Positions 1-64,000 of a stretch of 64,000 bases of DNA are shown here, one piece after another (the stretch's first letter is position 1; every line of letters starts with the position of its first letter). The position numbers and the translations under genes were made by a program. The stretch is from Streptomyces sp. NBC_01716 (lineage in GTDB: Bacteria; Actinomycetota; Actinomycetes; Streptomycetales; Streptomycetaceae). Where the stretch lies: NCBI RefSeq assembly GCF_036248275.1, contig NZ_CP109181.1, forward strand, positions 806,001 to 870,000, in the 5' to 3' direction. The notes under the pieces were generated by a model that did no database searches, was not told where the DNA came from, and was given only the letters and a program-made list of their open reading frames with translations.

Positions 1-538
1 CGGGGTGCGGGGTCAGCTCGACGAGTACACGCGGCAGACGCCCCCGCGGGTGGCTCCCTTCGTGTCGGCGGGGCCCGAGCTGCTGCACCGGATGCTCGAA
101 GGGACGGCGGCCCGGCGGCGGCTGAGCCGAAGACGGCGGCTGGCGCTGGTCGCCGCGGCGGTGGTGATCGCGGTGGGCGGCCCGTTCGCGATCGTCGAGA
201 CGCGGGGGGACGGCGGCTCCCCGGGGGCACCGACCGCCGAGCGGTGGACGGCGACGGACCGCAGGACCGGGACGGCGGCCGTCGTGACGGCGGCGGAGAA
301 GGGCTGGGGCACGGATGTCGCCCTGGAGCTGTCGAAGTCGACGGCGGCCGGGGTGTGCGAGCTGGTCGCCGTGGGCCGTGACGGGTCGGAGGAGACCGTG
401 ATGACCTGGTCCGCCCGTGGGGACGGCGGGGGGCCGATGGTCACCTGGGGCGGCGCCGCGCTGCGGCCGTACGAGATCGACCGGTTCGAGGTGCGGACGG
501 CGGCCGGGCACCGGCTGATGACGGTACGGGGCGGGTGA
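1..538 (+). CDS. C-terminal part of a single-pass membrane protein, possibly an anti-sigma factor (partial)
   Basis: The reading frame is open at the left edge of the window, so the true start probably lies upstream; a GTG at position 5 is only the first in-frame start visible. What remains is a basic stretch rich in Arg, one hydrophobic segment (about residues 45-65 from that GTG), then a roughly 110-residue extracytoplasmic domain without recognisable motif. A cytoplasmic N-terminus followed by an Arg-rich stop, one membrane helix and a small outer domain is the layout of streptomycete anti-sigma factors with a zinc-finger N-terminus, but the diagnostic His/Cys motif would be outside the window. 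Treat the function as unproven. It is convergent with the DNA glycosylase gene, 18 bp away. Confidence 0.5.
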   Translation, partial: GVRGQLDEYTRQTPPRVAPFVSAGPELLHRMLEGTAARRRLSRRRRLALVAAAVVIAVGGPFAIVETRGDGGSPGAPTAERWTATDRRTGTAAVVTAAEKGWGTDVALELSKSTAAGVCELVAVGRDGSEETVMTWSARGDGGGPMVTWGGAALRPYEIDRFEVRTAAGHRLMTVRGG

Positions 539-556
539 CGGGGGCGCGCCGTGGGG

Positions 557-1423
557 CTATTTGAGGAAGCGTGACGTCGTGCGGTCGGCCAGCGGTTTGC
601 CGCCGGTCTGGCAGGTCGGGCAGTACTGGAGCGAGGAGTCGGCGAAGGAGACCGACCTGATGGTGTCGCCGCAGACCGGACACTCCTCACCGGCCCGCCC
701 GTGCACCCGCAGACCGCTCTTCTTCTCGGCCTTCAGCCGGCCCGCCGCGACGCCCCGCGAACGCTCGATCGCCGAGTTCAGCGTCGAGCGCATGGCGTCG
801 TACAGGACGGTGATCTCGTCTTCCGTCAGATTCTGGACCGGCTTGAAGGGCGACATCTTCGCCGTGTGAAGGATCTCGTCGCTGTAGGCGTTGCCGATGC
901 CCGCGATCAGCCGCTGGTCCCGCAGGGCGCCCTTGAGCTGCCGCCGCTCGCCTGTGAACAGTGCGGCGAGCGCGTCCCGGTCGAAGGCGTCGTGGAGCGG
1001 GTCGGGACCGAGGGTCGCGATGGCCGGGACCTCGAAGGGGTCCCGTACGAGATGGACGGCGAGCCGCTTGGTGGTGCCCGCCTCGGTCAGGTCGAACCCG
1101 TCGCCCTCGGCGAGCACCGTCCGCAGCGCGAGCGGCCCCTTCCCGGGGCGTGGCGGGGCCGGCGGGAACTCATCCTTCCAGCGCAGCCAGCCCGCGCGGG
1201 CCAGATGGACCGCGAGGTGCAGGCCGGAGTCGCCCGCCACGATGTCGAGCCACTTGCCGTGGCGCTCGATCGCGCTGACGGTGGTGCCGGCCAGGGCGGC
1301 GAGCGGGGGGTCGTAGGTTTTCAGGACGTTGATCGTCAGGGGCAGGACGCGAACGATCTCCTTGCCGACCAGATGGCCGTCGAGGAACTCTCGCAGCGCT
1401 TCGACCTCGGGAACTTCGGGCAT
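557..1423 (-). CDS. Fpg/Nei family DNA glycosylase/AP lyase
   Basis: Base-excision repair enzyme that removes oxidised bases and nicks the abasic site by beta/delta elimination. The mature N-terminus MPEVPEVE carries the family's catalytic Pro2 and Glu3, which also decides the start: an upstream in-frame ATG at 1441 would add six residues and bury the catalytic proline. The helix-two-turn-helix region precedes a C-terminal zinc finger (CPVCG ... CPTC) as in classical Fpg. Length (288 aa) is normal. The actinobacterial genomes carry several paralogues of this family, and I cannot tell Fpg (8-oxoG) from Nei (oxidised pyrimidine) specificity from the sequence alone. Confidence 0.93.
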   Translation of the reverse strand: MPEVPEVEALREFLDGHLVGKEIVRVLPLTINVLKTYDPPLAALAGTTVSAIERHGKWLDIVAGDSGLHLAVHLARAGWLRWKDEFPPAPPRPGKGPLALRTVLAEGDGFDLTEAGTTKRLAVHLVRDPFEVPAIATLGPDPLHDAFDRDALAALFTGERRQLKGALRDQRLIAGIGNAYSDEILHTAKMSPFKPVQNLTEDEITVLYDAMRSTLNSAIERSRGVAAGRLKAEKKSGLRVHGRAGEECPVCGDTIRSVSFADSSLQYCPTCQTGGKPLADRTTSRFLK

Positions 1424-1492
1424 GCCCCCAGGGTGCCGCACCGCCGGGGCAAACGCCGGGTGAGCATGGCACGAGGGGGCCGGAGCCGCTGG

Positions 1493-2359
1493 TCAGAGGC
1501 CGTAGACCGTGGTGGCCGTCCCGCCGAAGACCGCCCGCCGCTCGTTCCCGCTCAGGCCGGCGGTCAGCTCGCGGGTGACGTCCACGACCTCGCCGTAACT
1601 GGCGGCCAATCGGCACACCGGCCAGTCCGAGCCGAACATCAGGCGCGCGGAGCCGAACGCGTCGAGCACGGTCTCGGTGTACGGGCGCAGCGTGTCGGCC
1701 GTCCAGGAGTCCCACTCGGCCTCGGTGACCATGCCGGAGAGCTTGCACACGACGTTGGGCCGGGCGGCCAGCGCGCGGATATGGCCGGCCCAGGGGTCGA
1801 GGCCGCCGGAGGCGATGGGCGGCTTGCCGAGGTGGTCGAGTACGAAGGTCAGCTGGGGCAGCAGTGCGGCGACCGCGGTGGCCGCCGGCAGCTGGTGCGG
1901 CAGGAGGATCAGGTCGTACGCGAGCCCGGCGGCGGCCACGGCGGCGAGCCCGTGCCGTACGCCGGGACGCAGCAGCCACTCGGGGTCGGGCTCGCCCTGG
2001 ACCTGGTGGCGGATTCCCACGAGCTTGTCGCCGCCGGGCAGCGCGCGCAGCGCGGCGAGAGTGTCGGCGACATCGGGGGCGGTGATGTCGGTCCAGCCGA
2101 CGACACCGGCGATCAGCTCGTTCGCGTCGGCGAGTGCGAGGAATTCGGGGGTCTCCTCGGGGACCGTGACGGTCTGGACGAGCACGGTGGCACCGACGCC
2201 GGCGGCGCGGGCCTCGGGAGCGAGGTCGGCGACGGTGAAGTTCCGCCGGATGGGTGCCATGGCGGGACCGGTGATCCAGTCCTGGTCGCGTACGGACAGG
2301 TCCCACACGTGGTGGTGGGCGTCCACGACGGGCGCGGAGGTGGTCGGCTGCCGGTTCAT
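1493..2359 (-). CDS. Amidohydrolase-family lactonase, probable L-fucono-1,5-lactonase type
   Basis: 288-residue TIM-barrel hydrolase of the COG3618/amidohydrolase-2 group. The metal-binding HHHVWD motif follows the N-terminus closely, and the C-terminal FGSDWPV motif contributes the conserved Asp. The gene starts at an ATG overlapping the stop of the upstream aldo/keto reductase by 4 bp, so the two are translationally coupled. In actinobacteria this pair typically forms steps one and two of non-phosphorylated L-fucose (or related aldose) oxidation: aldose to lactone, then lactone to acid. The substrate assignment rests on family and neighbour, not on a substrate-specific residue. Later pathway genes (dehydratase, FAH-type aldolase) are absent here. 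Confidence 0.82.
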   Translation of the reverse strand: MNRQPTTSAPVVDAHHHVWDLSVRDQDWITGPAMAPIRRNFTVADLAPEARAAGVGATVLVQTVTVPEETPEFLALADANELIAGVVGWTDITAPDVADTLAALRALPGGDKLVGIRHQVQGEPDPEWLLRPGVRHGLAAVAAAGLAYDLILLPHQLPAATAVAALLPQLTFVLDHLGKPPIASGGLDPWAGHIRALAARPNVVCKLSGMVTEAEWDSWTADTLRPYTETVLDAFGSARLMFGSDWPVCRLAASYGEVVDVTRELTAGLSGNERRAVFGGTATTVYGL

Positions 2360-3330
2360 CGGGCGTCGCCCTCCAGCAGGCCCTCGGCGCGCAGCTCGTC
2401 CCAGAGCGCGTCGGGGACCGTACGGCCGTACATCTCCGCGGCGTCCTGGACCTCGCCCGGTGAGCGGGTCCCCACGAGGACGCTCGCGACGGCCGGATGA
2501 CGAAGGGGGTAGGCGATGGCGGCGGCGCGCAGGGGGACGCCGTGCCGCTCGGCGACGGACTTGATACGCAGGGCGCGCTCCAGGAGGGCGGGCGGCGCCG
2601 CCGCGTAGTCGTAGGTCGCGCCCGGTCGCGGGTCGGCGAGCAGCCCGGAGTTGAAGACGCCGCCGACGATCACGCTCCGGCCGCGCGCGGCGGCCTCGGG
2701 GAGCAGTTCGGCGAGGGCGGACTGGTCGAGGAGCGTGTAGCGGCCGGCGCACAGGACGACGTCGATGTCGGTGTCCCGCAGGAACCGGGTGAGCACGCCG
2801 GTCTGGTTCATCCCGGCCCCGATCGCACCGACGACTCCCTCGGCGCGCAGCCGCTCCAGCGCGGGGTAGGCCTGCGCCAGGGCCTCGGCGACGTGGTCGT
2901 CCGGGTCATGGAGGTAGACCATGTCGATCCGGTCGGTGCCGAGCCGCTCCAGGCTGTCGTCGATACTGCGCCGTACGCCGTCGGCGCTGAAGTCCCATAC
3001 GCGACGGTGCGTGGCGCGCACGGCGAAGCCGTTGTCGAGGTCGTCACCGTCCGCGAACGGCAGGGGCTCAAGGAGCCGCCCCACCTTGGTCGACAGCGTG
3101 TAGTCGCCCCGGGGCCGGCCCCGCAGTGCCTCCCCGACGCGACGCTCGGCGAGGCCGAGACCGTAGTGCGGCGCGGTGTCGAAGTAACGTATGCCCGCGC
3201 CCCAGGCGGCATCGACCGCCGCGGCGGCCTGGTCGGGTTCGACGGGGGTGTAGAGATTCCCGATCCCGGCGGATCCGAAGGAGAGCTCGGACACGCCGAC
3301 CTCGCCGCGTCCGAGGGTGTTCTGCCGCAT
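2356..3330 (-). CDS. Aldo/keto reductase, D-threo-aldose (L-fucose) 1-dehydrogenase type
   Basis: NAD(P)-dependent oxidation of an aldose C1 to the lactone. The protein is a full-length AKR barrel of 324 residues: Asp/Tyr in YFDTAPHYG, catalytic Lys in STKVGRLL and His in YLHDPDD. The GLGLAERRVG stretch after the Tyr and KVGRLL are typical of the L-fucose/galactose dehydrogenase subgroup. The start at 3330 is chosen because a GGGAGG ribosome-binding site sits about 9 nt upstream; a longer frame from 3369 would add 13 residues and overlap that site. It is first in a two-gene operon with the lactonase (ATGA overlap). Substrate is inferred from family and context. Confidence 0.85.
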   Translation of the reverse strand: MRQNTLGRGEVGVSELSFGSAGIGNLYTPVEPDQAAAAVDAAWGAGIRYFDTAPHYGLGLAERRVGEALRGRPRGDYTLSTKVGRLLEPLPFADGDDLDNGFAVRATHRRVWDFSADGVRRSIDDSLERLGTDRIDMVYLHDPDDHVAEALAQAYPALERLRAEGVVGAIGAGMNQTGVLTRFLRDTDIDVVLCAGRYTLLDQSALAELLPEAAARGRSVIVGGVFNSGLLADPRPGATYDYAAAPPALLERALRIKSVAERHGVPLRAAAIAYPLRHPAVASVLVGTRSPGEVQDAAEMYGRTVPDALWDELRAEGLLEGDAR

Positions 3331-3498
3331 TGCGCTGTGCCTCCCGAAGTTGACACCGAGAATATTCATCGGATGACTGGGGTGGCGTCAACACTTTTGG
3401 GCGGGCGAAGTGTGTGGTGACCGGGGCTGTTCGGCTTCGGTCGGCACGGTGATCGGGACCACCACCGGACGGCGCGGGCAAGGGCCGAATTGTCGGAC

Positions 3499-5958
3499 CT
3501 ATCGGGCGAGTTGGACGACGGCGGGTTCGGCGACGAGGGTGAGCTGGGTGGGGGGTTCGGGTTCGGCGGCGGGCCGCTCGGCGTGCGCCGCAGGCGCGGT
3601 TGCGGTCTCGGGCGGTTCGACGCGAGCCGCGAGGCCGGGGGCCAGGGCCGTTTCAGCTGGCGCCGGTGAACCGCTCGACTGCGGTCCGACCGACCGCCAG
3701 GCGGGCGCCGAAGGCACGGCAGGCGCTGCCGATTCGCTTGGTACCGGTTCGCCGCACACGGCGTCGGAAGCCAACGCCGCTACGACAGCCCGCTCCTCGC
3801 GCGCCGCAAGCGCCGCACGCTCGCCCGCCGCCAGTGCGGCTTCCGCAGAAGCCGCAGGCTTGACGGTTGACGCCTTGGCGCGAGCCGCATGGTCAGAAAC
3901 TCTCGCCGACTTTGCAGACCCCTCGACGGGCGCCGTTGGTGCAACGATCAACGCCGATCCGGCAGGCACTGCCGAATCGCTCGCCGTCAATGCGGCTTCC
4001 GCAGGAGTCACAGGCTTGACCTTCGACGCCTCGGCGCGAGCCGCACGGTCAGAAGCCAACGCCGCTGCGGCGGACCGCTCATCGTGCACCGCACGCTCGC
4101 GCGCCCTCGGTGCGGCTTTGGCGCGAGACGCGCGGTTCGAGGACCTCGCCGGTTTGGCGGGCGCCGCAGGCGGAACGCTCGTCGCCGAGCTGGCAGACGT
4201 CGACGCACCGCTCGCCGTCAATGCGGCTTCGGCAAGACCCGCGGGCTGGACGCTCGGTACCTCGGCGCCAGCCGCACGGTCAGAAGCCAACGCCGGTTCG
4301 GCGGACGGCACGTCGGAAACCAACGCCACCACGGCGTGCCCCTCGTCGTGCGCCGCAGGCCCGGCGCTCCGTGCCTCCGCGCCAGCCGCACGGTCGGAAG
4401 CCGACGCCGCTACCGCGGACCGCTCATCGTGCGCCGCAGGCTTGGCGGGTGTCTTGGTGCGAGCCGCCCGCTTGGAGGGGTCGGGGATGAGTCCCGGTTC
4501 GGCGCGCGGGGCTTCGTGCGGCGGCATCGTGGTGAGCAGTTCGTTCAGCTCATCGTTCATGTTCTTCGCCAGGCCGTCCAGGTCCGGTACCGCCTTGCCG
4601 TCGGCCACCAGGCCCACGTGGACCTGGCCGCCGTAGGTCGTCAGGCCCACCGCCAGGGACTGGCCGCGGGCCAGCGGGGCCATCGGGTAGACCTCGCGCA
4701 GCGGGCAGCCCGCGAACGAGAGCGTCGTGCGTGGGAGGGGGACGCTCGTCACCAGGATGTCGAAGAGGATCCGGGCCGCGTTGGACGCGAGAGGTGCGCC
4801 GAGGCGGTGTGCCAGGGGGTGGAGTTGGTCGGCGATCACGGCCAGGGCTCCCGCGCCACGCGTGGGGCCGTCCTTCTTGTTGCGGTCCATGACCCGCCGT
4901 ACCGCCGCCAGCCTGGTCCGTGCGTCCGGCTCGGAGACGGGCAGGCCCACGAGGTACGCGGAGAGCACGTTGCCCGAGCCCGAGCCGCCGCCCGCGTTCT
5001 GCCGGGCCCGGCTCGGGCGTCGCCCCGAGACCGGCACCAGCGCGCGCGGGTCCGAGGAGCCTTCCGGCAGGTGTTCGCCCCGCTCCAGCATCCAGCGCCG
5101 CAGCCCGCCCGCCACCGTGGCGAGCAGGACGTCGTTGACCGTGCCGCCGTGCGCCTTGCGTACCGCCCGTACGTCCTCCAGCGCCAGCACCGCCGTGGCC
5201 AGCCGCCGCGTGCCGCTGGAGCCCGCGGTGAGCGCGGGCGTACCGCGCAGGTCGAGCCGGCTCGCGCGAACCATCGACGCGCCGATCCCGAGCGCCCTCG
5301 CCAGCTCACCGATCCGGTCCCGCGCGATGTCGGCCATCTGCCAGGGGCCGGGCAGCCAGGACCGGGGCGACGCGGGCCGCGTCCGGCGGGCGCCGGCCGC
5401 GCGCGCGTCGGCGATCTGGTCGAAGATCCCCGCGCCGATGGCCACCGCGCGCATGCCGTCCGCGAGCGCGTGGTGCAGTTTCACGAGTACGGCGAAGGGC
5501 CGCCGCCCCTCGGGTGCGTAATCCGGCCCTGGGCCGCCCGTCAGGAGGTACATCTCCCAGGGCGGGATGCCACGTTCCAGCGGCCGTTCCATCAGCTCCC
5601 CGGCCAGCCGCGTGGTCTCCTCGGCGAAGTCTCCGGGGGGCAGCTCCAGGTGTCTGACGTGTCTGCGTACGTCGAAGTCCTTGTCGACGCTCCAGGCCGC
5701 GCCCCCCACGGGCAGCAGCACGTCCCGTACCCGCATCCGGAGCCGGGGGACGGCCGCCGCGCGGGTGGCGAGCAGCTCCAGCAGCGCCTCGTCACCGGGG
5801 CGGGCGGTCCGCGCGCCCGCCCCGGCGGCCGGACCGTCCGCCTCCAGGCGGTCCCGCACCGGCCCGAAGACCGCGAGCGCGCCGAGATGCATCGGATGGT
5901 CCGGGGATTCGAGATGCCAGAAGGCCAGATCGAGAGGTGCCAGCAGCTCGGTGGTCAA
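3499..5958 (-). CDS. Wax ester synthase/diacylglycerol acyltransferase (WS/DGAT) with long Ala-rich repetitive tail
   Basis: Acyl-CoA-dependent acyltransferase making triacylglycerol and/or wax ester storage lipid. Residues 1 to about 480 form the WS/DGAT domain, with the catalytic HHALADG motif at about 162-168 (HHxxxDG) and the usual C-terminal WES_acyltransf region. I place the start at a TTG (5958) preceded by GAGG, giving MTTELLAPLD, the family N-terminus; a GTG/ATG start farther up would add non-conserved residues. Unusually, about 330 residues follow the enzyme domain, made of degenerate Ala/Glu/Ser-rich repeats (HDERSA..ALASDRAARAEA and variants), taking the protein to 819 aa against a normal 450-500. 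The gene is monocistronic as far as visible. Confidence 0.9.
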   Translation of the reverse strand: MTTELLAPLDLAFWHLESPDHPMHLGALAVFGPVRDRLEADGPAAGAGARTARPGDEALLELLATRAAAVPRLRMRVRDVLLPVGGAAWSVDKDFDVRRHVRHLELPPGDFAEETTRLAGELMERPLERGIPPWEMYLLTGGPGPDYAPEGRRPFAVLVKLHHALADGMRAVAIGAGIFDQIADARAAGARRTRPASPRSWLPGPWQMADIARDRIGELARALGIGASMVRASRLDLRGTPALTAGSSGTRRLATAVLALEDVRAVRKAHGGTVNDVLLATVAGGLRRWMLERGEHLPEGSSDPRALVPVSGRRPSRARQNAGGGSGSGNVLSAYLVGLPVSEPDARTRLAAVRRVMDRNKKDGPTRGAGALAVIADQLHPLAHRLGAPLASNAARILFDILVTSVPLPRTTLSFAGCPLREVYPMAPLARGQSLAVGLTTYGGQVHVGLVADGKAVPDLDGLAKNMNDELNELLTTMPPHEAPRAEPGLIPDPSKRAARTKTPAKPAAHDERSAVAASASDRAAGAEARSAGPAAHDEGHAVVALVSDVPSAEPALASDRAAGAEVPSVQPAGLAEAALTASGASTSASSATSVPPAAPAKPARSSNRASRAKAAPRARERAVHDERSAAAALASDRAARAEASKVKPVTPAEAALTASDSAVPAGSALIVAPTAPVEGSAKSARVSDHAARAKASTVKPAASAEAALAAGERAALAAREERAVVAALASDAVCGEPVPSESAAPAVPSAPAWRSVGPQSSGSPAPAETALAPGLAARVEPPETATAPAAHAERPAAEPEPPTQLTLVAEPAVVQLAR
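3700..4480 (-). repeat. Degenerate tandem coding repeats in the DGAT tail
   Basis: On the plus strand the string GCCGCACGGTCAGAAGCCAA and near copies recur at about 4040, 4271 and 4385 with weaker copies near 3760 and 3885, and GCCGTCAATGCGGCTTC recurs at 3984 and 4214. They encode the alternating (V)HDERSA.AALASDRAA and AEAALTAS modules of the DGAT C-terminus. Spacing is irregular (about 115-230 bp), so this is a set of shuffled modules, not a clean tandem array. Confidence 0.7.
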
Positions 5959-6033
5959 GGGGGCCTCATGTCTTGGGGAGGGGTGGAGACGGCAAGTCAA
6001 TCGCCGACGGTCGGTTACGGTCAAGCATCAAGT

Positions 6034-6050
6034 AGTAACGTTCAGTTAGT
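6034..6050. promoter_or_regulatory. Operator-like inverted repeat upstream of the DGAT gene
   Basis: AGTAAC-N5-GTTAGT is an imperfect dyad (5 of 6 positions) in an AT-richer 60-bp gap just upstream of the acyltransferase. Its size resembles TetR-family sites that often control lipid genes, but no TetR gene is adjacent. Weak assignment. Confidence 0.3.
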
Positions 6051-6084
6051 GTCACTGTAATGCCCGGTGCCCGGCGCGGCCTTC

Positions 6085-8193
6085 TCAGCCGCCCAGCCCC
6101 GCAAGGGAGCCGGTGGAGTCGTCCGGCCCCGCCCGGGACGAGATGACAAACTCGGCCCAGACGCACTTGCCGCTGCCGCGGGACTCCACACCCCACTCGT
6201 CGGCCAGGACGTCCACCAGGACCAGACCGCGCCCCGAGACCCCCGTCTCCCCCGCGTCCCTGATCCGCGGCAGCGCGCTCGACCTGTCCTCGACCTCAAG
6301 CCGCAGCCGCCGCTCCATCCTCGACAGCACCCGGACGATCACGGTCGCGTCGCCGTCGGTGTGCGTCAGCGCGTTGGTCATCAGCTCGTCCGCCACCAGC
6401 TCGATGTCGTCGGAGCGGCCCTGCGCGCCCCAGGCCCGTACGGCCGCGCGGACCATGTGACGGGCCGACGACAGCGCCTCGGGCTCGTTCTGCCCGACGT
6501 GCTGCTGGAGCCTGCCGCCGGTCCTGCCGGCGTACGCGCCCCGACGGTGCATCAGCAGGACCGCGACGTCGTCCTCGCCGCCCCGCTCGTCCACCACCTC
6601 GCAGAGCCGGTCGGCCAGTTCCTGGGGGTCGCGCGGGCCGTCCTCGATCAGGGCCGACAGCCTCTGCATGCCTTCGTCGAGATCGGCGCCGGGCATCTCC
6701 ACCAGCCCGTCGGTATAGAGGACCAGCATCTGGCCGGGGTCCAACTCGACGGTGTTCACGGGGTAGTCGAGTCGGCCGAACTCCGCCGAGAGTCCCAGCG
6801 GCAGCCCGCCCTCCGCGGGCAGCCGGCGGCAACTGCCGTCGGTGTCCCGGACCATGGGGTCGATATGGCCGGCCCGCACCATCCGGATGACGCCCGTGGT
6901 CAGGTCAACCTCCGCGTAGATGCAGGTCGCGAAGCGGTCGGTGTCGAGTTCGTGCAGGAACACCGAGGCCCGCGCCATTACGGTCGCCGGGGTGTGGCCC
7001 TCGGCCGCGTACGCCCGCAGCACGATCCGCAGCTGTCCCATCACGGCCGCGGCGTCGGTGTCATGGCCCTGTACGTCTCCGATGACGGCGCCGACCCGGC
7101 CGCCCGGCAGCGGGATGACGTCGTACCAGTCACCGCCGATGTCCCTGCCGAGCCGGGCCGAGCGGTAGCGGACCGCGATGTCCGCGCCCTCCACGGCCGG
7201 GATCCGGCGCGGCAGCATCGCCTGCTGGAGCCCTTCGGCGAGATCGTGCTCCTGCTCGAAGAGGACGGCGCGCTGGAGGCTCTGCGCGATGCCGCTGACG
7301 AGGGCGACCAGCAGGTTGCGGTCCTCCGTCGTGAAGCCGATCTTGTCGCCGTAGAGCAGCCCGATGGCCCCGATGGGGCGGCCCTGCGCGATCAGTGGCA
7401 GATAGGCCGCCGAGGTGATGCCGAGATGGCTGATGTGCGGCCAGAGGCCCGGGTAGGAGACGGCGAAGTCCTCCGTGGTCTCGATGAACCGCGGCGAGAG
7501 CGTGCGGATCACCTCGCTCATCGGGTATTCCTCGTCCACCCGTGTGACGCGCGTCCCCGGCACGAAGGAGCCCGTCGGCCCCTCGGCGACCAGATGGATA
7601 CGGCCCGAGTCGAGGAGTCCCATCACCACGCTGGAGGCGCCGAGGTGTTCGAGGCCGTCGGACTGCTTCAGCACGTCGATGACGTCCTGGACCGTTCTGG
7701 CGTGGGCGAGCGCGGCCGTGGCGCCCTCGACGACACTGGTCCGCCGCCGGCGTTCCTCGTCGAGTTCGAGCCGTGCCATCGAGTCGGCGAGTTCCTGCGT
7801 CGCGTCGCGGATGATGCCGATGAGGCGGCTGGGGCGGCCGGCCCGGTCGCGGTGGACCGAGCCCTGCCCGTGGGTCCAGCGCAGGGTGCCGTTACGGCGC
7901 CGGACCCGGAAGTAGGCTCCGTAACCACCGCTGCCGCTGCTGAGCGCCTCCCCGACGACGGCGTCGAGCCGGCTGCGCTCCCCCGGTGGCAGGCGCTCCA
8001 GGAGCTTGTCGCGCGTGCCGTCGTATTCATCGGCGCGCAGATCGAGGATCTCCAGCGCCACCCGGTCCAGATGGAAATGTCCGCTGTCGAGATCCCAGTC
8101 GAAGCAGCCCATGCCGTTGAGGGACAGGCTCAGTTCCGGCTTCGCGGGCCAGTCGTCGGGGAGCGACGGGGGCCCCGTTTCCCGATCGACCAT
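6085..8193 (-). CDS. PAS-GAF-SpoIIE(PP2C)-HATPase multidomain serine phosphatase/regulator
   Basis: Cytoplasmic signalling protein of 702 residues, a common streptomycete type that dephosphorylates anti-sigma-factor antagonists. Domain order: PAS fold (about 20-135), GAF sensor (about 150-315), SpoIIE-type PP2C phosphatase (about 330-545) with metal-binding GGDWYDV, GDVQGHD and GGEDDVAVLL, then a C-terminal RsbW-like ATPase (about 570-690) with the N-box ADELMTNALTH and G-box SGRGLVLVD. Having both phosphatase and kinase-fold domains in one chain suggests it can run both arms of a partner-switching cycle. No cognate STAS antagonist or sigma gene is adjacent. No membrane segment is visible. 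Confidence 0.92.
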   Translation of the reverse strand: MVDRETGPPSLPDDWPAKPELSLSLNGMGCFDWDLDSGHFHLDRVALEILDLRADEYDGTRDKLLERLPPGERSRLDAVVGEALSSGSGGYGAYFRVRRRNGTLRWTHGQGSVHRDRAGRPSRLIGIIRDATQELADSMARLELDEERRRRTSVVEGATAALAHARTVQDVIDVLKQSDGLEHLGASSVVMGLLDSGRIHLVAEGPTGSFVPGTRVTRVDEEYPMSEVIRTLSPRFIETTEDFAVSYPGLWPHISHLGITSAAYLPLIAQGRPIGAIGLLYGDKIGFTTEDRNLLVALVSGIAQSLQRAVLFEQEHDLAEGLQQAMLPRRIPAVEGADIAVRYRSARLGRDIGGDWYDVIPLPGGRVGAVIGDVQGHDTDAAAVMGQLRIVLRAYAAEGHTPATVMARASVFLHELDTDRFATCIYAEVDLTTGVIRMVRAGHIDPMVRDTDGSCRRLPAEGGLPLGLSAEFGRLDYPVNTVELDPGQMLVLYTDGLVEMPGADLDEGMQRLSALIEDGPRDPQELADRLCEVVDERGGEDDVAVLLMHRRGAYAGRTGGRLQQHVGQNEPEALSSARHMVRAAVRAWGAQGRSDDIELVADELMTNALTHTDGDATVIVRVLSRMERRLRLEVEDRSSALPRIRDAGETGVSGRGLVLVDVLADEWGVESRGSGKCVWAEFVISSRAGPDDSTGSLAGLGG

Positions 8194-8281
8194 GGAGTCA
8201 CTCTGTCATCATTTGTCGGATATATCGACCGGTCAGCTGCCCAGGCGCGTACGGGAGAGGGACCCGCGTGGGCGCGGCCGT

Positions 8282-9508
8282 TCAGCCCTGGAGGGTGACG
8301 GTCCCTGCCGCGTCGTCCTCAGCCGCCGCCGGGGTGAGGTCTTCGTCCGCCGGCGCGCCCGCGTCGCCGTAGAGCGGTGCGTCGGGGCCGGACCGCTCCG
8401 GGGACATCGGCATCGCCGGGTAGTCCGGGTCCACGCCGCTGTCGGGCTCGTCCGGCGCGGTGGAGCAGCCGGGCGAGTCCGCCAGGCTCTCCGACATCGA
8501 CTCGTCGGGCGCCGGGGCGTCCGGTGTGACGCAGTCGGGCGAGGGTGCCTGGTCGCTCTCGGAGGCGTCGGGCTCCGGGACCGCCGGTTCGGAGCGTCCC
8601 GGGTCCGGGCTGTCGGAGCCGCCGTCGTCCGGCGCGGGCGGCTCCAGCGACGGGTCGATGATGTCGGTGTCCGGGGGGTACGGCGGCGGTACCGCGGGCT
8701 TCTTGTCCTGGTCGCCGTCGGTACCGGTCTTCCGCTCCAGCCAGGTGTTGTCGACGCTGTTGACGATGACCAGGGAGGCCAGGACCCGGGTACCGGCGCT
8801 GACCACGACGACGCGGTCGGGCCGGTAGCCGCTCCACGCCTTGCCCTCGTGGCCCGCGTCGGCGCGCGGACCGACGGCCGGGCGCAGCGGGTTTCCGCCG
8901 GCGCAGCGGACCCTGGGCTGCCCTCGGTCGTCGACGAGGACCGCGGTGCCGCTCTGGAGTACGGCCTGGTGGGGGGTGGCGGCTCCGTGCCGGTAGCCGT
9001 GGCTGGTGACGCGTACGTCGGCGCGCAGCACGACGGGGGTGAGCCCGCGCAGGAACGCCGGGACGGACGTGGGCGCGACGCCGGCTCCGCGGGCGAAGGC
9101 GGCGACCTTGGCCCTGTCCCCGGTCAGGTGGCGGGCCTGCGCGTCGACGTCACAGCTGGGGACCGACTTCGTACCCCCGTAGAGCCCGGCGATGGCGCCG
9201 GAGATGGAGCGCGACGCCTGGGAGCCGGAGGTGGGGCGGCCCGGTGCGCCGGATTCGCCGGGCCCGGCCGTCGGCGACGGGGAGGGGTCCGCGTCCGGCA
9301 TCGGCGCCGCGGTCGACTCGGTGAAGGGATCGGGGCCGGAGGTGCCGAGCGGCAGGAGGGTGACCTTGGTGGCTGCCGCGGCCTGGGCCGCTTTCGCCGC
9401 CCGCCCGTCCTTGCCGACGCTGTCCTCGGCGCAGCCCGCGGTGATCAGGATTCCGGCGGACAGCGCGGCGAAGGCGGCGTGCCGCGGGCGAAGGGGTAGG
9501 CGTCGCAC
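8282..9508 (-). CDS. Secreted lipoprotein with conserved central domain and acidic Pro-rich tail
   Basis: Starts at GTG 9508, chosen because GGGAG lies about 5 nt upstream; a longer frame to 9640 would add 44 residues in front of the signal sequence. The N-terminus (RLPLRPRHAAFAALSAGILI then TAGC) is a lipoprotein signal peptide. A low-complexity Pro/Ser/Thr linker is followed by a central domain (about 105-270) with conserved SGAIAGLYGG, CDVDAQARHLTGDRAK and AFLRGLTPVVLRADVRVT, which resembles an actinobacterial domain of unknown function (DUF6777-like from memory, unchecked). The last 130 residues are an acidic Pro/Asp/Ser-rich tail. Probably anchored on the outer face of the membrane. Function unknown. 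Confidence 0.75.
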   Translation of the reverse strand: MRRLPLRPRHAAFAALSAGILITAGCAEDSVGKDGRAAKAAQAAAATKVTLLPLGTSGPDPFTESTAAPMPDADPSPSPTAGPGESGAPGRPTSGSQASRSISGAIAGLYGGTKSVPSCDVDAQARHLTGDRAKVAAFARGAGVAPTSVPAFLRGLTPVVLRADVRVTSHGYRHGAATPHQAVLQSGTAVLVDDRGQPRVRCAGGNPLRPAVGPRADAGHEGKAWSGYRPDRVVVVSAGTRVLASLVIVNSVDNTWLERKTGTDGDQDKKPAVPPPYPPDTDIIDPSLEPPAPDDGGSDSPDPGRSEPAVPEPDASESDQAPSPDCVTPDAPAPDESMSESLADSPGCSTAPDEPDSGVDPDYPAMPMSPERSGPDAPLYGDAGAPADEDLTPAAAEDDAAGTVTLQG

Positions 9509-9720
9509 AGGGTCTCCCAGCTGTTCGTCCCGTCCGGATGTGACTCCTCCGGATGTGACTCCATATCTGCCGGACACCGGACCGCCCCGCAAGCGGGGGC
9601 GGCGGACGGGGGACCCCGGCCGTACGGGTGACCCCGCCACGCGCGAGCGCCGGACGGGCCGCGGTCGCGGCCCGTCCGGCGCTTTCAGGAGAAATCCCGC
9701 TGCTTCAAGGTGAAAGAGCC

Positions 9721-9882
9721 AGGGCCTGTCGTTTGGATCAGGCCGGATCAGGGAGCGGGGTCTGGTGCGTGCGATCGCAAGGCGGAGGAGGGAGACAACG
9801 CGGAGCGTTGGCGACCGACGACAACGCGGCGGGCGTGCGTGCCAGGGACCGCGAGCCCGGCAAGATCCGAACGACAGACCCT
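9721..9882. repeat. MITE-like intergenic repeat, 162 bp with 20-bp terminal inverted repeats
   Basis: The left end AGGGCCTGTCGTTTGGATCA and the right end (reverse complement AGGGTCTGTCGTTCGGATCT) match at 17 of 20 positions. The interior has two GACAACGCGG copies about 27 bp apart and no convincing gene. From memory, sequences with this same end and interior are scattered in many Streptomyces intergenic regions, but I could not search. No transposase is encoded, so it would need to be moved in trans. Confidence 0.7.
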
Positions 9883-9940
9883 AGGTCCTGTCCAGGCGAT
9901 CTTCGCCGACCCGGACAGGACCTACCCGGACAGGACCTAG
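9882..9940. repeat. GGACAGGACCTA triple repeat abutting the MITE-like element
   Basis: TAGGTCCTGTCC at 9882-9893 is inverted relative to GGACAGGACCTA at 9913-9924 and again at 9928-9939. The first and second copies can form a 12-bp hairpin with a 19-nt loop. The set directly abuts the 162-bp element and ends in the stop codon of the small minus-strand ORF at 9937. Confidence 0.6.
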
Positions 9941-10107
9941 TCGATTCCCTGAAGGATGTGCGGCTCCGCGAGGTCGTCCTCGTAGCCCGCCAGCCTGATC
10001 GGCGCGGACCTGGCCCACACCTCGATGTTCCGGAGCTTCTCGGGTCCGCTCGGTTCACCGCCTCGGTCGGACGGGCTGTTCTCGGGCTGAGCCATGTCAG
10101 GTGTCAC
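9937..10107 (-). CDS. Small ORF, 56 residues, unknown function
   Basis: GTG at 10107 is preceded by AGAGGAG with a 6-nt spacer, a good ribosome-binding site; an internal ATG at 10095 would give 52 residues. The N-terminal half is polar (Pro, Ser, Gly, Glu); the C-terminal half has an amphipathic stretch (LRNIEVWARSAPIRLAGYE) and an acidic end EPHILQGID. There is no Cys and no membrane segment. The polar-leader/core-like-tail layout recalls peptide precursors, but no modifying enzyme apart from an SDR lies nearby, so I do not call it a RiPP. The stop codon lies inside the GGACAGGACCTA repeat. Confidence 0.45.
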   Translation of the reverse strand: MTPDMAQPENSPSDRGGEPSGPEKLRNIEVWARSAPIRLAGYEDDLAEPHILQGID

Positions 10108-10442
10108 CGCGCACTCCTCTGTGTCGCGTAACCCCGGGCGCGCCGGCTCCGGACTCGTACCGGGCGCCGGCCGCCCGACGGGGGCGGGGGCCAGGGCCTG
10201 TCCTCAACCTGAAGAAAGGCCCTAGGGCAGTTCGGTCGCGGTGGCGCCGGTTTTCGGGCGGGGCGGTGGCCTGGTTGCAGGCCTGACCCGGGACGGCCGG
10301 GGAACCTTCGTGGGTCCCGGGGTGGCGTCCGTGCGCCTTACATTAACCAAATGAGCGCGTGCTCGCTCGATGGGGCCGGTGAGGTGAGTCACTTCCGGAC
10401 AGTGTCAGGATGGCACGCCCGCCCTCTATCCGCAGTCGGGGC
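10108..10442. other. Intergenic region, 335 bp, no gene seen
   Basis: Contains an imperfect hairpin at 10192-10225 (AGGGCCTGTCCTC ... AGGCCCT) that resembles the ends of the neighbouring repeat, so it may be a decayed copy. Further on a GAGC-GCGT-GCTC dyad (10353-10364) lies in an AT-richer patch (TTACATTAACCAAATG). I see no convincing coding sequence. Confidence 0.5.
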
Positions 10443-11954
10443 CTACCAGTTGGCCGGCGCGTAGTCCTTGAGGAAACAGCCGTACAAGTCCTCGCCGCCC
10501 TGGCCGCGCACGATCGGGTCGTAGACCCGGGCGGCGCCGTCGATCAGGTCGAGCGGGGCGTGGAAGCCCTCGTCGGCGAGCCGCATCTTGTCCGGGTGCG
10601 GGCGCTCGTCGGTGATCCAGCCGGTGTCGACGGCGGTCATCAGGATGCCGTCGGACTGGAACATCTCCTGCGCGCTGGTCCGGGTCAGCATGTTCAGCGC
10701 GGCCTTCGCCATGTTCGTGTGCGGGTGTCCCGCGCCCTTGTAGCCCCGGCTGAAGACGCCCTCCATGGCGGAGACGTTCACGACGTACGTACGCCCTGCC
10801 GCCGCTGCCGCCATCGCCGGGCGCAGTCGGCTGATCAGGATGAACGGCGCGGTGGAGTTGCACAGTTGGACTTCGAGGAGCTCCACGGGGTCGACGTCGG
10901 AGACCGTCTGGATCCAGCTGTTGGTGTCGTGCAGATCGGGCACGAGCCCGCCCGCGTCGATCGCGGTGCCGGCCTCGATCCGGGCGAGCGTGGCCGAGCC
11001 GCCGACCAGGGCCAGACCGGTGACGTCCGACGCGCTCAGCGCCTCACCGCCGGCGGCGGGCAGGACGGCCTGGGCGCCGCTGCCGAAAGCGCCGATGACG
11101 TGCGAGGAGGGAAGCTCCCCCACGGGCAGCGGCGCGGATTCGGCGGCCAGCAGTTCGCTGTAGGCGCCCGGGGAGCGGCGTACGGTCTGGGCGGCGTTGT
11201 TGATGAGGATGTCGAGCGGGCCCTCGGCGGCGACGGAGTCGGCGAGCGCGACGACCTGGGCGGGGTCCCGCAGATCTATCCCGACGATGTTGAGGCGGTG
11301 GATCCAGTCGGCGCTGTCCTCCATCGCCTTGAAGCGGCGGATCGCGTCGTTCGGGAAGCGGGTGGTGATGGTGGTGTGCGCGCCGTCGCGCAGCAGCCGC
11401 AGCGCGATGTACATGCCGATCTTGGCGCGGCCTCCGGTGAGCAGGGCACGCTTGCCGGTGAGATCAGTACGGGCGTCCCGGCGGGCCCGGTTCTCGGCGG
11501 CGCACACCTGGCAGAGCTGGTGGTAGAAGGCGTCGACCTCGACGTAGCGGGTCTTGCAGATGTAGCAGGAGCGCGGGCGCTGGAGGATTCCGGCGATCTC
11601 ACCGGCGGTTGAGGACGACGGCAGCAGGCCCTGTGTCTCGTCGTCGATGCGCTCGGCGGATCCGGTGGCCGTCGCCTCGGTGACCGCCTTGTCGTTGGCG
11701 GTCTTCGCCGCCCGGCGATCCTGGCGGCGGCGCTGTTTGACGGTCCGGTAGATCCCGGCGGTGGCACGGCGGACAGCCACGGCGTCGGGGTGGTCGACGT
11801 CGAGATCGTCCAACTCGTCGAGCACGGCCAGGCAGACGGCCATGCGCTCGGGGTCGATTCCGGGGCCGTACATGGCGTCCGGCCCGCTCTCGCCGAGCGT
11901 GGTCCCGTCATCTGTCAAGGTCATCGCCGGTGCCGTTCCCTCATCACTCGTCAC
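10443..11954 (-). CDS. SDR-family protein with N-terminal zinc-ribbon-like extension and altered active site
   Basis: About 155 residues precede the Rossmann domain. They include an Arg-rich helix (about 50-75) and a CX2CX14CX2C pattern (CYIC ... CQVC, about 132-153), a likely zinc ribbon. The SDR fold follows: TGGRAKIG cofactor loop, NNAAQT, and the catalytic-helix region ending MAKAALN. In ordinary SDRs the segment is YxxxK; here the residue four before the Lys is Thr (TNMAK), so the catalytic Tyr looks missing although Ser (NVSAMEG) and Lys remain. A roughly 80-residue insertion sits between the NNAA strand and the active-site helix. Either a non-standard oxidoreductase or a nucleotide-sensing protein. 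An alternative start is the ATG at 11924. Confidence 0.8.
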   Translation of the reverse strand: MTSDEGTAPAMTLTDDGTTLGESGPDAMYGPGIDPERMAVCLAVLDELDDLDVDHPDAVAVRRATAGIYRTVKQRRRQDRRAAKTANDKAVTEATATGSAERIDDETQGLLPSSSTAGEIAGILQRPRSCYICKTRYVEVDAFYHQLCQVCAAENRARRDARTDLTGKRALLTGGRAKIGMYIALRLLRDGAHTTITTRFPNDAIRRFKAMEDSADWIHRLNIVGIDLRDPAQVVALADSVAAEGPLDILINNAAQTVRRSPGAYSELLAAESAPLPVGELPSSHVIGAFGSGAQAVLPAAGGEALSASDVTGLALVGGSATLARIEAGTAIDAGGLVPDLHDTNSWIQTVSDVDPVELLEVQLCNSTAPFILISRLRPAMAAAAAGRTYVVNVSAMEGVFSRGYKGAGHPHTNMAKAALNMLTRTSAQEMFQSDGILMTAVDTGWITDERPHPDKMRLADEGFHAPLDLIDGAARVYDPIVRGQGGEDLYGCFLKDYAPANW

Positions 11955-12166
11955 TCACCCGTACGGGGCACTCGCCCGTCCGGGGCCGTCGAGCCCTGCA
12001 CGGATACGGCCGTCCGGCCGAGCGGCCTCGAACAGTTTGCCATGAGGTACAGGGCCTTCAGTTCGCCCCCAACTACACATAATGGTGAATAAGGGGCAGA
12101 ATGGTCTTGTACCGCTCGATCCGGTGCAGCACGGTCGCACCTCTCAGACCGAAGGAGTCGAGACTC

Positions 12167-12691
12167 ATGGCCGATGTTTCGCACACCAGGGGAGCCAGCA
12201 GTGCTCACCCAGGTGCTTCAGACACCAGGGGAGACATAGGTGCTCACCCTGACGTACCAGAAATGCGGGCCAGGTACGCCCGTGTGCTCGGTGGGCGTGA
12301 TGTGGCGCTGCTGGACGGGCCGATATTTCTCGCCGGTCTGTTCATCGCCCTCTCACCGTTCATCCTTCACTTCACGACCAGCCAGCCGGGTCTCGTGATC
12401 CACAACGTGATCATGGGTATCGCCATCGCCGGCCTGGCACTCGTTTTCTCCGCCACACCGACCCGGACGTACGGCTTCAGCTGGGCTCTCGTCTTCTTGG
12501 GCGCCTGGATGGTCGCGGCACCATGGGTCGTCGGCTCCAGCCCGGACCGCGGTGTGTTCCTCAGCAACGTCATCCCAGGTGCGCTGACCGCCGTGCTTGG
12601 CCTGATCTGCGCGGGCGCGGCGCTGATGGCGGCTCGCAAGCGTACTCGGGTGGAACGGACGAGCCGGATGAATAAGCCGGTTCAGACATAA
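12167..12691 (+). CDS. SPW-repeat-type four-helix membrane protein
   Basis: 174 residues; the ATG at 12167 follows GAAGGAG by 9 nt, which settles the start. A hydrophilic N-terminal stretch (about 55 residues, with two related TRG..(S/G)AHPG..(D) segments) precedes four membrane helices arranged as two similar pairs. Each pair carries a degenerate SPW-like motif (ALSPFILHF in the first, MVAAPWVVG in the second). The family is of unknown function and is common in actinobacterial cytoplasmic membranes. It stands alone and ends before a bidirectional terminator. Confidence 0.8.
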   Translation: MADVSHTRGASSAHPGASDTRGDIGAHPDVPEMRARYARVLGGRDVALLDGPIFLAGLFIALSPFILHFTTSQPGLVIHNVIMGIAIAGLALVFSATPTRTYGFSWALVFLGAWMVAAPWVVGSSPDRGVFLSNVIPGALTAVLGLICAGAALMAARKRTRVERTSRMNKPVQT

Positions 12692-12712
12692 GCAGGTCAC
12701 TCCACCCGGTGG

Positions 12713-12748
12713 GGCGGGCAGACGGCCGTTCAGAGCCGTCCGCCCGCC
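12713..12748. terminator. Hairpin terminator between convergent genes
   Basis: GGCGGGCAGACGGC pairs with GCCGTCCGCCCGCC (13 of 14 positions) across an 8-nt loop. It sits between the ends of the SPW gene and the convergent GNAT gene, so it can serve both. There is no U-tract, as usual in this GC range. Confidence 0.7.
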
Positions 12749-12774
12749 TCACCGACGTCTGCGTAGGCGTTCCC

Positions 12775-13521
12775 TCAGCCGCCGGCCCCCGCCGGGACGC
12801 GCGAGGGCTCGGGGACGCGGATCCCGACGAACGGCATCCGGCGGCGCAGGCGGAAGCCCAGTGCCTCGTAGAGCCGGATCGCGCCCTCGTTGTCCCCCGC
12901 GGCCTGGAGGAACGGGGTCTCGCCGCGCGCCTTGATCCCGGCGGCCACCGCCAGGACGAGCCGGGCGCCCAGCCCCTGGCCGCGATACTCCGGCGCCGTA
13001 CAGACCGCGCTGATCTCCCGCCAGCCCGGCGGGCGCATCCGCTCCCCCGCCATCGCCACCAGCTCCCCCTCGCGGCGGATGCCGAGGTAGGTGCCCAGCT
13101 CGATGGTGCGCGGCCGGAAGGGCCCCGGCCTGGTGCGCTCCACCAGGTCCAGCATCTCCGGTACGTCGGCGGCGCCGAGCACCACGGCCTCGTCGTCGGG
13201 GACCGCGTCCACCGACTCGTCGACGAGCTGCACACCGTCCACCTGGAAGGTGACCTCCCAGCCGGCCGGGAGCTCCACTTCGGTGCCGGCGAGCACGGCC
13301 GTGCCGTCATCTCCGACGAGATGGACGGCGTCCGCCCAGTCCCCCGCGTCCGGGTCGTCGGGCAGGGCGAGCCACGGCGACACCTCCGCGTGGTAGGCGA
13401 GCACCCGGCCACGCCGCTCGGCGAAGTGGGCGTGGGGGCCTGTCAGCCCGGCGAGTACGGGATTGTCGAGCGGATGGTACGACGCGCGGCCGGGCACGGG
13501 AACCGGTACGGACTCGCTCAC
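12775..13521 (-). CDS. GNAT-family N-acetyltransferase
   Basis: 248 residues. The GNAT core is in the C-terminal half: V-C-T-A-P-E-Y-R-G-Q-G-L-G is the acetyl-CoA pyrophosphate loop (RGQGLG), followed by FLQAAGDNEGAIRLYEALGF, the usual strand-helix ending. The N-terminal half (HPLDNPVLAGL...) is a partial second GNAT-like fold seen in this FR47-like group. Substrate unknown. The GTG start overlaps the stop of the upstream oxidoreductase by 4 bp, so both are made from one minus-strand message, but I see no functional link between them. Confidence 0.85.
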   Translation of the reverse strand: MSESVPVPVPGRASYHPLDNPVLAGLTGPHAHFAERRGRVLAYHAEVSPWLALPDDPDAGDWADAVHLVGDDGTAVLAGTEVELPAGWEVTFQVDGVQLVDESVDAVPDDEAVVLGAADVPEMLDLVERTRPGPFRPRTIELGTYLGIRREGELVAMAGERMRPPGWREISAVCTAPEYRGQGLGARLVLAVAAGIKARGETPFLQAAGDNEGAIRLYEALGFRLRRRMPFVGIRVPEPSRVPAGAGG

Positions 13522-14438
13522 GCGCCGACCTCGATCACGATCTTGCCCAGCGCGTGCCCGTCCTCGACGGCGCGCAGCGCCTCCCCCGCCTCGGCCAGCG
13601 GGAAGGTCCGTGTCACATACGGGCGCAGCGTGCCCGCCACCACCAGCGCGGCCACCTCTTCGAGGACGGCGGCCGTGCGGAGCCGTACGACCGCGGCGCC
13701 GCCCAGGGTCACCACCCGCGGCTTGTCGCCGGCGCTGATCAGTTTCGTACGGTCGGCGACGAGCCCGGCCGCGGCCTCCAGGTCCGCGCCGCCGACCATG
13801 TCGAAGACCGCGTCGACGCCGTCGGGCGCGGCGGCCCGTACCCGCTCCTGAAGTCCGGGACCCGGCAGGACATGGACCGCGCCGAGCGATTCCACGAAGT
13901 CCTTCTTGCCCGCGCTCGCCGAGCCGACCACCCGGAGGCCCGCGCCGGTCGCGATCTGGGTCGCGGCCACGCCCACACCGCCTCCGGCGCCGATGATCAG
14001 CAGGGTCGCGCCGGCCGGCAGGTCCAGCTGCTGGATGCCGTCGTACGCGGTCGCCGCCGCGACCGGCAGGGCCGCCGCGTCCGTGAACGACACGATGGCC
14101 GGCTTGTGCGCGGTGATCGCGGCGGGCAGCAGGGTGTACTCGGCGTATCCGCCGGTGAGGGTGGAGCCGAAGACGGCGTCGCCGACGGCGAATCCCCGCA
14201 CGCCCTCGCCGACCCGCTCGACCACTCCGGACGCCTCGCTGCCGAAGACGGTGGGCAGCGGCTTGGGCGTCGAGCCCGGCCGGTTGTAGCCGGTGCGCAG
14301 CTTCCAGTCGACGGGGTTGACGCCGGCCGCCCGGACGGCGACGAGGAGTTCGCCGTGGCCGGGGACGGGCTTCGGCAGGTCGGCGAAGGCTTCGCCCTCG
14401 GGGCCGCCGAACCGGGTGTAGACGTACGCCTTGGGCAT
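13518..14438 (-). CDS. NADP-dependent quinone oxidoreductase-type MDR protein
   Basis: 306-residue zinc-independent medium-chain dehydrogenase. It shows the GroES-like N-terminal domain (GVNPVDWKLR, EASGVVERVG) and a Rossmann motif GAGGGVGVAATQIA; the zinc-binding Cys/His set is absent. Start at ATG 14438 because GAGGGA lies about 7 nt upstream and MPKAYVYTRFGGPE matches the family N-terminus. Likely reduces small electrophilic quinones or enones. First gene of a two-gene unit with the GNAT (4-bp overlap). Confidence 0.88.
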   Translation of the reverse strand: MPKAYVYTRFGGPEGEAFADLPKPVPGHGELLVAVRAAGVNPVDWKLRTGYNRPGSTPKPLPTVFGSEASGVVERVGEGVRGFAVGDAVFGSTLTGGYAEYTLLPAAITAHKPAIVSFTDAAALPVAAATAYDGIQQLDLPAGATLLIIGAGGGVGVAATQIATGAGLRVVGSASAGKKDFVESLGAVHVLPGPGLQERVRAAAPDGVDAVFDMVGGADLEAAAGLVADRTKLISAGDKPRVVTLGGAAVVRLRTAAVLEEVAALVVAGTLRPYVTRTFPLAEAGEALRAVEDGHALGKIVIEVGA

Positions 14439-14608
14439 GTGATCCCTCGCTCTGACTGCTGACGTCGGTGGTCGTCCTCGGTGATCGTCCTCCGTGGTGG
14501 CCCTGGGACGGTGGACCCGGGACGACAGCAGTTTCAAGTCCGAGCTCCGACCCGCTTATTCCTCGCCCGCCGCGCTGTGCGTGCCGCCCGGTTCACCGGA
14601 ACGCGCGA

Positions 14609-14642
14609 GGGCGCCGTACGGGTCGCAACCCGTACGGCGCCC
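14609..14642 (-). terminator. Perfect 15-bp hairpin downstream of the GH2 gene
   Basis: GGGCGCCGTACGGGT and ACCCGTACGGCGCCC are exact inverted repeats around a CGCA loop. The hairpin begins 12 bp beyond the stop codon of the GH2 gene, so it most likely ends that transcript. Confidence 0.8.
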
Positions 14643-14653
14643 TGCGATCCGGC

Positions 14654-17272
14654 TCAGGAGTTCGCGCACTCCATCGACGCCGGGTCGGATGCTTCACGGA
14701 TCAAGGTCTCGTGTGCCGCCTTGAGCCGCTTGACGTCGGGCTTCATGACCTTGCGGTCGTAGGTGAGCAGCCCGTTGAGTTCACCCTCCACATCGGTGAT
14801 CTGGGTGTAGACGGCTCCGTTGCTCCCCCGGCAGGCGAGGTTACGTACGTTGCCGAGCTGCCCCAGGTACTCGTCCGTGTACTTCTCCTGGTCGACGCCC
14901 ACATACGTGTGCTGGACCGGCCAGGCGTGGCCCGGTACGGCGAGCCCGAGGCCGCCGTACTCGCCGCTCACCAGCGCCCGTTTCCCGTCCGGCGCGGGCA
15001 GCAGAGGCGTCGGATAGCCGTGCGCGTCGGCGATGTCGCCGTTCTTGCCGTCGACGGCGCCGCAGCAGTTGATGCCGCTCATGTTGTTGACGAGCCGGGT
15101 CGGGTCCCAGCCCTTGGCCTGGTCGGCGATCCGCGCCTGGTCGTACTGGCCCCAGCCTTCGTTGAAGGGGACCCACATGATCACCGAGGGGCTGCTCGCG
15201 TGCTGGTCGATCATCTCCTTCATCTCGTGCTCGAACTGGGCCGCCGCCGGGGCGGCCGGGGACTTCGGCATCGACGGCATGTCCTGCCAGACGAGCAGCC
15301 CCAGCTTGTCCGCCCAGTAGAACCACCGGTCCGGCTCCACCTTGATGTGCTTGCGCACGGAGTTGTAGCCGAGTTCCTTGTGCTTCTTGAGGTCGAACGC
15401 GAGCGCCTCGTCAGTCGGCGCGGTGTGCAGCCCGTCCGGCCAGAAGCCCTGGTCGAGAGTGGCCATCAGGAAGACCGGCTTGCCGTTGAGTACGGTGCGC
15501 TGCGCGCCGTCGACCGTCTCGACCGCGATGGAGCGCATACCGAAGTAGCTGCCCAGCCGGTCGCCCGACCTCTCGTCACCGATCCGTACGTCCAGCTTGT
15601 ACAGGTGCGGATCCTCCGGCGACCACAGGTGCGGGTCGCGCACCGGCACACTGAGCGGCGCTCCCGTACGGCCCCTGACCGTGGCCACCTTGCGCTTGCC
15701 GTCGTACGCGGTCGCCGTGACCGGCACCCCGTCCCGTACGCCGCGCACCTCGACCGCCAGCTTCTCCGCGGCGACGTCCGGTGTGAGCTTGAGCGAGTCG
15801 GCGTGGTCGGCGGCGACCGGCTCCATCCAGACGGTCTGCCAGATGCCCGACGAGGAGGTGTAGAAGATGCCGCTCGGGTCGAGGCGCTGCTTGCCCATGG
15901 GCGGGTTCTCGCCGCCCGCCGCGTCGGTCGGGTCGTACACGCCGACGATCAGTTCCTGCGTACGGCCGGGCTTGAGGGCGTCGGTGACGTCCACGCTGAA
16001 CCGGTCGTAGCCGCCCTTGTGTTCGGTGACCTTCTTGCCGTTGACGTAGACGGTGGACTGCCAGTCGACGGCGTCGAAGTTCAGCTTCAGGCGCTTGCCG
16101 TCGCGGTGGCCGCCCTTCGCGCCGTCGCTGATGTCCCAGCTCTGCGGCACGGTGAAGGTACGGCGGTACCACATCCGGTCCTCGTGCCGTTCGAGACCGG
16201 AGAGCTGCGACTCGACGGGGTACGGGACGAGGATCTTCTCGGCCAGTTTCTTGCCCACCGGCGGGCTCTCGCCCTGCTCGGCGGCGGCGAACTGCCACTG
16301 TCCGTTGAGGTTGCGCCAGGCGTCGCGCGTCATCTGCGGACGCGGGTACTCGGGCAGCGCGTTGTCGGGGCCGACGTCCTTGGCCCACGGGGTGGAGAGC
16401 TGGTACTCGGACTTGTTGGGTCCGCTGCTCCAGAACTCACCGACGGGGTCGGCGTCCTGCGAGGCGAGACCGCCCTCGCCGTCGTAACGGATGTCGGCCG
16501 AGCCGCCCTTGCCGACCACGGGTTCCTTGAGGCCGACGAGCAGGCTCCGGGCGTCGGCGGGGTCCTTCTTCACCGAGCCGAGCGGCCACTCGGCGCCGCC
16601 GATGACCGCGTCGAGATGGCCGGCGATATCGGCCGGGACGGGGGCGAGGGGCTGCGCGAACTCCATCCGCAGGGTGCGGCCGTCGGCCAGGACGGTGGTG
16701 GCGATGGCGCCGTCGTACGCGTAGCCGTCGGGGAGACGGAAGGCGGAGGTGGGCACCGGCTCTTTCACGCCACCGGGTTCGGTCCAGCGCAGATGGAGGT
16801 TCGAGCCGCCGACGTTCTCGAAGAACTCGACCTTGATGTCGTACTCCTGACCTCCGGTGAGGTCGACCGGGTCGGCGGTCTGCTCCTTGTCCCAGTCGTC
16901 GACCCAGTGGTCGATGACGATCTCGCCGTCGACCCAGAGCCGGAACCCGTTGTCGCCGATCATCGAGAAGGTGTGGGGACCGCTCTGTTCAGGGACGATC
17001 TTCCCGGTCCAGCGGACGGTGGCGTGATCGGAGCTGCCCGTGGCCGTGGAGAGCCGGGACTCGAGGGAGTTGAAGTCGATCTGCGGGTCGAATCCGGTGG
17101 CCTTCAGCTCGTGGAAGTCGAAGGCTCCGGGTGCGGATGAGGAGTAGTACTCGCCCTTGAGTCCATGGGGCACGACCGGGTCGTCCGCGGCCGATGCGGT
17201 CGGGATCGCCGTGAGTCCGGCGACGCCCAGGACCGCGGCGAGCAGAAGGGCCAGATTTCTTCGGATGTGCAC
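14654..17272 (-). CDS. Secreted PA14-GH2 family glycoside hydrolase (beta-galactosidase/glucuronidase-like)
   Basis: 872 residues. The GTG start at 17272 has AGGAGG 4-5 nt upstream and opens a Sec signal peptide (RRNLALLLAAVLGVAGLTAI, cleavage after ASA). A PA14 domain (about 35-170) precedes the GH2 sugar-binding, immunoglobulin-like and TIM-barrel domains. The barrel shows the acid/base Glu in WVPFNEGWG and the probable nucleophile in VSGEYGG. PA14 domains often bind glycans, so the enzyme may act on polymer-bound sugar outside the cell. It is divergent from the LacI gene and the intervening DNA carries two operator-like palindromes. The matching sugar importer follows the LacI gene. Exact substrate cannot be read from sequence. 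Confidence 0.88.
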   Translation of the reverse strand: MHIRRNLALLLAAVLGVAGLTAIPTASAADDPVVPHGLKGEYYSSSAPGAFDFHELKATGFDPQIDFNSLESRLSTATGSSDHATVRWTGKIVPEQSGPHTFSMIGDNGFRLWVDGEIVIDHWVDDWDKEQTADPVDLTGGQEYDIKVEFFENVGGSNLHLRWTEPGGVKEPVPTSAFRLPDGYAYDGAIATTVLADGRTLRMEFAQPLAPVPADIAGHLDAVIGGAEWPLGSVKKDPADARSLLVGLKEPVVGKGGSADIRYDGEGGLASQDADPVGEFWSSGPNKSEYQLSTPWAKDVGPDNALPEYPRPQMTRDAWRNLNGQWQFAAAEQGESPPVGKKLAEKILVPYPVESQLSGLERHEDRMWYRRTFTVPQSWDISDGAKGGHRDGKRLKLNFDAVDWQSTVYVNGKKVTEHKGGYDRFSVDVTDALKPGRTQELIVGVYDPTDAAGGENPPMGKQRLDPSGIFYTSSSGIWQTVWMEPVAADHADSLKLTPDVAAEKLAVEVRGVRDGVPVTATAYDGKRKVATVRGRTGAPLSVPVRDPHLWSPEDPHLYKLDVRIGDERSGDRLGSYFGMRSIAVETVDGAQRTVLNGKPVFLMATLDQGFWPDGLHTAPTDEALAFDLKKHKELGYNSVRKHIKVEPDRWFYWADKLGLLVWQDMPSMPKSPAAPAAAQFEHEMKEMIDQHASSPSVIMWVPFNEGWGQYDQARIADQAKGWDPTRLVNNMSGINCCGAVDGKNGDIADAHGYPTPLLPAPDGKRALVSGEYGGLGLAVPGHAWPVQHTYVGVDQEKYTDEYLGQLGNVRNLACRGSNGAVYTQITDVEGELNGLLTYDRKVMKPDVKRLKAAHETLIREASDPASMECANS

Positions 17273-17304
17273 AAATCCTCCTGGCGGCTCGTTGCGCAAC
17301 TCTG

Positions 17305-17316
17305 TACAACGTTGGA
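17305..17316. promoter_or_regulatory. LacI-type operator, copy 1
   Basis: TACAACGTTGGA, 10 of 12 positions of the palindrome TACAACGTTGTA, lies 33 bp upstream of the GH2 start. It shares its core with the sites at 17394 and 18547. It probably binds the regulator encoded at 17454. Confidence 0.6.
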
Positions 17317-17393
17317 AGGAACGGCAGTCCGCATGACAACATGCCGTTCCACTTGCTGTCCAGGGCCATGACAAAGCGCAGTCCCGCAACGTA

Positions 17394-17405
17394 TATAACG
17401 TTGTA
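17394..17405. promoter_or_regulatory. LacI-type operator, copy 2
   Basis: TATAACGTTGTA, centred 89 bp from copy 1 and 49 bp upstream of the LacI start codon. Being close to the regulator's own start, it suggests autoregulation; two sites at this distance would permit looping between dimers. Confidence 0.6.
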
Positions 17406-17453
17406 CAGATTGGGCAGGGGCGACCTTCGGGCCGACCTCGGAGGGGAAATACG

Positions 17454-18488
17454 GTGACCGTCAGCCTCAAGGACGTCGCGGAGCGCGCGGGCGTTTCCAT
17501 CAAGACCGTTTCGAACGTGGTGAACAATTACCGACATGTCACCCCGGCGATGCGGGCCCGGGTCCAGCTGGCCATCGACGAGCTCGGCTACCGGCCGAAT
17601 CTCACGGCCCGCCATCTGCGCAAGGGACGCACGGGGATCATCGCGCTGGCCGTGCCCGAGCTGGGCAACCCGTACTTCGCCGAGCTGGCCGGCTCGGTCA
17701 TCGACGTGGCGGCGGAGCACGAGTACACGGTGCTGCTCGACCACACGGGGGGCCGCCGTGAGCAGGAGGTGCTGGTCAGCCAGGGCTTCCGGGCGCGGGT
17801 GATCGACGGGCTGATCCTGAGCCCGATCGAGCTGGAGACCGAGGATCTGCTCGGCCGTGACCAGGACGCGCCGCTGGTGCTGCTCGGGGAGCGGGAGTAC
17901 GACCTGCCGTACGACCACATCGCGATCGACAACGTGGCCGCGGCCCGGACGGCCGTACGGCATCTGCTCGATCTCGGCCGGTCGACGATCGCGTTCCTGG
18001 GCGCCAGGACCGACCGGGTCAACGAGCCGTCACATCTGCGGCTGCGCGGCTGGCGTGCCGAGCTGAAGGCGGCGGGGCTGCCGGCGCCGGACTCCCTGAT
18101 CGCCCCGACCGGCGGCTGGGACCACGCCAACGGCGCCGACGCGATGAATCAGTTGCTCGACTCGGGCGTGACGCCCGACGCGGTCTTCGCGTACAACGAC
18201 CTGATCGCCATCGGGGCGATGCGGGTGCTCTCCGAGCGGGGGCTGCGGGTCCCCGAGGACGTCGCGGTCGTCGGCTTCGACGACATCACGGAGGGCCGCT
18301 ACGGGGTTGTGACCCTCACCACGATCTCGCCGGACAAACAGACCATCGCCCGGCTCGCCGTGCGCTCCGTCGTCAACCGGCTGCTGGGCACCGGAGACCC
18401 CGTGGGCAACGGCTCCCGTGAACTCCGCGCCGATTTCCGGCTGGTGGAGCGGGAGAGCACGCTCGGCCGACGCCGGGACGGTCACTGA
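17454..18488 (+). CDS. LacI-family transcriptional repressor of the GH2/Ytf-like sugar locus
   Basis: 344 residues of standard LacI layout: HTH ([20 protein letters not shown], about 3-22) and hinge helix ([10 protein letters not shown]) followed by a periplasmic-binding-protein-like effector domain, with the family's VAVVGFDDI signature near the end. The GTG start is set by the family N-terminus. It is divergent from the GH2 gene and upstream of the importer. Three copies of one palindrome, before the GH2 gene, its own gene and the importer, make it the likely repressor of all three. The inducer is probably the transported sugar or its product. Confidence 0.92.
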
Positions 18489-18546
18489 GCGCACCACCGG
18501 CCCCCACGCGCACAGCCGTTATCGCGCGAAGGCTTTACAGCCTCCG

Positions 18547-18558
18547 TACAACGATGTA
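18547..18558. promoter_or_regulatory. LacI-type operator, copy 3, upstream of the importer operon
   Basis: TACAACGATGTA, 11 of 12 to the palindrome TACAACGTTGTA, lies 160 bp before the substrate-binding protein start in the gap after the LacI gene. Its position suggests the importer has its own promoter under the same repressor. Confidence 0.6.
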
Positions 18559-18717
18559 AAAACCAGTTTCGAACGACTCCCGCACATCCGCTCCAGCAGT
18601 CCACCGGGCCGGCGGTCGATCCGACCGACGGCCCGGCAGTCCAGTTCGCCAGTTCTGTACGAGCCGACCTCCCGCGAGCTTCCCGGTCGCCGGGGCCGCG
18701 CCGAGATGGGGATCTCC

Positions 18718-19806
18718 ATGAAGCTTTCCGCCGTCCGCCGTACCACCACCACTACCGTCCTCGCCGCGAGTCTCGTCGGCGCGCTCGCGCTCAGCGGCTG
18801 CGCCAAGTCCGAGGACGACGCGTCAGACAAGAGCTCGTCGGCCGGCGAGAAGGACAGCGGCCAGGTCGTCGCCACGCCCGGCGCTGACGACAAGACCTGT
18901 GACATTGCGCAGTTCGGCGGCGAGAAGACCGACCTCAAGACCGCCACGGTCGGCTTCTCCCAGTCCGAGAAGGAGGCCAACCCCTTCCGGATCGCCGAGA
19001 CCGCGTCCATCAAGGCCGAGGCGAAGGAGCGCGGGATCAAGCTCCTGTCCGCCAACGCCCAGACGCAGTTCTCCAAGCAGATCAGCGATGTCCAGGACCT
19101 GATAGCCAAGGGCGCCGACCTGCTGGTGATCGCGCCCCTCAACTCCGACGGCTGGGGCCCTGTGCTGCGCAGCGCCGCGGCGAAGAAGATCCCGATCGTC
19201 ACCATCGACCGCAAGATCAACGCCACCGCCTGCAAGGACTATGTGAGCTTCATCGGCTCGGACTTCATCGAGCAGGGCAAGCGCGCGGCCGACCAGATGA
19301 TCGAGGCGACCGGTGGCAAGGGCGAGGTCGCGATCCTGCTCGGCGCCGCGGGCAACAACGTCACCACCGAGCGCACCAAGGGCTTCAAGGACCAGGTCGC
19401 GGCCAAGGCCCCTGATCTGAAGGTGGTGTTCGAGCAGACCGGTGAGTTCGCCCGTGAGAAGGGCCAGCAGGTCACCGAGCAGCTCATCCAGTCGAACCCG
19501 GGCATCAAGGGGATCTACGCCGAGAACGACGAGATGGGCCTGGGCGCCGTCAACGCCCTGAAGGGCGCGGGCAAGAAGGCCGGCGATGTCAAGATCGTGA
19601 CGGTCGACGGCACCCGTAACGCCGTCCAGGGCATCGTCGACGGCTGGATCTCCGGGGTCGTGGAGTCCAACCCGCGCTTCGGGCCGCTCGCCTTCCAGAC
19701 CCTCGATGCCTTCACCAAGGGTGAGAAGGTCGCGCAGGACATCGTCATCCAGGACGGCGCCTATACCCCGGAGAACGCCGAGGCCGATCTGGGCAAGGCT
19801 TTCTGA
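18718..19806 (+). CDS. Sugar ABC importer substrate-binding lipoprotein, YtfQ-like
   Basis: 362-residue lipoprotein. After MKLSAVRRTTTTTVLAASLV comes the lipobox ALSGC, so the protein is tethered outside the membrane. The mature part is a periplasmic_binding_4 (ribose/galactose-type) fold: VGFSQSEKEANPFR opens the first lobe and the hinge region follows VTIDRKINATACKDYVSFIGSDF. FSQSE.ANPFR is typical of the YtfQ (galactofuranose-binding) branch and supports a pentose/furanose-type sugar, though this is an inference. ATG at 18718 is used; an in-frame ATG four codons upstream also exists. First gene of a four-gene importer. Confidence 0.9.
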   Translation: MKLSAVRRTTTTTVLAASLVGALALSGCAKSEDDASDKSSSAGEKDSGQVVATPGADDKTCDIAQFGGEKTDLKTATVGFSQSEKEANPFRIAETASIKAEAKERGIKLLSANAQTQFSKQISDVQDLIAKGADLLVIAPLNSDGWGPVLRSAAAKKIPIVTIDRKINATACKDYVSFIGSDFIEQGKRAADQMIEATGGKGEVAILLGAAGNNVTTERTKGFKDQVAAKAPDLKVVFEQTGEFAREKGQQVTEQLIQSNPGIKGIYAENDEMGLGAVNALKGAGKKAGDVKIVTVDGTRNAVQGIVDGWISGVVESNPRFGPLAFQTLDAFTKGEKVAQDIVIQDGAYTPENAEADLGKAF

Positions 19807-19807
19807 C

Positions 19808-21433
19808 GTGCTGTCGGTCACCGGTCTGACCAAGACGTTCCCGGGCGCACGCGCGCTCGACGGCGTGGACTTCGCCGCCCTGCCGGGCGAGGTCCACGCG
19901 CTCATCGGCGAGAACGGCGCCGGGAAGTCCACCCTCATCAAGGTGCTCACCGGTGTGTACCAGCCCGACGAGGGCGAGATCGTCCACGACGGGCGCCCCG
20001 TGCGCTTCCAGACCCCGCTGGAGGCGCAGCACGCCGGGATCTCCACGATCTACCAGGAGGTCAACCTCGTCCCGCTGATGAGCGTGGCGCGCAATCTGTT
20101 CCTGGGGCGGGAGCCCCGGAACAGGCTCGGGCTCATCGACTTCCGCCGGATGCACGGCGAGGCCGACGAGGCGCTGCGCTCGCTGGGACTGCGGGTCGAC
20201 GTCAAGCGTCCGCTGCGGACGCTGGGCGTCGGGGCGCAGCAGATGGTGGCGCTCGCCAGGGCGGTCTCCGTCGACGCGCGGGTGGTCATCATGGACGAGC
20301 CGACGTCGTCGCTCGAACCACGCGAGGTGCGCACGCTGTTCGGTGTGATCCGGATGCTCAAGGAGCGCGACATCGCGGTGGTGTACGTGAGTCACCGGCT
20401 GGACGAACTGTACGAGGTCTGCGACAAGGTCACGGTGCTGCGCGACGGCAAGCTCGTGCACACCGGGCCGATCGCGGACCTCGACCGGCTGCGGCTGGTG
20501 TCGCTGATGCTCGGCCGTGAGATGGCCGAGGTGCGCGGCGAGGGGGTCACCAAGTTCACCGGCGACCACCACGCGGGTCGTGAACCGGTGCTCGGCGCAA
20601 CGGATCTGACGGTACGTCATACACTGCACCAGGTCTCGGTCGAGGTACGGCCCGGTGAGGTCGTGGGCCTCGGCGGGCTGCTCGGTTCGGGGCGCAGCGA
20701 GACGGCCAAGGCCATCGCGGGCGCGCTGCCGCCGGACTCGGGGAAGGTGGTGGTGGCGGGCTCCCCCGTGCGTACGGGCTCCACGCCCGCCGCCATCCGG
20801 GCCGGCATCAGCCTGCTGCCCGAGGACCGCAAGGCCGAGGGCATCGTCCCCGGGCTGTCGGTGCGGGAGAACATCGCGCTGGCCGCGCTCCCCGGGCTCT
20901 CCCGGTTCGGTCTGGTGGACGATGCCAAGGTCGACAAGATCGTGGACACCTTCATGAAGCGGCTGCGGATCAAGGCGTCCGGGCCGCACCAGAAGGTCGG
21001 CGAACTGTCCGGCGGCAATCAGCAGAAGGTGCTGCTCGCCCGCTGGCTGGCGATGCAGCCGAAGGTGCTGCTGCTCGACGAGCCGACCCGTGGCATCGAT
21101 GTCGGAGCCAAGGCCGAGGTGCAGGGCCTGATCGACGAACTCGCCGACGAGGGGCTCGGGGTGCTGCTGATCTCCTCCGACATGGAGGAGCTGATCGAGG
21201 GGTCGGACCGGGTGGTGGTCCTCAAGGACGGCGCCGTGGTCGCGGAGTTGACCGGCGACGACGTCACGGAGGACCGGTTGCTGCACGCGATCGCTGCGGC
21301 CCCGGAGTCGGACGCGGAGCTGAAGACGGTCGCGCCGGACGCCGCGGCGATCGTGGGTGCGGAGTCGCCGCCCCCGTCCGCTGCCCCGCCGGTCGACAAG
21401 ACCTCCTCAGGAGGGGAGACGGACCATGACTGA
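19808..21433 (+). CDS. Sugar ABC importer ATPase, two nucleotide-binding domains
   Basis: 541 residues, the double-domain type found with ribose/galactofuranose importers. Domain 1: Walker A GENGAGKST, Walker B VVIMDEPTSSL. Domain 2: degenerate P-loop GLLGSGRSETAK and an ABC signature LSGGNQQKV followed by Walker B LLLDEPTRGIDVG. The first-domain signature (LGVGAQQMVALARA) is the altered form usual in this family. GTG starts one base after the binding-protein stop. A roughly 50-residue Ala/Pro-rich tail follows the second domain and overlaps the next start by 8 bp. Confidence 0.93.
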   Translation: MLSVTGLTKTFPGARALDGVDFAALPGEVHALIGENGAGKSTLIKVLTGVYQPDEGEIVHDGRPVRFQTPLEAQHAGISTIYQEVNLVPLMSVARNLFLGREPRNRLGLIDFRRMHGEADEALRSLGLRVDVKRPLRTLGVGAQQMVALARAVSVDARVVIMDEPTSSLEPREVRTLFGVIRMLKERDIAVVYVSHRLDELYEVCDKVTVLRDGKLVHTGPIADLDRLRLVSLMLGREMAEVRGEGVTKFTGDHHAGREPVLGATDLTVRHTLHQVSVEVRPGEVVGLGGLLGSGRSETAKAIAGALPPDSGKVVVAGSPVRTGSTPAAIRAGISLLPEDRKAEGIVPGLSVRENIALAALPGLSRFGLVDDAKVDKIVDTFMKRLRIKASGPHQKVGELSGGNQQKVLLARWLAMQPKVLLLDEPTRGIDVGAKAEVQGLIDELADEGLGVLLISSDMEELIEGSDRVVVLKDGAVVAELTGDDVTEDRLLHAIAAAPESDAELKTVAPDAAAIVGAESPPPSAAPPVDKTSSGGETDHD

Positions 21434-22388
21434 ACTCGCCCTGAAGGGAACCCCCGTCGACCGCGCGCGGCTGCTGCGCCTGCTCCAGGACTACGGCGTG
21501 TACGCGGGCGTCGCCGTCCTGCTGCTGGTCAACATCGCGCTCACCCCGCACTTCCTGTCCACGGAGAACTTCCGGACCCAGGCCGTCCAGGTAGCGCCGG
21601 TGCTGATCGTCGCGCTGGGCATGGCGCTCGCGATCGGCAGCGAGGGCGTCGACCTGTCGGTCGGCTCGGTGATGGCCCTGTCGACGTCGCTGCTGTCGCT
21701 GTACCTCGGCTACGGGCCCTGGGTGGCGCTGATCGTCGCGATGATCGGCGGCGCTGTCATCGGCCTCGCGAACGGGTCGCTGATCGCGTTCATCGGCGTC
21801 CAGCCGATCGTCGCCACACTGGCGTTGATGGTCGCGGGACGCGGCATCGCCCTCGTGCTGCTGCCCCAGCTCAAGGACGTACGCGACCCGGGCATGTCGT
21901 CGCTGGGCTCGGGCGACGTGTTCGGGATTCCGTATCTCGTACTGATCGCCGCCGCCCTGGCGCTCCTCGTCGGATTCATCGTGAAGCGCACGACCTTCGG
22001 CCGGCAGCTCCTCGCGATCGGCGACAGCAGGCCCGCCGCACAGCTCGCCGGGCTCCCGGTGCGCCGTGTGCTGATCCTCGTCTATGTCATCGCCGGCGTG
22101 CTCGCCGCGATCGCGGGCGTGCTCGCCACCGCGCGGCTCCAGGCCAGCGACCCGACGTCGCTCGGCACGCTGATGGAACTGTCGGCGATCACCGCGGTCG
22201 TCGTCGGCGGCACTCCGCTCAGCGGCGGCCGGATCCGGATCGGCGGGACGGTGGCCGGCGCCGTACTGATCCAGCTGCTGACGGCGACGCTCATCAAGCA
22301 CGATCTGCCGCCCTCCTGGACGCAGATCGCCCAGGCAGTCGTGATCGTGCTCGCGGTCTACGCGGCACGCGAACGGGGAAAGCGATGA
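21426..22388 (+). CDS. Sugar ABC importer permease 1 (YtfT-like)
   Basis: 320-residue BPD_transp_2-type permease with eight to ten membrane helices and the family signature GSEGVDLSVGSVMALS in the first half. Starts at ATG 21426, overlapping the ATPase gene by 8 bp, and ends 4 bp into the next permease. Pairs with permease 2 to form the heterodimeric channel. Confidence 0.92.
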   Translation: MTELALKGTPVDRARLLRLLQDYGVYAGVAVLLLVNIALTPHFLSTENFRTQAVQVAPVLIVALGMALAIGSEGVDLSVGSVMALSTSLLSLYLGYGPWVALIVAMIGGAVIGLANGSLIAFIGVQPIVATLALMVAGRGIALVLLPQLKDVRDPGMSSLGSGDVFGIPYLVLIAAALALLVGFIVKRTTFGRQLLAIGDSRPAAQLAGLPVRRVLILVYVIAGVLAAIAGVLATARLQASDPTSLGTLMELSAITAVVVGGTPLSGGRIRIGGTVAGAVLIQLLTATLIKHDLPPSWTQIAQAVVIVLAVYAARERGKR

Positions 22389-23434
22389 CCCACACCCACA
22401 CGGAGCGTCCGGCCCGCGCCACGGGCGACGGCCCCTCCCCCGGCAAGGACACCCCCGACGAGGCACCGCTCGGCGCGAGCCGGGCCGACCATCTGAGCGC
22501 GCTCGCCCAGCAGCACGGCGCGCTCGTCACCCTGCTGCTCGTCGCCATCGGCGCGTCGATCGGCTTCGACACCTTCCTGACCGGCGACAACCTGGAGAAC
22601 ATGGCGGTCTCGTCGGCGTTCCTGGCGATCGTCGCCCTCGGGATGACCTTCGTGATCATCACCGGCGGTATCGACCTGTCCGTCGGCTCGCTCTTCGCGC
22701 TCGGCGGTGTGCTCGGCGCGTGGGGTTCGCAGTACGGCACGCTCGTCGCGCTGCTGCTGCCACTGGCCGTCTGCGGTCTGATCGGCCTCGTCAACGGACT
22801 GCTGATCGCGAAGGCGCGGCTCGCGCCGTTCATCGTCACGCTCGCCGCGATGCTCGCCGCCCGCGGCATCCTGCTGGCCATCACCGACGAGGGCTCCAAC
22901 ACCTATCTGGTGGACGAGAAGTCCTTCTTCGCGAGCCTCGGCCAGGAGAAGCTGCTGGGCGTCGGGGTGCCGGTGTGGATCACGGTGGCGCTCTTCGTGG
23001 CGGGCGCCGTGATGCTGCGGCGCAGCCGGTTCGGCCAGTACGTGTACGCGGTCGGCGGCAACGAGGACGCGGCGGCCCTGATGGGCGCGCCCGTGGCCCG
23101 TACGAAGATCGCCGTCTACACGCTCTCCGGACTGTGCGCCGGACTGGCCGGGGCGCTGAACGCGGCGTGGCTGGTCTCGGGCGTGACGATCCTCGGCACC
23201 GGCATGGAGCTGGAGGCGATCGCGGCCGTCGTCATCGGCGGCACGCTGCTGACGGGCGGCTTCGGCTTCATCAGCGGGTCGCTCGTGGGCGTTCTGCTGC
23301 TGAAGGTCATCCAGAACGTCATCAACCAGATCGGCTCGCTCGACTCGGCGTACCAACAGGTCGTCAGCGGCGCCTTCCTGGCGGTCGTGGTGATCGCCCA
23401 GACCTGGCTGGGCAGGCGGCGCCGGATGATGTGA
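22385..23434 (+). CDS. Sugar ABC importer permease 2 (YjfF-like)
   Basis: 349-residue BPD_transp_2 permease with a 40-residue hydrophilic N-terminal extension and ITGGIDLSVGSLFALGG as signature. ATGA overlap with permease 1. Last gene of the operon, closed by a perfect hairpin at 23455. A pair of different permeases with one double ATPase is the ytfQRT-yjfF arrangement. Confidence 0.92.
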   Translation: MTHTHTERPARATGDGPSPGKDTPDEAPLGASRADHLSALAQQHGALVTLLLVAIGASIGFDTFLTGDNLENMAVSSAFLAIVALGMTFVIITGGIDLSVGSLFALGGVLGAWGSQYGTLVALLLPLAVCGLIGLVNGLLIAKARLAPFIVTLAAMLAARGILLAITDEGSNTYLVDEKSFFASLGQEKLLGVGVPVWITVALFVAGAVMLRRSRFGQYVYAVGGNEDAAALMGAPVARTKIAVYTLSGLCAGLAGALNAAWLVSGVTILGTGMELEAIAAVVIGGTLLTGGFGFISGSLVGVLLLKVIQNVINQIGSLDSAYQQVVSGAFLAVVVIAQTWLGRRRRMM

Positions 23435-23454
23435 CGGGCGCGCGTTCCGTTCCC

Positions 23455-23488
23455 GGGCGCCGGAGGGGGTGAGGGCCCTCCGGCGCCC
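23455..23488. terminator. Perfect 13-bp hairpin after the importer operon
   Basis: GGGCGCCGGAGGG and CCCTCCGGCGCCC around an 8-nt loop, 20 bp beyond the last permease. It lies between convergent genes. The following 60 bp hold further CGGGACC/GGTCCCG dyads and repeated GGTCCG units that may act on the glgC side. Confidence 0.85.
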
Positions 23489-23559
23489 GAGGACGTGTCC
23501 GGGACCGGGTCCCGACCGGTCCGGTTTGATCCGGTCCGGTCCGGTCCCGAAGACATGCT

Positions 23560-24777
23560 CTAGACGACCCGCTGGCCCTTCCCGAGTGCGATGACCCCGT
23601 TCTTCGAGACGGTGTAGAGCTCCTCGTCCCGCCCCGGATTGACGCCGATCGTGGCGCCGGGCGGGACGTCCACGTTTTTGTCGAGGATCGAGCCGCGGAC
23701 GACCGCGCCGCGCCCCACCCGTACGTTGTCGTGGAGGACCGAGCCCTGCACCACGGCGCCCTCCTCGATCACCACGCCGGGAGAGAGCACGGAGCGGGTC
23801 ACCTGGCCGCGTATGACGCAGCCCGGGGCGACGATCGACTCGCTCGCGATGCCGCCCGCCACGAACCGCGCGGGCGGGAGCTGGCCGGCGTGGGTGTAGA
23901 TGGGCCAGCGTCTGTTGTCGAGGTTGAACTCCGGCTGGTGCGAGATCAGATCCATGTGCGCGTCGTAGTACGAGTCGAGCGTGCCCACGTCGCGCCAGTA
24001 GCCGTGCTCGCGTGCCGTCTCGCCCGGCACATGGTTGTCGTCGAAGTCGTAGACCTGTGCCATGCCCTGCTCGGTGAGCATCGGCAGGATCGAGCCGCCC
24101 ATGTCATGGACCGACGACTCGTCCTCGGCGTCCCTGTGCAGCGCGTCGACCAGGATCTTGGTGGTGAACAGGTAGTTGCCCATCGAGGCGAAGACATGCT
24201 CGGGGTCGCCCGGCAGCCCCGGCACGTCGGACGGCTTCTCCTGGAACCGGTCGACACGCGTGCCGTCCGGCCCTGGCGTGATGATGCCGAACGACGACGC
24301 CTCGGCGCGCGGCACCCTGATGCCGGCGACGGTGACGCCGGCCCCGCTCTCGATGTGCCGGCGCAGCATCTGCCGCGGGTCCATGCGGTAGACATGGTCG
24401 GCGCCGAACACCGCGATGTAGTCAGGCTGTTCGTCGTGGACGAGATTGAGGGACTGGAGGATCGCGTCCGCGCTGCCGAGATACCAGCGCGGTCCGAGCC
24501 GCTGCTGGGCGGGCACCGGCGTGACGTAGTTGCCGAGGAGACTGGACATCCGCCAGGTGGTGCTCACATGGCGGTCGAGCGAGTGCGACTTGTACTGCGT
24601 CAGCACGCAGTTGCGCAGGATGTCGCCGTTGACGAGATTGGACAGGACGAAGTCGACCAGGCGGTACGTACCGCCGAAGGTCACCGCCGGTTTGGCGCGG
24701 TCGGCGGTCAGCGGCATCAGCCGTTTGCCTTCCCCGCCCGCCAGCACGATTCCGAGCACCGAAGGTCCACCACGCAT
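23560..24777 (-). CDS. glgC: Glucose-1-phosphate adenylyltransferase (ADP-glucose pyrophosphorylase)
   Basis: 405 residues, the normal size. Makes ADP-glucose from ATP and glucose-1-phosphate, the committed step to glycogen or maltose-1-phosphate. The nucleotide-binding loop [13 protein letters not shown] lies near the N-terminus, with the allosteric-site Arg/Lys region ([18 protein letters not shown]) and the catalytic YRMDPRQM. The C-terminal third is a left-handed beta-helix (hexapeptide-like repeats such as [18 protein letters not shown]). Transcribed after glgA with a 53-bp gap. Confidence 0.97.
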
Positions 24778-24830
24778 CGCCGCTCCTTATGTTCGCGACC
24801 TCACCGGTCGTCCGGATCCGTCTACCCGGG

Positions 24831-26012
24831 CTATTTCGCCTTGAGCAGCTCTTCGTACACCTTGTACGTACGGCGGGCGACCCGGTCCCAGCCGAATTCG
24901 CGCACCGCGCGGTCCCGCCCCGCGGCGCCCATCGCCGTCGCCGACTCCGGGTCGTCCAGGACCCGGTTGAGCGTCTCGGTGAGGGCCGACTCGAAGTCCT
25001 CCGGGTGCCGCTCGTCGTACGGCACCAGCAGGCCCGTGCTCCCGTCGTCGACGACCTCCGGGATGCCGCCGACCGCAGAGGCGACGACCGCCGTACCGCA
25101 GGCCATCGCCTCCAGATTCACGATGCCCAGCGGCTCGTACACCGACGGGCAGACGAACACGGCCGCGTGGCCGAGCAGTTGGACCACCTCGGGGCGCGGC
25201 AGCATCTCGGGGATCCAGAACACTCCGTCGCGGCTGCCGCTCAGCTCGTCCACCAGCTCGCGGAACTCCGCCCCGATCTCCGGTGTGTCGGGCGCGCCCG
25301 CGCAGAGCACCAACTGTGCCTCGGGGTCCAGCGCGCGGGCCGCGCGGAGCAGGTGCGGGACGCCCTTCTGCCGGGTGATGCGGCCGACGAACAGCACGAA
25401 GGGGCGGTCGAGGTCGATACCGATCCGCTCCAGCACGTCGGTACGGGGGTCCGGGCGGTAGAGGCGGGTGTCGATGCCGTTGTGGATCACCCGCACCCGG
25501 TCCGGGGCGAGCGAGGGGTAGCAGTCGAGGATGTCGGTGCGCATACCGTGCGAGACGGCGACGACGGCGTCCGCAGCCTCTATGGCGGAGCGCTCGGCCC
25601 AGCCGGACAGCTCGTAACCGCCGCCGAGCTGCTCGGCCTTCCAGGGCCGCAGCGGCTCCAGCGAGTGGGCGGTCATCACATGAGGGATGCCGTAGAGCAG
25701 CTTGGAGACATGGCCGGCGAGCGCTGCGTACCAGGTGTGCGAGTGCACCAGGTCGCTGCCTTCCACGGCGGCGGCCATCGCGAGATCGACGGAGAACGTG
25801 CGCAGCGCGTCGTTGGCGCCTTCGAGTCCGGCTGCGGCCCGGTGCCGTACGACGCCCTGGGCCCGCTCCTCGGCGCCGGTGCCGTCCTCGCCCCAGCAGT
25901 GCACGCGCAGCTCGGTCAGTTCGCGCAGCTCGCGGGCCAGGAACTCCACGTGGACGCCCGCGCCTCCGTACACATCCGGCGGGTACTCCCTGGTCAGCAG
26001 CCCGACCCTCAC
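24831..26012 (-). CDS. glgA: ADP-glucose-dependent glycosyltransferase, glycogen synthase/GlgM type
   Basis: 393-residue GT4-fold enzyme. The GTG start at 26012 gives MRVGLLTREYPPDVYGGAGV, the family N-terminus; upstream starts would add poorly conserved residues. The sugar-nucleotide site shows PSVYEPLGIVNLEAMACGTAVVAS (E-x7-E). Actinobacterial proteins of this short type, annotated glgA, have been shown in mycobacteria to make alpha-maltose-1-phosphate from ADP-glucose and glucose-1-phosphate (GlgM) for the GlgE pathway. That role is likely here but unproven. It sits beside glgC. Confidence 0.9.
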   Translation of the reverse strand: MRVGLLTREYPPDVYGGAGVHVEFLARELRELTELRVHCWGEDGTGAEERAQGVVRHRAAAGLEGANDALRTFSVDLAMAAAVEGSDLVHSHTWYAALAGHVSKLLYGIPHVMTAHSLEPLRPWKAEQLGGGYELSGWAERSAIEAADAVVAVSHGMRTDILDCYPSLAPDRVRVIHNGIDTRLYRPDPRTDVLERIGIDLDRPFVLFVGRITRQKGVPHLLRAARALDPEAQLVLCAGAPDTPEIGAEFRELVDELSGSRDGVFWIPEMLPRPEVVQLLGHAAVFVCPSVYEPLGIVNLEAMACGTAVVASAVGGIPEVVDDGSTGLLVPYDERHPEDFESALTETLNRVLDDPESATAMGAAGRDRAVREFGWDRVARRTYKVYEELLKAK

Positions 26013-26052
26013 GCCATACCCCCGTCGCCCGACGATCTCAGCCATGTCATGG

Positions 26053-26811
26053 TCACCCGGAAACCTCTCGTGGGGAAGAGCGCTGCGGCGGCCGGTCGAA
26101 GACGCAGTCCCCGCAGAGGCCGCCGGAGGGGCAACGGTAGTAGAGGCAGCAGCTGTGGCGGCGGAAGGAGCCGTGCCGCGATACACCCGTGGTTCGCAGG
26201 TCGGGGTGGGCGAAGAGCGCCGCGCCGATGGCGGCGGCCCGCTCGCCCGCCTCGGGCCGTCCGGCCCGGCCGCTCCAGACTCGGAGTTCGCGTACGGCCC
26301 CCGCCAGGGCCGAGCCGGCGTTGCCCCACAGCAGGCGCGGCGAGATACGGCCGTCGGCCCGCAGGGCCGTCGTCAGCGGAACGAGATGGCCGTACTGGAC
26401 CACCTCGCGGACCGCATCGGCGAGGGCGGGGACTGTGCCCCCGTCCGTGGGGAAGGCGCGTGGCTCGGGCAGCCGGAGGTCGTCCGGCGAGGAACGGAGC
26501 GGGGCCCAGTGCAGCCGCGCCGGATCCAGGTGAGGGACCTCGCCGTGCAGCGCGGCCGAGCCCAGTGCGACCGACCAGAGCCGGGCGGCGAGCCCCAGTT
26601 GCGCGACGGACGCGGCGATCCGGCGCTCGGGCGCGCCGAGCTTCCGGGCGACCGTGTCGACGCGCGCCGAAAGTGGCGCGATGTCGCCCGCGTAGATCTG
26701 TGCGAACGGGATGTACGCGCCGCCTTGGGCGAGCCCTTCCGTGGGTCCTTCGGCCGCCTCCGTCCGCAGGGCGAAGAACCCGCCCACCGACCCGACCTCC
26801 GCGAGATCCAT
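26053..26811 (-). CDS. FhuF-like (2Fe-2S) ferric reductase-family protein
   Basis: 252 residues. The C-terminal cysteine set CC-x10-C-x2-C (CCLYYRCPSGGLCGDC) is the 2Fe-2S signature of FhuF ferric-siderophore reductases. The upstream part is the IucA/IucC-FhuF-like domain. Start at ATG 26811, preceded by GGGGGCGG. The second Cys-rich stretch has an extra Cys between the pairs. It lies 41 bp upstream of glgA on the same strand, with no siderophore gene nearby, so its substrate is open. Confidence 0.8.
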   Translation of the reverse strand: MDLAEVGSVGGFFALRTEAAEGPTEGLAQGGAYIPFAQIYAGDIAPLSARVDTVARKLGAPERRIAASVAQLGLAARLWSVALGSAALHGEVPHLDPARLHWAPLRSSPDDLRLPEPRAFPTDGGTVPALADAVREVVQYGHLVPLTTALRADGRISPRLLWGNAGSALAGAVRELRVWSGRAGRPEAGERAAAIGAALFAHPDLRTTGVSRHGSFRRHSCCLYYRCPSGGLCGDCVFDRPPQRSSPREVSG

Positions 26812-26961
26812 CTGCCGCCCCCGTCTCTGATCATCACCGCTGTCTTCGATCGTCACCGACCATTACTGTCCGTAACGTCCGGCGGTCGCGGTGAGTGCCC
26901 GTTCCGGAGCGCCGCGTGCCCCCGGCGACTCCGCCCGAGGTCGGAGGCCACCGTCAGGGGA

Positions 26962-27030
26962 ATGACTACGGCTCCACCGACGTACTACTACAGCAGTACG
27001 TCGGAATGCCGTCTTCAGGACGACGACTAA
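26962..27030 (+). CDS. Possible 22-residue peptide ORF upstream of the transporter
   Basis: ATG at 26962 runs to TAA at 27030 and encodes a Thr/Tyr-rich peptide (three consecutive Tyr, one Cys) with an acidic DDD end. AGGGG is directly against the ATG, too close for an ideal site. It sits 27 bp before the DMT transporter, where a leader peptide could act. Evidence is weak. Confidence 0.25.
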   Translation: MTTAPPTYYYSSTSECRLQDDD

Positions 27031-27057
27031 TCGCACCTGGCGAGAGATCGTGGATAT

Positions 27058-28215
27058 ATGAGTGCACTCGCGCTGTCCGTGCTGCTGTCACTGGTCTCCG
27101 CGGTCGCGTACGCGGCCGGGGCGATCCTCCAGGAGCGCGTAGCGGCTGACACACCGGCCAGGCCTTACGCGCCCCTGCATCACGGCGTGTGGTGGGCCGC
27201 TGTGGCGTTGAACGGTGTGGGCGGACTGCTTCACGTCGTCGCGCTGGCGTACGGACCGCTCAGCCTCGTACAGCCGCTCGGTGCCCTGACGATCGTCTTC
27301 GCGCTGCCGATGGCGGCCGTCTTCGTCCGCCGCAAGGCGGGTGCCGCCGCCTGGCGCGGGGCGCTCCTGGCGACGCTCGGACTGGCCGGGCTGCTCGCGC
27401 TGACCGGCTCCGCGGGGTCCCACTCGCTGGGCTCCGGTGAGCGCATGTTCGTGGCCGTCGCCACCGCCGGTGTGGTGGGCCTGCTGTTCCTGGTCGCGCA
27501 GGCCGTGAACCGTCCGGCCGTCCGCAGTGTGCTGCTGGCCGCTGCGGCCGGTGTCGCCTTCGGTATCTCCTCGGTGTTCACCAAGACCGTCGCCGTCGAC
27601 TGGAGCGAGGGCACGCTCGGCGGTCAGGTGCCGAGCCTGCTGGTCATCGCGGTCCTGGCCGTGGCCGGGCTGCTGCTCTCGCAGGCCTCCTACCGAGGCG
27701 CGGGGCTCGCCGCGCCCCTGGCCACGGTCACGGTCGTGAATCCGGTGGTCGCCGCCGCGGTCGGACTCACCCTGTTCAACGAGGGATTCCGGTACGGCCT
27801 GACGGGCGGCCTGCTCGCCCTCGGCTTCGGTGTGGTGACCGCCGGCGGACTGGTCCTCCTGACGACGGAGCGGCTCGCCGCGCAGACGGCGGCGGCTGCC
27901 GGGGAGCCCGCCCTCGGCGCCGAGGCCCCGGGCAGCGTCGCGGCACCGGACAACGGACAGGCCGGAGCCACGCGGGTCGAGCAGCGTCACGCCTGGGCGC
28001 ACCCGGCCGCCTGGCACCGGCAGCCGAGCCGGCGCCAGGGGCCGGACCGGCCCGAGCACAAGGCCGTGCGCCACATCCTGCGGCGGACCGTCCGCTCAGA
28101 GGCGGACTCCGCCCGCCCTGAGGTAGGAGACGGGGTCGATGTCGGAGCCGTAGCCGGGCCCCGTTCGCATCTCGAAGTGGAGGTGCGGTCCGGTGCTGTT
28201 TCCGGTCGATCCTGA
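27058..28215 (+). CDS. DMT/EamA-type transporter with long C-terminal tail
   Basis: Ten predicted membrane segments over about 280 residues in two EamA-like halves (LSLVSAVAYAAGAILQE opens the first; FGISSVFTKTVAVDW opens the second). Probably exports a small metabolite. The remaining 105 residues are polar, with a His/Arg/Gln-rich patch, and the last 120 bp run antisense over the end of the cell-wall hydrolase gene. Either the tail is real and overlaps its neighbour or a frameshift removed an earlier stop. ATG at 27058. Confidence 0.8.
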   Translation: MSALALSVLLSLVSAVAYAAGAILQERVAADTPARPYAPLHHGVWWAAVALNGVGGLLHVVALAYGPLSLVQPLGALTIVFALPMAAVFVRRKAGAAAWRGALLATLGLAGLLALTGSAGSHSLGSGERMFVAVATAGVVGLLFLVAQAVNRPAVRSVLLAAAAGVAFGISSVFTKTVAVDWSEGTLGGQVPSLLVIAVLAVAGLLLSQASYRGAGLAAPLATVTVVNPVVAAAVGLTLFNEGFRYGLTGGLLALGFGVVTAGGLVLLTTERLAAQTAAAAGEPALGAEAPGSVAAPDNGQAGATRVEQRHAWAHPAAWHRQPSRRQGPDRPEHKAVRHILRRTVRSEADSARPEVGDGVDVGAVAGPRSHLEVEVRSGAVSGRS

Positions 28216-29406
28216 CCGTGCGATGCGCTGGCCCGCGTTCACCTTCTGACCGTCACGCACGTTGAGCGCCGACAGGTGCGCGTACTGGCTGTACTTGCCG
28301 TCCCCGTGCCGGATGACGACCTGGTAGCCGTACGCCCCCTCCCAGCCCGCCGACACGACCGTGCCACCGGCCACGGCCTTCACCGACGTGCCCGTGGGGA
28401 CGGGGAAGTCGACGCCGGTGTGGTAGCCGCTCGCCCAGGAGCCGGCCTGCCGGTACGGGGTGCCCGTGCCCGCACTGACCGGCGCGCTGAAGCCGGACGA
28501 CTGCTTGGGCTTCGACGCCTCCTGTTTGGGCCGCGGCTTCGACGCCTGCTGCTTGGGCTGCTGCCGGGGCTCTTCCTTCGGCTTCTCCGCCCGCGGCTCG
28601 GGCTTGGGCTTCTCGGCCTGCTTGGGCGGCTGCGCCTTCGCGGCGGGCTTCTTCGCCGGCTTCTCCGCCTCCTTGGGAGGGGCGGGCGCCTCGGCGGCCG
28701 GCTTGTCCTTCGAAGGGGCGGAGACGTGCAGGACGAGCTTCTGTCCGGGGAAGATCAGATCGGGGTCGCTGCCGATGACCCTGCGGTTCTCCTCGTACAG
28801 CCGCTGCCAGCCGCCCCGCAGTTCCCTGGAGGCCGCGATCCCGGAGAGCGAGTCGCCTCCCGCCACCGTGTAGCCCTCACGCTCGGTCGGCACGGACGTG
28901 GGCGAGGCGGCCTTCTTGGGATCGCTCCGAGGGGCGCTCGCCGAGTCGCCGGCCTTCCGCGCGGACGCGGTGTCCTGGCCGCCCCGGGGGTCGCGGGCCT
29001 TGGCCGGTGACACGTCGGGGGCGTCGCCGCCGCGTGTGAGTCCGGCCTCCACCGAGCAGTGGGGCCACGCTCGCGGTCCCTGGCCCTTGAGGACCTTCTC
29101 GGCTATCGCGATCTGCTGGTCCTTGGTGGCGAGGTCGGCGCGTGCCGCGTACTGCCCGCCGCCGAACGCCTCCCACGTGGACTGGCTGAACTGAAGCCCG
29201 CCGAAGTAGCCGTTGCCGGTGTTGATCTGCCAGTTGTTCGTGGACTCGCAGGCCGCGACCTTCTCCCAGGTGTCCACGGGAGCCGCGTTCGCCGTGCCCG
29301 CGCCGATGAGTGGCAGGGCGATGCCCGCGCCGCCCGCCGTCACGGTGAGCGAAGCGCGGTTGATGCGGCTCGGCTGGTATCTGCGGTGGCGACCGGTTGC
29401 GGCCAT
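28096..29406 (-). CDS. Secreted Rpf-LysM-M23 cell-wall hydrolase
   Basis: 436 residues; ATG at 29406 opens a signal peptide (ASLTVTAGGAGIALPLIGAG, cleavage near ANAA). Order: resuscitation-promoting-factor/transglycosylase domain (about 43-120, WEKVAACESTNNWQINTGNG with the catalytic Glu), an Ala/Ser linker, LysM (about 175-225, YTVAGGDSLSGIA), a 100-residue Lys/Pro/Glu-rich linker, and an M23 endopeptidase domain with HTGVDFPVPTG and HLHFEM zinc ligands. It combines glycan and peptide-cleaving domains on one chain and probably acts on peptidoglycan during germination or growth. I looked for the c-di-AMP riboswitch known before rpf genes and saw none. Confidence 0.93.
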   Translation of the reverse strand: MAATGRHRRYQPSRINRASLTVTAGGAGIALPLIGAGTANAAPVDTWEKVAACESTNNWQINTGNGYFGGLQFSQSTWEAFGGGQYAARADLATKDQQIAIAEKVLKGQGPRAWPHCSVEAGLTRGGDAPDVSPAKARDPRGGQDTASARKAGDSASAPRSDPKKAASPTSVPTEREGYTVAGGDSLSGIAASRELRGGWQRLYEENRRVIGSDPDLIFPGQKLVLHVSAPSKDKPAAEAPAPPKEAEKPAKKPAAKAQPPKQAEKPKPEPRAEKPKEEPRQQPKQQASKPRPKQEASKPKQSSGFSAPVSAGTGTPYRQAGSWASGYHTGVDFPVPTGTSVKAVAGGTVVSAGWEGAYGYQVVIRHGDGKYSQYAHLSALNVRDGQKVNAGQRIARSGSTGNSTGPHLHFEMRTGPGYGSDIDPVSYLRAGGVRL

Positions 29407-29603
29407 GGTCTCGGCTCCCCCACTGGCAGGTAAGGACGTCTGGGACACGTCGCAATCGGTCAACTTAGGGCAGTCGCATGTGCAATGACAAGGGCTCACC
29501 CGGGGAGCCCGCACGGCACGTGTGCGCCCGCCGTGCGTCGTCGCAGCCCAGGGGCCGGGATTGACAGCCGACGGACCGTCCGGCGAGTCTTGGGCAGTCG
29601 ACG

Positions 29604-29617
29604 GGAGAGCGCTCTCC
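29604..29617. promoter_or_regulatory. LacI-type operator before the GH3 gene
   Basis: GGAGAGCGCTCTCC (extended GGGAGAGCGCTCTCCA), a perfect 14-bp palindrome 20 bp upstream of the GH3 start. It matches the sites at 32169, 54890 and 56193. The adjacent LacI regulator at 32204 is the likely binder. Confidence 0.75.
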
Positions 29618-29637
29618 AACAGGATTGAAGGGGCGGT

Positions 29638-32187
29638 ATGGCCGAGGACGAGACCGAGCGGCTGCTGGAGAAACTCGACACCGGGCAGAAGGTGCGTCTG
29701 CTGACGGGCGCCAGCAACTGGCGTACGTACGGCGAACCGGCCGTCGGGCTCCGTCCCCTGACGATGTCCGACGGACCGGCCGGCGTGCGCGGCGACGCCT
29801 GGGACGAACGGCGGACCTCTCTCGTCCTGCCGTCGCCGACCGCTCTCGCGGCCTCCTGGGACGAGGAGTTGGTGCGGGAGCTCGGCGGGCTCCTGGCCGC
29901 CGAGGCGCGTCGCAAGGGTGTCCAGGTGCTGCTTGCGCCGACCCTGAATCTGCACCGATCGCCGCTGGGCGGGCGGCACTTCGAGTGTTTCTCCGAGGAT
30001 CCGCTGCTGACCGCGCGCGCGGGCGTCGCCTTCGTGACGGGCGTACAGGAGGGCGGGGTGGCGGCCACGGCCAAGCACTTCGTGGCCAACGACGCGGAGA
30101 CGGACCGGCTGCACGTCGACGTACGGGTGGACGAACGGACCCTGCGCGAAATCTATCTGGCCCCGTTCGAGGCGGCCGTGGACGCGGGTGTCTGGGCGGT
30201 GATGTCCGCGTACAACAAGGTCAACGGCGAGACGATGTCGGCGAGTCCGCTCCTGGAGCTGCCGCTGAAGGGAGACCGGCCGGGCGACGGAAGCGGACCG
30301 GCCGACGGACACGAGCCGCCGTACGGCGGCTGGGGCTTCGACGGGCTGGTCGTCTCCGACTGGGGCGCGGTGCGCACCCTGCTCGACAGCGCCCGCTCGG
30401 GCCAGGACCTCGCCATGCCGGGCCCGGAGAGCCCCTGGGCGGCCGGACTGCTCGACGCCGTGAAGACGGGCCTGATCGACGAGGCGCTGATCGACGCCAA
30501 GGTACGGCGGCTGCTCCGGCTCGCCCGCCGGGTGGGTGCGCTGGGGCCTGTCCGGCGGCTGTTGACCCCGTACTCCGGGCAACGGGCCCTGCTGCGGCGG
30601 GCCGTCGCCGCCGGCACGGTCCTGCTGCGCAACGAGGGCGGCCTGCTGCCCCTGGATCCGTCCCGGACGCGCCGCGTCGCCGTTATCGGACCGCACGCGA
30701 CGGCCGTACGGATCCAAGGAGGCGGCAGCGCCGAGGTGTTCCCCTCCTCCGTGGTCACGCCGCTGGAGGGGATCGAGACGGCGCTGCGCGAGGCCGCCGG
30801 GGCCCCGGACCGGGCGGCGGCCGATGTGACGTACGCGCCCGGCCTGCCGCCCCACACCCGCCCGCGCCCGCTCGACCCGGCCTGGACGCGCGACCCGCGC
30901 GACGGTGAACCGGGCGTTCTCGTACGGCTGCTGGACGCCGCGGGCGCCGAACTGCACGCCGAACACCGCCTGTCGGGCCGCATCGTGGAACCGGCCCGCG
31001 TCCCCGGCGCCGTCACCGTGGAGATCAGCGCGCTCGTCCGCCCCACGGAGAGCGGCAGTTGGACGCTGGGGGTGGGCGGCTGGGGGCTCATCTCCCTGTC
31101 GGTGGACGGCCGGACGCTCCTGACGGGTGACTTCCCGCTCGACAGCGACGACCCCACCCGTGTGCATGTCTCCCCGCCCTACCGTTGTACGGAGGCCGAG
31201 TTGACCGAGGGCGTGGAGGCGGAGGTCGTGGCCCGGCGGCGGCTCGACCCCGGAACGGGTGTGGCCACCCTGCTGGCCGCAGCGCCCCCGCCGGGTGACG
31301 CGGAGAGCGCTCTCGCCGCCGCCGTGGCCGCCGCGAGGGCGGCCGATGTCGCGGTGGTCGTGGTGGGCACGACCGAGGAGAGCGAGTCCGAGGGCCGCGA
31401 CCGCGAGTCCCTGGCGCTGCCGGACGGGCAGGACACGCTCGTACGGGCGGTGGCCCGCGCCAATCCGCGCACGGTGGTGCTGGTGAACTCGGGCGGCCCG
31501 GTCGCGCTGCCCTGGCACCGTGACGTACCCGCGCTGCTCCTCGCCTGGTTCCCCGGCCAGGAGGCCGGACACGGCCTGGCCGACGTGCTGTTCGGCGCCG
31601 CCGAGCCCGGCGGACGGCTGCCGACGACCTGGGCGCTGGCCCAGGAGGACGTCCCGGTGCTGGGCACCCGGCCGCGCGGCGGACGCCTTCCTTACGAGGA
31701 GGGCATCCACATCGGCCACCGCGCGTGGCTGCGGGCCGGGGCGGAGCCCGCGTACTGGTTCGGCCACGGGCTCGGCTACACCACGTGGGAGTACGAGGAG
31801 TTGGAGGCACCGGACACCGTGCGCGGGTCCGGGGAGGCCGTCGACGTACGCGTACGGCTGTGCAACACCGGCCCGCGCAGAGGCCGTGAGGTCGTCCAGG
31901 TCTATCTGGCCCGCCCGGACACGGCGGTCGACCGGCCGGTGCGCGCGCTGGCGGGTTACGCGGCGGTCGAGGCCGGTCCCGGCGAGGAGGCCGTGGTGAC
32001 CGTACGGCTCGGGGCGCGGGCGCTGTCGCACTGGTCGACGGAGCACGGCCGCTGGGAGAGCGAACCGGGCAAGTTCACGCTCCTGGCGGGGTCTTCGTCG
32101 GGAGAACTGCCGCTGCGCACGGCTCTCACGGTGCGGGCGACGGGGCCGCTCACGGCGGGTCCGTCGATGGAGAGCGCTCTCCGCTGA
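29638..32187 (+). CDS. Glycoside hydrolase family 3 (beta-glucosidase/xylosidase-like)
   Basis: 849 residues without a signal peptide, so probably cytoplasmic. Order: GH3 N-domain barrel with KHFVAND and nucleophile loop LVVSDWGA, GH3 C-domain interrupted by a PA14-like insertion (about 400-540), then the (alpha/beta) sandwich region with VGTTEESESEGRDR and FPGQEAG, and a fibronectin-III-like end. The PA14 insertion is typical of the large beta-glucosidases. Probably hydrolyses imported beta-linked oligosaccharides. Flanked upstream by an operator and downstream by its LacI gene. Confidence 0.93.
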   Translation: MAEDETERLLEKLDTGQKVRLLTGASNWRTYGEPAVGLRPLTMSDGPAGVRGDAWDERRTSLVLPSPTALAASWDEELVRELGGLLAAEARRKGVQVLLAPTLNLHRSPLGGRHFECFSEDPLLTARAGVAFVTGVQEGGVAATAKHFVANDAETDRLHVDVRVDERTLREIYLAPFEAAVDAGVWAVMSAYNKVNGETMSASPLLELPLKGDRPGDGSGPADGHEPPYGGWGFDGLVVSDWGAVRTLLDSARSGQDLAMPGPESPWAAGLLDAVKTGLIDEALIDAKVRRLLRLARRVGALGPVRRLLTPYSGQRALLRRAVAAGTVLLRNEGGLLPLDPSRTRRVAVIGPHATAVRIQGGGSAEVFPSSVVTPLEGIETALREAAGAPDRAAADVTYAPGLPPHTRPRPLDPAWTRDPRDGEPGVLVRLLDAAGAELHAEHRLSGRIVEPARVPGAVTVEISALVRPTESGSWTLGVGGWGLISLSVDGRTLLTGDFPLDSDDPTRVHVSPPYRCTEAELTEGVEAEVVARRRLDPGTGVATLLAAAPPPGDAESALAAAVAAARAADVAVVVVGTTEESESEGRDRESLALPDGQDTLVRAVARANPRTVVLVNSGGPVALPWHRDVPALLLAWFPGQEAGHGLADVLFGAAEPGGRLPTTWALAQEDVPVLGTRPRGGRLPYEEGIHIGHRAWLRAGAEPAYWFGHGLGYTTWEYEELEAPDTVRGSGEAVDVRVRLCNTGPRRGREVVQVYLARPDTAVDRPVRALAGYAAVEAGPGEEAVVTVRLGARALSHWSTEHGRWESEPGKFTLLAGSSSGELPLRTALTVRATGPLTAGPSMESALR
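32169..32182. promoter_or_regulatory. LacI-type operator at the end of the GH3 gene, before LacI
   Basis: GGAGAGCGCTCTCC again, overlapping the last codons of the GH3 gene and 22 bp upstream of the LacI start. A TATAAA-like string follows. It would let the repressor regulate its own gene. Confidence 0.75.
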
Positions 32188-32203
32188 TGCTATAAATGCG
32201 CTC

Positions 32204-33340
32204 ATGACGGAGGATTCACGAGCGGCCGGCGCGCCCACGCTGGAGGATGTCGCCAAGGCGGCAGGGGTCTCGCGCGCCACCGTCTCCCGCGTCATCAACG
32301 GCGTGCGCAACGTCGATCCGGTGATCCAGGCGGCCGTACGGGACGCGGTGGCGGTCACCGGGTACACACCGAACCGCGCAGCCCGCTCGCTGGTCACCCG
32401 CAAGGCGGACTCGATCGCCTTGGTGGTCTCGGGCGCAGGGGACGACCCGCCGCCGGTCGCCGCGACGGCGGGGCCCTCGGTGTCCGCCGCCCAGGGGAGC
32501 CGCGGGGGTGACGGGGAGAGCGCCGGATTCGACGGCGGTGTGGGCTCGTTCATGACCGAGGTCTTCGCCGACCCGTTCTTCGGCCGGGTGGTGACGGGCG
32601 TCGTCAACTTCCTGCGCCCGCGCGGGATTCACCCGGTGCTCATGTTCGCCGAGACCTCTCGCGCGCGGGACGAGGTGGTGTCGTACCTCCGTCAGGGCAG
32701 CGCCGACGGCGCCCTGGTCGTCTCGACCCACGCGGAGGACCCGCTGCCCGCGCTCATCACGGACGCCGGTCTGCCCGCCGTGCTGTACGCGCGCCCCGCC
32801 CGTCCGGTACGGATCAGCTACGTCGACCTGGCCCACCAGGACGGCGCCCGGCTGGCCGCCGAGCATCTGCTGGCCCGCGGCTGCCGGCGGATCGCGACGA
32901 TCGCGGGACCGTTCGACGTACCGGCGGGCCAGGACCGGCTGGCGGGCTTCCGGGACACGATGGCCCGGCACGGGCATCCGTACATCCCCGTCGCCGAGGG
33001 CGAGTTCACCGAGGAGAGCGGCGCCTCGGCCATGGAGCGGCTGCTCGCCGAACACCCGGATCTGGACGGGCTGTTCGCGGCGAACGACCTGATGGCGGTG
33101 GGGGCGTGCCAGGTGCTGCGCGAGCGGGGGCTGCGGGTGCCGGAGGACGTCGCGGTGATCGGCTTCGACGACAGCCGCGCGGCGGCGTCCTGCCGCCCCC
33201 CGCTGACGACGGTGCGTCAGCCGGTGGAGGACATGGCGGCGGAGATGGCGCGACTGCTGCTGGACAGACTGTCCCGCCCGGACCGCCCGGTGACATCGGT
33301 GATCTTCGAACCCACCCTGGTCGTCCGCGCGTCGGCCTGA
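32204..33340 (+). CDS. LacI-family repressor, probable regulator of the GGAGAGCGCTCTCC regulon
   Basis: 378 residues. HTH PTLEDVAKAAGVSRATVSRV (about 12-31) and hinge RAARSLVTRKADSIALV, then the effector domain with VAVIGFDDSR. An extra Gly/Ser/Ala-rich segment of about 40 residues (about 80-120) sits between the DNA-binding unit and the first lobe, where most LacI proteins have a short link. It lies just after the GH3 gene it probably controls. Confidence 0.92.
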   Translation: MTEDSRAAGAPTLEDVAKAAGVSRATVSRVINGVRNVDPVIQAAVRDAVAVTGYTPNRAARSLVTRKADSIALVVSGAGDDPPPVAATAGPSVSAAQGSRGGDGESAGFDGGVGSFMTEVFADPFFGRVVTGVVNFLRPRGIHPVLMFAETSRARDEVVSYLRQGSADGALVVSTHAEDPLPALITDAGLPAVLYARPARPVRISYVDLAHQDGARLAAEHLLARGCRRIATIAGPFDVPAGQDRLAGFRDTMARHGHPYIPVAEGEFTEESGASAMERLLAEHPDLDGLFAANDLMAVGACQVLRERGLRVPEDVAVIGFDDSRAAASCRPPLTTVRQPVEDMAAEMARLLLDRLSRPDRPVTSVIFEPTLVVRASA

Positions 33341-33365
33341 CCGTTCCTACGCGCCCTGCGGCCCG

Positions 33366-34712
33366 TCAGGGCTTGGTCTCCAGCGCCGGTGGTGTGGTGC
33401 GTGACCACCGGTCCGCCGGCACCACCCCGCGCGTGCTCCCCGGCCGGGGCGTCTCGTCCGGCAACGGCCGTGTCCCCCCGCGCGCCAGGAAGTCCGACAG
33501 CGGCAGCGTCGCCGCGCCGACCGTGACCGCGTCGGGGCCGAGGCGCCCCAACTCGACGGTCGCCCGCGCCCCTGTGTGCCGCAGCGCGTACTCGCGCGCG
33601 TAGCGGCGGATGTCCGGCAGCAGGTGCGGGCCGATCTGGAGGCCGGCCCAGCCGCCGAGCAACACCCGTTCGGGCAGGAACAGGTTGATCAGGTCGGCGA
33701 CGGCCGCGCCGAGGCATTCCGCCGTCTCGTCGAGCAGTGACACCGCGACCTGGTCGGGCGCGGGACCGCCGGGCGGCGGGAAGGCCGCGGCCAGCAGGGC
33801 CGCGAGGGCCGTCTCGTCGTCCGCGTCGGCGGGGAGCGGACCGCCCGCCTCCTGCCATCGTTCGCGCATCGCCTCCGCGCCCGCGTACGCCTCCAGACAG
33901 CCGATGGAGCCACAGCGGCAACGGCGTCCGCGCAGCTGCACGGTGGTGTGGCCCCATTCGAGGGCGCTGCTGCGGTGGTTCCCGTCGAGCGCGCCGTCTT
34001 CGCCACCGTGAATCACGCTCGCGCCGACTCCTGAACCGATGAGCGCGATGGCCGCCGTCCCCGCGCCCCGGCCGCCGCCGAACCACATCTCGGCCTGGCC
34101 CAGGGTCTTCGCGCCGTTGTCGATGAAGAGCGGGACCTCGTCCGGTATGTCGACGGCCGTGCGCAGCAGTTTCTCGAAGGGAACGGCGGCCCAGCCCATG
34201 GTCTGTCCGTGCACGACCGCGCCCTCGGGTCCGCCGCGCTCGATGATGCCGGGGACGCCGATGCCGATGCCGATGAGTTCGCGCGGGTCGGCCCCGGCGT
34301 CCCGCAGGACGTGGGCGACGCCGGTGCGGACGTGCGCGACGATACGTTCGACGTCGTGGCCGTGCTGCGCCAACAGCCGTTCGGTGCGGGCGAGTTCGGT
34401 CAGGGACAGATCGAAGAGCTCGACGCGGACGCGGGTCTCGCCGATGTCGATGCCGATGAGGAGCGCGCCGCCGGGGGCGACACGCAGCAGCGTGCGCGGT
34501 CTGCCGCCGTCGGAGTCGACCACTCCGGCCTCCTCCAGGAGGCGCTCGGCGGCCAGTTCGGTGACGACGTTGCTGATGGAACCTGAACTCAGACCGGTCG
34601 CGGGACCGAGCTCCTGACGGCTCAGGGGCCCGTTGAAATACAACCGTTGCAACACCCTCGCCCGGTTGCCCCGGCGCAGGTCACGCACTGTTCTTCTGTC
34701 CCGTTCGGCCAT
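33366..34712 (-). CDS. ROK-family transcriptional regulator
   Basis: 448 residues: N-terminal MarR-like HTH (SRQELGPATGLSSGSISNVV, about 30-50) and a C-terminal ROK fold with GIDIGETRVRVE and the zinc motif C-R-C-G-S-I-G-C-L-E (CGCxGCxE variant). GGAAGGAG precedes the ATG at 34712. It is divergent from the SBP gene at 34853, and the gap carries an AT-rich dyad over the promoter, so it probably represses that sugar-uptake operon and responds to a sugar or sugar phosphate. A roughly 45-residue tail is Pro/Thr-rich. Confidence 0.92.
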   Translation of the reverse strand: MAERDRRTVRDLRRGNRARVLQRLYFNGPLSRQELGPATGLSSGSISNVVTELAAERLLEEAGVVDSDGGRPRTLLRVAPGGALLIGIDIGETRVRVELFDLSLTELARTERLLAQHGHDVERIVAHVRTGVAHVLRDAGADPRELIGIGIGVPGIIERGGPEGAVVHGQTMGWAAVPFEKLLRTAVDIPDEVPLFIDNGAKTLGQAEMWFGGGRGAGTAAIALIGSGVGASVIHGGEDGALDGNHRSSALEWGHTTVQLRGRRCRCGSIGCLEAYAGAEAMRERWQEAGGPLPADADDETALAALLAAAFPPPGGPAPDQVAVSLLDETAECLGAAVADLINLFLPERVLLGGWAGLQIGPHLLPDIRRYAREYALRHTGARATVELGRLGPDAVTVGAATLPLSDFLARGGTRPLPDETPRPGSTRGVVPADRWSRTTPPALETKP

Positions 34713-34753
34713 GGTGCTCCTTCCCAGCAGGCAACATACCCCGGCCCCAGACC

Positions 34754-34797
34754 TTGACGCGACCTTCCCTCACCTCTTAAATCACGACATAAATTAA
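34754..34797 (+). promoter_or_regulatory. Promoter with overlapping ROK-type operator
   Basis: TTGACG (34754-34759), 17-nt spacer, TTAAAT (34777-34782). A dyad of TTAAAT/ATTTAA-like arms spans 34777-34797 over the -10 box, in a strikingly AT-rich patch of otherwise GC-rich DNA. It lies 56 bp upstream of the SBP start and is where the divergent ROK protein would bind to block transcription. Confidence 0.55.
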
Positions 34798-34852
34798 GCC
34801 GTGAGGCCGCGTTCGACTCTCGAACGCGGCCACCCCGGAAAGGGGCCGTCCC

Positions 34853-36169
34853 ATGCGCCGAACCAGAGCCGCAGCAGTCATCACCCTTGTCACCGCCCTC
34901 GCCGCCACCGTCACCGGATGCGGCGGCGGTACGTCCACCGACGAGGGCGGCAGCAACGACTCACCGAAGACGCTCACCTACTGGGCTTCCAACCAGGGCC
35001 CGAACATCGAGGCGGACAAGAAGATCCTCACTCCCGAGCTGAAGAAGTTCGAGAAGGAGACGGGGATCAAGGTCAAGCTCGAAGTGGTGCCGTGGTCCGA
35101 CCTGCTCACCCGGATCCTGGCGGCCACCACGTCCGGCCAGGGCCCGGACGTTCTCAACATCGGCAACACCTGGTCGGCCTCGCTCCAGGCGACCGGTGCG
35201 CTGCTGCCCTGGGACGACAAGAACTTCGAGGCGATAGGCGGCCGGGACCGCTTCGTCGACTCGGCCGTCGCGTCCGCCGGTGCGGAGGGGCAGCCGCCGG
35301 CGGCCGTACCGCTGTACTCGCTCGCGTACGCGCTCTACTACAACAAGCAGATGTTCGCGGACGCCGGTATCGACGGACCGCCCGCCACCTGGGACGAGTT
35401 GGTCGCCGACGGCAAGAAGCTGTCCAAGGACGGCAAGTGGGCGCTGGGCACCGAGGGCGGCAATCTGTCGAACAACATCCACCAGGTCTTCGCGCTCGGC
35501 CAGCAGCACGGCGACAACTTCTTCGACGCGTCCGGCAAGCCGACGTTCACCACCGACGGCAATGTGGCCGCCGTGAAGCAGTACATCGACTTCATGGCCA
35601 AGGACAAGATCATCGCCCCGGGCAACGCGGAGTACGCCCAGAACCAGTCGCTGACCGATTTCGCCAAGGGCAAGACCGCGATGGTGCTGTGGCAGGCCGC
35701 CGCCTCGACGTTCGCCTCGCAGGGCATGAAGCCCGAGGACTGGGGCGCGGCGCCCGTGCCCGTGCCGTCCGGCACCCCCGGCACCGGCGAGCAGGTGAAC
35801 TCCATGGTCGCCGGCATCAACATCGCCGTCTTCAAGAACACCAAGAACATCGAAGGCGCCAAGAAGTTCGTCGAGTTCATGACGAGCGACGCCGAGCAGA
35901 AGCTCCTCAACAAGACCTACGGCTCCATCCCGCCCGTCGCCGCCGCCCAGTCCGACCCGGCGTTCGCCGCGCCCGACCTGAAGGTCCTGCGCGACACCCT
36001 CGCGGGCAGCGCGGCGCCGCTCCCCCAGGTGCCCGAGGAGTCGCAGTTCGAGACCGCCGTCGGCACCGCCGTCAAGGACCTGTGGGCGGACGCCGCCTCA
36101 GGGACCCCGGTGACCACCGAGTCCGTCAAGAAGCGGCTGGACAAGGCCCAGCAGCAGATGCAGCAGTGA
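34853..36169 (+). CDS. Sugar ABC importer substrate-binding lipoprotein (family 1)
   Basis: 438 residues. Signal sequence ending LAATVTGC gives a lipobox Cys at about 23; the mature protein is an SBP_bac_1 oligosaccharide-binding fold (KVKLEVVPWSDLLTRILAA is characteristic). It is followed 10 bp later by permease 1. The downstream GH1 and the divergent ROK regulator suggest a beta-glucoside or related oligosaccharide as substrate. No ATPase gene is in the operon. Confidence 0.93.
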   Translation: MRRTRAAAVITLVTALAATVTGCGGGTSTDEGGSNDSPKTLTYWASNQGPNIEADKKILTPELKKFEKETGIKVKLEVVPWSDLLTRILAATTSGQGPDVLNIGNTWSASLQATGALLPWDDKNFEAIGGRDRFVDSAVASAGAEGQPPAAVPLYSLAYALYYNKQMFADAGIDGPPATWDELVADGKKLSKDGKWALGTEGGNLSNNIHQVFALGQQHGDNFFDASGKPTFTTDGNVAAVKQYIDFMAKDKIIAPGNAEYAQNQSLTDFAKGKTAMVLWQAAASTFASQGMKPEDWGAAPVPVPSGTPGTGEQVNSMVAGINIAVFKNTKNIEGAKKFVEFMTSDAEQKLLNKTYGSIPPVAAAQSDPAFAAPDLKVLRDTLAGSAAPLPQVPEESQFETAVGTAVKDLWADAASGTPVTTESVKKRLDKAQQQMQQ

Positions 36170-36179
36170 GGCACCGCCC

Positions 36180-37190
36180 ATGACGTCCACCGTGACTCCC
36201 CCCGTACGCGAGTCGGGCAGCGGTGCGGACCAGGGCGACGGGGGCGCGCGGCGGCGACGGCTGCCGCGCATCCCCGACCGGATCCGCCAGGGCGGGCTGC
36301 CCTACCTGCTGCTGCTCCCGGCCGTACTGCTCGAACTGCTCGTGCACATCGTCCCGATGGTCATCGGGATCGTGATGAGCTTCCGCGAACTGACCCAGCT
36401 CTACATCAACAACTGGGGCAACGCTCCGTGGCGGGCCTTCGACAACTACAAGATCGCCGTCGACTTCGACGCCCCGCTCGGCGAGGCGCTGCTCCACTCG
36501 TTCTACGTCACCTGTCTCTTCACCGTCATCACGGTCGGCCTGTCCTGGCTGTTCGGCATGGCCGCGGCCGTGATGCTCCAGGGGAACTTCCGCGGCCGGG
36601 GCCTGTTGCGGGCGGTCTTCCTCACGCCCTACGCCCTGCCGGTGTACGCCGCGGTCATCACGTGGGCGTTCATGTTCCAGCGCGACAACGGCATGATCAA
36701 CCATGTCCTGCACAACCAGCTCGGCCTCACCGACGAGCCGTCCTTCTGGCTGATCGGTGACAACAGCTTCATCGCGCTCGTCGTCGTCGCCGTCTGGAAG
36801 TCCTGGCCGTTCGCCTTCCTGATGCTGATGGCGGGGCTCCAGAACATCCCGCGCGAGCTGTACGAGGCGGCGTCCATCGACGGCGCGGGCATCTGGCAGC
36901 AGATCCGCAAGATCACCCTGCCGTCGCTGCGCCCGGTCAACCAGGTACTGGTGCTGGTGCTGTTCCTGTGGACGTTCAACGACTTCAACACGCCGTACGT
37001 CCTGTTCGGCGAGTCGGCGCCCGAGGCGGCCGACCTCATCTCGATCCATATCTACCAGTCGTCGTTCGTCACCTGGAACTTCGGCACGGGCTCCGCGATG
37101 TCCGTCCTGCTGCTGCTCTTCCTGCTGCTGGTCACGGCGGTCTATCTGGTGGCCACCTCGCGCGGAAGGAAGGGCTCCGGTGCCGTCTAA
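36180..37190 (+). CDS. Sugar ABC importer permease 1 (MalF-like)
   Basis: 336 residues with six membrane helices and the EAA loop ELYEAASIDGAGIWQQIRKITLPSL that contacts the ATPase. The partner ATPase is absent, as in MsiK-dependent streptomycete importers. Overlaps permease 2 by 11 bp. Confidence 0.93.
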   Translation: MTSTVTPPVRESGSGADQGDGGARRRRLPRIPDRIRQGGLPYLLLLPAVLLELLVHIVPMVIGIVMSFRELTQLYINNWGNAPWRAFDNYKIAVDFDAPLGEALLHSFYVTCLFTVITVGLSWLFGMAAAVMLQGNFRGRGLLRAVFLTPYALPVYAAVITWAFMFQRDNGMINHVLHNQLGLTDEPSFWLIGDNSFIALVVVAVWKSWPFAFLMLMAGLQNIPRELYEAASIDGAGIWQQIRKITLPSLRPVNQVLVLVLFLWTFNDFNTPYVLFGESAPEAADLISIHIYQSSFVTWNFGTGSAMSVLLLLFLLLVTAVYLVATSRGRKGSGAV

Positions 37191-38054
37191 GGCCCTGGCC
37201 GGCAAGGCCAGATCTCCCCTCGCTCCTCCGGCGTCCTTCCGCTGGACGCGCCGGATCATCCTGGCGTTCCTCACCGCCTTCGCCCTGCTGCCCGTCTATG
37301 TGATGGTCAGCAGTTCACTGAAGCCGCTGGAGGACGTGACCGACACGTTCCAGTGGATCCCCTCCGAGATCACGATCCGCCCGTACTTCGACATCTGGGA
37401 CACCGTCCCGCTCGCGCACTACTTCATGAACTCACTTCTCGTGGCGGGTGCGGCGACGGTGCTGTCGGTGACGATCGCGGTCTTCTCCGCGTATGCCGTG
37501 AGCCGCTACCGGTTCAGGGGCAAACGCGTCTTCACCGTCACGGTGCTCTCCACGCAGATGTTCCCGGGCATCCTCTTCCTGCTCCCGCTGTTCCTGATCT
37601 TCGTCAACATCGGCAACAGCACGGGCGTCGCCCTCTACGGGTCGCGCGGCGGGCTCATCCTGACCTATCTGACGTTCTCGCTGCCCTTCTCCATCTGGAT
37701 GCTGATCGGATACTTCGACTCCATCCCGAGGGATCTGGACGAGGCGGCGATGGTGGACGGCTGCGGTCCGTTCGGCGCGCTGTTCCGGGTGGTCGTGCCG
37801 GCCGCGATCCCCGGGATCGTGGCCGTGGCGGTCTACGCGTTCATGACGGCCTGGGGAGAGGTCCTCTTCGCGTCCGTGATGACGAACGACGAGACCCGCA
37901 CGCTCGCCGTCGGTCTCCAGGGCTACGCGACCCAGAACGACGTGTACTGGAACCAGATCATGGCGGCCTCGCTCGTCGTCAGCGTGCCGGTCGTCGCCGG
38001 ATTCCTGCTTCTCCAGCGCTATCTCGTCGCGGGGCTGACGGCGGGCGCGGTGAA

Positions 38055-38058
<4 letters not shown>
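37180..38058 (+). CDS. Sugar ABC importer permease 2 (MalG-like)
   Basis: 292 residues, six membrane helices, EAA loop [24 protein letters not shown] start inside the end of permease 1. ATGA overlap with the GH1 frame. Confidence 0.93.
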
Positions 38059-39473
<1,415 letters not shown>

Positions 39474-39480
39474 GCGGACC

Positions 39481-39514
39481 GTCGCGGGCAGCGGTCTCGG
39501 CCGCTGCCCGCGAC
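39481..39514. terminator. Perfect 14-bp hairpin between convergent genes
   Basis: GTCGCGGGCAGCGG and CCGCTGCCCGCGAC with a 6-nt loop, 7 bp after the GH1 stop codon and 28 bp from the end of the PfkB gene, so usable in both directions. Confidence 0.85.
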
Positions 39515-39542
39515 GGGCGTCGCTCAGTGAATTGACGGTGCG

Positions 39543-40496
39543 TCAGACGTGCGACGGCAGGGACGGTTCGGTGCCCGCCTGGGCGACCACCGAGGCCGCC
39601 ACCCGCGAGGCGAAGCCCAGCATCTCCTCGGCGAGCGCGGGGGTGAACTCCCTTGCCCCGCCCGGGTGGACACCGCGCGAGACCATCCAGGTGATCATGG
39701 CGGCCATGAACGCGTCGCCCGCGCCGATGGTGTTGACCACCTCGACCCGCACGGCCGGCACGGACACGGGTTCGGTCGAGCCCGGGTAGGCCGTACTCCC
39801 CCGCGATCCCCTGGTCAGAACGACCAGCCGGCCGCCGGCGGCGAGCCTGCGGCAGGTCTCGTCGGGCGTCGAGTCCGGCCAGAGGCGCGCCAGGTCCTCG
39901 TCGCTGGCTTTGACGACCTGGCCCAGCTCGCACAGTTCGCGCAGCAGCCGGGCCCCTTCCGCCGCGTCGAGCGTGCGGTCCTCGCGCACGTTCGGGTCCA
40001 CCACCAGCAGCGGGCCGCCGGCCGCCGCCGCGCGTGCCGTCAGCGCCACGGCCGAGGCCGCGGGCTCGACGACGGCGGCGAGGCCGCCCACGTACACGGC
40101 GGCGAACCGCTCCACGTCCGTGCGGCGCGGCAGTTGGAAGGTCGCCGTGTCCTGGAGGTGGAAGTGGTAGCCGGTGCCCTCGGGGCCCGGGTCCGCGACG
40201 GCCAGCGCCGTGGGGAGGTCCGGCCGGGCGCAGAGGCCGAGCTCGACTCCCGCCGAGACCAGCCGCCGCTCGATCGACCGGGCGAACCCGTCGCTCCCGA
40301 GGGCGCCGGCGAACCAGCTCGGCGTGGAGAGCCGGGCCAGTCCGGTGGCCACGTTCGCGGGGGCGCCGCCCGGCTGGGCCAGGTGCGCCTCCGCGTCGCC
40401 GGCCGTGGGCACCAGGTCGATCAGCGCCTCGCCGAGCACCAGGACGGCGCCGGGCCCCGGTACGGGATCCGGTGCCGCGCCGGGAGCTTCGGTCAC
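39543..40496 (-). CDS. PfkB-family carbohydrate kinase (fructokinase-like)
   Basis: 317 residues. N-terminal GEALIDLVPT and PGGAPANVATGLARL match the fructokinase branch; the C-terminal NTIGAGDAF is the anion-hole/base motif. Probably phosphorylates the ketose made by the neighbouring dehydrogenase (fructose or similar). GTG start overlaps the dehydrogenase stop by 4 bp. Last gene of the polyol operon. Confidence 0.92.
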   Translation of the reverse strand: MTEAPGAAPDPVPGPGAVLVLGEALIDLVPTAGDAEAHLAQPGGAPANVATGLARLSTPSWFAGALGSDGFARSIERRLVSAGVELGLCARPDLPTALAVADPGPEGTGYHFHLQDTATFQLPRRTDVERFAAVYVGGLAAVVEPAASAVALTARAAAAGGPLLVVDPNVREDRTLDAAEGARLLRELCELGQVVKASDEDLARLWPDSTPDETCRRLAAGGRLVVLTRGSRGSTAYPGSTEPVSVPAVRVEVVNTIGAGDAFMAAMITWMVSRGVHPGGAREFTPALAEEMLGFASRVAASVVAQAGTEPSLPSHV

Positions 40497-41482
40497 GGCT
40501 CCACCACGATCTTGCGTCCCTGGCCCGCCTGGAACCGCTCGATCGCCTGCGGGTACTGCTCCAGCGGCAGCCGGTCGCTGATGAACACCGCCGGGTCCAG
40601 GACACCGGTGGCGAACAGCGCGGCGGCCCGCTCGAAGCTGTGCAGCACCGCCATCGAGCCGGTGATGGTGATCTCCTGGTTGTAGATCTTGTACGGCTCG
40701 ATGACCGCCGTCGTCGCGTAGTCGGCGACGCCGAACTGGAGGAAGGTGCCCCCCTTCGCGACCCGGCCGAGGCCGTCCTGGATGGCGCCCGCGTTGCCGG
40801 TCGCGTCGATGACGACGTCCCAGCCGCCCGGCCGCTCGAACTCCTCGGCGGAGGCGCCCGACCGGGAACAGCCGAGCTTGGACGCGGTGGCCAGCCGCTC
40901 GGGGTTGATGTCCAGGACGTCGACCGCGGCGGCGCCGGTGCGCTTGGCCAGCTCCAGCATCATCAGACCCATCGTGCCCGAGCCGTAGATCAGCACCTCG
41001 GCGCCGAGGGTGCTGCTCAGCACGTCGTAGCCGCGTACGGCGCAGGACAGCGGCTCGATGAGCGCCGCGTCCCGTACGTCCACATGGTCCGGGAGCTTGA
41101 CGCAGTTGGCGACGGGCGCCACGGCGAACTCGGCGGCGCCGCCGGGGACGGAGACCCCGATCGCGTTCCACCGGTCGCAGAGGTTGCCGCGCCCGGCCCG
41201 GCAGTAGCGGCACTCGTGACAGTGCAGGGACGGGTCGACGGCGACCTTGTCGCCCACCGCCAGCTCCGTGACCTCCGAACCGATGCCCACGATCTCGCCG
41301 GCGAACTCATGGCCCGGGAGGATCGGCAGGGTCGGCGCGAACTCGCCCTGGAGGATGTGCAGATCGGTGCCGCAGATGCCGCAGGAGGCGACGGACACGA
41401 CGACGTCACGCGGGCCCGGGGTCGGATCGGGGACCGTGGTGACGGACACCTTGCCGACACCTTCGACGATCGCTGCCCTCAT
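40493..41482 (-). CDS. Zinc-dependent medium-chain polyol dehydrogenase
   Basis: 329 residues. Catalytic zinc ligands in GICGTD and GHEFAG, structural zinc set CHECRYCRAGRGNLC, and Rossmann GSGTMGLMMLELA. The operon (polyol-type SBP, two permeases, then a fructokinase-like enzyme) suggests oxidation of sorbitol, mannitol or arabitol to a ketose. Specificity cannot be read from sequence. ATGA overlap with the permease upstream. Confidence 0.9.
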   Translation of the reverse strand: MRAAIVEGVGKVSVTTVPDPTPGPRDVVVSVASCGICGTDLHILQGEFAPTLPILPGHEFAGEIVGIGSEVTELAVGDKVAVDPSLHCHECRYCRAGRGNLCDRWNAIGVSVPGGAAEFAVAPVANCVKLPDHVDVRDAALIEPLSCAVRGYDVLSSTLGAEVLIYGSGTMGLMMLELAKRTGAAAVDVLDINPERLATASKLGCSRSGASAEEFERPGGWDVVIDATGNAGAIQDGLGRVAKGGTFLQFGVADYATTAVIEPYKIYNQEITITGSMAVLHSFERAAALFATGVLDPAVFISDRLPLEQYPQAIERFQAGQGRKIVVEP

Positions 41483-42396
41483 TTGACGGCTCCAAGAGAG
41501 AGGCCCTGGACGAGTTTGTCCTGGGCGGCGAAGCCGGCGGCGAGCACCGGCAGGGACACGATGACGGAAGCGGCGCACAGCTGGGCGAGGAAGAGGCCCT
41601 GGCTGGTGACGAATCCGGTCAGGAAGACGGGCGCTGTCTGTGCTGTCACGCCGGTGAGGACCCGGGCGAAGAGCAGTTCGTTCCAGCTGAAGATGAAGCA
41701 GATCAGCGCGGTGGCGGCGATACCGGGGGCGGCGACGGGTGCCACGACCCGGATCAGAACGGTGTGCAGCCGGGCGCCGTCCACCTGTGCGGCCTCGATG
41801 ATGGAGACCGGCACGTCCGCGAGGAAGGACTGCATCATCCAGACCGCGATCGGCAGATTCATCGAGGTGTAGAGGATGACGAGCAGCCAGATGTTGTCCA
41901 GCATCCCGATGTTCTTGGCGAACAGATACACCGGCAGCAGCCCGGCGACGACCGGCAGCATCTTCGTGGAGAGGAAGAAGAACATCACGTCCGTCCACTT
42001 GCGGACGGGCTTGATGGACAGCGCGTACGCCGCCGGCAGCGCCAGTACGAGGACGAACAGGGTCGAGAACAGGGACGCCGTCACCGAGTTGATGAGCGGC
42101 GGCCAGGGGCTCGCCCCGCCGTCGGCCCCGAAGAAGTCGCTGTAGTTGTCGAAGGTGAGCGGCGCGGTGAGGGACGGCGGGTTGGTCGCCGCGTCCGCCT
42201 CGGAGTGCAGGGACGTGAGGAACATCCACAGCGCCGGGAAGCAGAACACCACGCCGACCACCCAGGCCAGCAGGCCGAGCGCCGTGGAGCGCCGCTTGGC
42301 GCGCCGGGCCGCGGGGCCGTAGGTGTCGGTGTGCTGGGCAGAGGTGGACGCCTTGCCGGGGGCGCCGGCGGTCTTCGGTGCGGAGAGTGTGCTCAT
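41479..42396 (-). CDS. Polyol/sugar ABC importer permease 2
   Basis: 305 residues, six membrane helices, EAA loop SIIEAAQVDGARLHTVLIRVV. A 40-residue polar N-terminus precedes the first helix. 4-bp overlaps on both sides. Confidence 0.93.
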   Translation of the reverse strand: MSTLSAPKTAGAPGKASTSAQHTDTYGPAARRAKRRSTALGLLAWVVGVVFCFPALWMFLTSLHSEADAATNPPSLTAPLTFDNYSDFFGADGGASPWPPLINSVTASLFSTLFVLVLALPAAYALSIKPVRKWTDVMFFFLSTKMLPVVAGLLPVYLFAKNIGMLDNIWLLVILYTSMNLPIAVWMMQSFLADVPVSIIEAAQVDGARLHTVLIRVVAPVAAPGIAATALICFIFSWNELLFARVLTGVTAQTAPVFLTGFVTSQGLFLAQLCAASVIVSLPVLAAGFAAQDKLVQGLSLGAVK

Positions 42397-43376
42397 GCGC
42401 GCCCCGCCTCCTCGCTGAAGAGGGACGAGACGACGCGCAGGGCGAAGGTCGCGATCACGATGGTGCCGATCACGACGACCACGCCTGCCGCGGACGCCAG
42501 TCCGTACTCGTGAGCCTGGTAGAAGGTCTGGTAGATGGTGTACGGGAGGTTGGCGGTGCCGAGTCCGCCCGCGGTGATGGTGAACACGGCGTCGAAGTTC
42601 TGCACGATGTAGATCGAGCCGAGCAGGACGCCGAGTTCGAGGTAGCGGCGCAGATGCGGCAGGGTCAGGAAGGCGAACATCTGCCAGGCGTTCGCGCCGT
42701 CCAGGCGCGCTGCCTCCATCATGTCCAGCGGCCGGCTCTGCAGCCCGGCAAGCAGGATGAGCATCATGAACGGCGTCCACTGCCAGACGAGCGACGCCTC
42801 GACGGCGAGCAGCGGCATGTCCGAGATCCAGTCGGGCTGCGAGGCGTTCTCGACCCCGAACAGTCCGGTGAACCAGGCCCAACCGCCGTTCAGCAGGCCG
42901 TACTCGGGGTTGTAGAGCACATGCTTCCACAGCAGCGCGGCCGAGACGGGCACCAGCAGGAACGGGGTGATGAGCAGCGTACGGACAAGGCCGCGGCCCA
43001 TGAACTTGCGGTCGAGCAGCAGGGCGAGCAGCAGTCCGAGCACCACGCTGGCGATCACCACGGTGGCGGTGAGCAGCATCGTGGTGAACACCGAGTCACG
43101 CAGGTCCGCGTCGGTGAAGACGGAGCCGTAGTTGTCGAGCCCGGAGAAGCTGCGGGCGTCCGGGTTGAGCGAGTTCCAGTCGAACAGCGAGATGAACAGC
43201 GTTGCCACGAAGGGCAGTTGGGTGACGGCTATCAGAAAGATAAGAGCCGGGAGGAGGGGAGCACGGGTGGCCCAGGCGCGCGCCCTGCCGGACCGGGGTC
43301 CCGCCGGGGGGCGGGACTTGGCCGGCGGGGACTGGCCCGGTGGGGCGGGCGGTGCGGCGCTGACAGAAGTGCTCAC
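42393..43376 (-). CDS. Polyol/sugar ABC importer permease 1
   Basis: 327 residues with a long Pro/Ala-rich cytoplasmic N-terminus (about 30) and six helices; EAA loop DMMEAARLDGANAWQMFAFLTLPHL. Overlaps the SBP gene by 4 bp. No dedicated ATPase in the operon. Confidence 0.93.
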   Translation of the reverse strand: MSTSVSAAPPAPPGQSPPAKSRPPAGPRSGRARAWATRAPLLPALIFLIAVTQLPFVATLFISLFDWNSLNPDARSFSGLDNYGSVFTDADLRDSVFTTMLLTATVVIASVVLGLLLALLLDRKFMGRGLVRTLLITPFLLVPVSAALLWKHVLYNPEYGLLNGGWAWFTGLFGVENASQPDWISDMPLLAVEASLVWQWTPFMMLILLAGLQSRPLDMMEAARLDGANAWQMFAFLTLPHLRRYLELGVLLGSIYIVQNFDAVFTITAGGLGTANLPYTIYQTFYQAHEYGLASAAGVVVVIGTIVIATFALRVVSSLFSEEAGRA

Positions 43377-44731
43377 CGGTACTCCTCGGCAACCTTCTCG
43401 GCGAGCTTCTGGGAAGCTTCCAGGGCCTCGTCGACCGACTGGCGGCCGGCGATGGCCTCGCTGATCTCCTGCGAGACCTTCGTGCCGAGGTCGGTGAACT
43501 CGGGGATGCCGACGAACTGGATACCGACGGTCGGACGGGGCTGGGTGCCGGGGTCACGCGGGTTGGCGCTGGAGATGGCTTCCGATGTGACATCCGCGAA
43601 CGCGGCCGCTTCCTTGCGGTAGTCGGCGTTCATGTACGTCGAAGCGCGCTTGCCCGCCGGGACGTTGGCCCAGCCGATCTCCTTGCCGACGAGCTGCTCG
43701 TACTCCTTGCTGGACGCCCAGGAGATGAACTTCCAGGCGCTCTCGGTGTTCTTGGACGCCTTCTGCATGCCCCAGGCCCAGGTGTAGAGCCAGCCGGAGC
43801 TGTCCGTCTTGTCGACCGGGGCCGGCACATAGCCGATCTTGCCCTTGACCGGGGAGTCCTTGGCCTCCAGCGAGCCCGCGCCCGCCGTGGCGTCGTACCA
43901 CATCGACGTCTTGCCCTGCGTCATGTTGTTCAGGCACTCGGCGTAGCCGGCCTGCGGTGCGCCCGCCTCGCCGTGTTCACGTACGAGGTCGACATAGAAC
44001 TTGGTGGCCTTCTTGAACTCGGGCGAGGTCAGCTGCGCCTTCCAGTCCTGGGTGAACCAGGTGCCGCCCATGGTGTTGACGACGGTCGTGAGCGGGGCGA
44101 TGACCTCGCCCCAGCCCGGCAGACCGCGCAGACAGATGCCCTTCATGCCCTTCTGGGCGCCGTCGGTCTTGGCGGCGAGGTCGGCGACCTCCTGCCAGGT
44201 GGGGTTGGGGGGCATCGTCAGCTTCTTCTCGGCGAAGACGTCCTTGCGGTACATGAGGAAGGACGACTCGCCGTAGAACGGCTGGCCGTAGAGCTTGCCG
44301 TCCTCGGCCGTCAGGGAGTCCCGGAGCGGCTTGAGGATGTCGCCCTGGTCGAACGCCTTGTCCTTCTCGGCGTACTCGTCGAGCGTGTGGAGCCAGCCGT
44401 TCTTCGCGAAGAAGGGCACCTCGAAGTTGCTGATGGTCGCGACGTCGTACTGGCCGGCCTGGTTGGAGAAGTCCTGGCTGATCTTGTCGCGGACGTCGTT
44501 CTCCGGCAGGACGGTGAAGTTGACCTTGATGCCGGTGTCCTTGGTGAAGTTCGCGGCGGTCAGCTTCTGGAGTTCCACCATCTGCGGGTTGTTGACCATC
44601 AGCACGTTGACCGTCTCACCGTCCTCGGAGGTGGTGCCGCCCGCGCCGCTGCATCCGGCGAGGAGTGCCGTCAAGGCCGCTCCCACGCCCACACGTACGC
44701 CTATGCCACGTCGTCGCTGCTGGAGGGGCAT
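43373..44731 (-). CDS. Polyol/sugar ABC importer substrate-binding lipoprotein
   Basis: 452 residues. Signal sequence ends LTALLAGC (lipobox). The mature SBP_bac_1 fold shows VNVLMVNNPQMVELQKLTA and FYGESSFLMYRKDVF, features I associate with the SmoE/mannitol-sorbitol branch. It follows the DeoR gene by 165 bp. With two permeases, a zinc dehydrogenase and a PfkB kinase it forms a polyol uptake and catabolic operon. Confidence 0.92.
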   Translation of the reverse strand: MPLQQRRRGIGVRVGVGAALTALLAGCSGAGGTTSEDGETVNVLMVNNPQMVELQKLTAANFTKDTGIKVNFTVLPENDVRDKISQDFSNQAGQYDVATISNFEVPFFAKNGWLHTLDEYAEKDKAFDQGDILKPLRDSLTAEDGKLYGQPFYGESSFLMYRKDVFAEKKLTMPPNPTWQEVADLAAKTDGAQKGMKGICLRGLPGWGEVIAPLTTVVNTMGGTWFTQDWKAQLTSPEFKKATKFYVDLVREHGEAGAPQAGYAECLNNMTQGKTSMWYDATAGAGSLEAKDSPVKGKIGYVPAPVDKTDSSGWLYTWAWGMQKASKNTESAWKFISWASSKEYEQLVGKEIGWANVPAGKRASTYMNADYRKEAAAFADVTSEAISSANPRDPGTQPRPTVGIQFVGIPEFTDLGTKVSQEISEAIAGRQSVDEALEASQKLAEKVAEEYR

Positions 44732-44895
44732 GAGTTTCTCCTGATCATTCGGTTGCGGGTGTCGCTGAGAGATGGGTGTGAGGGGTGGAAAAGTCTGAGG
44801 GATTCGGGGTGGGAAAGATCTTGGTGGGGGCTTGAGGCCGTACGGGGCCCGCCCCCTGGCCGCATCGGCGGGGGTTGAAGAACGGGTGGGACGCG

Positions 44896-45657
44896 TCAGA
44901 CGCGGATGACCTGGGGGCCGAGCAGCGAGTAGCGCTGCGCCTCCGCCGACGGGAGTCCGACGTCGGTGACGATCGTCTCGAAGTCACCGACATCGGCGAA
45001 CCGGCAGAAGCTCACCGCGCCGAACTTGGTGTGAATGCCGGCGAACACCTTCCGGCGGGCGCTGCGCATGGCCTGGGCCTTCACCTCACTGACGGCCGGG
45101 TCGGGGGTGGTCAGCCCGTACTCGCGCGAGATGCCGTTCGCGCCGACGAACGCCAGGTCGATGACGAAGTCGGAGAGCATCCGGATCGCCCAGTGGTCGA
45201 CGGTGGCGAGGGTGCCGCCGCGCACCCGGCCGCCGAGCAGCAGGACGGCGATCTTCTCGGCGTCGGCGAGTCCGTTGGCGACCGCCAGGGACGCGGTGAC
45301 GACGGTCAGCGGCCGGTCCCTGGGCAGGGCCTCGGCGACGAGCTGGGGGGTGAAGCCCTCATCGATGAAGACCGTTTCCGCGTCGCCGATGAGATCGGCG
45401 GCGGCGACGGCGATGCGTGACTTCTGCGGTACGAGCCGGGTGGTCCGGACCGCGAGGGTCGTCTCGTAGCCGGCGCTCTCGACGGGATAGGCGCCGCCGT
45501 GGGTGCGCCGCAGGAGGCCGTGCTCCTCCAGGGCGTGCAGGTCGCGCCGGACGGTCTCCTTGGCCACGCTCAACTTGGCGGCCAAGGCGGTGACTTCCAC
45601 CGACCCGTCACGTCGGGCGATCTCAAGAATCTCTCGTCGGCGTTCGTCCGTGTCCAC
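44896..45657 (-). CDS. DeoR-family transcriptional regulator of the polyol operon
   Basis: 253 residues: HTH VTALAAKLSVAKETVRRDLHAL (about 21-42) and the DeoR C-terminal sugar-phosphate sensor domain (IDEGFTPQLV, FVGANGIS). I use GTG 45657 because AGGGAA lies 9 nt upstream; a GTG three codons earlier has none. It is directly upstream of the SBP gene on the same strand and probably represses or activates that operon in response to a phosphorylated intermediate. Confidence 0.92.
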   Translation of the reverse strand: MDTDERRREILEIARRDGSVEVTALAAKLSVAKETVRRDLHALEEHGLLRRTHGGAYPVESAGYETTLAVRTTRLVPQKSRIAVAAADLIGDAETVFIDEGFTPQLVAEALPRDRPLTVVTASLAVANGLADAEKIAVLLLGGRVRGGTLATVDHWAIRMLSDFVIDLAFVGANGISREYGLTTPDPAVSEVKAQAMRSARRKVFAGIHTKFGAVSFCRFADVGDFETIVTDVGLPSAEAQRYSLLGPQVIRV

Positions 45658-46089
45658 GACACACACTTCCCTGCTCTGCTGCGGCTCAGCACCCGTTCGG
45701 GCTCATGGGTCGTTTCTACAAGCAAGAGCCCCGGCTCGACCAGGCTCTTCGCTGCTTTGAGTGTGACCGTTCATGCCCGATTGCTCGTTTGCGTATGTGC
45801 TGGTCGTACGGGGGATGCCGCACCCCGACGCCCGTTTCCGTGCCCGTTTGACGCCGATCGACGCCCGAACGGCGCCCGAAGCGGCGGGTGGGCTTCCGGA
45901 GCCCCGCCGGCTAAACGTGAGCTGCGTCCCGTCCGACCCCCCAAAACGGGCGCCCAAACGGGCAGGGAAACATGTACGGACCATGCACGGACCGACGCAC
46001 GAATCGCCCAAGGACCACGGGCAAGTGCCTGGGAGTCACGGGCGAGCGGCGGCGCGGAGGGTACGCCGGATTGCTCGACGGGCCGGGAG
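45658..46089. other. Intergenic region, 432 bp, with CCCG-centred short repeats
   Basis: Frames here show no ribosome-binding site or conserved motif, so I see no gene. Between about 45775 and 45975 the strings CCCGTTT, CCCGAAC, CCCGATT and ACGGGC recur about ten times on both strands, some spaced near 10-12 bp. On the minus strand the first 130 bp (AAACGAGCAATCG, GCATGAACG) resemble DeoR-type direct repeats upstream of the regulator gene. No terminator hairpin stands out. Confidence 0.4.
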
Positions 46090-47226
46090 TCAGATTGAGT
46101 CCGCGACCTTACACAGCACCGCGGCACTCGCGGGAATATCGTGGCTGAGCCGTACCGCACGGTGCGGCAGTTCGGCGAGACGAGACACCACCTCGGCGCG
46201 CGCGCTTTCCCGGCCGCCGCCGTCGACGCCCCGAGCCAGTCCGAAGACGTCCGGGTACCGGTCCTCCGTGGCGCCCGACATGAAGTCACCCTCTCCAAGT
46301 GTGCGGGTGCCGTAGCTGACGTCCGGCGTGGAGTCGGCGTCGACTTGGGGGAAGAGGAGGCCCGCCGCCCGGCCGCCGGTGGACAGCGGCAAGTCGAAGA
46401 GATCGGGGAACTGATCCGGGAACACCTGAACCTTCCGCTCTTGCTTCACACCGTTCCACAGCGGTGCGTGTTCGCCGGCCAGTAGCGCCTCGGTCACAGA
46501 CTCGTGTTGAGTCGGATGGAAGCTTCCCCCAGCCTCCAAGTGCTCGCGCGCGGTGGCGTCCCAGCCCAGCGAGTGGAGCAGGCCGAGACCGACGGCGGCA
46601 GCAGACGGCCAGGGCACGACCTCGACGTCCCGCTCACCGGTCGGCCGGACCAACACCCGGTCGTTGGCGAGGAGCTGCCAGCCGTTCGATGCGAGGAGAA
46701 CAGCGGTGGTGGTCTTGCCGGCTCCCTTGCCGCCGAAGGTAAGGAGAGTCGCGCCGTCGTCCGGCCTCACGACCGCGGAGGAGTGGAGCACCGCCCAGCC
46801 GTCCCGCAGGAGCTGGCCACGAATTGATTCCCGCGCGAGGCGCGAGGCGGCGAGGGCGAGAGGTTGCACGTCCGCACCTGCGAGGACGAGCCGGCCGGCG
46901 GAAGGCGTGCTGCGGTACGCAACTTCCTCTTCCAGCGATGCCGCCATGATGTCGTCGCCGTCACGCGCGACAAGGAGCGAGTGCTTCGCGTAGGACACCT
47001 CCTCCGTGGGCCGGCCGTCGTGGACGAGGCTGGTGATTTCCTCGTAGGCGGCGAGCTTGACGTCCGCGATCACGGCATGGTCGGCGTCGGACACGGTGTC
47101 GGCGCCCACGTCCGTGGCGTTCCACCAGGAGCCGAAGTAGCGCTGGGCCCAGTCCGTGACCTCCGGTCGGTTGCTGAGCACGGTGACGGCCGCGGTAGCG
47201 GCTTCGAGCCGGGTGGCAGTGATCAT
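46090..47226 (-). CDS. HPr-kinase-like P-loop protein
   Basis: 378 residues. Walker A GGKGAGKTTTAVLLAS (about 204-219) then NDRVLVRPTG, where HPr kinases carry an acidic/Asn metal ligand. The N-terminal 190 residues (AQRYFGSWWNA, VSYAKHSLLVARDGDD) are not HprK-like by eye. Related kinase-like proteins occur in several peptide-modification clusters. Here it follows the LDH-like gene with 4-bp overlap at the end of a five-gene minus-strand unit; no HPr or PTS gene is nearby, so HPr is unlikely to be the target. Activity untested. Confidence 0.75.
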   Translation of the reverse strand: MITATRLEAATAAVTVLSNRPEVTDWAQRYFGSWWNATDVGADTVSDADHAVIADVKLAAYEEITSLVHDGRPTEEVSYAKHSLLVARDGDDIMAASLEEEVAYRSTPSAGRLVLAGADVQPLALAASRLARESIRGQLLRDGWAVLHSSAVVRPDDGATLLTFGGKGAGKTTTAVLLASNGWQLLANDRVLVRPTGERDVEVVPWPSAAAVGLGLLHSLGWDATAREHLEAGGSFHPTQHESVTEALLAGEHAPLWNGVKQERKVQVFPDQFPDLFDLPLSTGGRAAGLLFPQVDADSTPDVSYGTRTLGEGDFMSGATEDRYPDVFGLARGVDGGGRESARAEVVSRLAELPHRAVRLSHDIPASAAVLCKVADSI

Positions 47227-48128
47227 GAGGCGATCCTCTCGGTAGGAGCGGGGAGACGGGTATAGGCGTCGCGGAGACTGCCGGCCGCAGAGTCCAGACG
47301 CAGGCGTTCGGAACGGGTGAGCGGGGGCAGGCACGGGACGGCGTTGCCGCCGGTGAAGCGGAGTGGGATTCCGAGGTAGACGTCCCCGTACGGAACGGAC
47401 AGCTCTTCCACGCCGTCGGCCAGCCCCAGGACCTTGCTCAGCGTCGACAGCACCGCACCAGTCGGCCCGTAGCGGGTACGGTCCATGCCCTTACGGATCA
47501 GCGCCGGCCGCCGCTGGAGGTCCTCCACGACCGCGTGCACCGAGATGGCGACCGGGCGACCGGCGACGGTGCTGGTGGACGCGCACACCACCGCACTGTC
47601 ACCGTGCTCACCGATGACGTGCCCGCGAACGACGTCCGGGGACACCTGGGCGTACCGGGCCAGCAGCAGGCGGTACCGGGCGGAATCGAGATTCGACCCG
47701 ATTCCGAAGACCCGGGTGCAGCCCGACACTTCGGCGAAGCGGCGAGCCATCAGGTCCACGGGGTTCGTCACGACGAGGATCGTCCCGCCGTACCTGCGGA
47801 GCTCACGCGCGAGGGCGCCGAGGGCCGGCGCGTTCGCGGTGGCGCCACCGCGCCGGATGTCCTGCGTGACGGTGTTCTTGAAGTCGGTACGGAGGGTGAT
47901 CACTACCGCGTCGCAGCCGTGGAGGTCGACGGCCTCACCGGCCTCGACCAGCGTGCGTGAGCGGGTGGTGTGCGCGAGGTCCTGAAGGTCGGCAGTCAGG
48001 CCGTAAACCTGTGTGAACCGTCGGGACACAAGGAGAAGGCGTTCAGGTAAGGCGGCGGCAACGAGGCCGGCCGCGAGGGTCTGGCCGACGGCGCCCGTCC
48101 CGACGATCCCGACCACCGGGCCGCTCAC
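47223..48128 (-). CDS. Lactate/malate dehydrogenase superfamily protein with diverged substrate loop
   Basis: 301 residues. NAD-binding GTGAVGQTLAAGL, TNPVDLMA, substrate-binding Arg region GSNLDSARYR and catalytic His in GEHGDSAV are intact. The mobile substrate-specificity loop (about 82-100) is diverged: TLRTDFKNTVTQDIRRG replaces the usual GxxRxDL stretch. The protein is likely an active 2-hydroxyacid dehydrogenase of altered specificity. It sits between the kinase and the HprK-like gene with 4-bp overlaps on both sides, a setting unlike primary metabolism. Confidence 0.85.
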   Translation of the reverse strand: MSGPVVGIVGTGAVGQTLAAGLVAAALPERLLLVSRRFTQVYGLTADLQDLAHTTRSRTLVEAGEAVDLHGCDAVVITLRTDFKNTVTQDIRRGGATANAPALGALARELRRYGGTILVVTNPVDLMARRFAEVSGCTRVFGIGSNLDSARYRLLLARYAQVSPDVVRGHVIGEHGDSAVVCASTSTVAGRPVAISVHAVVEDLQRRPALIRKGMDRTRYGPTGAVLSTLSKVLGLADGVEELSVPYGDVYLGIPLRFTGGNAVPCLPPLTRSERLRLDSAAGSLRDAYTRLPAPTERIAS

Positions 48129-49330
48129 CGGACGCGCCCGGCGGTGTGCTCAACCTCAGAGAAGACAGCGTCCAGGAGCCGGGGACCGGACGTCGCCCCG
48201 AGGAGAAGGGCGCTCACCCTGTCCACGACGCCCGCCACCATGCGAGCCTGCGCCACGAGTGACCGCTGATGGGGTGCCAGGAGGAGGCCCTGGGGTGCAC
48301 TGAGGCATGTGCTCAGGATGTTCACCGTGTCCATGAGCCACAAGACCATGACCTCACGGAGCCGTCCCGCCCGCTCCCGCTCCGGCAGACCCGCGACGTG
48401 CCGGGCGAGGGTGGACGCTACCCCCTGAACGATCTGTTGCCCGGCATTCGGCTCCCGGTGCCCGACAGCGAGCAGAAGCGCCCGCCCGGTGAGCTTCGCG
48501 ATGTCCGGTTGAGGCCCGGCTGCCCGTTGCAGGGCCGGGTCGATGAAGGTGAGGCGGGCGCCCTCAATGCAGACGTGCTCCGGCTTCAGGTCCCCGAACA
48601 CCAACCTGCCTCGCTGGGATGAGATCGCATCCGCCATCCGGATCAGCCGCCACACTGCCGTCCCGACCAGATCTACGATCTCCTGGCGCTCATGGTCCCG
48701 CAGCGCTCTGCCCTGGCCGAGCGACCGCAGATAGGCCCTGCTGCTCATAACGTCGAACTTCCTGCGGAAGACCCCGACGACGGAACGTTCACCGATCGGC
48801 GCGGCTGCGCGCAGGCGGTCCGCGCCGACCCGACCGTGAAGATCGCTGAGGACCAGCAGAACCTCGTCGAGCAGAGCGCCCGTTTCCCACGGGCGGGCAG
48901 CCAGCTCGGCAATCAGAGGCGTCCCCGCCACCATGCGTGTAAGGAGGACCCCACGGTGCAGGCCGGCGGTCTCACACACGTGAGGCTCACCGAGCCTGCG
49001 AAGGAACTCCAGGTGCTGCGCCTCGCGCGCGGTCAGCAGATCGGCGCTCTGGACGTAGGCGCGTTGGGCGTCCTGGACCTCCGCCCACGTCCCTCCTGCG
49101 CCCCGCAGGAGGGACACCAACGACATACCTAACCAACTGTATTTGGCGATCAACTCCTCGCCGTCCACCGTGACCCGGCAGACGTACGACGTGACGCTCG
49201 GGCATCGAGGGCCGGGAACCACCTTCTTGTCCGGCCAGAGCTCCCTCACCGCCTGGGTAATGATCCGCTGGGACACGGTGTGCAGACTCATTGCGCTCAC
49301 CGTTGTGTTCTCGCTTGTCGTGAGTGTCAC
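48125..49330 (-). CDS. Aminoglycoside-phosphotransferase-like kinase
   Basis: 401 residues. Core protein-kinase-like fold: RLVFGDLKPEHV is the catalytic loop (Asp, with His where APH usually has Asn) and TFIDPAL is the metal-binding DFD equivalent. The N-lobe Lys is probably in ELIAKYSWLG. GTG 49330 is preceded by AAGGAGG at 6 nt, a strong site; an in-frame ATG at 49360 would overlap the small upstream gene by 4 bp and is the alternative. Substrate unknown; the cassette suggests a small metabolite or lipid. Confidence 0.75.
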   Translation of the reverse strand: MTLTTSENTTVSAMSLHTVSQRIITQAVRELWPDKKVVPGPRCPSVTSYVCRVTVDGEELIAKYSWLGMSLVSLLRGAGGTWAEVQDAQRAYVQSADLLTAREAQHLEFLRRLGEPHVCETAGLHRGVLLTRMVAGTPLIAELAARPWETGALLDEVLLVLSDLHGRVGADRLRAAAPIGERSVVGVFRRKFDVMSSRAYLRSLGQGRALRDHERQEIVDLVGTAVWRLIRMADAISSQRGRLVFGDLKPEHVCIEGARLTFIDPALQRAAGPQPDIAKLTGRALLLAVGHREPNAGQQIVQGVASTLARHVAGLPERERAGRLREVMVLWLMDTVNILSTCLSAPQGLLLAPHQRSLVAQARMVAGVVDRVSALLLGATSGPRLLDAVFSEVEHTAGRVR

Positions 49331-49356
49331 CGACCGCCTCCTTGTGGGTTCGCGCC

Positions 49357-49488
49357 TCATGGGTTGCAGATCGCGTACGCCAGCGATCCCAAGAGCGCGG
49401 CGAGGACCAAGACGTACATCACCTGTTCCGCCCGCCTACTCACCAGCTTCGGCTTGGTGCTCAAGACTTGGGGACGGGGGCATGCCAT
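49357..49488 (-). CDS. 43-residue single-helix membrane peptide in the kinase cassette
   Basis: ATG at 49488 overlaps the TGA of the upstream ATPase gene (TGATG), so translation is coupled; the stop meets the kinase frame. A basic N-terminal 20 residues (three Lys/Arg pairs, one Cys) is followed by a hydrophobic helix (VMYVLVLAALLGSLAYAI) and a Cys-Asn-Pro end. I recognise no family. Its position inside a coupled operon argues that it is real; it could anchor the kinase or be a peptide substrate. Confidence 0.55.
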   Translation of the reverse strand: MACPRPQVLSTKPKLVSRRAEQVMYVLVLAALLGSLAYAICNP

Positions 49489-50030
49489 CACTGCTGGCTC
49501 CGCATTTCTGCGCTGCCGTCATCGACGCAGAAGGCCCAGACGAGTTTGCCGATGCCTACGCGATCGCTGACTCCCCAGCGGCCACCGGTCAGCGCGTCGA
49601 CACGGGCAAGACCGCCCTCGCAGTCGGCTTCCGCTGACGGCTCGCGGCGCTGTGGTCTGGCTTCATGGGCGTCGTGCACCTCAATCCGCACACCGTTACT
49701 CAGAAGCTGGTAGCGCGTCTCGATCAGGCGTCCGGGGACATGACCGTGTCGCAGGCTGTTGGTCAGCAGTTCCGACAAAACCAGTTCGGCAGATACCGCG
49801 ATCTTGAGCTGGCCCCACGCCTTCAAATGCTGGAGAAGGAGACGGCGAGCCTTTCCCACCGAACGGGCGCTGTTCAGCCAGCGTTTCACCACCAGCGGAG
49901 GGCCTGGGGCAGGAGACGGATCCGTGTCGGCGGCAGGATGCCGCGCCGGCGGCCCCTCCTCGGCGGTCATCACATCTCCCCGCGAATTGCGGGCACTCCT
50001 GGGGTGCCCGAGCGGTTCGAATTTCATCAT
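49488..50030 (-). CDS. RsbW-like ATP-binding regulator 1
   Basis: About 180 residues. HATPase_c_2 fold with N-box LVLSELLTNSLRHGHV and a G-box-like GGLARVDALTGGRWGV. The starts ATG 50030 and 50027 both lie within GGAAGGAAAG range. Proteins of this type bind or phosphorylate anti-anti-sigma factors, or act with XRE regulators in actinomycetes. First of the tight five-gene unit. Confidence 0.85.
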   Translation of the reverse strand: MMKFEPLGHPRSARNSRGDVMTAEEGPPARHPAADTDPSPAPGPPLVVKRWLNSARSVGKARRLLLQHLKAWGQLKIAVSAELVLSELLTNSLRHGHVPGRLIETRYQLLSNGVRIEVHDAHEARPQRREPSAEADCEGGLARVDALTGGRWGVSDRVGIGKLVWAFCVDDGSAEMRSQQ

Positions 50031-50097
50031 CTTTCCTTCCATCGGAGCTTCGGGCCCGGTCAACCGGACGACCAGGCAGAGGAATTGGAGGCGGTGT

Positions 50098-50535
50098 TCA
50101 TCCAATGGGCGCCTCATCGGGAGCAGACAGCTCAGCCCACACGCGCTTCCCCCACGGCAGGGGATCCCAGCCCCACCTCTCCGACACCGCGTCGACAATG
50201 GTCAGACCACGTCCGGCCTCCTCGGTGGGGCCGGTCTCGCGGGGTGTCGGCTCGGCGCGGCAGGTGTCGATGACCGCGACGTGGATGGAGCGCTCGTCCT
50301 GCCTGGTGATGGCCACACGGATCGACTCGCCCTGTCCGTGGTGCACCGCGTTCGCCACGAGTTCCGAGACCACGAGCTTCGCGTCCTCGGCGAGCACGTC
50401 GAGGCGCCAGTTCCTCGACGCATGGTCCACCAGGAGTCGGGCCACTTGGGCAGCCTCGGTGATGCGAGGCAGTGTCTCGCCGAAGAACAGTGCCCCTTCG
50501 ACGGACACCCCGGCGAAATTGCGACGACGTGGCAT
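50098..50535 (-). CDS. RsbW-like ATP-binding regulator 2
   Basis: 145 residues from ATG 50535 (a weak ribosome-binding site; upstream starts exist but lack homology). N-box LVVSELVANAVHHGQG, G-box GRGLTIVDAVSERWG. It is more canonical than its neighbour. The two are not overlapping (67-bp gap), but adjacent on one strand, consistent with duplication and divergence or with heteromer formation. Confidence 0.85.
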   Translation of the reverse strand: MPRRRNFAGVSVEGALFFGETLPRITEAAQVARLLVDHASRNWRLDVLAEDAKLVVSELVANAVHHGQGESIRVAITRQDERSIHVAVIDTCRAEPTPRETGPTEEAGRGLTIVDAVSERWGWDPLPWGKRVWAELSAPDEAPIG

Positions 50536-50696
50536 GCAGGATGTCGGGTAAGTGGGCCTGGCTGTTGGGGTGTTCACGGCTTCCGTCGCCCTTACTGTCG
50601 GAGTCGAGTGGCGTGGTTTGGATGAGACCGGAGTTCGTTGTGCGACCTCTTTCGGCGCCTTCACGTCAACCTCGGCAGCAGGCAGAAGGAACCCTT

Positions 50697-50882
50697 CTAC
50701 AGCCAAGTCAGGTCGTGTACGGCGGCCAGCAACAACAACAGGCCGATAAATGCCAGGAAGCCGAAGCAACTCGGTATCGAAAGCGTGTGAAGACAGCCCC
50801 CGCCGATCTCCAGCGACGGACCAGGCGCCGGGGTGGCTGGCGCCCTGACGACCTGTGGAGGGGGAGACGGTTGGGCCTTCAC
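50697..50882 (-). CDS. 61-residue membrane peptide, unknown
   Basis: GTG at 50882 has GAGG 7 nt upstream. The N-terminal 35 residues are Pro-rich and polar with two Cys, and one hydrophobic helix (FLAFIGLLLLLAAV) follows near the C-terminus. Located 161 bp upstream of the second ATPase on the same strand and divergent from the XRE gene. No family recognised; could be a chance frame. Confidence 0.4.
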   Translation of the reverse strand: MKAQPSPPPQVVRAPATPAPGPSLEIGGGCLHTLSIPSCFGFLAFIGLLLLLAAVHDLTWL

Positions 50883-51110
50883 TGCCGCACCTCGGCAGCT
50901 CGTTTCTGTGCGCTCGGCATTGCTCTGAACTCCCAGGCGGGTCGATGGTCAACAGGTGCGTTGGTGCCCCGTGTACAAGCCAACTCCCGTGAAACCGCCT
51001 CTGCCGGACCTTCCGGCGGACATTCGGCCGGACTTTTCACAGCAAGCGGACTTTCCCTGCGCCGGGAAGTCGCTACCGTCAGAAGCATTCAGATCAACGG
51101 AGGTGACGGC
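50883..51110. promoter_or_regulatory. Divergent promoter region between the membrane peptide and the XRE/TPR regulator
   Basis: 228 bp with no gene of its own. ACGGAGGTGACGGC just before 51111 is the regulator's ribosome-binding site. Divergent layout fits control of the kinase cassette by the regulator. I see no clear operator. Confidence 0.4.
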
Positions 51111-52415
51111 GTGCCAAACCTGACGCCCTTCGAACACGCCTGTCGCCTGAGCGGCTGGGAACGACCGGCGGACTTTCTTCGGGACTTCCACGCCACGGCG
51201 GGGGTTCTCGGCGAGCCCATCACGCTGACCGACCGCCAGCTCCGCCGGTGGCGCCAGCCCGCACCACCCGCACCACGGGCGCGCGCCTGGCGAACGCTGC
51301 ACGCCATGTTCGGCTTCTGTCCGAGCGAGCTCGGGTTTCCTGGACCGCCGCCAGGTGCCACCGTGGGGGGCGCACCACCCACCGCACTGAAAGGCACAGA
51401 CATGGACCGGCGCGGTTTCCTCAACGATTCCATCGGCGCCGCAGTCGGCATGAGCCTCCCCGCACACCTGCGGCCGCTGAGCCCGGCCGGAGAGACGGGC
51501 GCCGTCGGCACCACCCATCTCCTCGAACTCCGGGCCGGCCTGCGGTCCCTCTTCCAACTCGATGACGCCTACGGCGGGGACGAGGTGCGGTCGCTGTCCG
51601 TACGGCATCTGCGCCGCGTCCGACGCATCATCAGCACCCGCCCCTGCTCGGATACGATCCGCCGTCAACTCCAGCTTCTTGCAGGGGAGTCGGCCGAGCA
51701 CTGCGGATGGTTGGCGTACGACGCGGACGACCAGGACGCCGCTCGCCACTACTGGGGGGAGGCGCTGACCACCGCGACCATGCTGAAGGACGTCAACCTG
51801 GAGATCATGATCTTCTCCACCATGAGTTTGCAGGCTTGCTACGAGGGCCGCGCACGCGACGGTCTCGACCTCGCCAGGGCCGCTCAGGAGCGCGCTTCCC
51901 GTCTCGGCTCGCCCACGCTCCGATCGCTCATCGCCTCTAGAGAGGCTCGTGCTCTGTCCCTTCTGGGGGACGGAAAGGGAGCCAGCCGAAAACTGTCCGA
52001 GGCGATGCGACTCGTGGACCAGGCAGACGCCGGGCGCCCGTCCCCGGAGTGGACCGCGTTCCACGGACACGCCGAGCTGAACTTCGCCCAGGGGCTGCTC
52101 TACGAGGAGGCCGGCCACCACCACTCCGCGACCCAGTTCCTCCGCGCTGCGCTCGTCCACCAGGACCGCACCTACGGCCGCAACAGGGCACTCTACCGGC
52201 TCACCCTGGCCCGCAACCTGGTCGAGGACGGCGAGGTCGACGAGGGCGCGGCGCAAGCCGTCGAGAGCCTTGAGCACCTGGAAGAGGTCGAGTCGGGCCG
52301 CGTCACGCGGAGACTCAACGAGGTGTCCGGCCTGCTTCGGCACCGCGATGCCGACAGCGCCCGCCAGGCCGTGGACAAGCTGACGGCGTACACCCAATCG
52401 AAGGTAGCGGCATGA
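51111..52415 (+). CDS. XRE-like regulator with TPR domain
   Basis: 434 residues. GTG 51111 follows GGAGG at 7 nt. N-terminal 80 residues resemble a Cro-type HTH (LTPFEHACRLSGW, LTDRQLRRWRQP), then a short twin-Arg-like patch MDRRGFLNDSIGAAVGM and a C-terminal alpha-helical TPR array (about 170-430). This build is common in actinomycetes, often annotated as a Tat-signal or XRE protein and sometimes as a peptide-sensing regulator. It overlaps the GNAT by 4 bp and faces the kinase cassette. Confidence 0.8.
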   Translation: MPNLTPFEHACRLSGWERPADFLRDFHATAGVLGEPITLTDRQLRRWRQPAPPAPRARAWRTLHAMFGFCPSELGFPGPPPGATVGGAPPTALKGTDMDRRGFLNDSIGAAVGMSLPAHLRPLSPAGETGAVGTTHLLELRAGLRSLFQLDDAYGGDEVRSLSVRHLRRVRRIISTRPCSDTIRRQLQLLAGESAEHCGWLAYDADDQDAARHYWGEALTTATMLKDVNLEIMIFSTMSLQACYEGRARDGLDLARAAQERASRLGSPTLRSLIASREARALSLLGDGKGASRKLSEAMRLVDQADAGRPSPEWTAFHGHAELNFAQGLLYEEAGHHHSATQFLRAALVHQDRTYGRNRALYRLTLARNLVEDGEVDEGAAQAVESLEHLEEVESGRVTRRLNEVSGLLRHRDADSARQAVDKLTAYTQSKVAA

Positions 52416-52987
52416 CACCCGCCGAGGTGCTGACCTACGACCTCTACGAGGGCAAGGAGGCCGCCGCCGCGCTGGATACCTTTCTTCCGACGTACGAAGA
52501 GGTGTACGCCGAACCTCCGTACAGCGAGGCCCCCAGCGATGTCGCCGAGTTCATCGAGCACTATCAGATCCATGTCCAGCGGGATCGCATGCGACTGATC
52601 ATCGCCCGCGACGGAGACGAAATCGTCGGCTTCACCTACGGCTATCTGCTGCCCGCCTACACGTCATGGTGGACCAACATCCAGGAAGAGCTCCCCGAGG
52701 ACTTCACCCGCGAAGACGGCAAACGCACCTGGGTCATCATCGAACTGGCGGTCCGTAGGCCGTGGCGTCGCCGCGGTGTCGCCGCCACGCTCCACGCCGC
52801 ACTCCTCGATGGCCTCCACGTCGAGCGGGTGACGCTCACCGTCCGACCGGAGCCCGAGGCGGCCCCGGCACAGTCCGCTTACAAGTCGTGGGGCTACCGC
52901 ACCGTCGGCGTATCGCATCCGTGGGAGGACGCGCCGTTCTACACAGCCATGGTGCTCGAACTCGACGGCGAGCCCGCCCAAAGCTGA
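52412..52987 (+). CDS. GNAT-family N-acetyltransferase
   Basis: 191 residues. RRPWRRRGVAATLHAALL is the acetyl-CoA loop; the fold ends YKSWGYRTVG. The ATG overlaps the stop of the XRE/TPR regulator, so they are coexpressed. Substrate unknown; it may serve the adjacent cassette. Confidence 0.85.
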   Translation: MTPAEVLTYDLYEGKEAAAALDTFLPTYEEVYAEPPYSEAPSDVAEFIEHYQIHVQRDRMRLIIARDGDEIVGFTYGYLLPAYTSWWTNIQEELPEDFTREDGKRTWVIIELAVRRPWRRRGVAATLHAALLDGLHVERVTLTVRPEPEAAPAQSAYKSWGYRTVGVSHPWEDAPFYTAMVLELDGEPAQS

Positions 52988-53006
52988 CCAGCACGCCGAC
53001 GCCGAA

Positions 53007-53053
53007 GGCCCGTGGCGGGTCACGGAGACAGGCTCCGTGACCCGCCGCGGGCC
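53007..53053. terminator. 21-bp hairpin between convergent genes
   Basis: The arms 53007-53027 and 53033-53053 are inverted repeats over 21 bp with one G-U position and a 5-nt loop (ACAGG). It separates the GNAT from the convergent glycosidase gene and would act in both directions. Confidence 0.85.
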
Positions 53054-53063
53054 CCACGCGCGG

Positions 53064-54833
53064 TCAGCGATAGACCCCGAACTCGTAGAGCGAGTAGCCC
53101 CACGGGGTGCCGCGTTCGGTCCCGTTCACCCGTACGTACCGGGCGGCGCTCGTGACCGCGATGTCGTCGATGCCTCCGTCACCCCCGGTCACGGTCCGCA
53201 GGGTGCTCCAGTCCTGCCCGTTGTCGGACGCCTGGACGGTGTAACTCTTGGCGTACGCGGCCTCCCAGGCGAGCTGGATGTGCTTGAAGTCGGTCCGCGC
53301 GCCCAGGTCGACCTGGATCCACTGCGGGTCGGCCCAGTCACTGGCCCACCGGCTGCCGAAGTCGCCGTCGACGGCGTTGGCCGCCGGGCACGGGCAGCCG
53401 ACGCTGTCGGGCTGGAAGGACGACGCCGTGGCCGGCTTCCCCCTGGCCACGTTGGTGCCGTCGACGGGCGGCGGCACGACCTTGAAGGACTTGGTCTCGA
53501 TCCCCACGTTGCCCTTGCCGTCGGACGCCTTGATGTAGACCTTCCACACCCCGAGCCGGTCGGGCGCGGTCACGGTGAAGTCCCCGTTGCCCTCGGCGGT
53601 GAACCGCGCCGGGGTCAACTGGCCGCTGTTGTCGATGTACTTGCTGTTGACCAGCACCTCGTAGCTCAGCGCGTCACCGTTCGGGTCCGTGATGTCCGAC
53701 GTGACCTTGAAGGGACGTCCGGCCGGTACGGAAGTGGCGCCGTCGACGGCCATGTTGGAGATCACCGGTGGCTTGTTGTCGCCGGCGGTGCTCCTGCCGT
53801 ACGCCTCCTTCACCGCGTAGTAGGAGAGGCGCTTCTGGCCCGCGGGCAGCAGGTTGAACCAGACACCGCCGAAGTCGTACTCGGTGCCGTAGTGGAAGAG
53901 CGTCGCTCCGAGCGCGACACCCTCGTGGCCGATGACGCAGTTCCACGCGTCCTTGTAGCCCTGGGCCTTCGCCGTGTCGGCGGGCTCCGACGCCACACCG
54001 TTCACGTCGTCGTCCACCTCCCACTCACCGGCGGGGCCGCCCTCGGTGACGATGTAGGGCTTGGTGTAGCCGCCGGCGTTCCAGGTCTCCTCGATGTTGC
54101 AGACGTCGGCGTAGGAGTTGACCGCGTACAGATCGAGGTCGGGCGAGTTGCGCTGGTAGTAGGGCCAGGCTCCGGTCCAGGCGTCGGTCGAGGTCACGGG
54201 GTGGTTCGGGTCGACCGAGTGGATCTTCTTGGCGATATCGTTGACGAAGGTCGTGTACGCGTTGCGCTGCTGCTCCAGCGCGTCGCCGCTGTAGCAGTTC
54301 TGGAGGCCGAGTACGGACTCGTTCCCGACGTTCCACATCAGCACACCCGCGTGGTCCTTGTAGGTCTCCACCCACTTCGGGAACTCGGCGAGCATGTCGT
54401 TCTTGTACTGGGTGTCGGTGAGGTAGTTGACGCAGCCGCCGCTGCCGGGGCCGCCGCCGGGCTGGAGCCAGAAGCCGGCGATGACCTTGATGCCGTTGGC
54501 GGCGGCGGAGTCGAGGAGGGGCTTGGTGGTGCCGTCGGTGCCCCAGGTCCGGACGGTGTTGACGCCCATGGAGGCCACATCGGGCATGTAGGTGCCGGCG
54601 TCGGCGAAGGCCGGGCCCCAGGTCAGGCCCTTGACCTGGTACGGCGCTCCGTCGACGGTCAGCTGCCAGGCACCCTGGGACCCGGTGACCTTGACGACGC
54701 TGCCCGCCGCCTGCGCGGGAGCGGCGGCCGGGACGGTCACGGCGAAGGCCGCGAGAAGGGTGGTGGCGGCGACCGACGCCAACGTACGGAGGCGGCCTGG
54801 CGCGGATCTCGGAAAGAGTCGTGAATCGCTCAT
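53064..54833 (-). CDS. Secreted glycosidase with discoidin (F5/8-C) domain
   Basis: 589 residues. Signal peptide (TLASVAATTLLAAFAVTVPA, cleavage near AQA). The catalytic part (about 45-330) is a GH2-C/GH72-like TIM barrel: VKGLTWGPAF, WNVGNES with a likely acid/base Glu, and IVTEGGPAGEWE with a possible nucleophile Glu. A fibronectin-like segment (about 345-440) and a C-terminal F5/8 type-C domain (about 450-589) follow, the latter likely a carbohydrate-binding module. Preceded by the 18-bp LacI-type palindrome at 54888. Substrate unknown. Confidence 0.82.
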   Translation of the reverse strand: MSDSRLFPRSAPGRLRTLASVAATTLLAAFAVTVPAAAPAQAAGSVVKVTGSQGAWQLTVDGAPYQVKGLTWGPAFADAGTYMPDVASMGVNTVRTWGTDGTTKPLLDSAAANGIKVIAGFWLQPGGGPGSGGCVNYLTDTQYKNDMLAEFPKWVETYKDHAGVLMWNVGNESVLGLQNCYSGDALEQQRNAYTTFVNDIAKKIHSVDPNHPVTSTDAWTGAWPYYQRNSPDLDLYAVNSYADVCNIEETWNAGGYTKPYIVTEGGPAGEWEVDDDVNGVASEPADTAKAQGYKDAWNCVIGHEGVALGATLFHYGTEYDFGGVWFNLLPAGQKRLSYYAVKEAYGRSTAGDNKPPVISNMAVDGATSVPAGRPFKVTSDITDPNGDALSYEVLVNSKYIDNSGQLTPARFTAEGNGDFTVTAPDRLGVWKVYIKASDGKGNVGIETKSFKVVPPPVDGTNVARGKPATASSFQPDSVGCPCPAANAVDGDFGSRWASDWADPQWIQVDLGARTDFKHIQLAWEAAYAKSYTVQASDNGQDWSTLRTVTGGDGGIDDIAVTSAARYVRVNGTERGTPWGYSLYEFGVYR

Positions 54834-54887
54834 GAGTCACCTGTGGGGAGAGTGCGGGCGGAGGGATATGGGAGGCGCGCAACGTGA

Positions 54888-54905
54888 TGGGAGAGCGCTC
54901 TCCCA
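54888..54905. promoter_or_regulatory. LacI-type operator upstream of the secreted glycosidase
   Basis: TGGGAGAGCGCTCTCCCA is a perfect 18-bp palindrome 54 bp upstream of the glycosidase start. It is the most symmetric of the four sites of this type in the window. Confidence 0.75.
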
Positions 54906-54926
54906 CCGGGGCGTTCTCCGCCCCGG
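54906..54926 (-). terminator. Small hairpin after the DUF1996 gene
   Basis: CCGGGGCG/CGCCCCGG with a 5-nt loop, 17 bp beyond the stop of the DUF1996 gene and next to the operator. May end the upstream transcript so that the glycosidase is independently controlled. Confidence 0.5.
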
Positions 54927-54943
54927 CGGAAGAGCGCCTTCGG

Positions 54944-56041
54944 TCACGGCAGTTCGTAGTCCTCGTTCAGGGCCGCACCGGCCCCGGGATTGTTCTGGTC
55001 GTAGCCGCGCGCGTCGCACTGGAGGCCGCCCACGACACAGTGGTTGACCATGGCGGCCAGCGTGGCGTTGTCCCAGGCATTGAAGAAGTCGTAGTGGAAG
55101 GAGTGTCCCGTTCCACTGGCGAGTCTCACCTTGGACATGTCCCCGTTCACCGGCCAGGCCATCTTGAACTCGACCATCGGCAGCGCCACCGGGTGCGACG
55201 TCGGGCAGACGTCCTGGTTGGCGCCCTGGACCAGCGGATAGGCCATATGGCTCTTGTGGTCCGGGGTGTCCAGATACCTTCCGTCCCAGCAACTGGGCGC
55301 CTGGAAGCGGAGGTTGAGCTGGACATCACGGGTGTCCGGGCAACTGAGCGGGATCTCGGTGTTGTTGAACGAGTTTCCGCACTCCCAGCCCTCCACCCAG
55401 CCCGGGTGGTCGCGGAACTCGTCGGCCGTCTGCGTCGGGCTGCCGACCACGAACCGCAGGCCCTTCGGGAACGGCCGGACGGTGCGGTAGTCGGTGACTC
55501 CCGCCTTGTAGTAGATGACCTGCGGGCCGATGGGCCGTACCGGCGTGTCCCCGTTGAGCAGGGTCGGCATCCAGTACGCGGACCGGTCGCCCGGCGCCTT
55601 GCACGCGGTGGTGCCGGCGTCCAGCGAGGCCGTGGTGCTGTTGGCGTCGGTGGTCCTGTTGCCCATGAAGGTGTGGTCGTGCGAGGCACCCGGCTGCCCC
55701 GGATAGACGATCGGGTCGTCCGGCCTGGTGTGGGTGACCTCGCAGTTGGCCTGGAACTCGTGGAAGTAGCGGTGCGGCGGCAGTTCGTCCGACGGTACGA
55801 CGCCGGTGACCGGCGGGTTCGCCGGTATGTAGCCGTCGCCGTCGGGGTCGTCGCCCGAGGGTACGGGGACGGCCGGGGGCATCTTGTGTCCCGCGTGGGA
55901 CGCGGCCGTGGTGCCGCGGCCGTTCCCGGGGTCGGCGGTAGCGGTGTCCGTGATCGCGGTCAGACCCATGGCCACCAGGGCCAGGGCGGTGAAGACGAGC
56001 AACGCGGACACCAGGGTGGTTCTGCGGAGTCTTTCGGCCAT
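54944..56041 (-). CDS. Secreted DUF1996 protein
   Basis: 365 residues from ATG 56041 (GGAGGT upstream). Signal sequence (TTLVSALLVFTALALVAMGL) then a Gly/Pro linker and the DUF1996 domain (about 90-340), with conserved HDHTFMGN, YWMPTL, and HPV. The family is common in fungi and actinomycetes, usually secreted, and often near carbohydrate-active enzymes; function unknown. The operator at 56193 upstream suggests it belongs to the same regulon as the glycosidase next to it. Confidence 0.88.
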   Translation of the reverse strand: MAERLRRTTLVSALLVFTALALVAMGLTAITDTATADPGNGRGTTAASHAGHKMPPAVPVPSGDDPDGDGYIPANPPVTGVVPSDELPPHRYFHEFQANCEVTHTRPDDPIVYPGQPGASHDHTFMGNRTTDANSTTASLDAGTTACKAPGDRSAYWMPTLLNGDTPVRPIGPQVIYYKAGVTDYRTVRPFPKGLRFVVGSPTQTADEFRDHPGWVEGWECGNSFNNTEIPLSCPDTRDVQLNLRFQAPSCWDGRYLDTPDHKSHMAYPLVQGANQDVCPTSHPVALPMVEFKMAWPVNGDMSKVRLASGTGHSFHYDFFNAWDNATLAAMVNHCVVGGLQCDARGYDQNNPGAGAALNEDYELP

Positions 56042-56434
56042 GCGGACCTCCATGCCGCTCTTCGTCCGCATACGCGTCGTATGCGGTGGGGGGAGAGAGT
56101 GGTACTGGACGGTGCACCGCGGGGAGCGGCTCCCGGATCCGAAGGACCGTCAAGATCACCGCGATCACCTCTCGATCGCCGGAATCACTGCGGGAGAGCG
56201 CTCTCCAAAGCCAGGCCAGTGTTACGCCGCCGCTGAGAGAGTGTCAAGAGTTGGTGAACGATGACCCGTACGGACCCCACTTCCGCCCAAGAGGTGAACG
56301 GAATCGACGCGCCCGACCCGGAATGCGGAAGAATGCGGGGCGGCTTGAACATCGATGAACAGCCCCGTCCGCCGGTACGTACACCTCTACCGCCGGACGA
56401 GGCACATCCGACGGAGACCCAGGAGCACACACGC
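56042..56434. other. Divergent intergenic region, 393 bp, between DUF1996 and gnd
   Basis: Carries the LacI-type palindrome at 56193-56206 nearer the DUF1996 side (152 bp from that start, 229 bp from gnd). The rest has no coding evidence that I trust. Confidence 0.5.
56193..56206. promoter_or_regulatory. LacI-type operator between DUF1996 and gnd
   Basis: GGAGAGCGCTCTCC, extended as GGGAGAGCGCTCTCCA, identical over 16 bases to the site before the GH3 gene at 29604. It probably controls the DUF1996 gene and possibly gnd. Confidence 0.7.
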
Positions 56435-57874
56435 ATGAGTGGTACTGCCCAGATCGGCGTCACCGGGCTCGCGGTGATGGGCCGCAACCTCGCCCGGAAC
56501 TTCGCCCGCAACGGCTTCACCGTCGCCCTGCACAACCGCACAGCGTCGAAGACCCACGCCCTGGTCGACGAGTTCGGCGACGAGGGCGTCTTCGTACCCG
56601 CCGACTCGGCCGAGGAGTTCGTCGCGGCGCTGGAGCGCCCGCGCCGTCTCGTCATCATGGTGAAGGCCGGCGACCCGACCGACGCCGTGATCCAGGAGTT
56701 CGCGCCGCTGCTCGAAGAGGGCGACGTCATCATCGACGGCGGCAACGCGCACTTCGCGGACACCCGGCGCCGCGAGAAGGAACTGCGCGAGCGCGGTATC
56801 CACTTCGTGGGCGTGGGCATCTCCGGCGGCGAGGAGGGCGCGCTGCACGGACCGAGCATCATGCCGGGCGGCTCCACGGAGAGTTACGCGTCCCTCGGCC
56901 CGCTGCTGGAGCGCGTCGCCGCGAAGGCTCCGGACGGCGCCCCGACGGTCGCGCACATCGGCCCCGACGGCGCCGGTCACTTCGTGAAGATGGTGCACAA
57001 CGGCATCGAGTACGCCGACATGCAGCTGATCGCCGAGGCGTACCACCTGCTGCGCGCGGTCGCCGGCTACTCCCCCGAGAAGATCGCGGAGACGTTCCGG
57101 ACCTGGAACACCGGGCGGCTCGACTCGTATCTGATCGAGATCACCGCCGAGGTGCTGGCGCACCAGGACGCCGAGACGGGGAAGCCCTTCGTCGACGTCG
57201 TGGTCGACCAGGCCGAGCAGAAGGGCACCGGGCGCTGGACGGTGCAGATCGCCCTCGACCTCGGTGTGCCGGTCTCCGGCATCGCCGAGGCGGTCTTCGC
57301 CCGCTCGCTGTCGGGGCACGCCGCGCTGCGGGACGTCTCGCAGACGCTGCCGGGCCCGAAGGCGACCGCGCTGAGCGAGGCCGAGGCGGCGCGCTTCGCC
57401 GACCAGGTGGAGCAGGCGCTGTACGCGTCGAAGATCGTGTCGTACACCCAGGGCTTCCACCAGATCCAGGCGGGCAGCGAGGAGTACGGCTGGAACATCG
57501 ACCTCGGCTCGGTCGCCGCGATCTGGCGTGCGGGCTGCATCATCCGGGCGGCGTTCCTGGACCGGATCAGGGGCGCGTACGACGCGCAGCGCGATCTGCC
57601 GAGCCTGCTGGCGGACAAGCAGTTCGCCGAGGAGATCGGCGCGGCGCAGGACGACTGGCGCGAGGTGCTCGCGACGGCGGTGCGGCAGGGTGTGCCGACC
57701 CCGGGCTTCGCTGCGGCGCTCTCGTACTACGACGCACTGCGCGCGGAGCGGCTGCCGGCCGCGCTCACGCAGGGGCAGCGGGACTTCTTCGGTGCGCACA
57801 CCTACCGGCGTACCGACCGCGAGGGGTCGTTCCACACCCTGTGGGGCGGGGACCGCACGGAGGTCTCCGGCTGA
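56435..57874 (+). CDS. gnd: 6-phosphogluconate dehydrogenase (NADP, decarboxylating)
   Basis: 479 residues, the full-length form. Oxidative pentose phosphate pathway: 6-phosphogluconate to ribulose-5-phosphate, CO2 and NADPH. GLAVMGRNLARN is the NADP loop and NRT (after VALHNRT) marks NADP preference; GISGGEEGALHGPSIMPGG and KMVHNGIEYADMQ form the active site, with Lys, His and Asn present. AGGAG lies about 11 nt before the ATG. It sits beside glycosidase genes rather than zwf, so its regulation by the LacI-type operator is worth testing. Confidence 0.97.
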   Translation: MSGTAQIGVTGLAVMGRNLARNFARNGFTVALHNRTASKTHALVDEFGDEGVFVPADSAEEFVAALERPRRLVIMVKAGDPTDAVIQEFAPLLEEGDVIIDGGNAHFADTRRREKELRERGIHFVGVGISGGEEGALHGPSIMPGGSTESYASLGPLLERVAAKAPDGAPTVAHIGPDGAGHFVKMVHNGIEYADMQLIAEAYHLLRAVAGYSPEKIAETFRTWNTGRLDSYLIEITAEVLAHQDAETGKPFVDVVVDQAEQKGTGRWTVQIALDLGVPVSGIAEAVFARSLSGHAALRDVSQTLPGPKATALSEAEAARFADQVEQALYASKIVSYTQGFHQIQAGSEEYGWNIDLGSVAAIWRAGCIIRAAFLDRIRGAYDAQRDLPSLLADKQFAEEIGAAQDDWREVLATAVRQGVPTPGFAAALSYYDALRAERLPAALTQGQRDFFGAHTYRRTDREGSFHTLWGGDRTEVSG

Positions 57875-57917
57875 CCGGGCAAGCGTGTCCGTCAGGTCCC
57901 GCCTGAGCGGGGCCTGA

Positions 57918-57968
57918 GGAACGACCGGACGCCGGCGGGCAGTTGCCCCGTCGGCGTCCGGTCGTTCC
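57918..57968 (+). terminator. 17-bp perfect hairpin downstream of gnd
   Basis: GGAACGACCGGACGCCG and CGGCGTCCGGTCGTTCC are exact inverted repeats around a loop that can itself pair (GCGGGC/GCCCCG). Lies between convergent gnd and the DUF4097 gene. Confidence 0.85.
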
Positions 57969-58047
57969 CGCTTCCGTACGAAGGCACCGGCGGGCCTTCC
58001 TTTCGGGGGTGGGGAGTTGGGGGTACGCGGGGGGGGCCGGCCGTGGC

Positions 58048-58938
58048 TCAGGCGCGGCGGATCGTGATGTCACCGACCCCGGTCCGGGCGTGCACCTCGA
58101 CGGTCTCGTCGGAGTCGGCGGGGCCGCTGGAGGAGCCGAGCGAGTTGCGTACCGTGCCGTACTTGGTGTTCACGTCGAGCCAGGCGGCCGTGTCTTCGTG
58201 GATGCCGACTTCGAGGTCGCCGACGGAGGTGCGGAGGTCGAACCGGCCTCGGCGGGCGTCGGCGACACGAATCCGGCCGTTGGAGGACATCACCTCGGCT
58301 CCGGCGTGGGCGACGCCGATCTCGATCCGGCCGTTGGCGGACTTGGCGCCGACGCCGCTGTGGGCGACGCCGACGGAGATGTCGCCGTTGGCCGCGTTGG
58401 CCTTGAGGCCGCCGGTGACTTCACCGATCTCGGTAGCGCCGTTGCCGTTCTTCACCGTCGCGGTGCCCGCGACGGTGCCGATCTCGACCCGGCCCGCGCC
58501 GATGACCTCGACGTCTCCGGTCGAGCGGGCCAGGCGGATGTCGCCGTGGTCGGTCTTGAAGTCGCCGCCGGCCACCTCGTCCACCTGGAGGTCCCCGAGC
58601 GAGGTCTTGAGCGTGACGTCCCCGAGGCGGCCCTCGCAGAAGAACCCGCCCAGGGACGTGGTGGCCCGGACATCCGATCCGGCGGGCAGCTCGATGCTCA
58701 CCTCGATGGTGCCCGGCTTGCCGAACAGGGACCGTTTCTTCGGTGTCTTGACGGTGAGACGGCCACCGGAAAAGGTGACCTGCGTCTGCTGCACGGCACG
58801 TACGTCGTTGTCGTCGGATCCGTTGCTCGGCAGCACCTCGACGACGGTCTCGGTGCGCTTGCCCGCGATGACGCGGGCGGTGCCGGAATCCAACTCCAGG
58901 GTGACGGAGATCGGTTGGGGGGTCTCGAAAGCAGGCAT
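58048..58938 (-). CDS. DUF4097 beta-strand repeat protein
   Basis: 296 residues, no signal peptide. Many short repeats of the form G-x-I/V-E-I-G-x-A (for example GRVEIGTVAG, GRIEIGVAHAG, GDLEVGIHED), as expected for a right-handed beta-helix-like stack. The family is frequent in actinomycetes, often beside a HicB-like gene as here. Molecular role unknown. It follows the HicB-like gene by 78 bp. Confidence 0.88.
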   Translation of the reverse strand: MPAFETPQPISVTLELDSGTARVIAGKRTETVVEVLPSNGSDDNDVRAVQQTQVTFSGGRLTVKTPKKRSLFGKPGTIEVSIELPAGSDVRATTSLGGFFCEGRLGDVTLKTSLGDLQVDEVAGGDFKTDHGDIRLARSTGDVEVIGAGRVEIGTVAGTATVKNGNGATEIGEVTGGLKANAANGDISVGVAHSGVGAKSANGRIEIGVAHAGAEVMSSNGRIRVADARRGRFDLRTSVGDLEVGIHEDTAAWLDVNTKYGTVRNSLGSSSGPADSDETVEVHARTGVGDITIRRA

Positions 58939-59016
58939 GGCTGTACCGTCCTCATGGCTTGGGTGGTTGATCCCGCTGCTGAGGCGGGTGTTGAGGCTCG
59001 GAGTTCTGTCGCCGCG

Positions 59017-59547
59017 TCAGCGGACCCAGCCGGTGAAGCCCCGGCCGCCCGAGTCCTTGCCGCGGCCCGCCGGGCTCGTGCGCTCGCCGCCGTCGAGTGC
59101 GGTCGACACGGCCCGTACCAGCCAGGCGTTCACCGACAGGCCCTCCGCGGTCGCAGCGGCCTCGGCGCGGGCCTTGAGATGGGCGGGGAGGCGGAAGTTG
59201 ATCCGTGCCACGGCGCCGTCGTCGCCGTCCCCGGGCGGCGGTGGCGGCGGCAGGGCCGCGGGGGCCGCGACCGGCTCCCGCTCCTCCCGGAACGGCTCGG
59301 GGGCGGGCGGCGCCGTCACCACGAACTCCGGGTCGAGTCCCCGGAGTCGAACGTCGACCGAGCCCGGCGCGAGCTCCCGCGTGACCTCGCCCATGGCGGC
59401 GGACAGTGCGTTGAGGAGGGTGAGGCGGGCGGCGGATTCCAGGGGCGCGGTGAGCCGTTCGGCGAGGGCGCGGGCGTCTTCGCCGCCGGCGTCCGCGGCG
59501 ACGGCCAGCTCTTGCCGGAGGTTGTCGACGTAGGGCGTGAGGTCCAT
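59017..59547 (-). CDS. HicB-like ribbon-helix-helix protein
   Basis: 176 residues. The C-terminal RHH motif (RINFRLPAHLKARAEAAATAEG, about 118-140, then LSVNAWLVRAVSTAL) binds DNA; the N-terminal half is an Ala/Glu-rich helix and a Pro-rich linker, without the usual HicB RNase-like fold. No HicA toxin gene is adjacent, so a toxin-antitoxin role is unlikely. ATG 59547 lies inside a palindrome that contains ATGGCG half-sites, suggesting autorepression. Confidence 0.8.
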   Translation of the reverse strand: MDLTPYVDNLRQELAVAADAGGEDARALAERLTAPLESAARLTLLNALSAAMGEVTRELAPGSVDVRLRGLDPEFVVTAPPAPEPFREEREPVAAPAALPPPPPPGDGDDGAVARINFRLPAHLKARAEAAATAEGLSVNAWLVRAVSTALDGGERTSPAGRGKDSGGRGFTGWVR

Positions 59548-59560
59548 GACGCCATCATGG
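59544..59560. promoter_or_regulatory. Palindrome over the HicB-like start codon
   Basis: CCATGACGCCATCATGG: perfect 6-bp arms with a 5-bp centre. It overlaps the ATG of the RHH gene and shares GATGGCG with sites at about 59567 and 59702. Typical place for RHH autoregulation. Confidence 0.5.
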
Positions 59561-59879
59561 CACATCGATGGCGCTATTGCGAGCCAGATGGGCCACCTCT
59601 CCGGCGAGGCGGCTACGACCTGCGACTTCGCATTCGGATTCATTCGTCATGATGCCGTGCTGGCAGTGGCATGGCTTGCGATAGATCCACAGTGACACCA
59701 CGATGGCGCCATGTGGACCACTGGGGCAACACGCCGGTGGCGCGGGTCAATTGCCCGCGGCTGCTTCACACAACGTTCACCGGCTGTGCTTCCCACCGGA
59801 TGAAACCGGACCGCCGAACGCCCCTAGGGTCGCACCGGTTTCAGGCAATGTGGCTATACACGAAAGGTCGTGATTCGGG
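59548..59879. other. Intergenic region, 332 bp, with ATGGCG half-sites
   Basis: Between the HicB-like gene and the divergent GH92. Contains ATGGCGC at 59568-59574 and a perfect ATGGCGCCAT at 59703-59712. An AT-richer patch before 59880 (GGCTATACACGAAAGG) may be the GH92 promoter. No further gene seen. Confidence 0.5.
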
Positions 59880-62333
59880 ATGGAAGCGTTCCGGGAGAAG
59901 CGAAGAAGAAGGAGCCGATCGGCTCTGTTCGGCGGTGGCATGGTCGCGGCTCTGGCCGGGCTGGTGGCCTCGCTCGCCGCCGGTACGACCGCCGTCGCCG
60001 AGCCCTCCGCCGCCCAGGTGCGGCACCCCGTGGAGTACGTGGATCCGCTGATCGGGTCCGCGAACGGCGGCAACACCTACCCCGGCGCGAACCTGCCGTT
60101 CGGCATGATCGCCTGGTCCCCGACCAGCACCAGGGGCGACCAGACCGACACCGGCGCGGCCAACGGCTACTCGTACAACGCGACCCGTATGCGCGGCCTC
60201 AGCCTCACCCACGTCAATGGCGCCGGGTGCCACCCCGGGGCCGCGGGTGACGTGCCGATCATGCCGTTCGTGGGCGACGTCGACAGCTCGCCGTCCGCCG
60301 ACACCAAGGACGCGAAGTACGCTGCGGACTTCTCGCACGACAACGAGAAGGCGGAGCCCGGCCGTTACCGCGTGGGGCTCAACTCGGGCGCCGCGGCCGA
60401 TCTCGCGGTCAGCGAGCGGGCCGGTGTCGCGGACTTCAGCTTCCCGGCCGACAAGCCGGCCAATCTGCTCTTCCGGGTCTCCAACTCCCTGAACGGCAGC
60501 GAGGACGCGCACGTCGAGATCGACGAGAAGGCGCGCAAGGTCACCGGCTGGGTGGAGACCGGGGCGTTCTGCGGGCGGCGTGCCAACGGCGGTGTGAACA
60601 ACCGCAACAGCTACTACCGCCTCTACTTCACCGCTTCCTTCGACCGCGCCTTCTCCGGCGTCGGCACCTGGAAGAACGACCAGTTGTCCGCCGGCTCGAC
60701 CACGGCCGACGGCGGCGAGGGCTACAAGACCGGGGCCGACCGCGCCGGCCAGGGTTCCGGCGGTTACGTCAGCTTCGACACCGCACAGGACAACGATGTC
60801 AGCATGCGGCTCGGCATCTCGTACGTCTCACTCGCCGGCGCCGAGGCCAACCTTCGCGGGGAGATACCGTCCCGGTCGAGCGTGGCCGACGTGGCTGCGA
60901 AGGGCCGGGCGGCCTGGGACCGGCAGTTGCGCGACGTCGCGATCAGCGGCGGCAGCGAGGCGCAGCGCACCGCGTTCTACACCGCGCTCTACCACTCGCT
61001 CCAGCAGCCCAACCTGATCAGCGACCGGGACGGCCGCTATTCCGGGATGGACCGCAAGACACACCGCGTGGCGCACGGTCAGAAGGCGCAGTACAGCAAC
61101 TTCTCCGGCTGGGACCAGTACCGCGCGCAGGTGCAGTTGCTCGCCCTCCTGGAGCCGCGCGTCGCCGGTGACTTCGCCCAGTCGCTGTTCAACTTCTCGA
61201 AGCAGAACGGCGGCGTGTGGGACCGCTGGGTGCACATCAGCGGCGCGACGCATGTGATGACGGGCGACCCGACGGCCGCGACGCTGGCGACGTTCTACGC
61301 CATGGGTGTACGGAACTTCGACGCCAAGGGTGCGTTCGACTCCCTCTACCGGCAGGCCACCGTCCCGCACCCGGACGGGCTCTCCGACGCCGGCTGCCCC
61401 GGTCAGTGCGAGGGGCAGCGGCCCAATCTCGCCCAGTACCTCGACTCGCACTACGCGGCGCAGGACGTCTGCCACTGCTGGGGCGGCGCCGCCGAGACCC
61501 TGGAGGACTCCGTCGCCGACGCCGCGCTCGCCCAGTGGGCGCGGGAGCTCGGCCGCGACCGGGAGTACCGGGAGCTGAGTGAGCGGGGCGGCTACTGGAA
61601 GAACGTGTTCAACCCCCAGGCCACGGCGGGTGCCGGCTACATCCAGGCCAGGAACCTGGACGGCAACTGGGTCACTCCCTTCAACCCGGCGTCCGACCGC
61701 GGCTTCGCGCAGGGCAGCGCGGCCACGTACACCTGGATGGTCCCGCAGGACGTACAGGGCCTGGCCGAGGCGATGGGCGGCCGGGACACGGCGGCGGCCC
61801 GGCTGGACCTCTTCTTCCACAAGCCGGACGGCTCCTGGTCGATCCGCGGCGGCGACGCCCTGCGCTACGACCCCACGAACGAGCCGGGCATCCACGCGCC
61901 CTGGCTCTACAACGCGCTCGGGCAGCCCTGGAAGACCCAGGAGACCGTCCGCGAGATCGTCGACACGGTGTACGGGACCGGTCCTTCGGGGCTCCCGGGC
62001 AACGACGACCTCGGCACGATGTCCGCCTGGTACGTCTTCGCGGCGCTCGGCGTCTACCCGCAGGCCCCCGGCCGGGGCGATCTGCTGCTGACGGCTCCGC
62101 TGTTCCCGCGCGCGGTGGTCGCGGGCGCGGACGGGCGGCGCGCGATCACCATCACGGCTCCGGCGGCTTCGGACGCGAACCAGTACGTGGACGAGGTCCG
62201 GCTGAACGGCCGGGTCCGCGACGCTTCGTGGGTCGACTCCGCGCTGGTACGCCGCGGCGGTTCGCTCACCTTCACCCTCACGGACCAGCCGGACACGACA
62301 TGGGCGACGAGGCCGGGCACACTGCCCCGCTGA
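59880..62333 (+). CDS. Secreted GH92 alpha-mannosidase
   Basis: 817 residues. ATG 59880 opens a signal peptide with an Arg-rich n-region (ALFGGGMVAALAGLVASLAA). Family 92 features: N-terminal beta-sandwich YVDPLIGSANGGNTYPGANLPFGM, the barrel with FSGWDQYRAQVQLLALLEP and GNDDLGTMSAWYVFAALG near the C-terminus. These Ca-dependent exo-alpha-1,2-mannosidases trim mannans or N-glycans outside the cell. It stands alone after the HicB-like gene and ends at a hairpin at 62381. Confidence 0.95.
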   Translation: MEAFREKRRRRSRSALFGGGMVAALAGLVASLAAGTTAVAEPSAAQVRHPVEYVDPLIGSANGGNTYPGANLPFGMIAWSPTSTRGDQTDTGAANGYSYNATRMRGLSLTHVNGAGCHPGAAGDVPIMPFVGDVDSSPSADTKDAKYAADFSHDNEKAEPGRYRVGLNSGAAADLAVSERAGVADFSFPADKPANLLFRVSNSLNGSEDAHVEIDEKARKVTGWVETGAFCGRRANGGVNNRNSYYRLYFTASFDRAFSGVGTWKNDQLSAGSTTADGGEGYKTGADRAGQGSGGYVSFDTAQDNDVSMRLGISYVSLAGAEANLRGEIPSRSSVADVAAKGRAAWDRQLRDVAISGGSEAQRTAFYTALYHSLQQPNLISDRDGRYSGMDRKTHRVAHGQKAQYSNFSGWDQYRAQVQLLALLEPRVAGDFAQSLFNFSKQNGGVWDRWVHISGATHVMTGDPTAATLATFYAMGVRNFDAKGAFDSLYRQATVPHPDGLSDAGCPGQCEGQRPNLAQYLDSHYAAQDVCHCWGGAAETLEDSVADAALAQWARELGRDREYRELSERGGYWKNVFNPQATAGAGYIQARNLDGNWVTPFNPASDRGFAQGSAATYTWMVPQDVQGLAEAMGGRDTAAARLDLFFHKPDGSWSIRGGDALRYDPTNEPGIHAPWLYNALGQPWKTQETVREIVDTVYGTGPSGLPGNDDLGTMSAWYVFAALGVYPQAPGRGDLLLTAPLFPRAVVAGADGRRAITITAPAASDANQYVDEVRLNGRVRDASWVDSALVRRGGSLTFTLTDQPDTTWATRPGTLPR

Positions 62334-62380
62334 TCGCACCGCGTGAGACGCCCTTGTAGGCCTTTGCCGGGCGACGCCGA

Positions 62381-62407
62381 AGCCCTCGACCTTCGTGGTC
62401 GGGGGCT
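62381..62407. terminator. Hairpin between GH92 and the proline-rich gene
   Basis: AGCCCTCGACC/GGTCGGGGGCT, 11 bp with one G-U pair and a 5-nt loop, 47 bp past the GH92 stop codon and 14 bp from the stop of the convergent small gene. Confidence 0.7.
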
Positions 62408-62421
62408 CCGGTGCGTACCTC

Positions 62422-62673
62422 TCATGTTCGAGCGGGTGGGTGGCCTGATCCAATGGACGCGCCTCGGCCCACCGGGCCCGGCTGGGGCTCCGGGTCCGGG
62501 ACCGGGTCGGGGCCCGGAGGACTGGGGATCGGGTCCGGGGTGGGGCCCGGCGGGGGTCCGGGAACGGGCGATGGACCCGGCACGGGGCCGGGGGCGGGGC
62601 CCGGTTCGGGGCCGGGCGGGCCCGGCGGGGGTTTGGGCGAGGGCGGTACGGGGTCGGGATACGGATGGGTCAT
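62422..62673 (-). CDS. Small proline-rich protein (83 residues)
   Basis: ATG 62673 has GGAGG at a 6-nt spacing, an ideal ribosome-binding site, which supports translation despite low complexity. The sequence is dominated by PGP/PPGP repeats with spaced acidic residues (PEPGP, PDPIP, PDPVPDPEP) and no hydrophobic segment or Cys. It would be an extended polyproline-like chain. An in-frame ATG at 62748 adds 25 unrelated residues and is less likely. Function unknown; it also needs EF-P for efficient translation. Confidence 0.6.
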   Translation of the reverse strand: MTHPYPDPVPPSPKPPPGPPGPEPGPAPGPVPGPSPVPGPPPGPTPDPIPSPPGPDPVPDPEPQPGPVGRGASIGSGHPPART

Positions 62674-62782
62674 GCCAGTCCTCCAAAGGTACGGACTCGT
62701 GCGTTCCCAATGTCTCGCGATGCGCGTGCCCACGCGCGCCGGGTCCACTCATGACAGGCCCGCCGCATCACCCCCGCCGGCC

Positions 62783-63136
62783 TCACCAGCGCCCGGAGTC
62801 CGCCTTCAACCGGGCCTCGGCGGCGCGCACGGTGTCCTCGTCGGCCGCGGGCGCCACGGTCACCTCGTCGGGGTGGCGCTGCGCCCACCTGGCGGCGTAC
62901 GGGCACAGCGGTACGACGGGTACGCCCTCGCGGCCGGCCATCTCGTAGAACTCCTTCACCAGCGTGCCCGCGATGCCCTTGCCCTCGTGGCCCTGCTCCA
63001 CCACGGTGTGGACAGCCACGAGCGCGGCCGGGGCACCGCCCAGCACGAAGTAGCCGACGACGCCGACGAGCTCGTCGCCCTCGTACGCCTCCAGCCGGCC
63101 CTGTGCCCGGTTGTCGCGGATGTCGGTCTCTGCCAT
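62783..63136 (-). CDS. Small GNAT/NATD1-like acetyltransferase
   Basis: 117 residues. Compact GNAT with HTVVEQGHEGKGIAGTLVKEFYEMAGREG, where the acetyl-CoA loop GHEGKGIA and an alpha/beta ending are visible, and CPYAARWAQRHPD as the conserved YjdJ/NATD1 C-terminal motif. Substrate unknown. Convergent/adjacent to the partial GH3 on the same strand. Confidence 0.88.
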   Translation of the reverse strand: MAETDIRDNRAQGRLEAYEGDELVGVVGYFVLGGAPAALVAVHTVVEQGHEGKGIAGTLVKEFYEMAGREGVPVVPLCPYAARWAQRHPDEVTVAPAADEDTVRAAEARLKADSGRW

Positions 63137-63271
63137 GGCTGGTCCGTCTCCCTGGTCGTCGGCGAAAACGCTCCGGGTGCTCTCGTGCTCTCCGTACGAG
63201 GCGGAGGCCCGCCGGAATCATCCGGCGGGCCTCCGTCGGAAGCAAGTGGACCCCAGGCGGACCCCGATGCC

Positions 63272-64000
63272 TCAGGTGATCGTCAGGGTGTCCTTGGCGG
63301 TGGCCGTCGAGCTGGTGCCGACGATGATGTCGACCGTCCCCTCCTCGACCACGAAGCGCCCGTCCGGATCGTTGGTCCAGAAGCCGAAGTCGTCCGCGCC
63401 GAGACTGAAGCGCACGGTGGTGGACGCCCCGGCCGCGAGGGTCACGCGGCGGAATCCGCGCAGTCGCCGTACCGGCTGCACGATGCTCGCGACCGGGTCG
63501 CGCAGGTACAGCTGGACGACCTCGTCCCCCTCGCGCTCCCCCGTGTTGCGTACGGTGACGGCGACCTCTACGGTGCCGCCCTCCCTCAGGGACCCGGCGG
63601 TGACGGAGCCCCGGCTGAGGGACGGCTCGGTGAGCGTGAAGGTGGTGTAGCTCAGGCCGTGCCCGAACGGGTAGCGCGGGCCGTCGGCCACGTCCAGATA
63701 GCGGGAGACGTAGCGCTGGTCCGGGTCGGCCGGGTCGTAGGGGCGGCCGGTCCGTTCGTGGTTGTAGTTGACGGGGATCTGGCCGACCGTACGGGGGAAG
63801 GACGCCGGGAGCCGGCCGCCGGGGTCGACGTCGCCGAACAGCACGTCGGCGACCGCGTTCCCGGCCTCCATACCGGGGTGCCAGGCCTCCAGGACGGCCG
63901 GGGCGTCGTCGGCCCAGTCGCCGAGGGTGAGCGGGCGGCCGTTGACGAGGACGACGACGTACGGCTTGCCCGTCGCCGCGACCGCGGCGATCAACTCCTC
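63272..64000 (-). CDS. GH3 beta-glucosidase, C-terminal part (cut by window edge)
   Basis: The gene starts beyond the right edge. The visible 240 residues hold the end of the GH3 C-domain (VVVLVNGRPLTLGDWADDAPAVLEAWHPGMEAGNAVADVLFGDV, so no catalytic nucleophile here) and a C-terminal fibronectin-III-like domain (SRGSVTAGSLREGGTVEVAVTV). The FPRTVGQIPVNYNH stretch marks the BglX-like subgroup. The acid/base and nucleophile residues lie outside the window. No operator can be assessed. Confidence 0.93.
   Translation of the reverse strand, partial: EELIAAVAATGKPYVVVLVNGRPLTLGDWADDAPAVLEAWHPGMEAGNAVADVLFGDVDPGGRLPASFPRTVGQIPVNYNHERTGRPYDPADPDQRYVSRYLDVADGPRYPFGHGLSYTTFTLTEPSLSRGSVTAGSLREGGTVEVAVTVRNTGEREGDEVVQLYLRDPVASIVQPVRRLRGFRRVTLAAGASTTVRFSLGADDFGFWTNDPDGRFVVEEGTVDIIVGTSSTATAKDTLTIT

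Follow-up and report, generated by a model that had tools for sequence, protein, structure and literature searches.

Described relatives of the three enzymes

HPr kinase homologs of lasso peptide clusters, such as the paeninodin kinase and ThcoK, are HprK-type P-loop kinases in a peptide natural-product setting and, according to an excerpt of PMC8498205, phosphorylate the C-terminal serine of lasso precursor peptides. The locus described here likewise encodes an HprK-type P-loop kinase, but its partners are an APH-like kinase and an LDH-like enzyme; the likeness is one of published descriptions, as far as excerpted. The GAK-system HprK-related kinases A and B (TIGR04352 and TIGR04355) match all seven scanned HprK-like proteins of the module at E ≤ 1, far under the cut-off, and the protein of the window (the whole 64-kb stretch of DNA analysed) scores 19.6 and 22.7 bits against a cut-off of 200. 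A profile of 46 HprK-like relatives is similar to HPr kinase 1jb1 (E 4.8e-5) in a stretch of about 68 positions at the P-loop and the LxxDR region, and PF07475 gives 14.8 bits for the window protein, under its gathering score of 33.3.

As for the APH-like protein, 5-methylthioribose kinase and TvaE have a similar fold at about 9-14% identity. When its AlphaFold model (pLDDT 92) was searched with Foldseek, methylthioribose kinases were the best-ranked folds (E 1.2e-8). PF01636 matches four of eight APH-like members at E ≤ 1 (best 2.4e-9), the window protein not among them, and the predicted fold agrees with this assignment. Both kinase folds proposed in the earlier note are recognisable, one through the 1jb1 profile and the other through structural similarity. 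The kinase-fold cyclases TvaE and RosX lack the kinase residues, as stated in an excerpt of PMC12291118, whereas the APH-like protein of the module keeps the lysine and both aspartates; K63, D247, K249 and D264 are invariant in 38 sequences.

The LDH-like protein shares fold, NAD motif and catalytic His, Asp and Arg with L-lactate and malate dehydrogenases, but has an altered specificity loop, in which R80, F83 and N85 are invariant, and scores under the cut-offs of the matched NCBIfam models (TIGR01771, L-lactate dehydrogenase, 116.9 bits; equivalog cut-off 303.55). Judged by its sequence, it is a member of the L-lactate/malate dehydrogenase superfamily, with 48.8 bits for PF00056 (cut-off 27) and 35.1 bits for PF02866 (cut-off 22.6). 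R92, D148, R151 and H175 are invariant in 32 LDH-like sequences and were aligned to a malate dehydrogenase, and we take R92, D148-R151 and H175 to be the catalytic Arg, the Asp-Arg pair and the His (109/168-171/195); N122 is also kept. The alignments (A4-A7) are hand-picked subsets of relatives with 54, 38, 46 and 32 rows. For an LDH-HprK fusion protein, the predicted model has a pLDDT of 92.9, and the 50 Foldseek matches listed are, as far as titled, lactate/malate dehydrogenase chains; because pTM is 0.65, the relative placement of the domains was not used.

Layout of the locus

All five open reading frames of the earlier note were found at 46090-50030, all on the minus strand. Genes were called with a custom codon-position scorer, and the features of the region are:

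46090-47226, minus strand: HprK-like P-loop kinase, 378 residues (motifs GxKGAGKTT, LANDR and EDRYPD)
47223-48128, minus strand: LDH/MDH-superfamily dehydrogenase, 301 residues (PF00056 and PF02866 above cut-off, alignments)
48125-49330, minus strand: APH/MTR-kinase-fold phosphotransferase, about 401 residues (motifs GDLKPEH and IDP, predicted fold)
49357-49491, minus strand: single-TM peptide, 43-44 residues (family SxRxxQxxYxxxLxxLL; ATG at 49488)
49488-50030, minus strand: HATPase (anti-sigma-type ATP-binding) protein 2 (PF13581 27.0 bits, slightly below the cut-off of 27.4)
50098-50535 (start approximate), minus strand: HATPase (anti-sigma-type ATP-binding) protein 1 (PF13581 42.4 bits)
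50697-50882, minus strand: second small membrane protein (core GCLxxLxxPSCFGFL...HDL)
51078-52415 (start approximate), plus strand: divergent NsdA-family regulator (NF053720 309.7 bits, cut-off 75)
52412-52987, plus strand: GNAT acetyltransferase coupled to the NsdA-family regulator (PF00583 36.7 bits, cut-off 20.7)

In the DNA, a TGATG overlap joins the ATPase and peptide genes, a GTGA overlap the APH- and LDH-like genes, and an ATGA overlap the LDH- and HprK-like genes. For the APH-like gene, the best-supported start is a GTG at 49330 with AAGGAGG ahead. Because this start has a ribosome-binding site and agrees with that of the ortholog in locus L010, the peptide and APH-like genes are probably separated by a gap of 26 nt and do not overlap. 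The proposed coupling of five minus-strand genes stands for three junctions, with the peptide/APH junction the probable exception.

The unit is also larger than the five genes first proposed. GC3 is 0.82-0.85 in the six called genes between 46090 and 52987, compared with a mean of 0.924 in 42 called genes outside, and the module lies within this low-GC3 island, which reaches 52987 and includes the further HATPase and small membrane protein, the divergent NsdA-type regulator and the GNAT gene. There is no tRNA in the 64-kb window, and no empty insertion site was seen in six relatives, where both flanking genes are strongly matched and are never neighbours in the locus listings. By eye, these flanking genes are named as DeoR and a putative glycoside hydrolase.

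Conservation of the three enzyme genes

The HprK gene was found in 116 GTDB stretches and 28 plasmid records. Among the best 80 of the 116 relatives in GTDB genomes, 61 loci carry all three enzyme genes in the order APH-LDH-HprK; since order and spacing are kept in these loci, the co-occurrence is beyond chance and the genes form a conserved module. The conserved synteny that would mark the enzymes as one co-inherited set was thus found. A locus was scored as having APH when tblastn matches on the plus strand covered 190 residues or more, and as having LDH when they covered 200 or more, with gene order read from locus listings. The 80 loci contain redundant pairs (e.g., L077 and L079 from one species), and some genes counted as present look broken (L030, L038, L049, L058 and L079); the window and L010-L017 are outside the 80, although the loci L011 and L015 also bear the handles L021 and L090.

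Separate occurrence in most genomes, named earlier as the outcome that would speak against a module, is not seen for LDH and APH, but the HprK gene occurs without both in 8 of the 80 loci. A genus survey of 150 genomes gave matches to LDH in 8, APH in 9 and HprK in 15, with 8 genomes common to all. In-frame LDH-HprK fusion reading frames are present in a single clade (8/80 loci), and dN/dS values of 0.19-0.35 for the module genes show purifying selection, with catalytic residues kept. Only two loci, both with all three genes, are on viral contigs. The three genes move jointly, in fixed order, among Streptomyces chromosomes and plasmids, and because they co-travel and sometimes lie just ahead of modified-peptide genes, they probably constitute one small chemical tailoring unit. 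As the earlier note supposed, no description of the set was found in the open-access literature searched, most of it at the level of listings, and the three-gene signature provides a new genome-mining marker for uncharacterised peptide or metabolite clusters.

The plasmid location and the APH fold would also suit a self-resistance or phage-defence cassette with an antibiotic-phosphotransferase-like enzyme, which we regard as very unlikely given that the three window enzymes have no PADLOC match at E ≤ 0.01, that the best-ranked folds are methylthioribose kinases, and that the module is linked with RiPP maturases. Two weak PADLOC matches (E 0.002 and 0.0035) concern the L063 kinase only.

Neighbouring peptide genes, possible substrates and the front end

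A RiPP maturase gene lies downstream of the module, on the same strand and within 5 kb, in 13 of the 80 loci, and maturases adjoin it in 14 if L047 is counted, where the maturase is upstream and HprK stands alone after a graspetide cassette. The downstream types are graspetide, FxLD lanthipeptide, and radical SAM with isoaspartyl methyltransferase, and the class switches between closely related modules within one six-row HprK clade (graspetide in L072 and L064, FxLD in L016, radical SAM in L073, L074 and L082). Genes of graspetide clusters with an isoaspartyl-type methyltransferase and of FxLD lanthipeptide clusters directly adjoin the module in some loci, as ligase, precursor, methyltransferase or LanB/LanC; the precursors recognised are GRASP_targ in L047 and L064 and FxLD in L075. 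In the radical SAM loci, inspection by eye revealed no recognisable precursor, and among RBS-filtered small reading frames in nine loci, also inspected by eye, no candidate was seen to recur between HprK and the methyltransferase. Poisson estimates for the adjacency, meaningful as orders of magnitude only, are about 1e-21 (11 matches) and 7e-9 (5 independent); they assume 2.6 TIGR04188 genes per genome as background, a value judged by eye on the incomplete set of matches listed, and the number 11 compares with 10 downstream PIMT loci, the eleventh being L017, outside the 80. Excerpts of the graspetide and FxLD lanthipeptide literature contain no mention of the module that we could find, and the "phosphotransferases" of groups 29 and 37 in an excerpt of PMC13097080 may or may not be this module.

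Our preferred explanation, to which we assign a probability of roughly 40%, is a horizontally moving plug-in redox/phosphorylation tailoring module with a RiPP, or a group on one, as its most likely substrate; of the modification or signalling system suggested in the earlier note, modification is the likeliest reading. We infer an order of steps in which the LDH-like enzyme would convert a 2-oxo acyl group to its 2-hydroxy form, or the reverse, using NAD(P)H, the HprK-like kinase would next phosphorylate that hydroxyl or a neighbouring one, and the APH-like kinase would carry out another phosphotransfer, again on that product. The NsdA/HATPase front end would switch the module, RiPP maturation cassettes would be interchangeable, and the orphan copy in the window may serve a peptide encoded elsewhere. 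No RiPP maturase was recognised beside this copy, and of the 11 TIGR04188 matches in its own genome, none of the four listed falls within the window. In favour of peptide tailoring count the conserved gene order, the LDH-HprK fusion, the adjoining maturases and precursors, the change of RiPP class within one clade and the lasso precursor kinases. Against it stand the 66 of 80 loci with no RiPP enzyme recognised in the counted positions, the absence of a recognised maturase at the window and of a precursor in the radical SAM loci, and HprK relatives beside small-molecule-type enzymes (L063, L141 and L142). We know of no LDH-fold RiPP enzyme, which also counts against it. The module also offers a specific case, open to experiment, for RiPP chemistry that combines a dehydrogenase with kinases. 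An unlikely, more specific version is a class-independent RiPP operon with one exchangeable front end, in which the LDH-fold enzyme would reduce a 2-oxoacyl group (e.g., an N-terminal pyruvyl or oxobutyryl cap) to its hydroxyacyl form and the HprK-fold enzyme, in some cases fused to it, would phosphorylate this form; graspetides, lanthipeptides and radical SAM peptides would all receive such a phospho-hydroxyacyl cap.

A close rival, and quite possibly the correct one, is a stand-alone small-molecule pathway, where the LDH-like enzyme would reduce a 2-oxo acid and the two kinases yield a phosphorylated 2-hydroxy acid serving as signal, antimetabolite or cofactor precursor, with the RiPP cassettes as other cargo of the front end. 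It accords with the 66 of 80 loci in which none of five RiPP enzyme clusters is recognised in the counted positions, with the L063 HprK gene adjoining GpsA-like and ThrRS-like genes, and with L141 and L142, where the cluster around an approximately 40% identical HprK includes an APH kinase as well as NAD-binding enzymes, and no RiPP gene was recognised. Further invariant arginines of the LDH-like protein (R80, R207, R217 and R219) would suit an anionic substrate, and the front end of L169 (NsdA 72% and GNAT 70% identical) bears a radical SAM/P-loop kinase cassette. However, RiPP maturases directly downstream on the same strand in several separate branches exceed what a shared switch alone predicts, and the arrangement in L047 also speaks against this pathway. 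Among the 66 loci, L034 and L085 have an opposite-strand match and L026 a weak one.

The earlier suggestion that the kinases act on the 43-residue membrane peptide is not supported. By eye, relatives of the peptide occur in a minority of module loci (the window, L012, L016, L019, L025, L030, L031, L055 and L172, the last being the same locus as L010), and also precede radical SAM (by eye) and P-loop-kinase cassettes in L169 and L170, where tblastn at E 1e-3 detects no module enzyme. Because the peptide belongs to the regulatory front end, and at other loci this front end stands ahead of different enzymes, the peptide is an unlikely kinase substrate. Protein-level signalling, with the kinases phosphorylating host regulators or the peptide and the dehydrogenase sensing redox state, would explain the nearby NsdA-type, HATPase and membrane-peptide genes, but these regulators occur with other cargo too, and the strictly kept LDH catalytic residues would be needless in a mere sensor, which makes it improbable. 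The distribution of the peptide and its neighbours suggests one Streptomyces regulatory front end that swaps its enzyme cargo.

Distribution and integrity of the three-enzyme module

The window lies within an 8.67-Mb single-contig genome. Its minus strand carries, in order, genes for a small membrane protein, two HATPases, a small membrane peptide and the APH-like, LDH-like and HprK-like proteins, the last three of which (46090-49330) we refer to as the module. An NsdA-family regulator and a GNAT gene lie on the plus strand, divergent from the module, and together with the HATPase and small membrane genes form its front end. GC3 is 0.82-0.85 in the six called genes at 46090-52987, and averages 0.924 in the 42 called genes outside, one of which (12302-12691) is equally low. 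We take the whole 7 kb as a single acquired island; no tRNA was found in the window, nor was an empty insertion site for the island.

Among 150 genomes of the genus, the LDH-like protein is matched at E 1e-20 in 8 (9 places), the APH profile at E 1e-15 in 9, and HprK in 15. All eight LDH-positive genomes are also in the APH and HprK lists, and the additional HprK genomes comprise partial matches in G060, G076, G079 and G089, a weak match in G149, and a divergent cluster in G025 and G147. In a class-wide sample the HprK profile finds 21 of 394 genomes at E 1e-6, and the matches with E < 1e-150 fall in eight genomes, all of the same genus. When GTDB genomes were scanned with the HprK alignment, 116 relatives emerged, the best 80 of which are used in the counts that follow; three carry non-Streptomyces labels (Actinacidiphila L032 and L066, Sinosporangium L093). 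Two genus-sample loci have an HprK that is the same as one of these, G112 (L011) as S. fuscigenes L021 and G043 (L015) as S. megasporus L090.

In 61 of the 80 loci, APH and LDH genes precede HprK in this order. They are partly present in 10 (LDH traces only in five, LDH only in three, APH with partial LDH in one, partial APH with LDH in one) and absent in 8, and one locus is at a contig edge. In eight of the 80, LDH and HprK form one open frame of 632-679 residues; since these fusions are confined to a single 11-row clade of the HprK tree, they probably stem from a single event. For the window against near relatives, dN/dS is 0.19-0.22 for HprK, 0.21-0.26 for LDH and 0.26-0.35 for APH. Broken-looking copies (a split APH gene in L030, L038, L049 and L058, and L012 without HprK) are as expected for an accessory gene set. 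The HprK gene is also found in 28 plasmid records, all from Streptomyces, and in the six inspected, phosphotransferase-like, dehydrogenase and HprK genes adjoin one another.

Features of the three enzymes

The LDH-like protein scores above cut-off for both Ldh Pfam domains, and in the PDB it is related to L-lactate and malate dehydrogenases. In 32 sequences the catalytic set is invariant, as are the unusual residues R80, F83, N85, R207, R217 and R219. A 46-sequence profile of the HprK-like protein matches HPr kinase 1jb1 around the P-loop and the second Asp (E 4.8e-5), with G165, K167, G170, K171, N188, D189, H237-T239 and E321-Y324 invariant.

PF01636 matches four of eight APH-like members, with no match for the window copy. 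The best PDB folds for the predicted APH-like model (pLDDT 92) are methylthioribose kinases, and the RiPP protein TvaE is also listed. Unlike TvaE-type proteins, which lack the kinase residues according to an excerpt of PMC12291118, the APH-like family retains K63, D247 and D264, and the protein is therefore read as a kinase.

RiPP genes near the module and its possible role

Downstream RiPP genes were counted on the same strand as HprK and within 5 kb, in the best 80 of the 116 loci. The isoaspartyl-type methyltransferase (cluster c8) occurs in 10/80, radical SAM/SPASM in 8/80, FxLD methyltransferase in 3/80, and graspetide ligase and LanB in 2/80 each; any of the five is present in 13/80. 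L047 instead has a graspetide cassette upstream, L034 a radical SAM gene and L085 a weak methyltransferase match on the opposite strand, and L026 a weak radical SAM match. Outside the 80, L016 is an FxLD case, L017 a radical SAM case, and L013 has a different radical SAM gene. TIGR04188 exceeds its cut-off in L064 and falls short of it in L017 and L033; TIGR04364 is above cut-off in L016 and L075, and TIGR04187 in L064 and L072. Precursors are recognised by TIGR04186 in L047 and L064, and by TIGR04363 in L075. One six-row clade of the HprK tree, well supported as a whole and less sure in its inner forks, has graspetide (L064, L072), FxLD (L016) and radical SAM (L073, L074, L082) companions. 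The presence of three RiPP types in one clade argues that the peptide class was exchanged while the module stayed constant.

Five further module loci contain, beside a methyltransferase, a family of 131-165 residues with a Cys/Ser-rich C-terminus, found in 85 of 150 genus genomes. It resembles a peptide precursor of an undescribed kind; the two members scanned gave no Pfam or NCBIfam match. Members include:
L030, 11228-11725: Cys/Ser-rich family member
L097, 13585-14052: Cys/Ser-rich family member

The LDH-HprK fusion suggests that the LDH-like product would pass to the HprK-like kinase; the APH-like kinase may serve this route as well, and a peptide natural product may be the substrate. Phosphorylation of a RiPP precursor by HPr kinase homologs, described in an excerpt of PMC8498205, provides a precedent. 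Alternatively, the module could yield a free metabolite. The searched RiPP clusters are absent from the counted positions in 66 of the best 80 of 116 loci, none of their maturation genes was recognised at the window module, and HprK relatives occur in two settings that look like small-molecule pathways. In L063 (6724-11119), an operon-like run encodes an efflux-type amino-acid-exporter-like protein, a 411-residue ThrRS-like protein, a glycerol-3-phosphate-dehydrogenase-like (GpsA-like) protein and HprK. The G025/G147 cluster (L142, 26-8550, and L141) combines an HprK of about 40% identity with an APH kinase and NAD-binding proteins; another of its genes gives a match over the P-loop region, a third weakly matches Hpr_kinase_C, and the cluster also encodes a 903-residue double NAD-binding protein and an enzyme that by eye may be a TIM barrel. 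We therefore hold tailoring of peptide natural products only tentatively, with a probability of about 0.4, and regard a free metabolite as a nearly equally likely product.

No description of the APH-LDH-HprK set was found in the open-access literature searched, where an excerpt of PMC13097080 comes closest by mentioning phosphotransferases for groups 29 and 37 of the graspetides.

The front end and other gene settings

NsdA-type regulators occur anywhere in the retrieved stretches in 38/80 loci (best 80 of 116), HATPase in 26/80, GNAT in 14/80 and another XRE family in 10/80. Around ATP-grasp loci, excerpts of PMC8939145 list HATPase, HTH/DUF5753 and TPR-repeat families, of which HATPase and HTH/DUF5753 belong mostly to the actinobacterial branch, in agreement with the window-type front end.

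Eight SxRxxQxxYxxxLxxLL peptides near modules were chosen by eye, and matches at E 0.01 were obtained in 14 of 101 genomes. The top three are module loci (G000, G090, G023), and the fifth, in G092, is 1 kb upstream of a module. The fourth, in G078, belongs to a window-type front end (NsdA 72%, GNAT 70%, HATPase 50% and peptide 52% identical) followed not by the module but by genes that include those for radical SAM and dTMP-kinase-like proteins; G057 has a similar layout. Since the peptide also precedes other cargo, it travels with the regulatory front end. In the plasmid locus L120, radical SAM and dTMP kinase genes come after the module. The second small membrane protein has a weaker relative in 96 of 101 sampled genus genomes, and the window copy may be a duplicate of this near-universal small protein.
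L169 (G078), 903-8585: radical SAM, dTMP-kinase-like, endonuclease-like (by eye) and MazG-like (by eye) cargo, front end as in the window
Window, 50697-50882: second small membrane protein, core PSCFGFL

A Cys-rich protein of 51-61 residues (CWRCD...CEPC) recurs in such front ends (L169, 5155-5340; L016, 11838-12020), and tblastn finds it under 22 locus identifiers, some overlapping at one place.

G055 is the one genome of the genus with an APH match that is missing from the LDH list. Its APH-like gene (L140 with L147) has no LDH or HprK match alongside; genes for a PCMT-type methyltransferase and a radical SAM protein lie upstream, and a nucleoside-phosphorylase gene nearby. On plasmid NZ_CP109456.1 (L123), the module is followed after about 2.6 kb by a gene annotated as coenzyme F420-0:L-glutamate ligase (12714-13454). 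F420 includes a phospholactate unit, and this proximity may be a coincidence.
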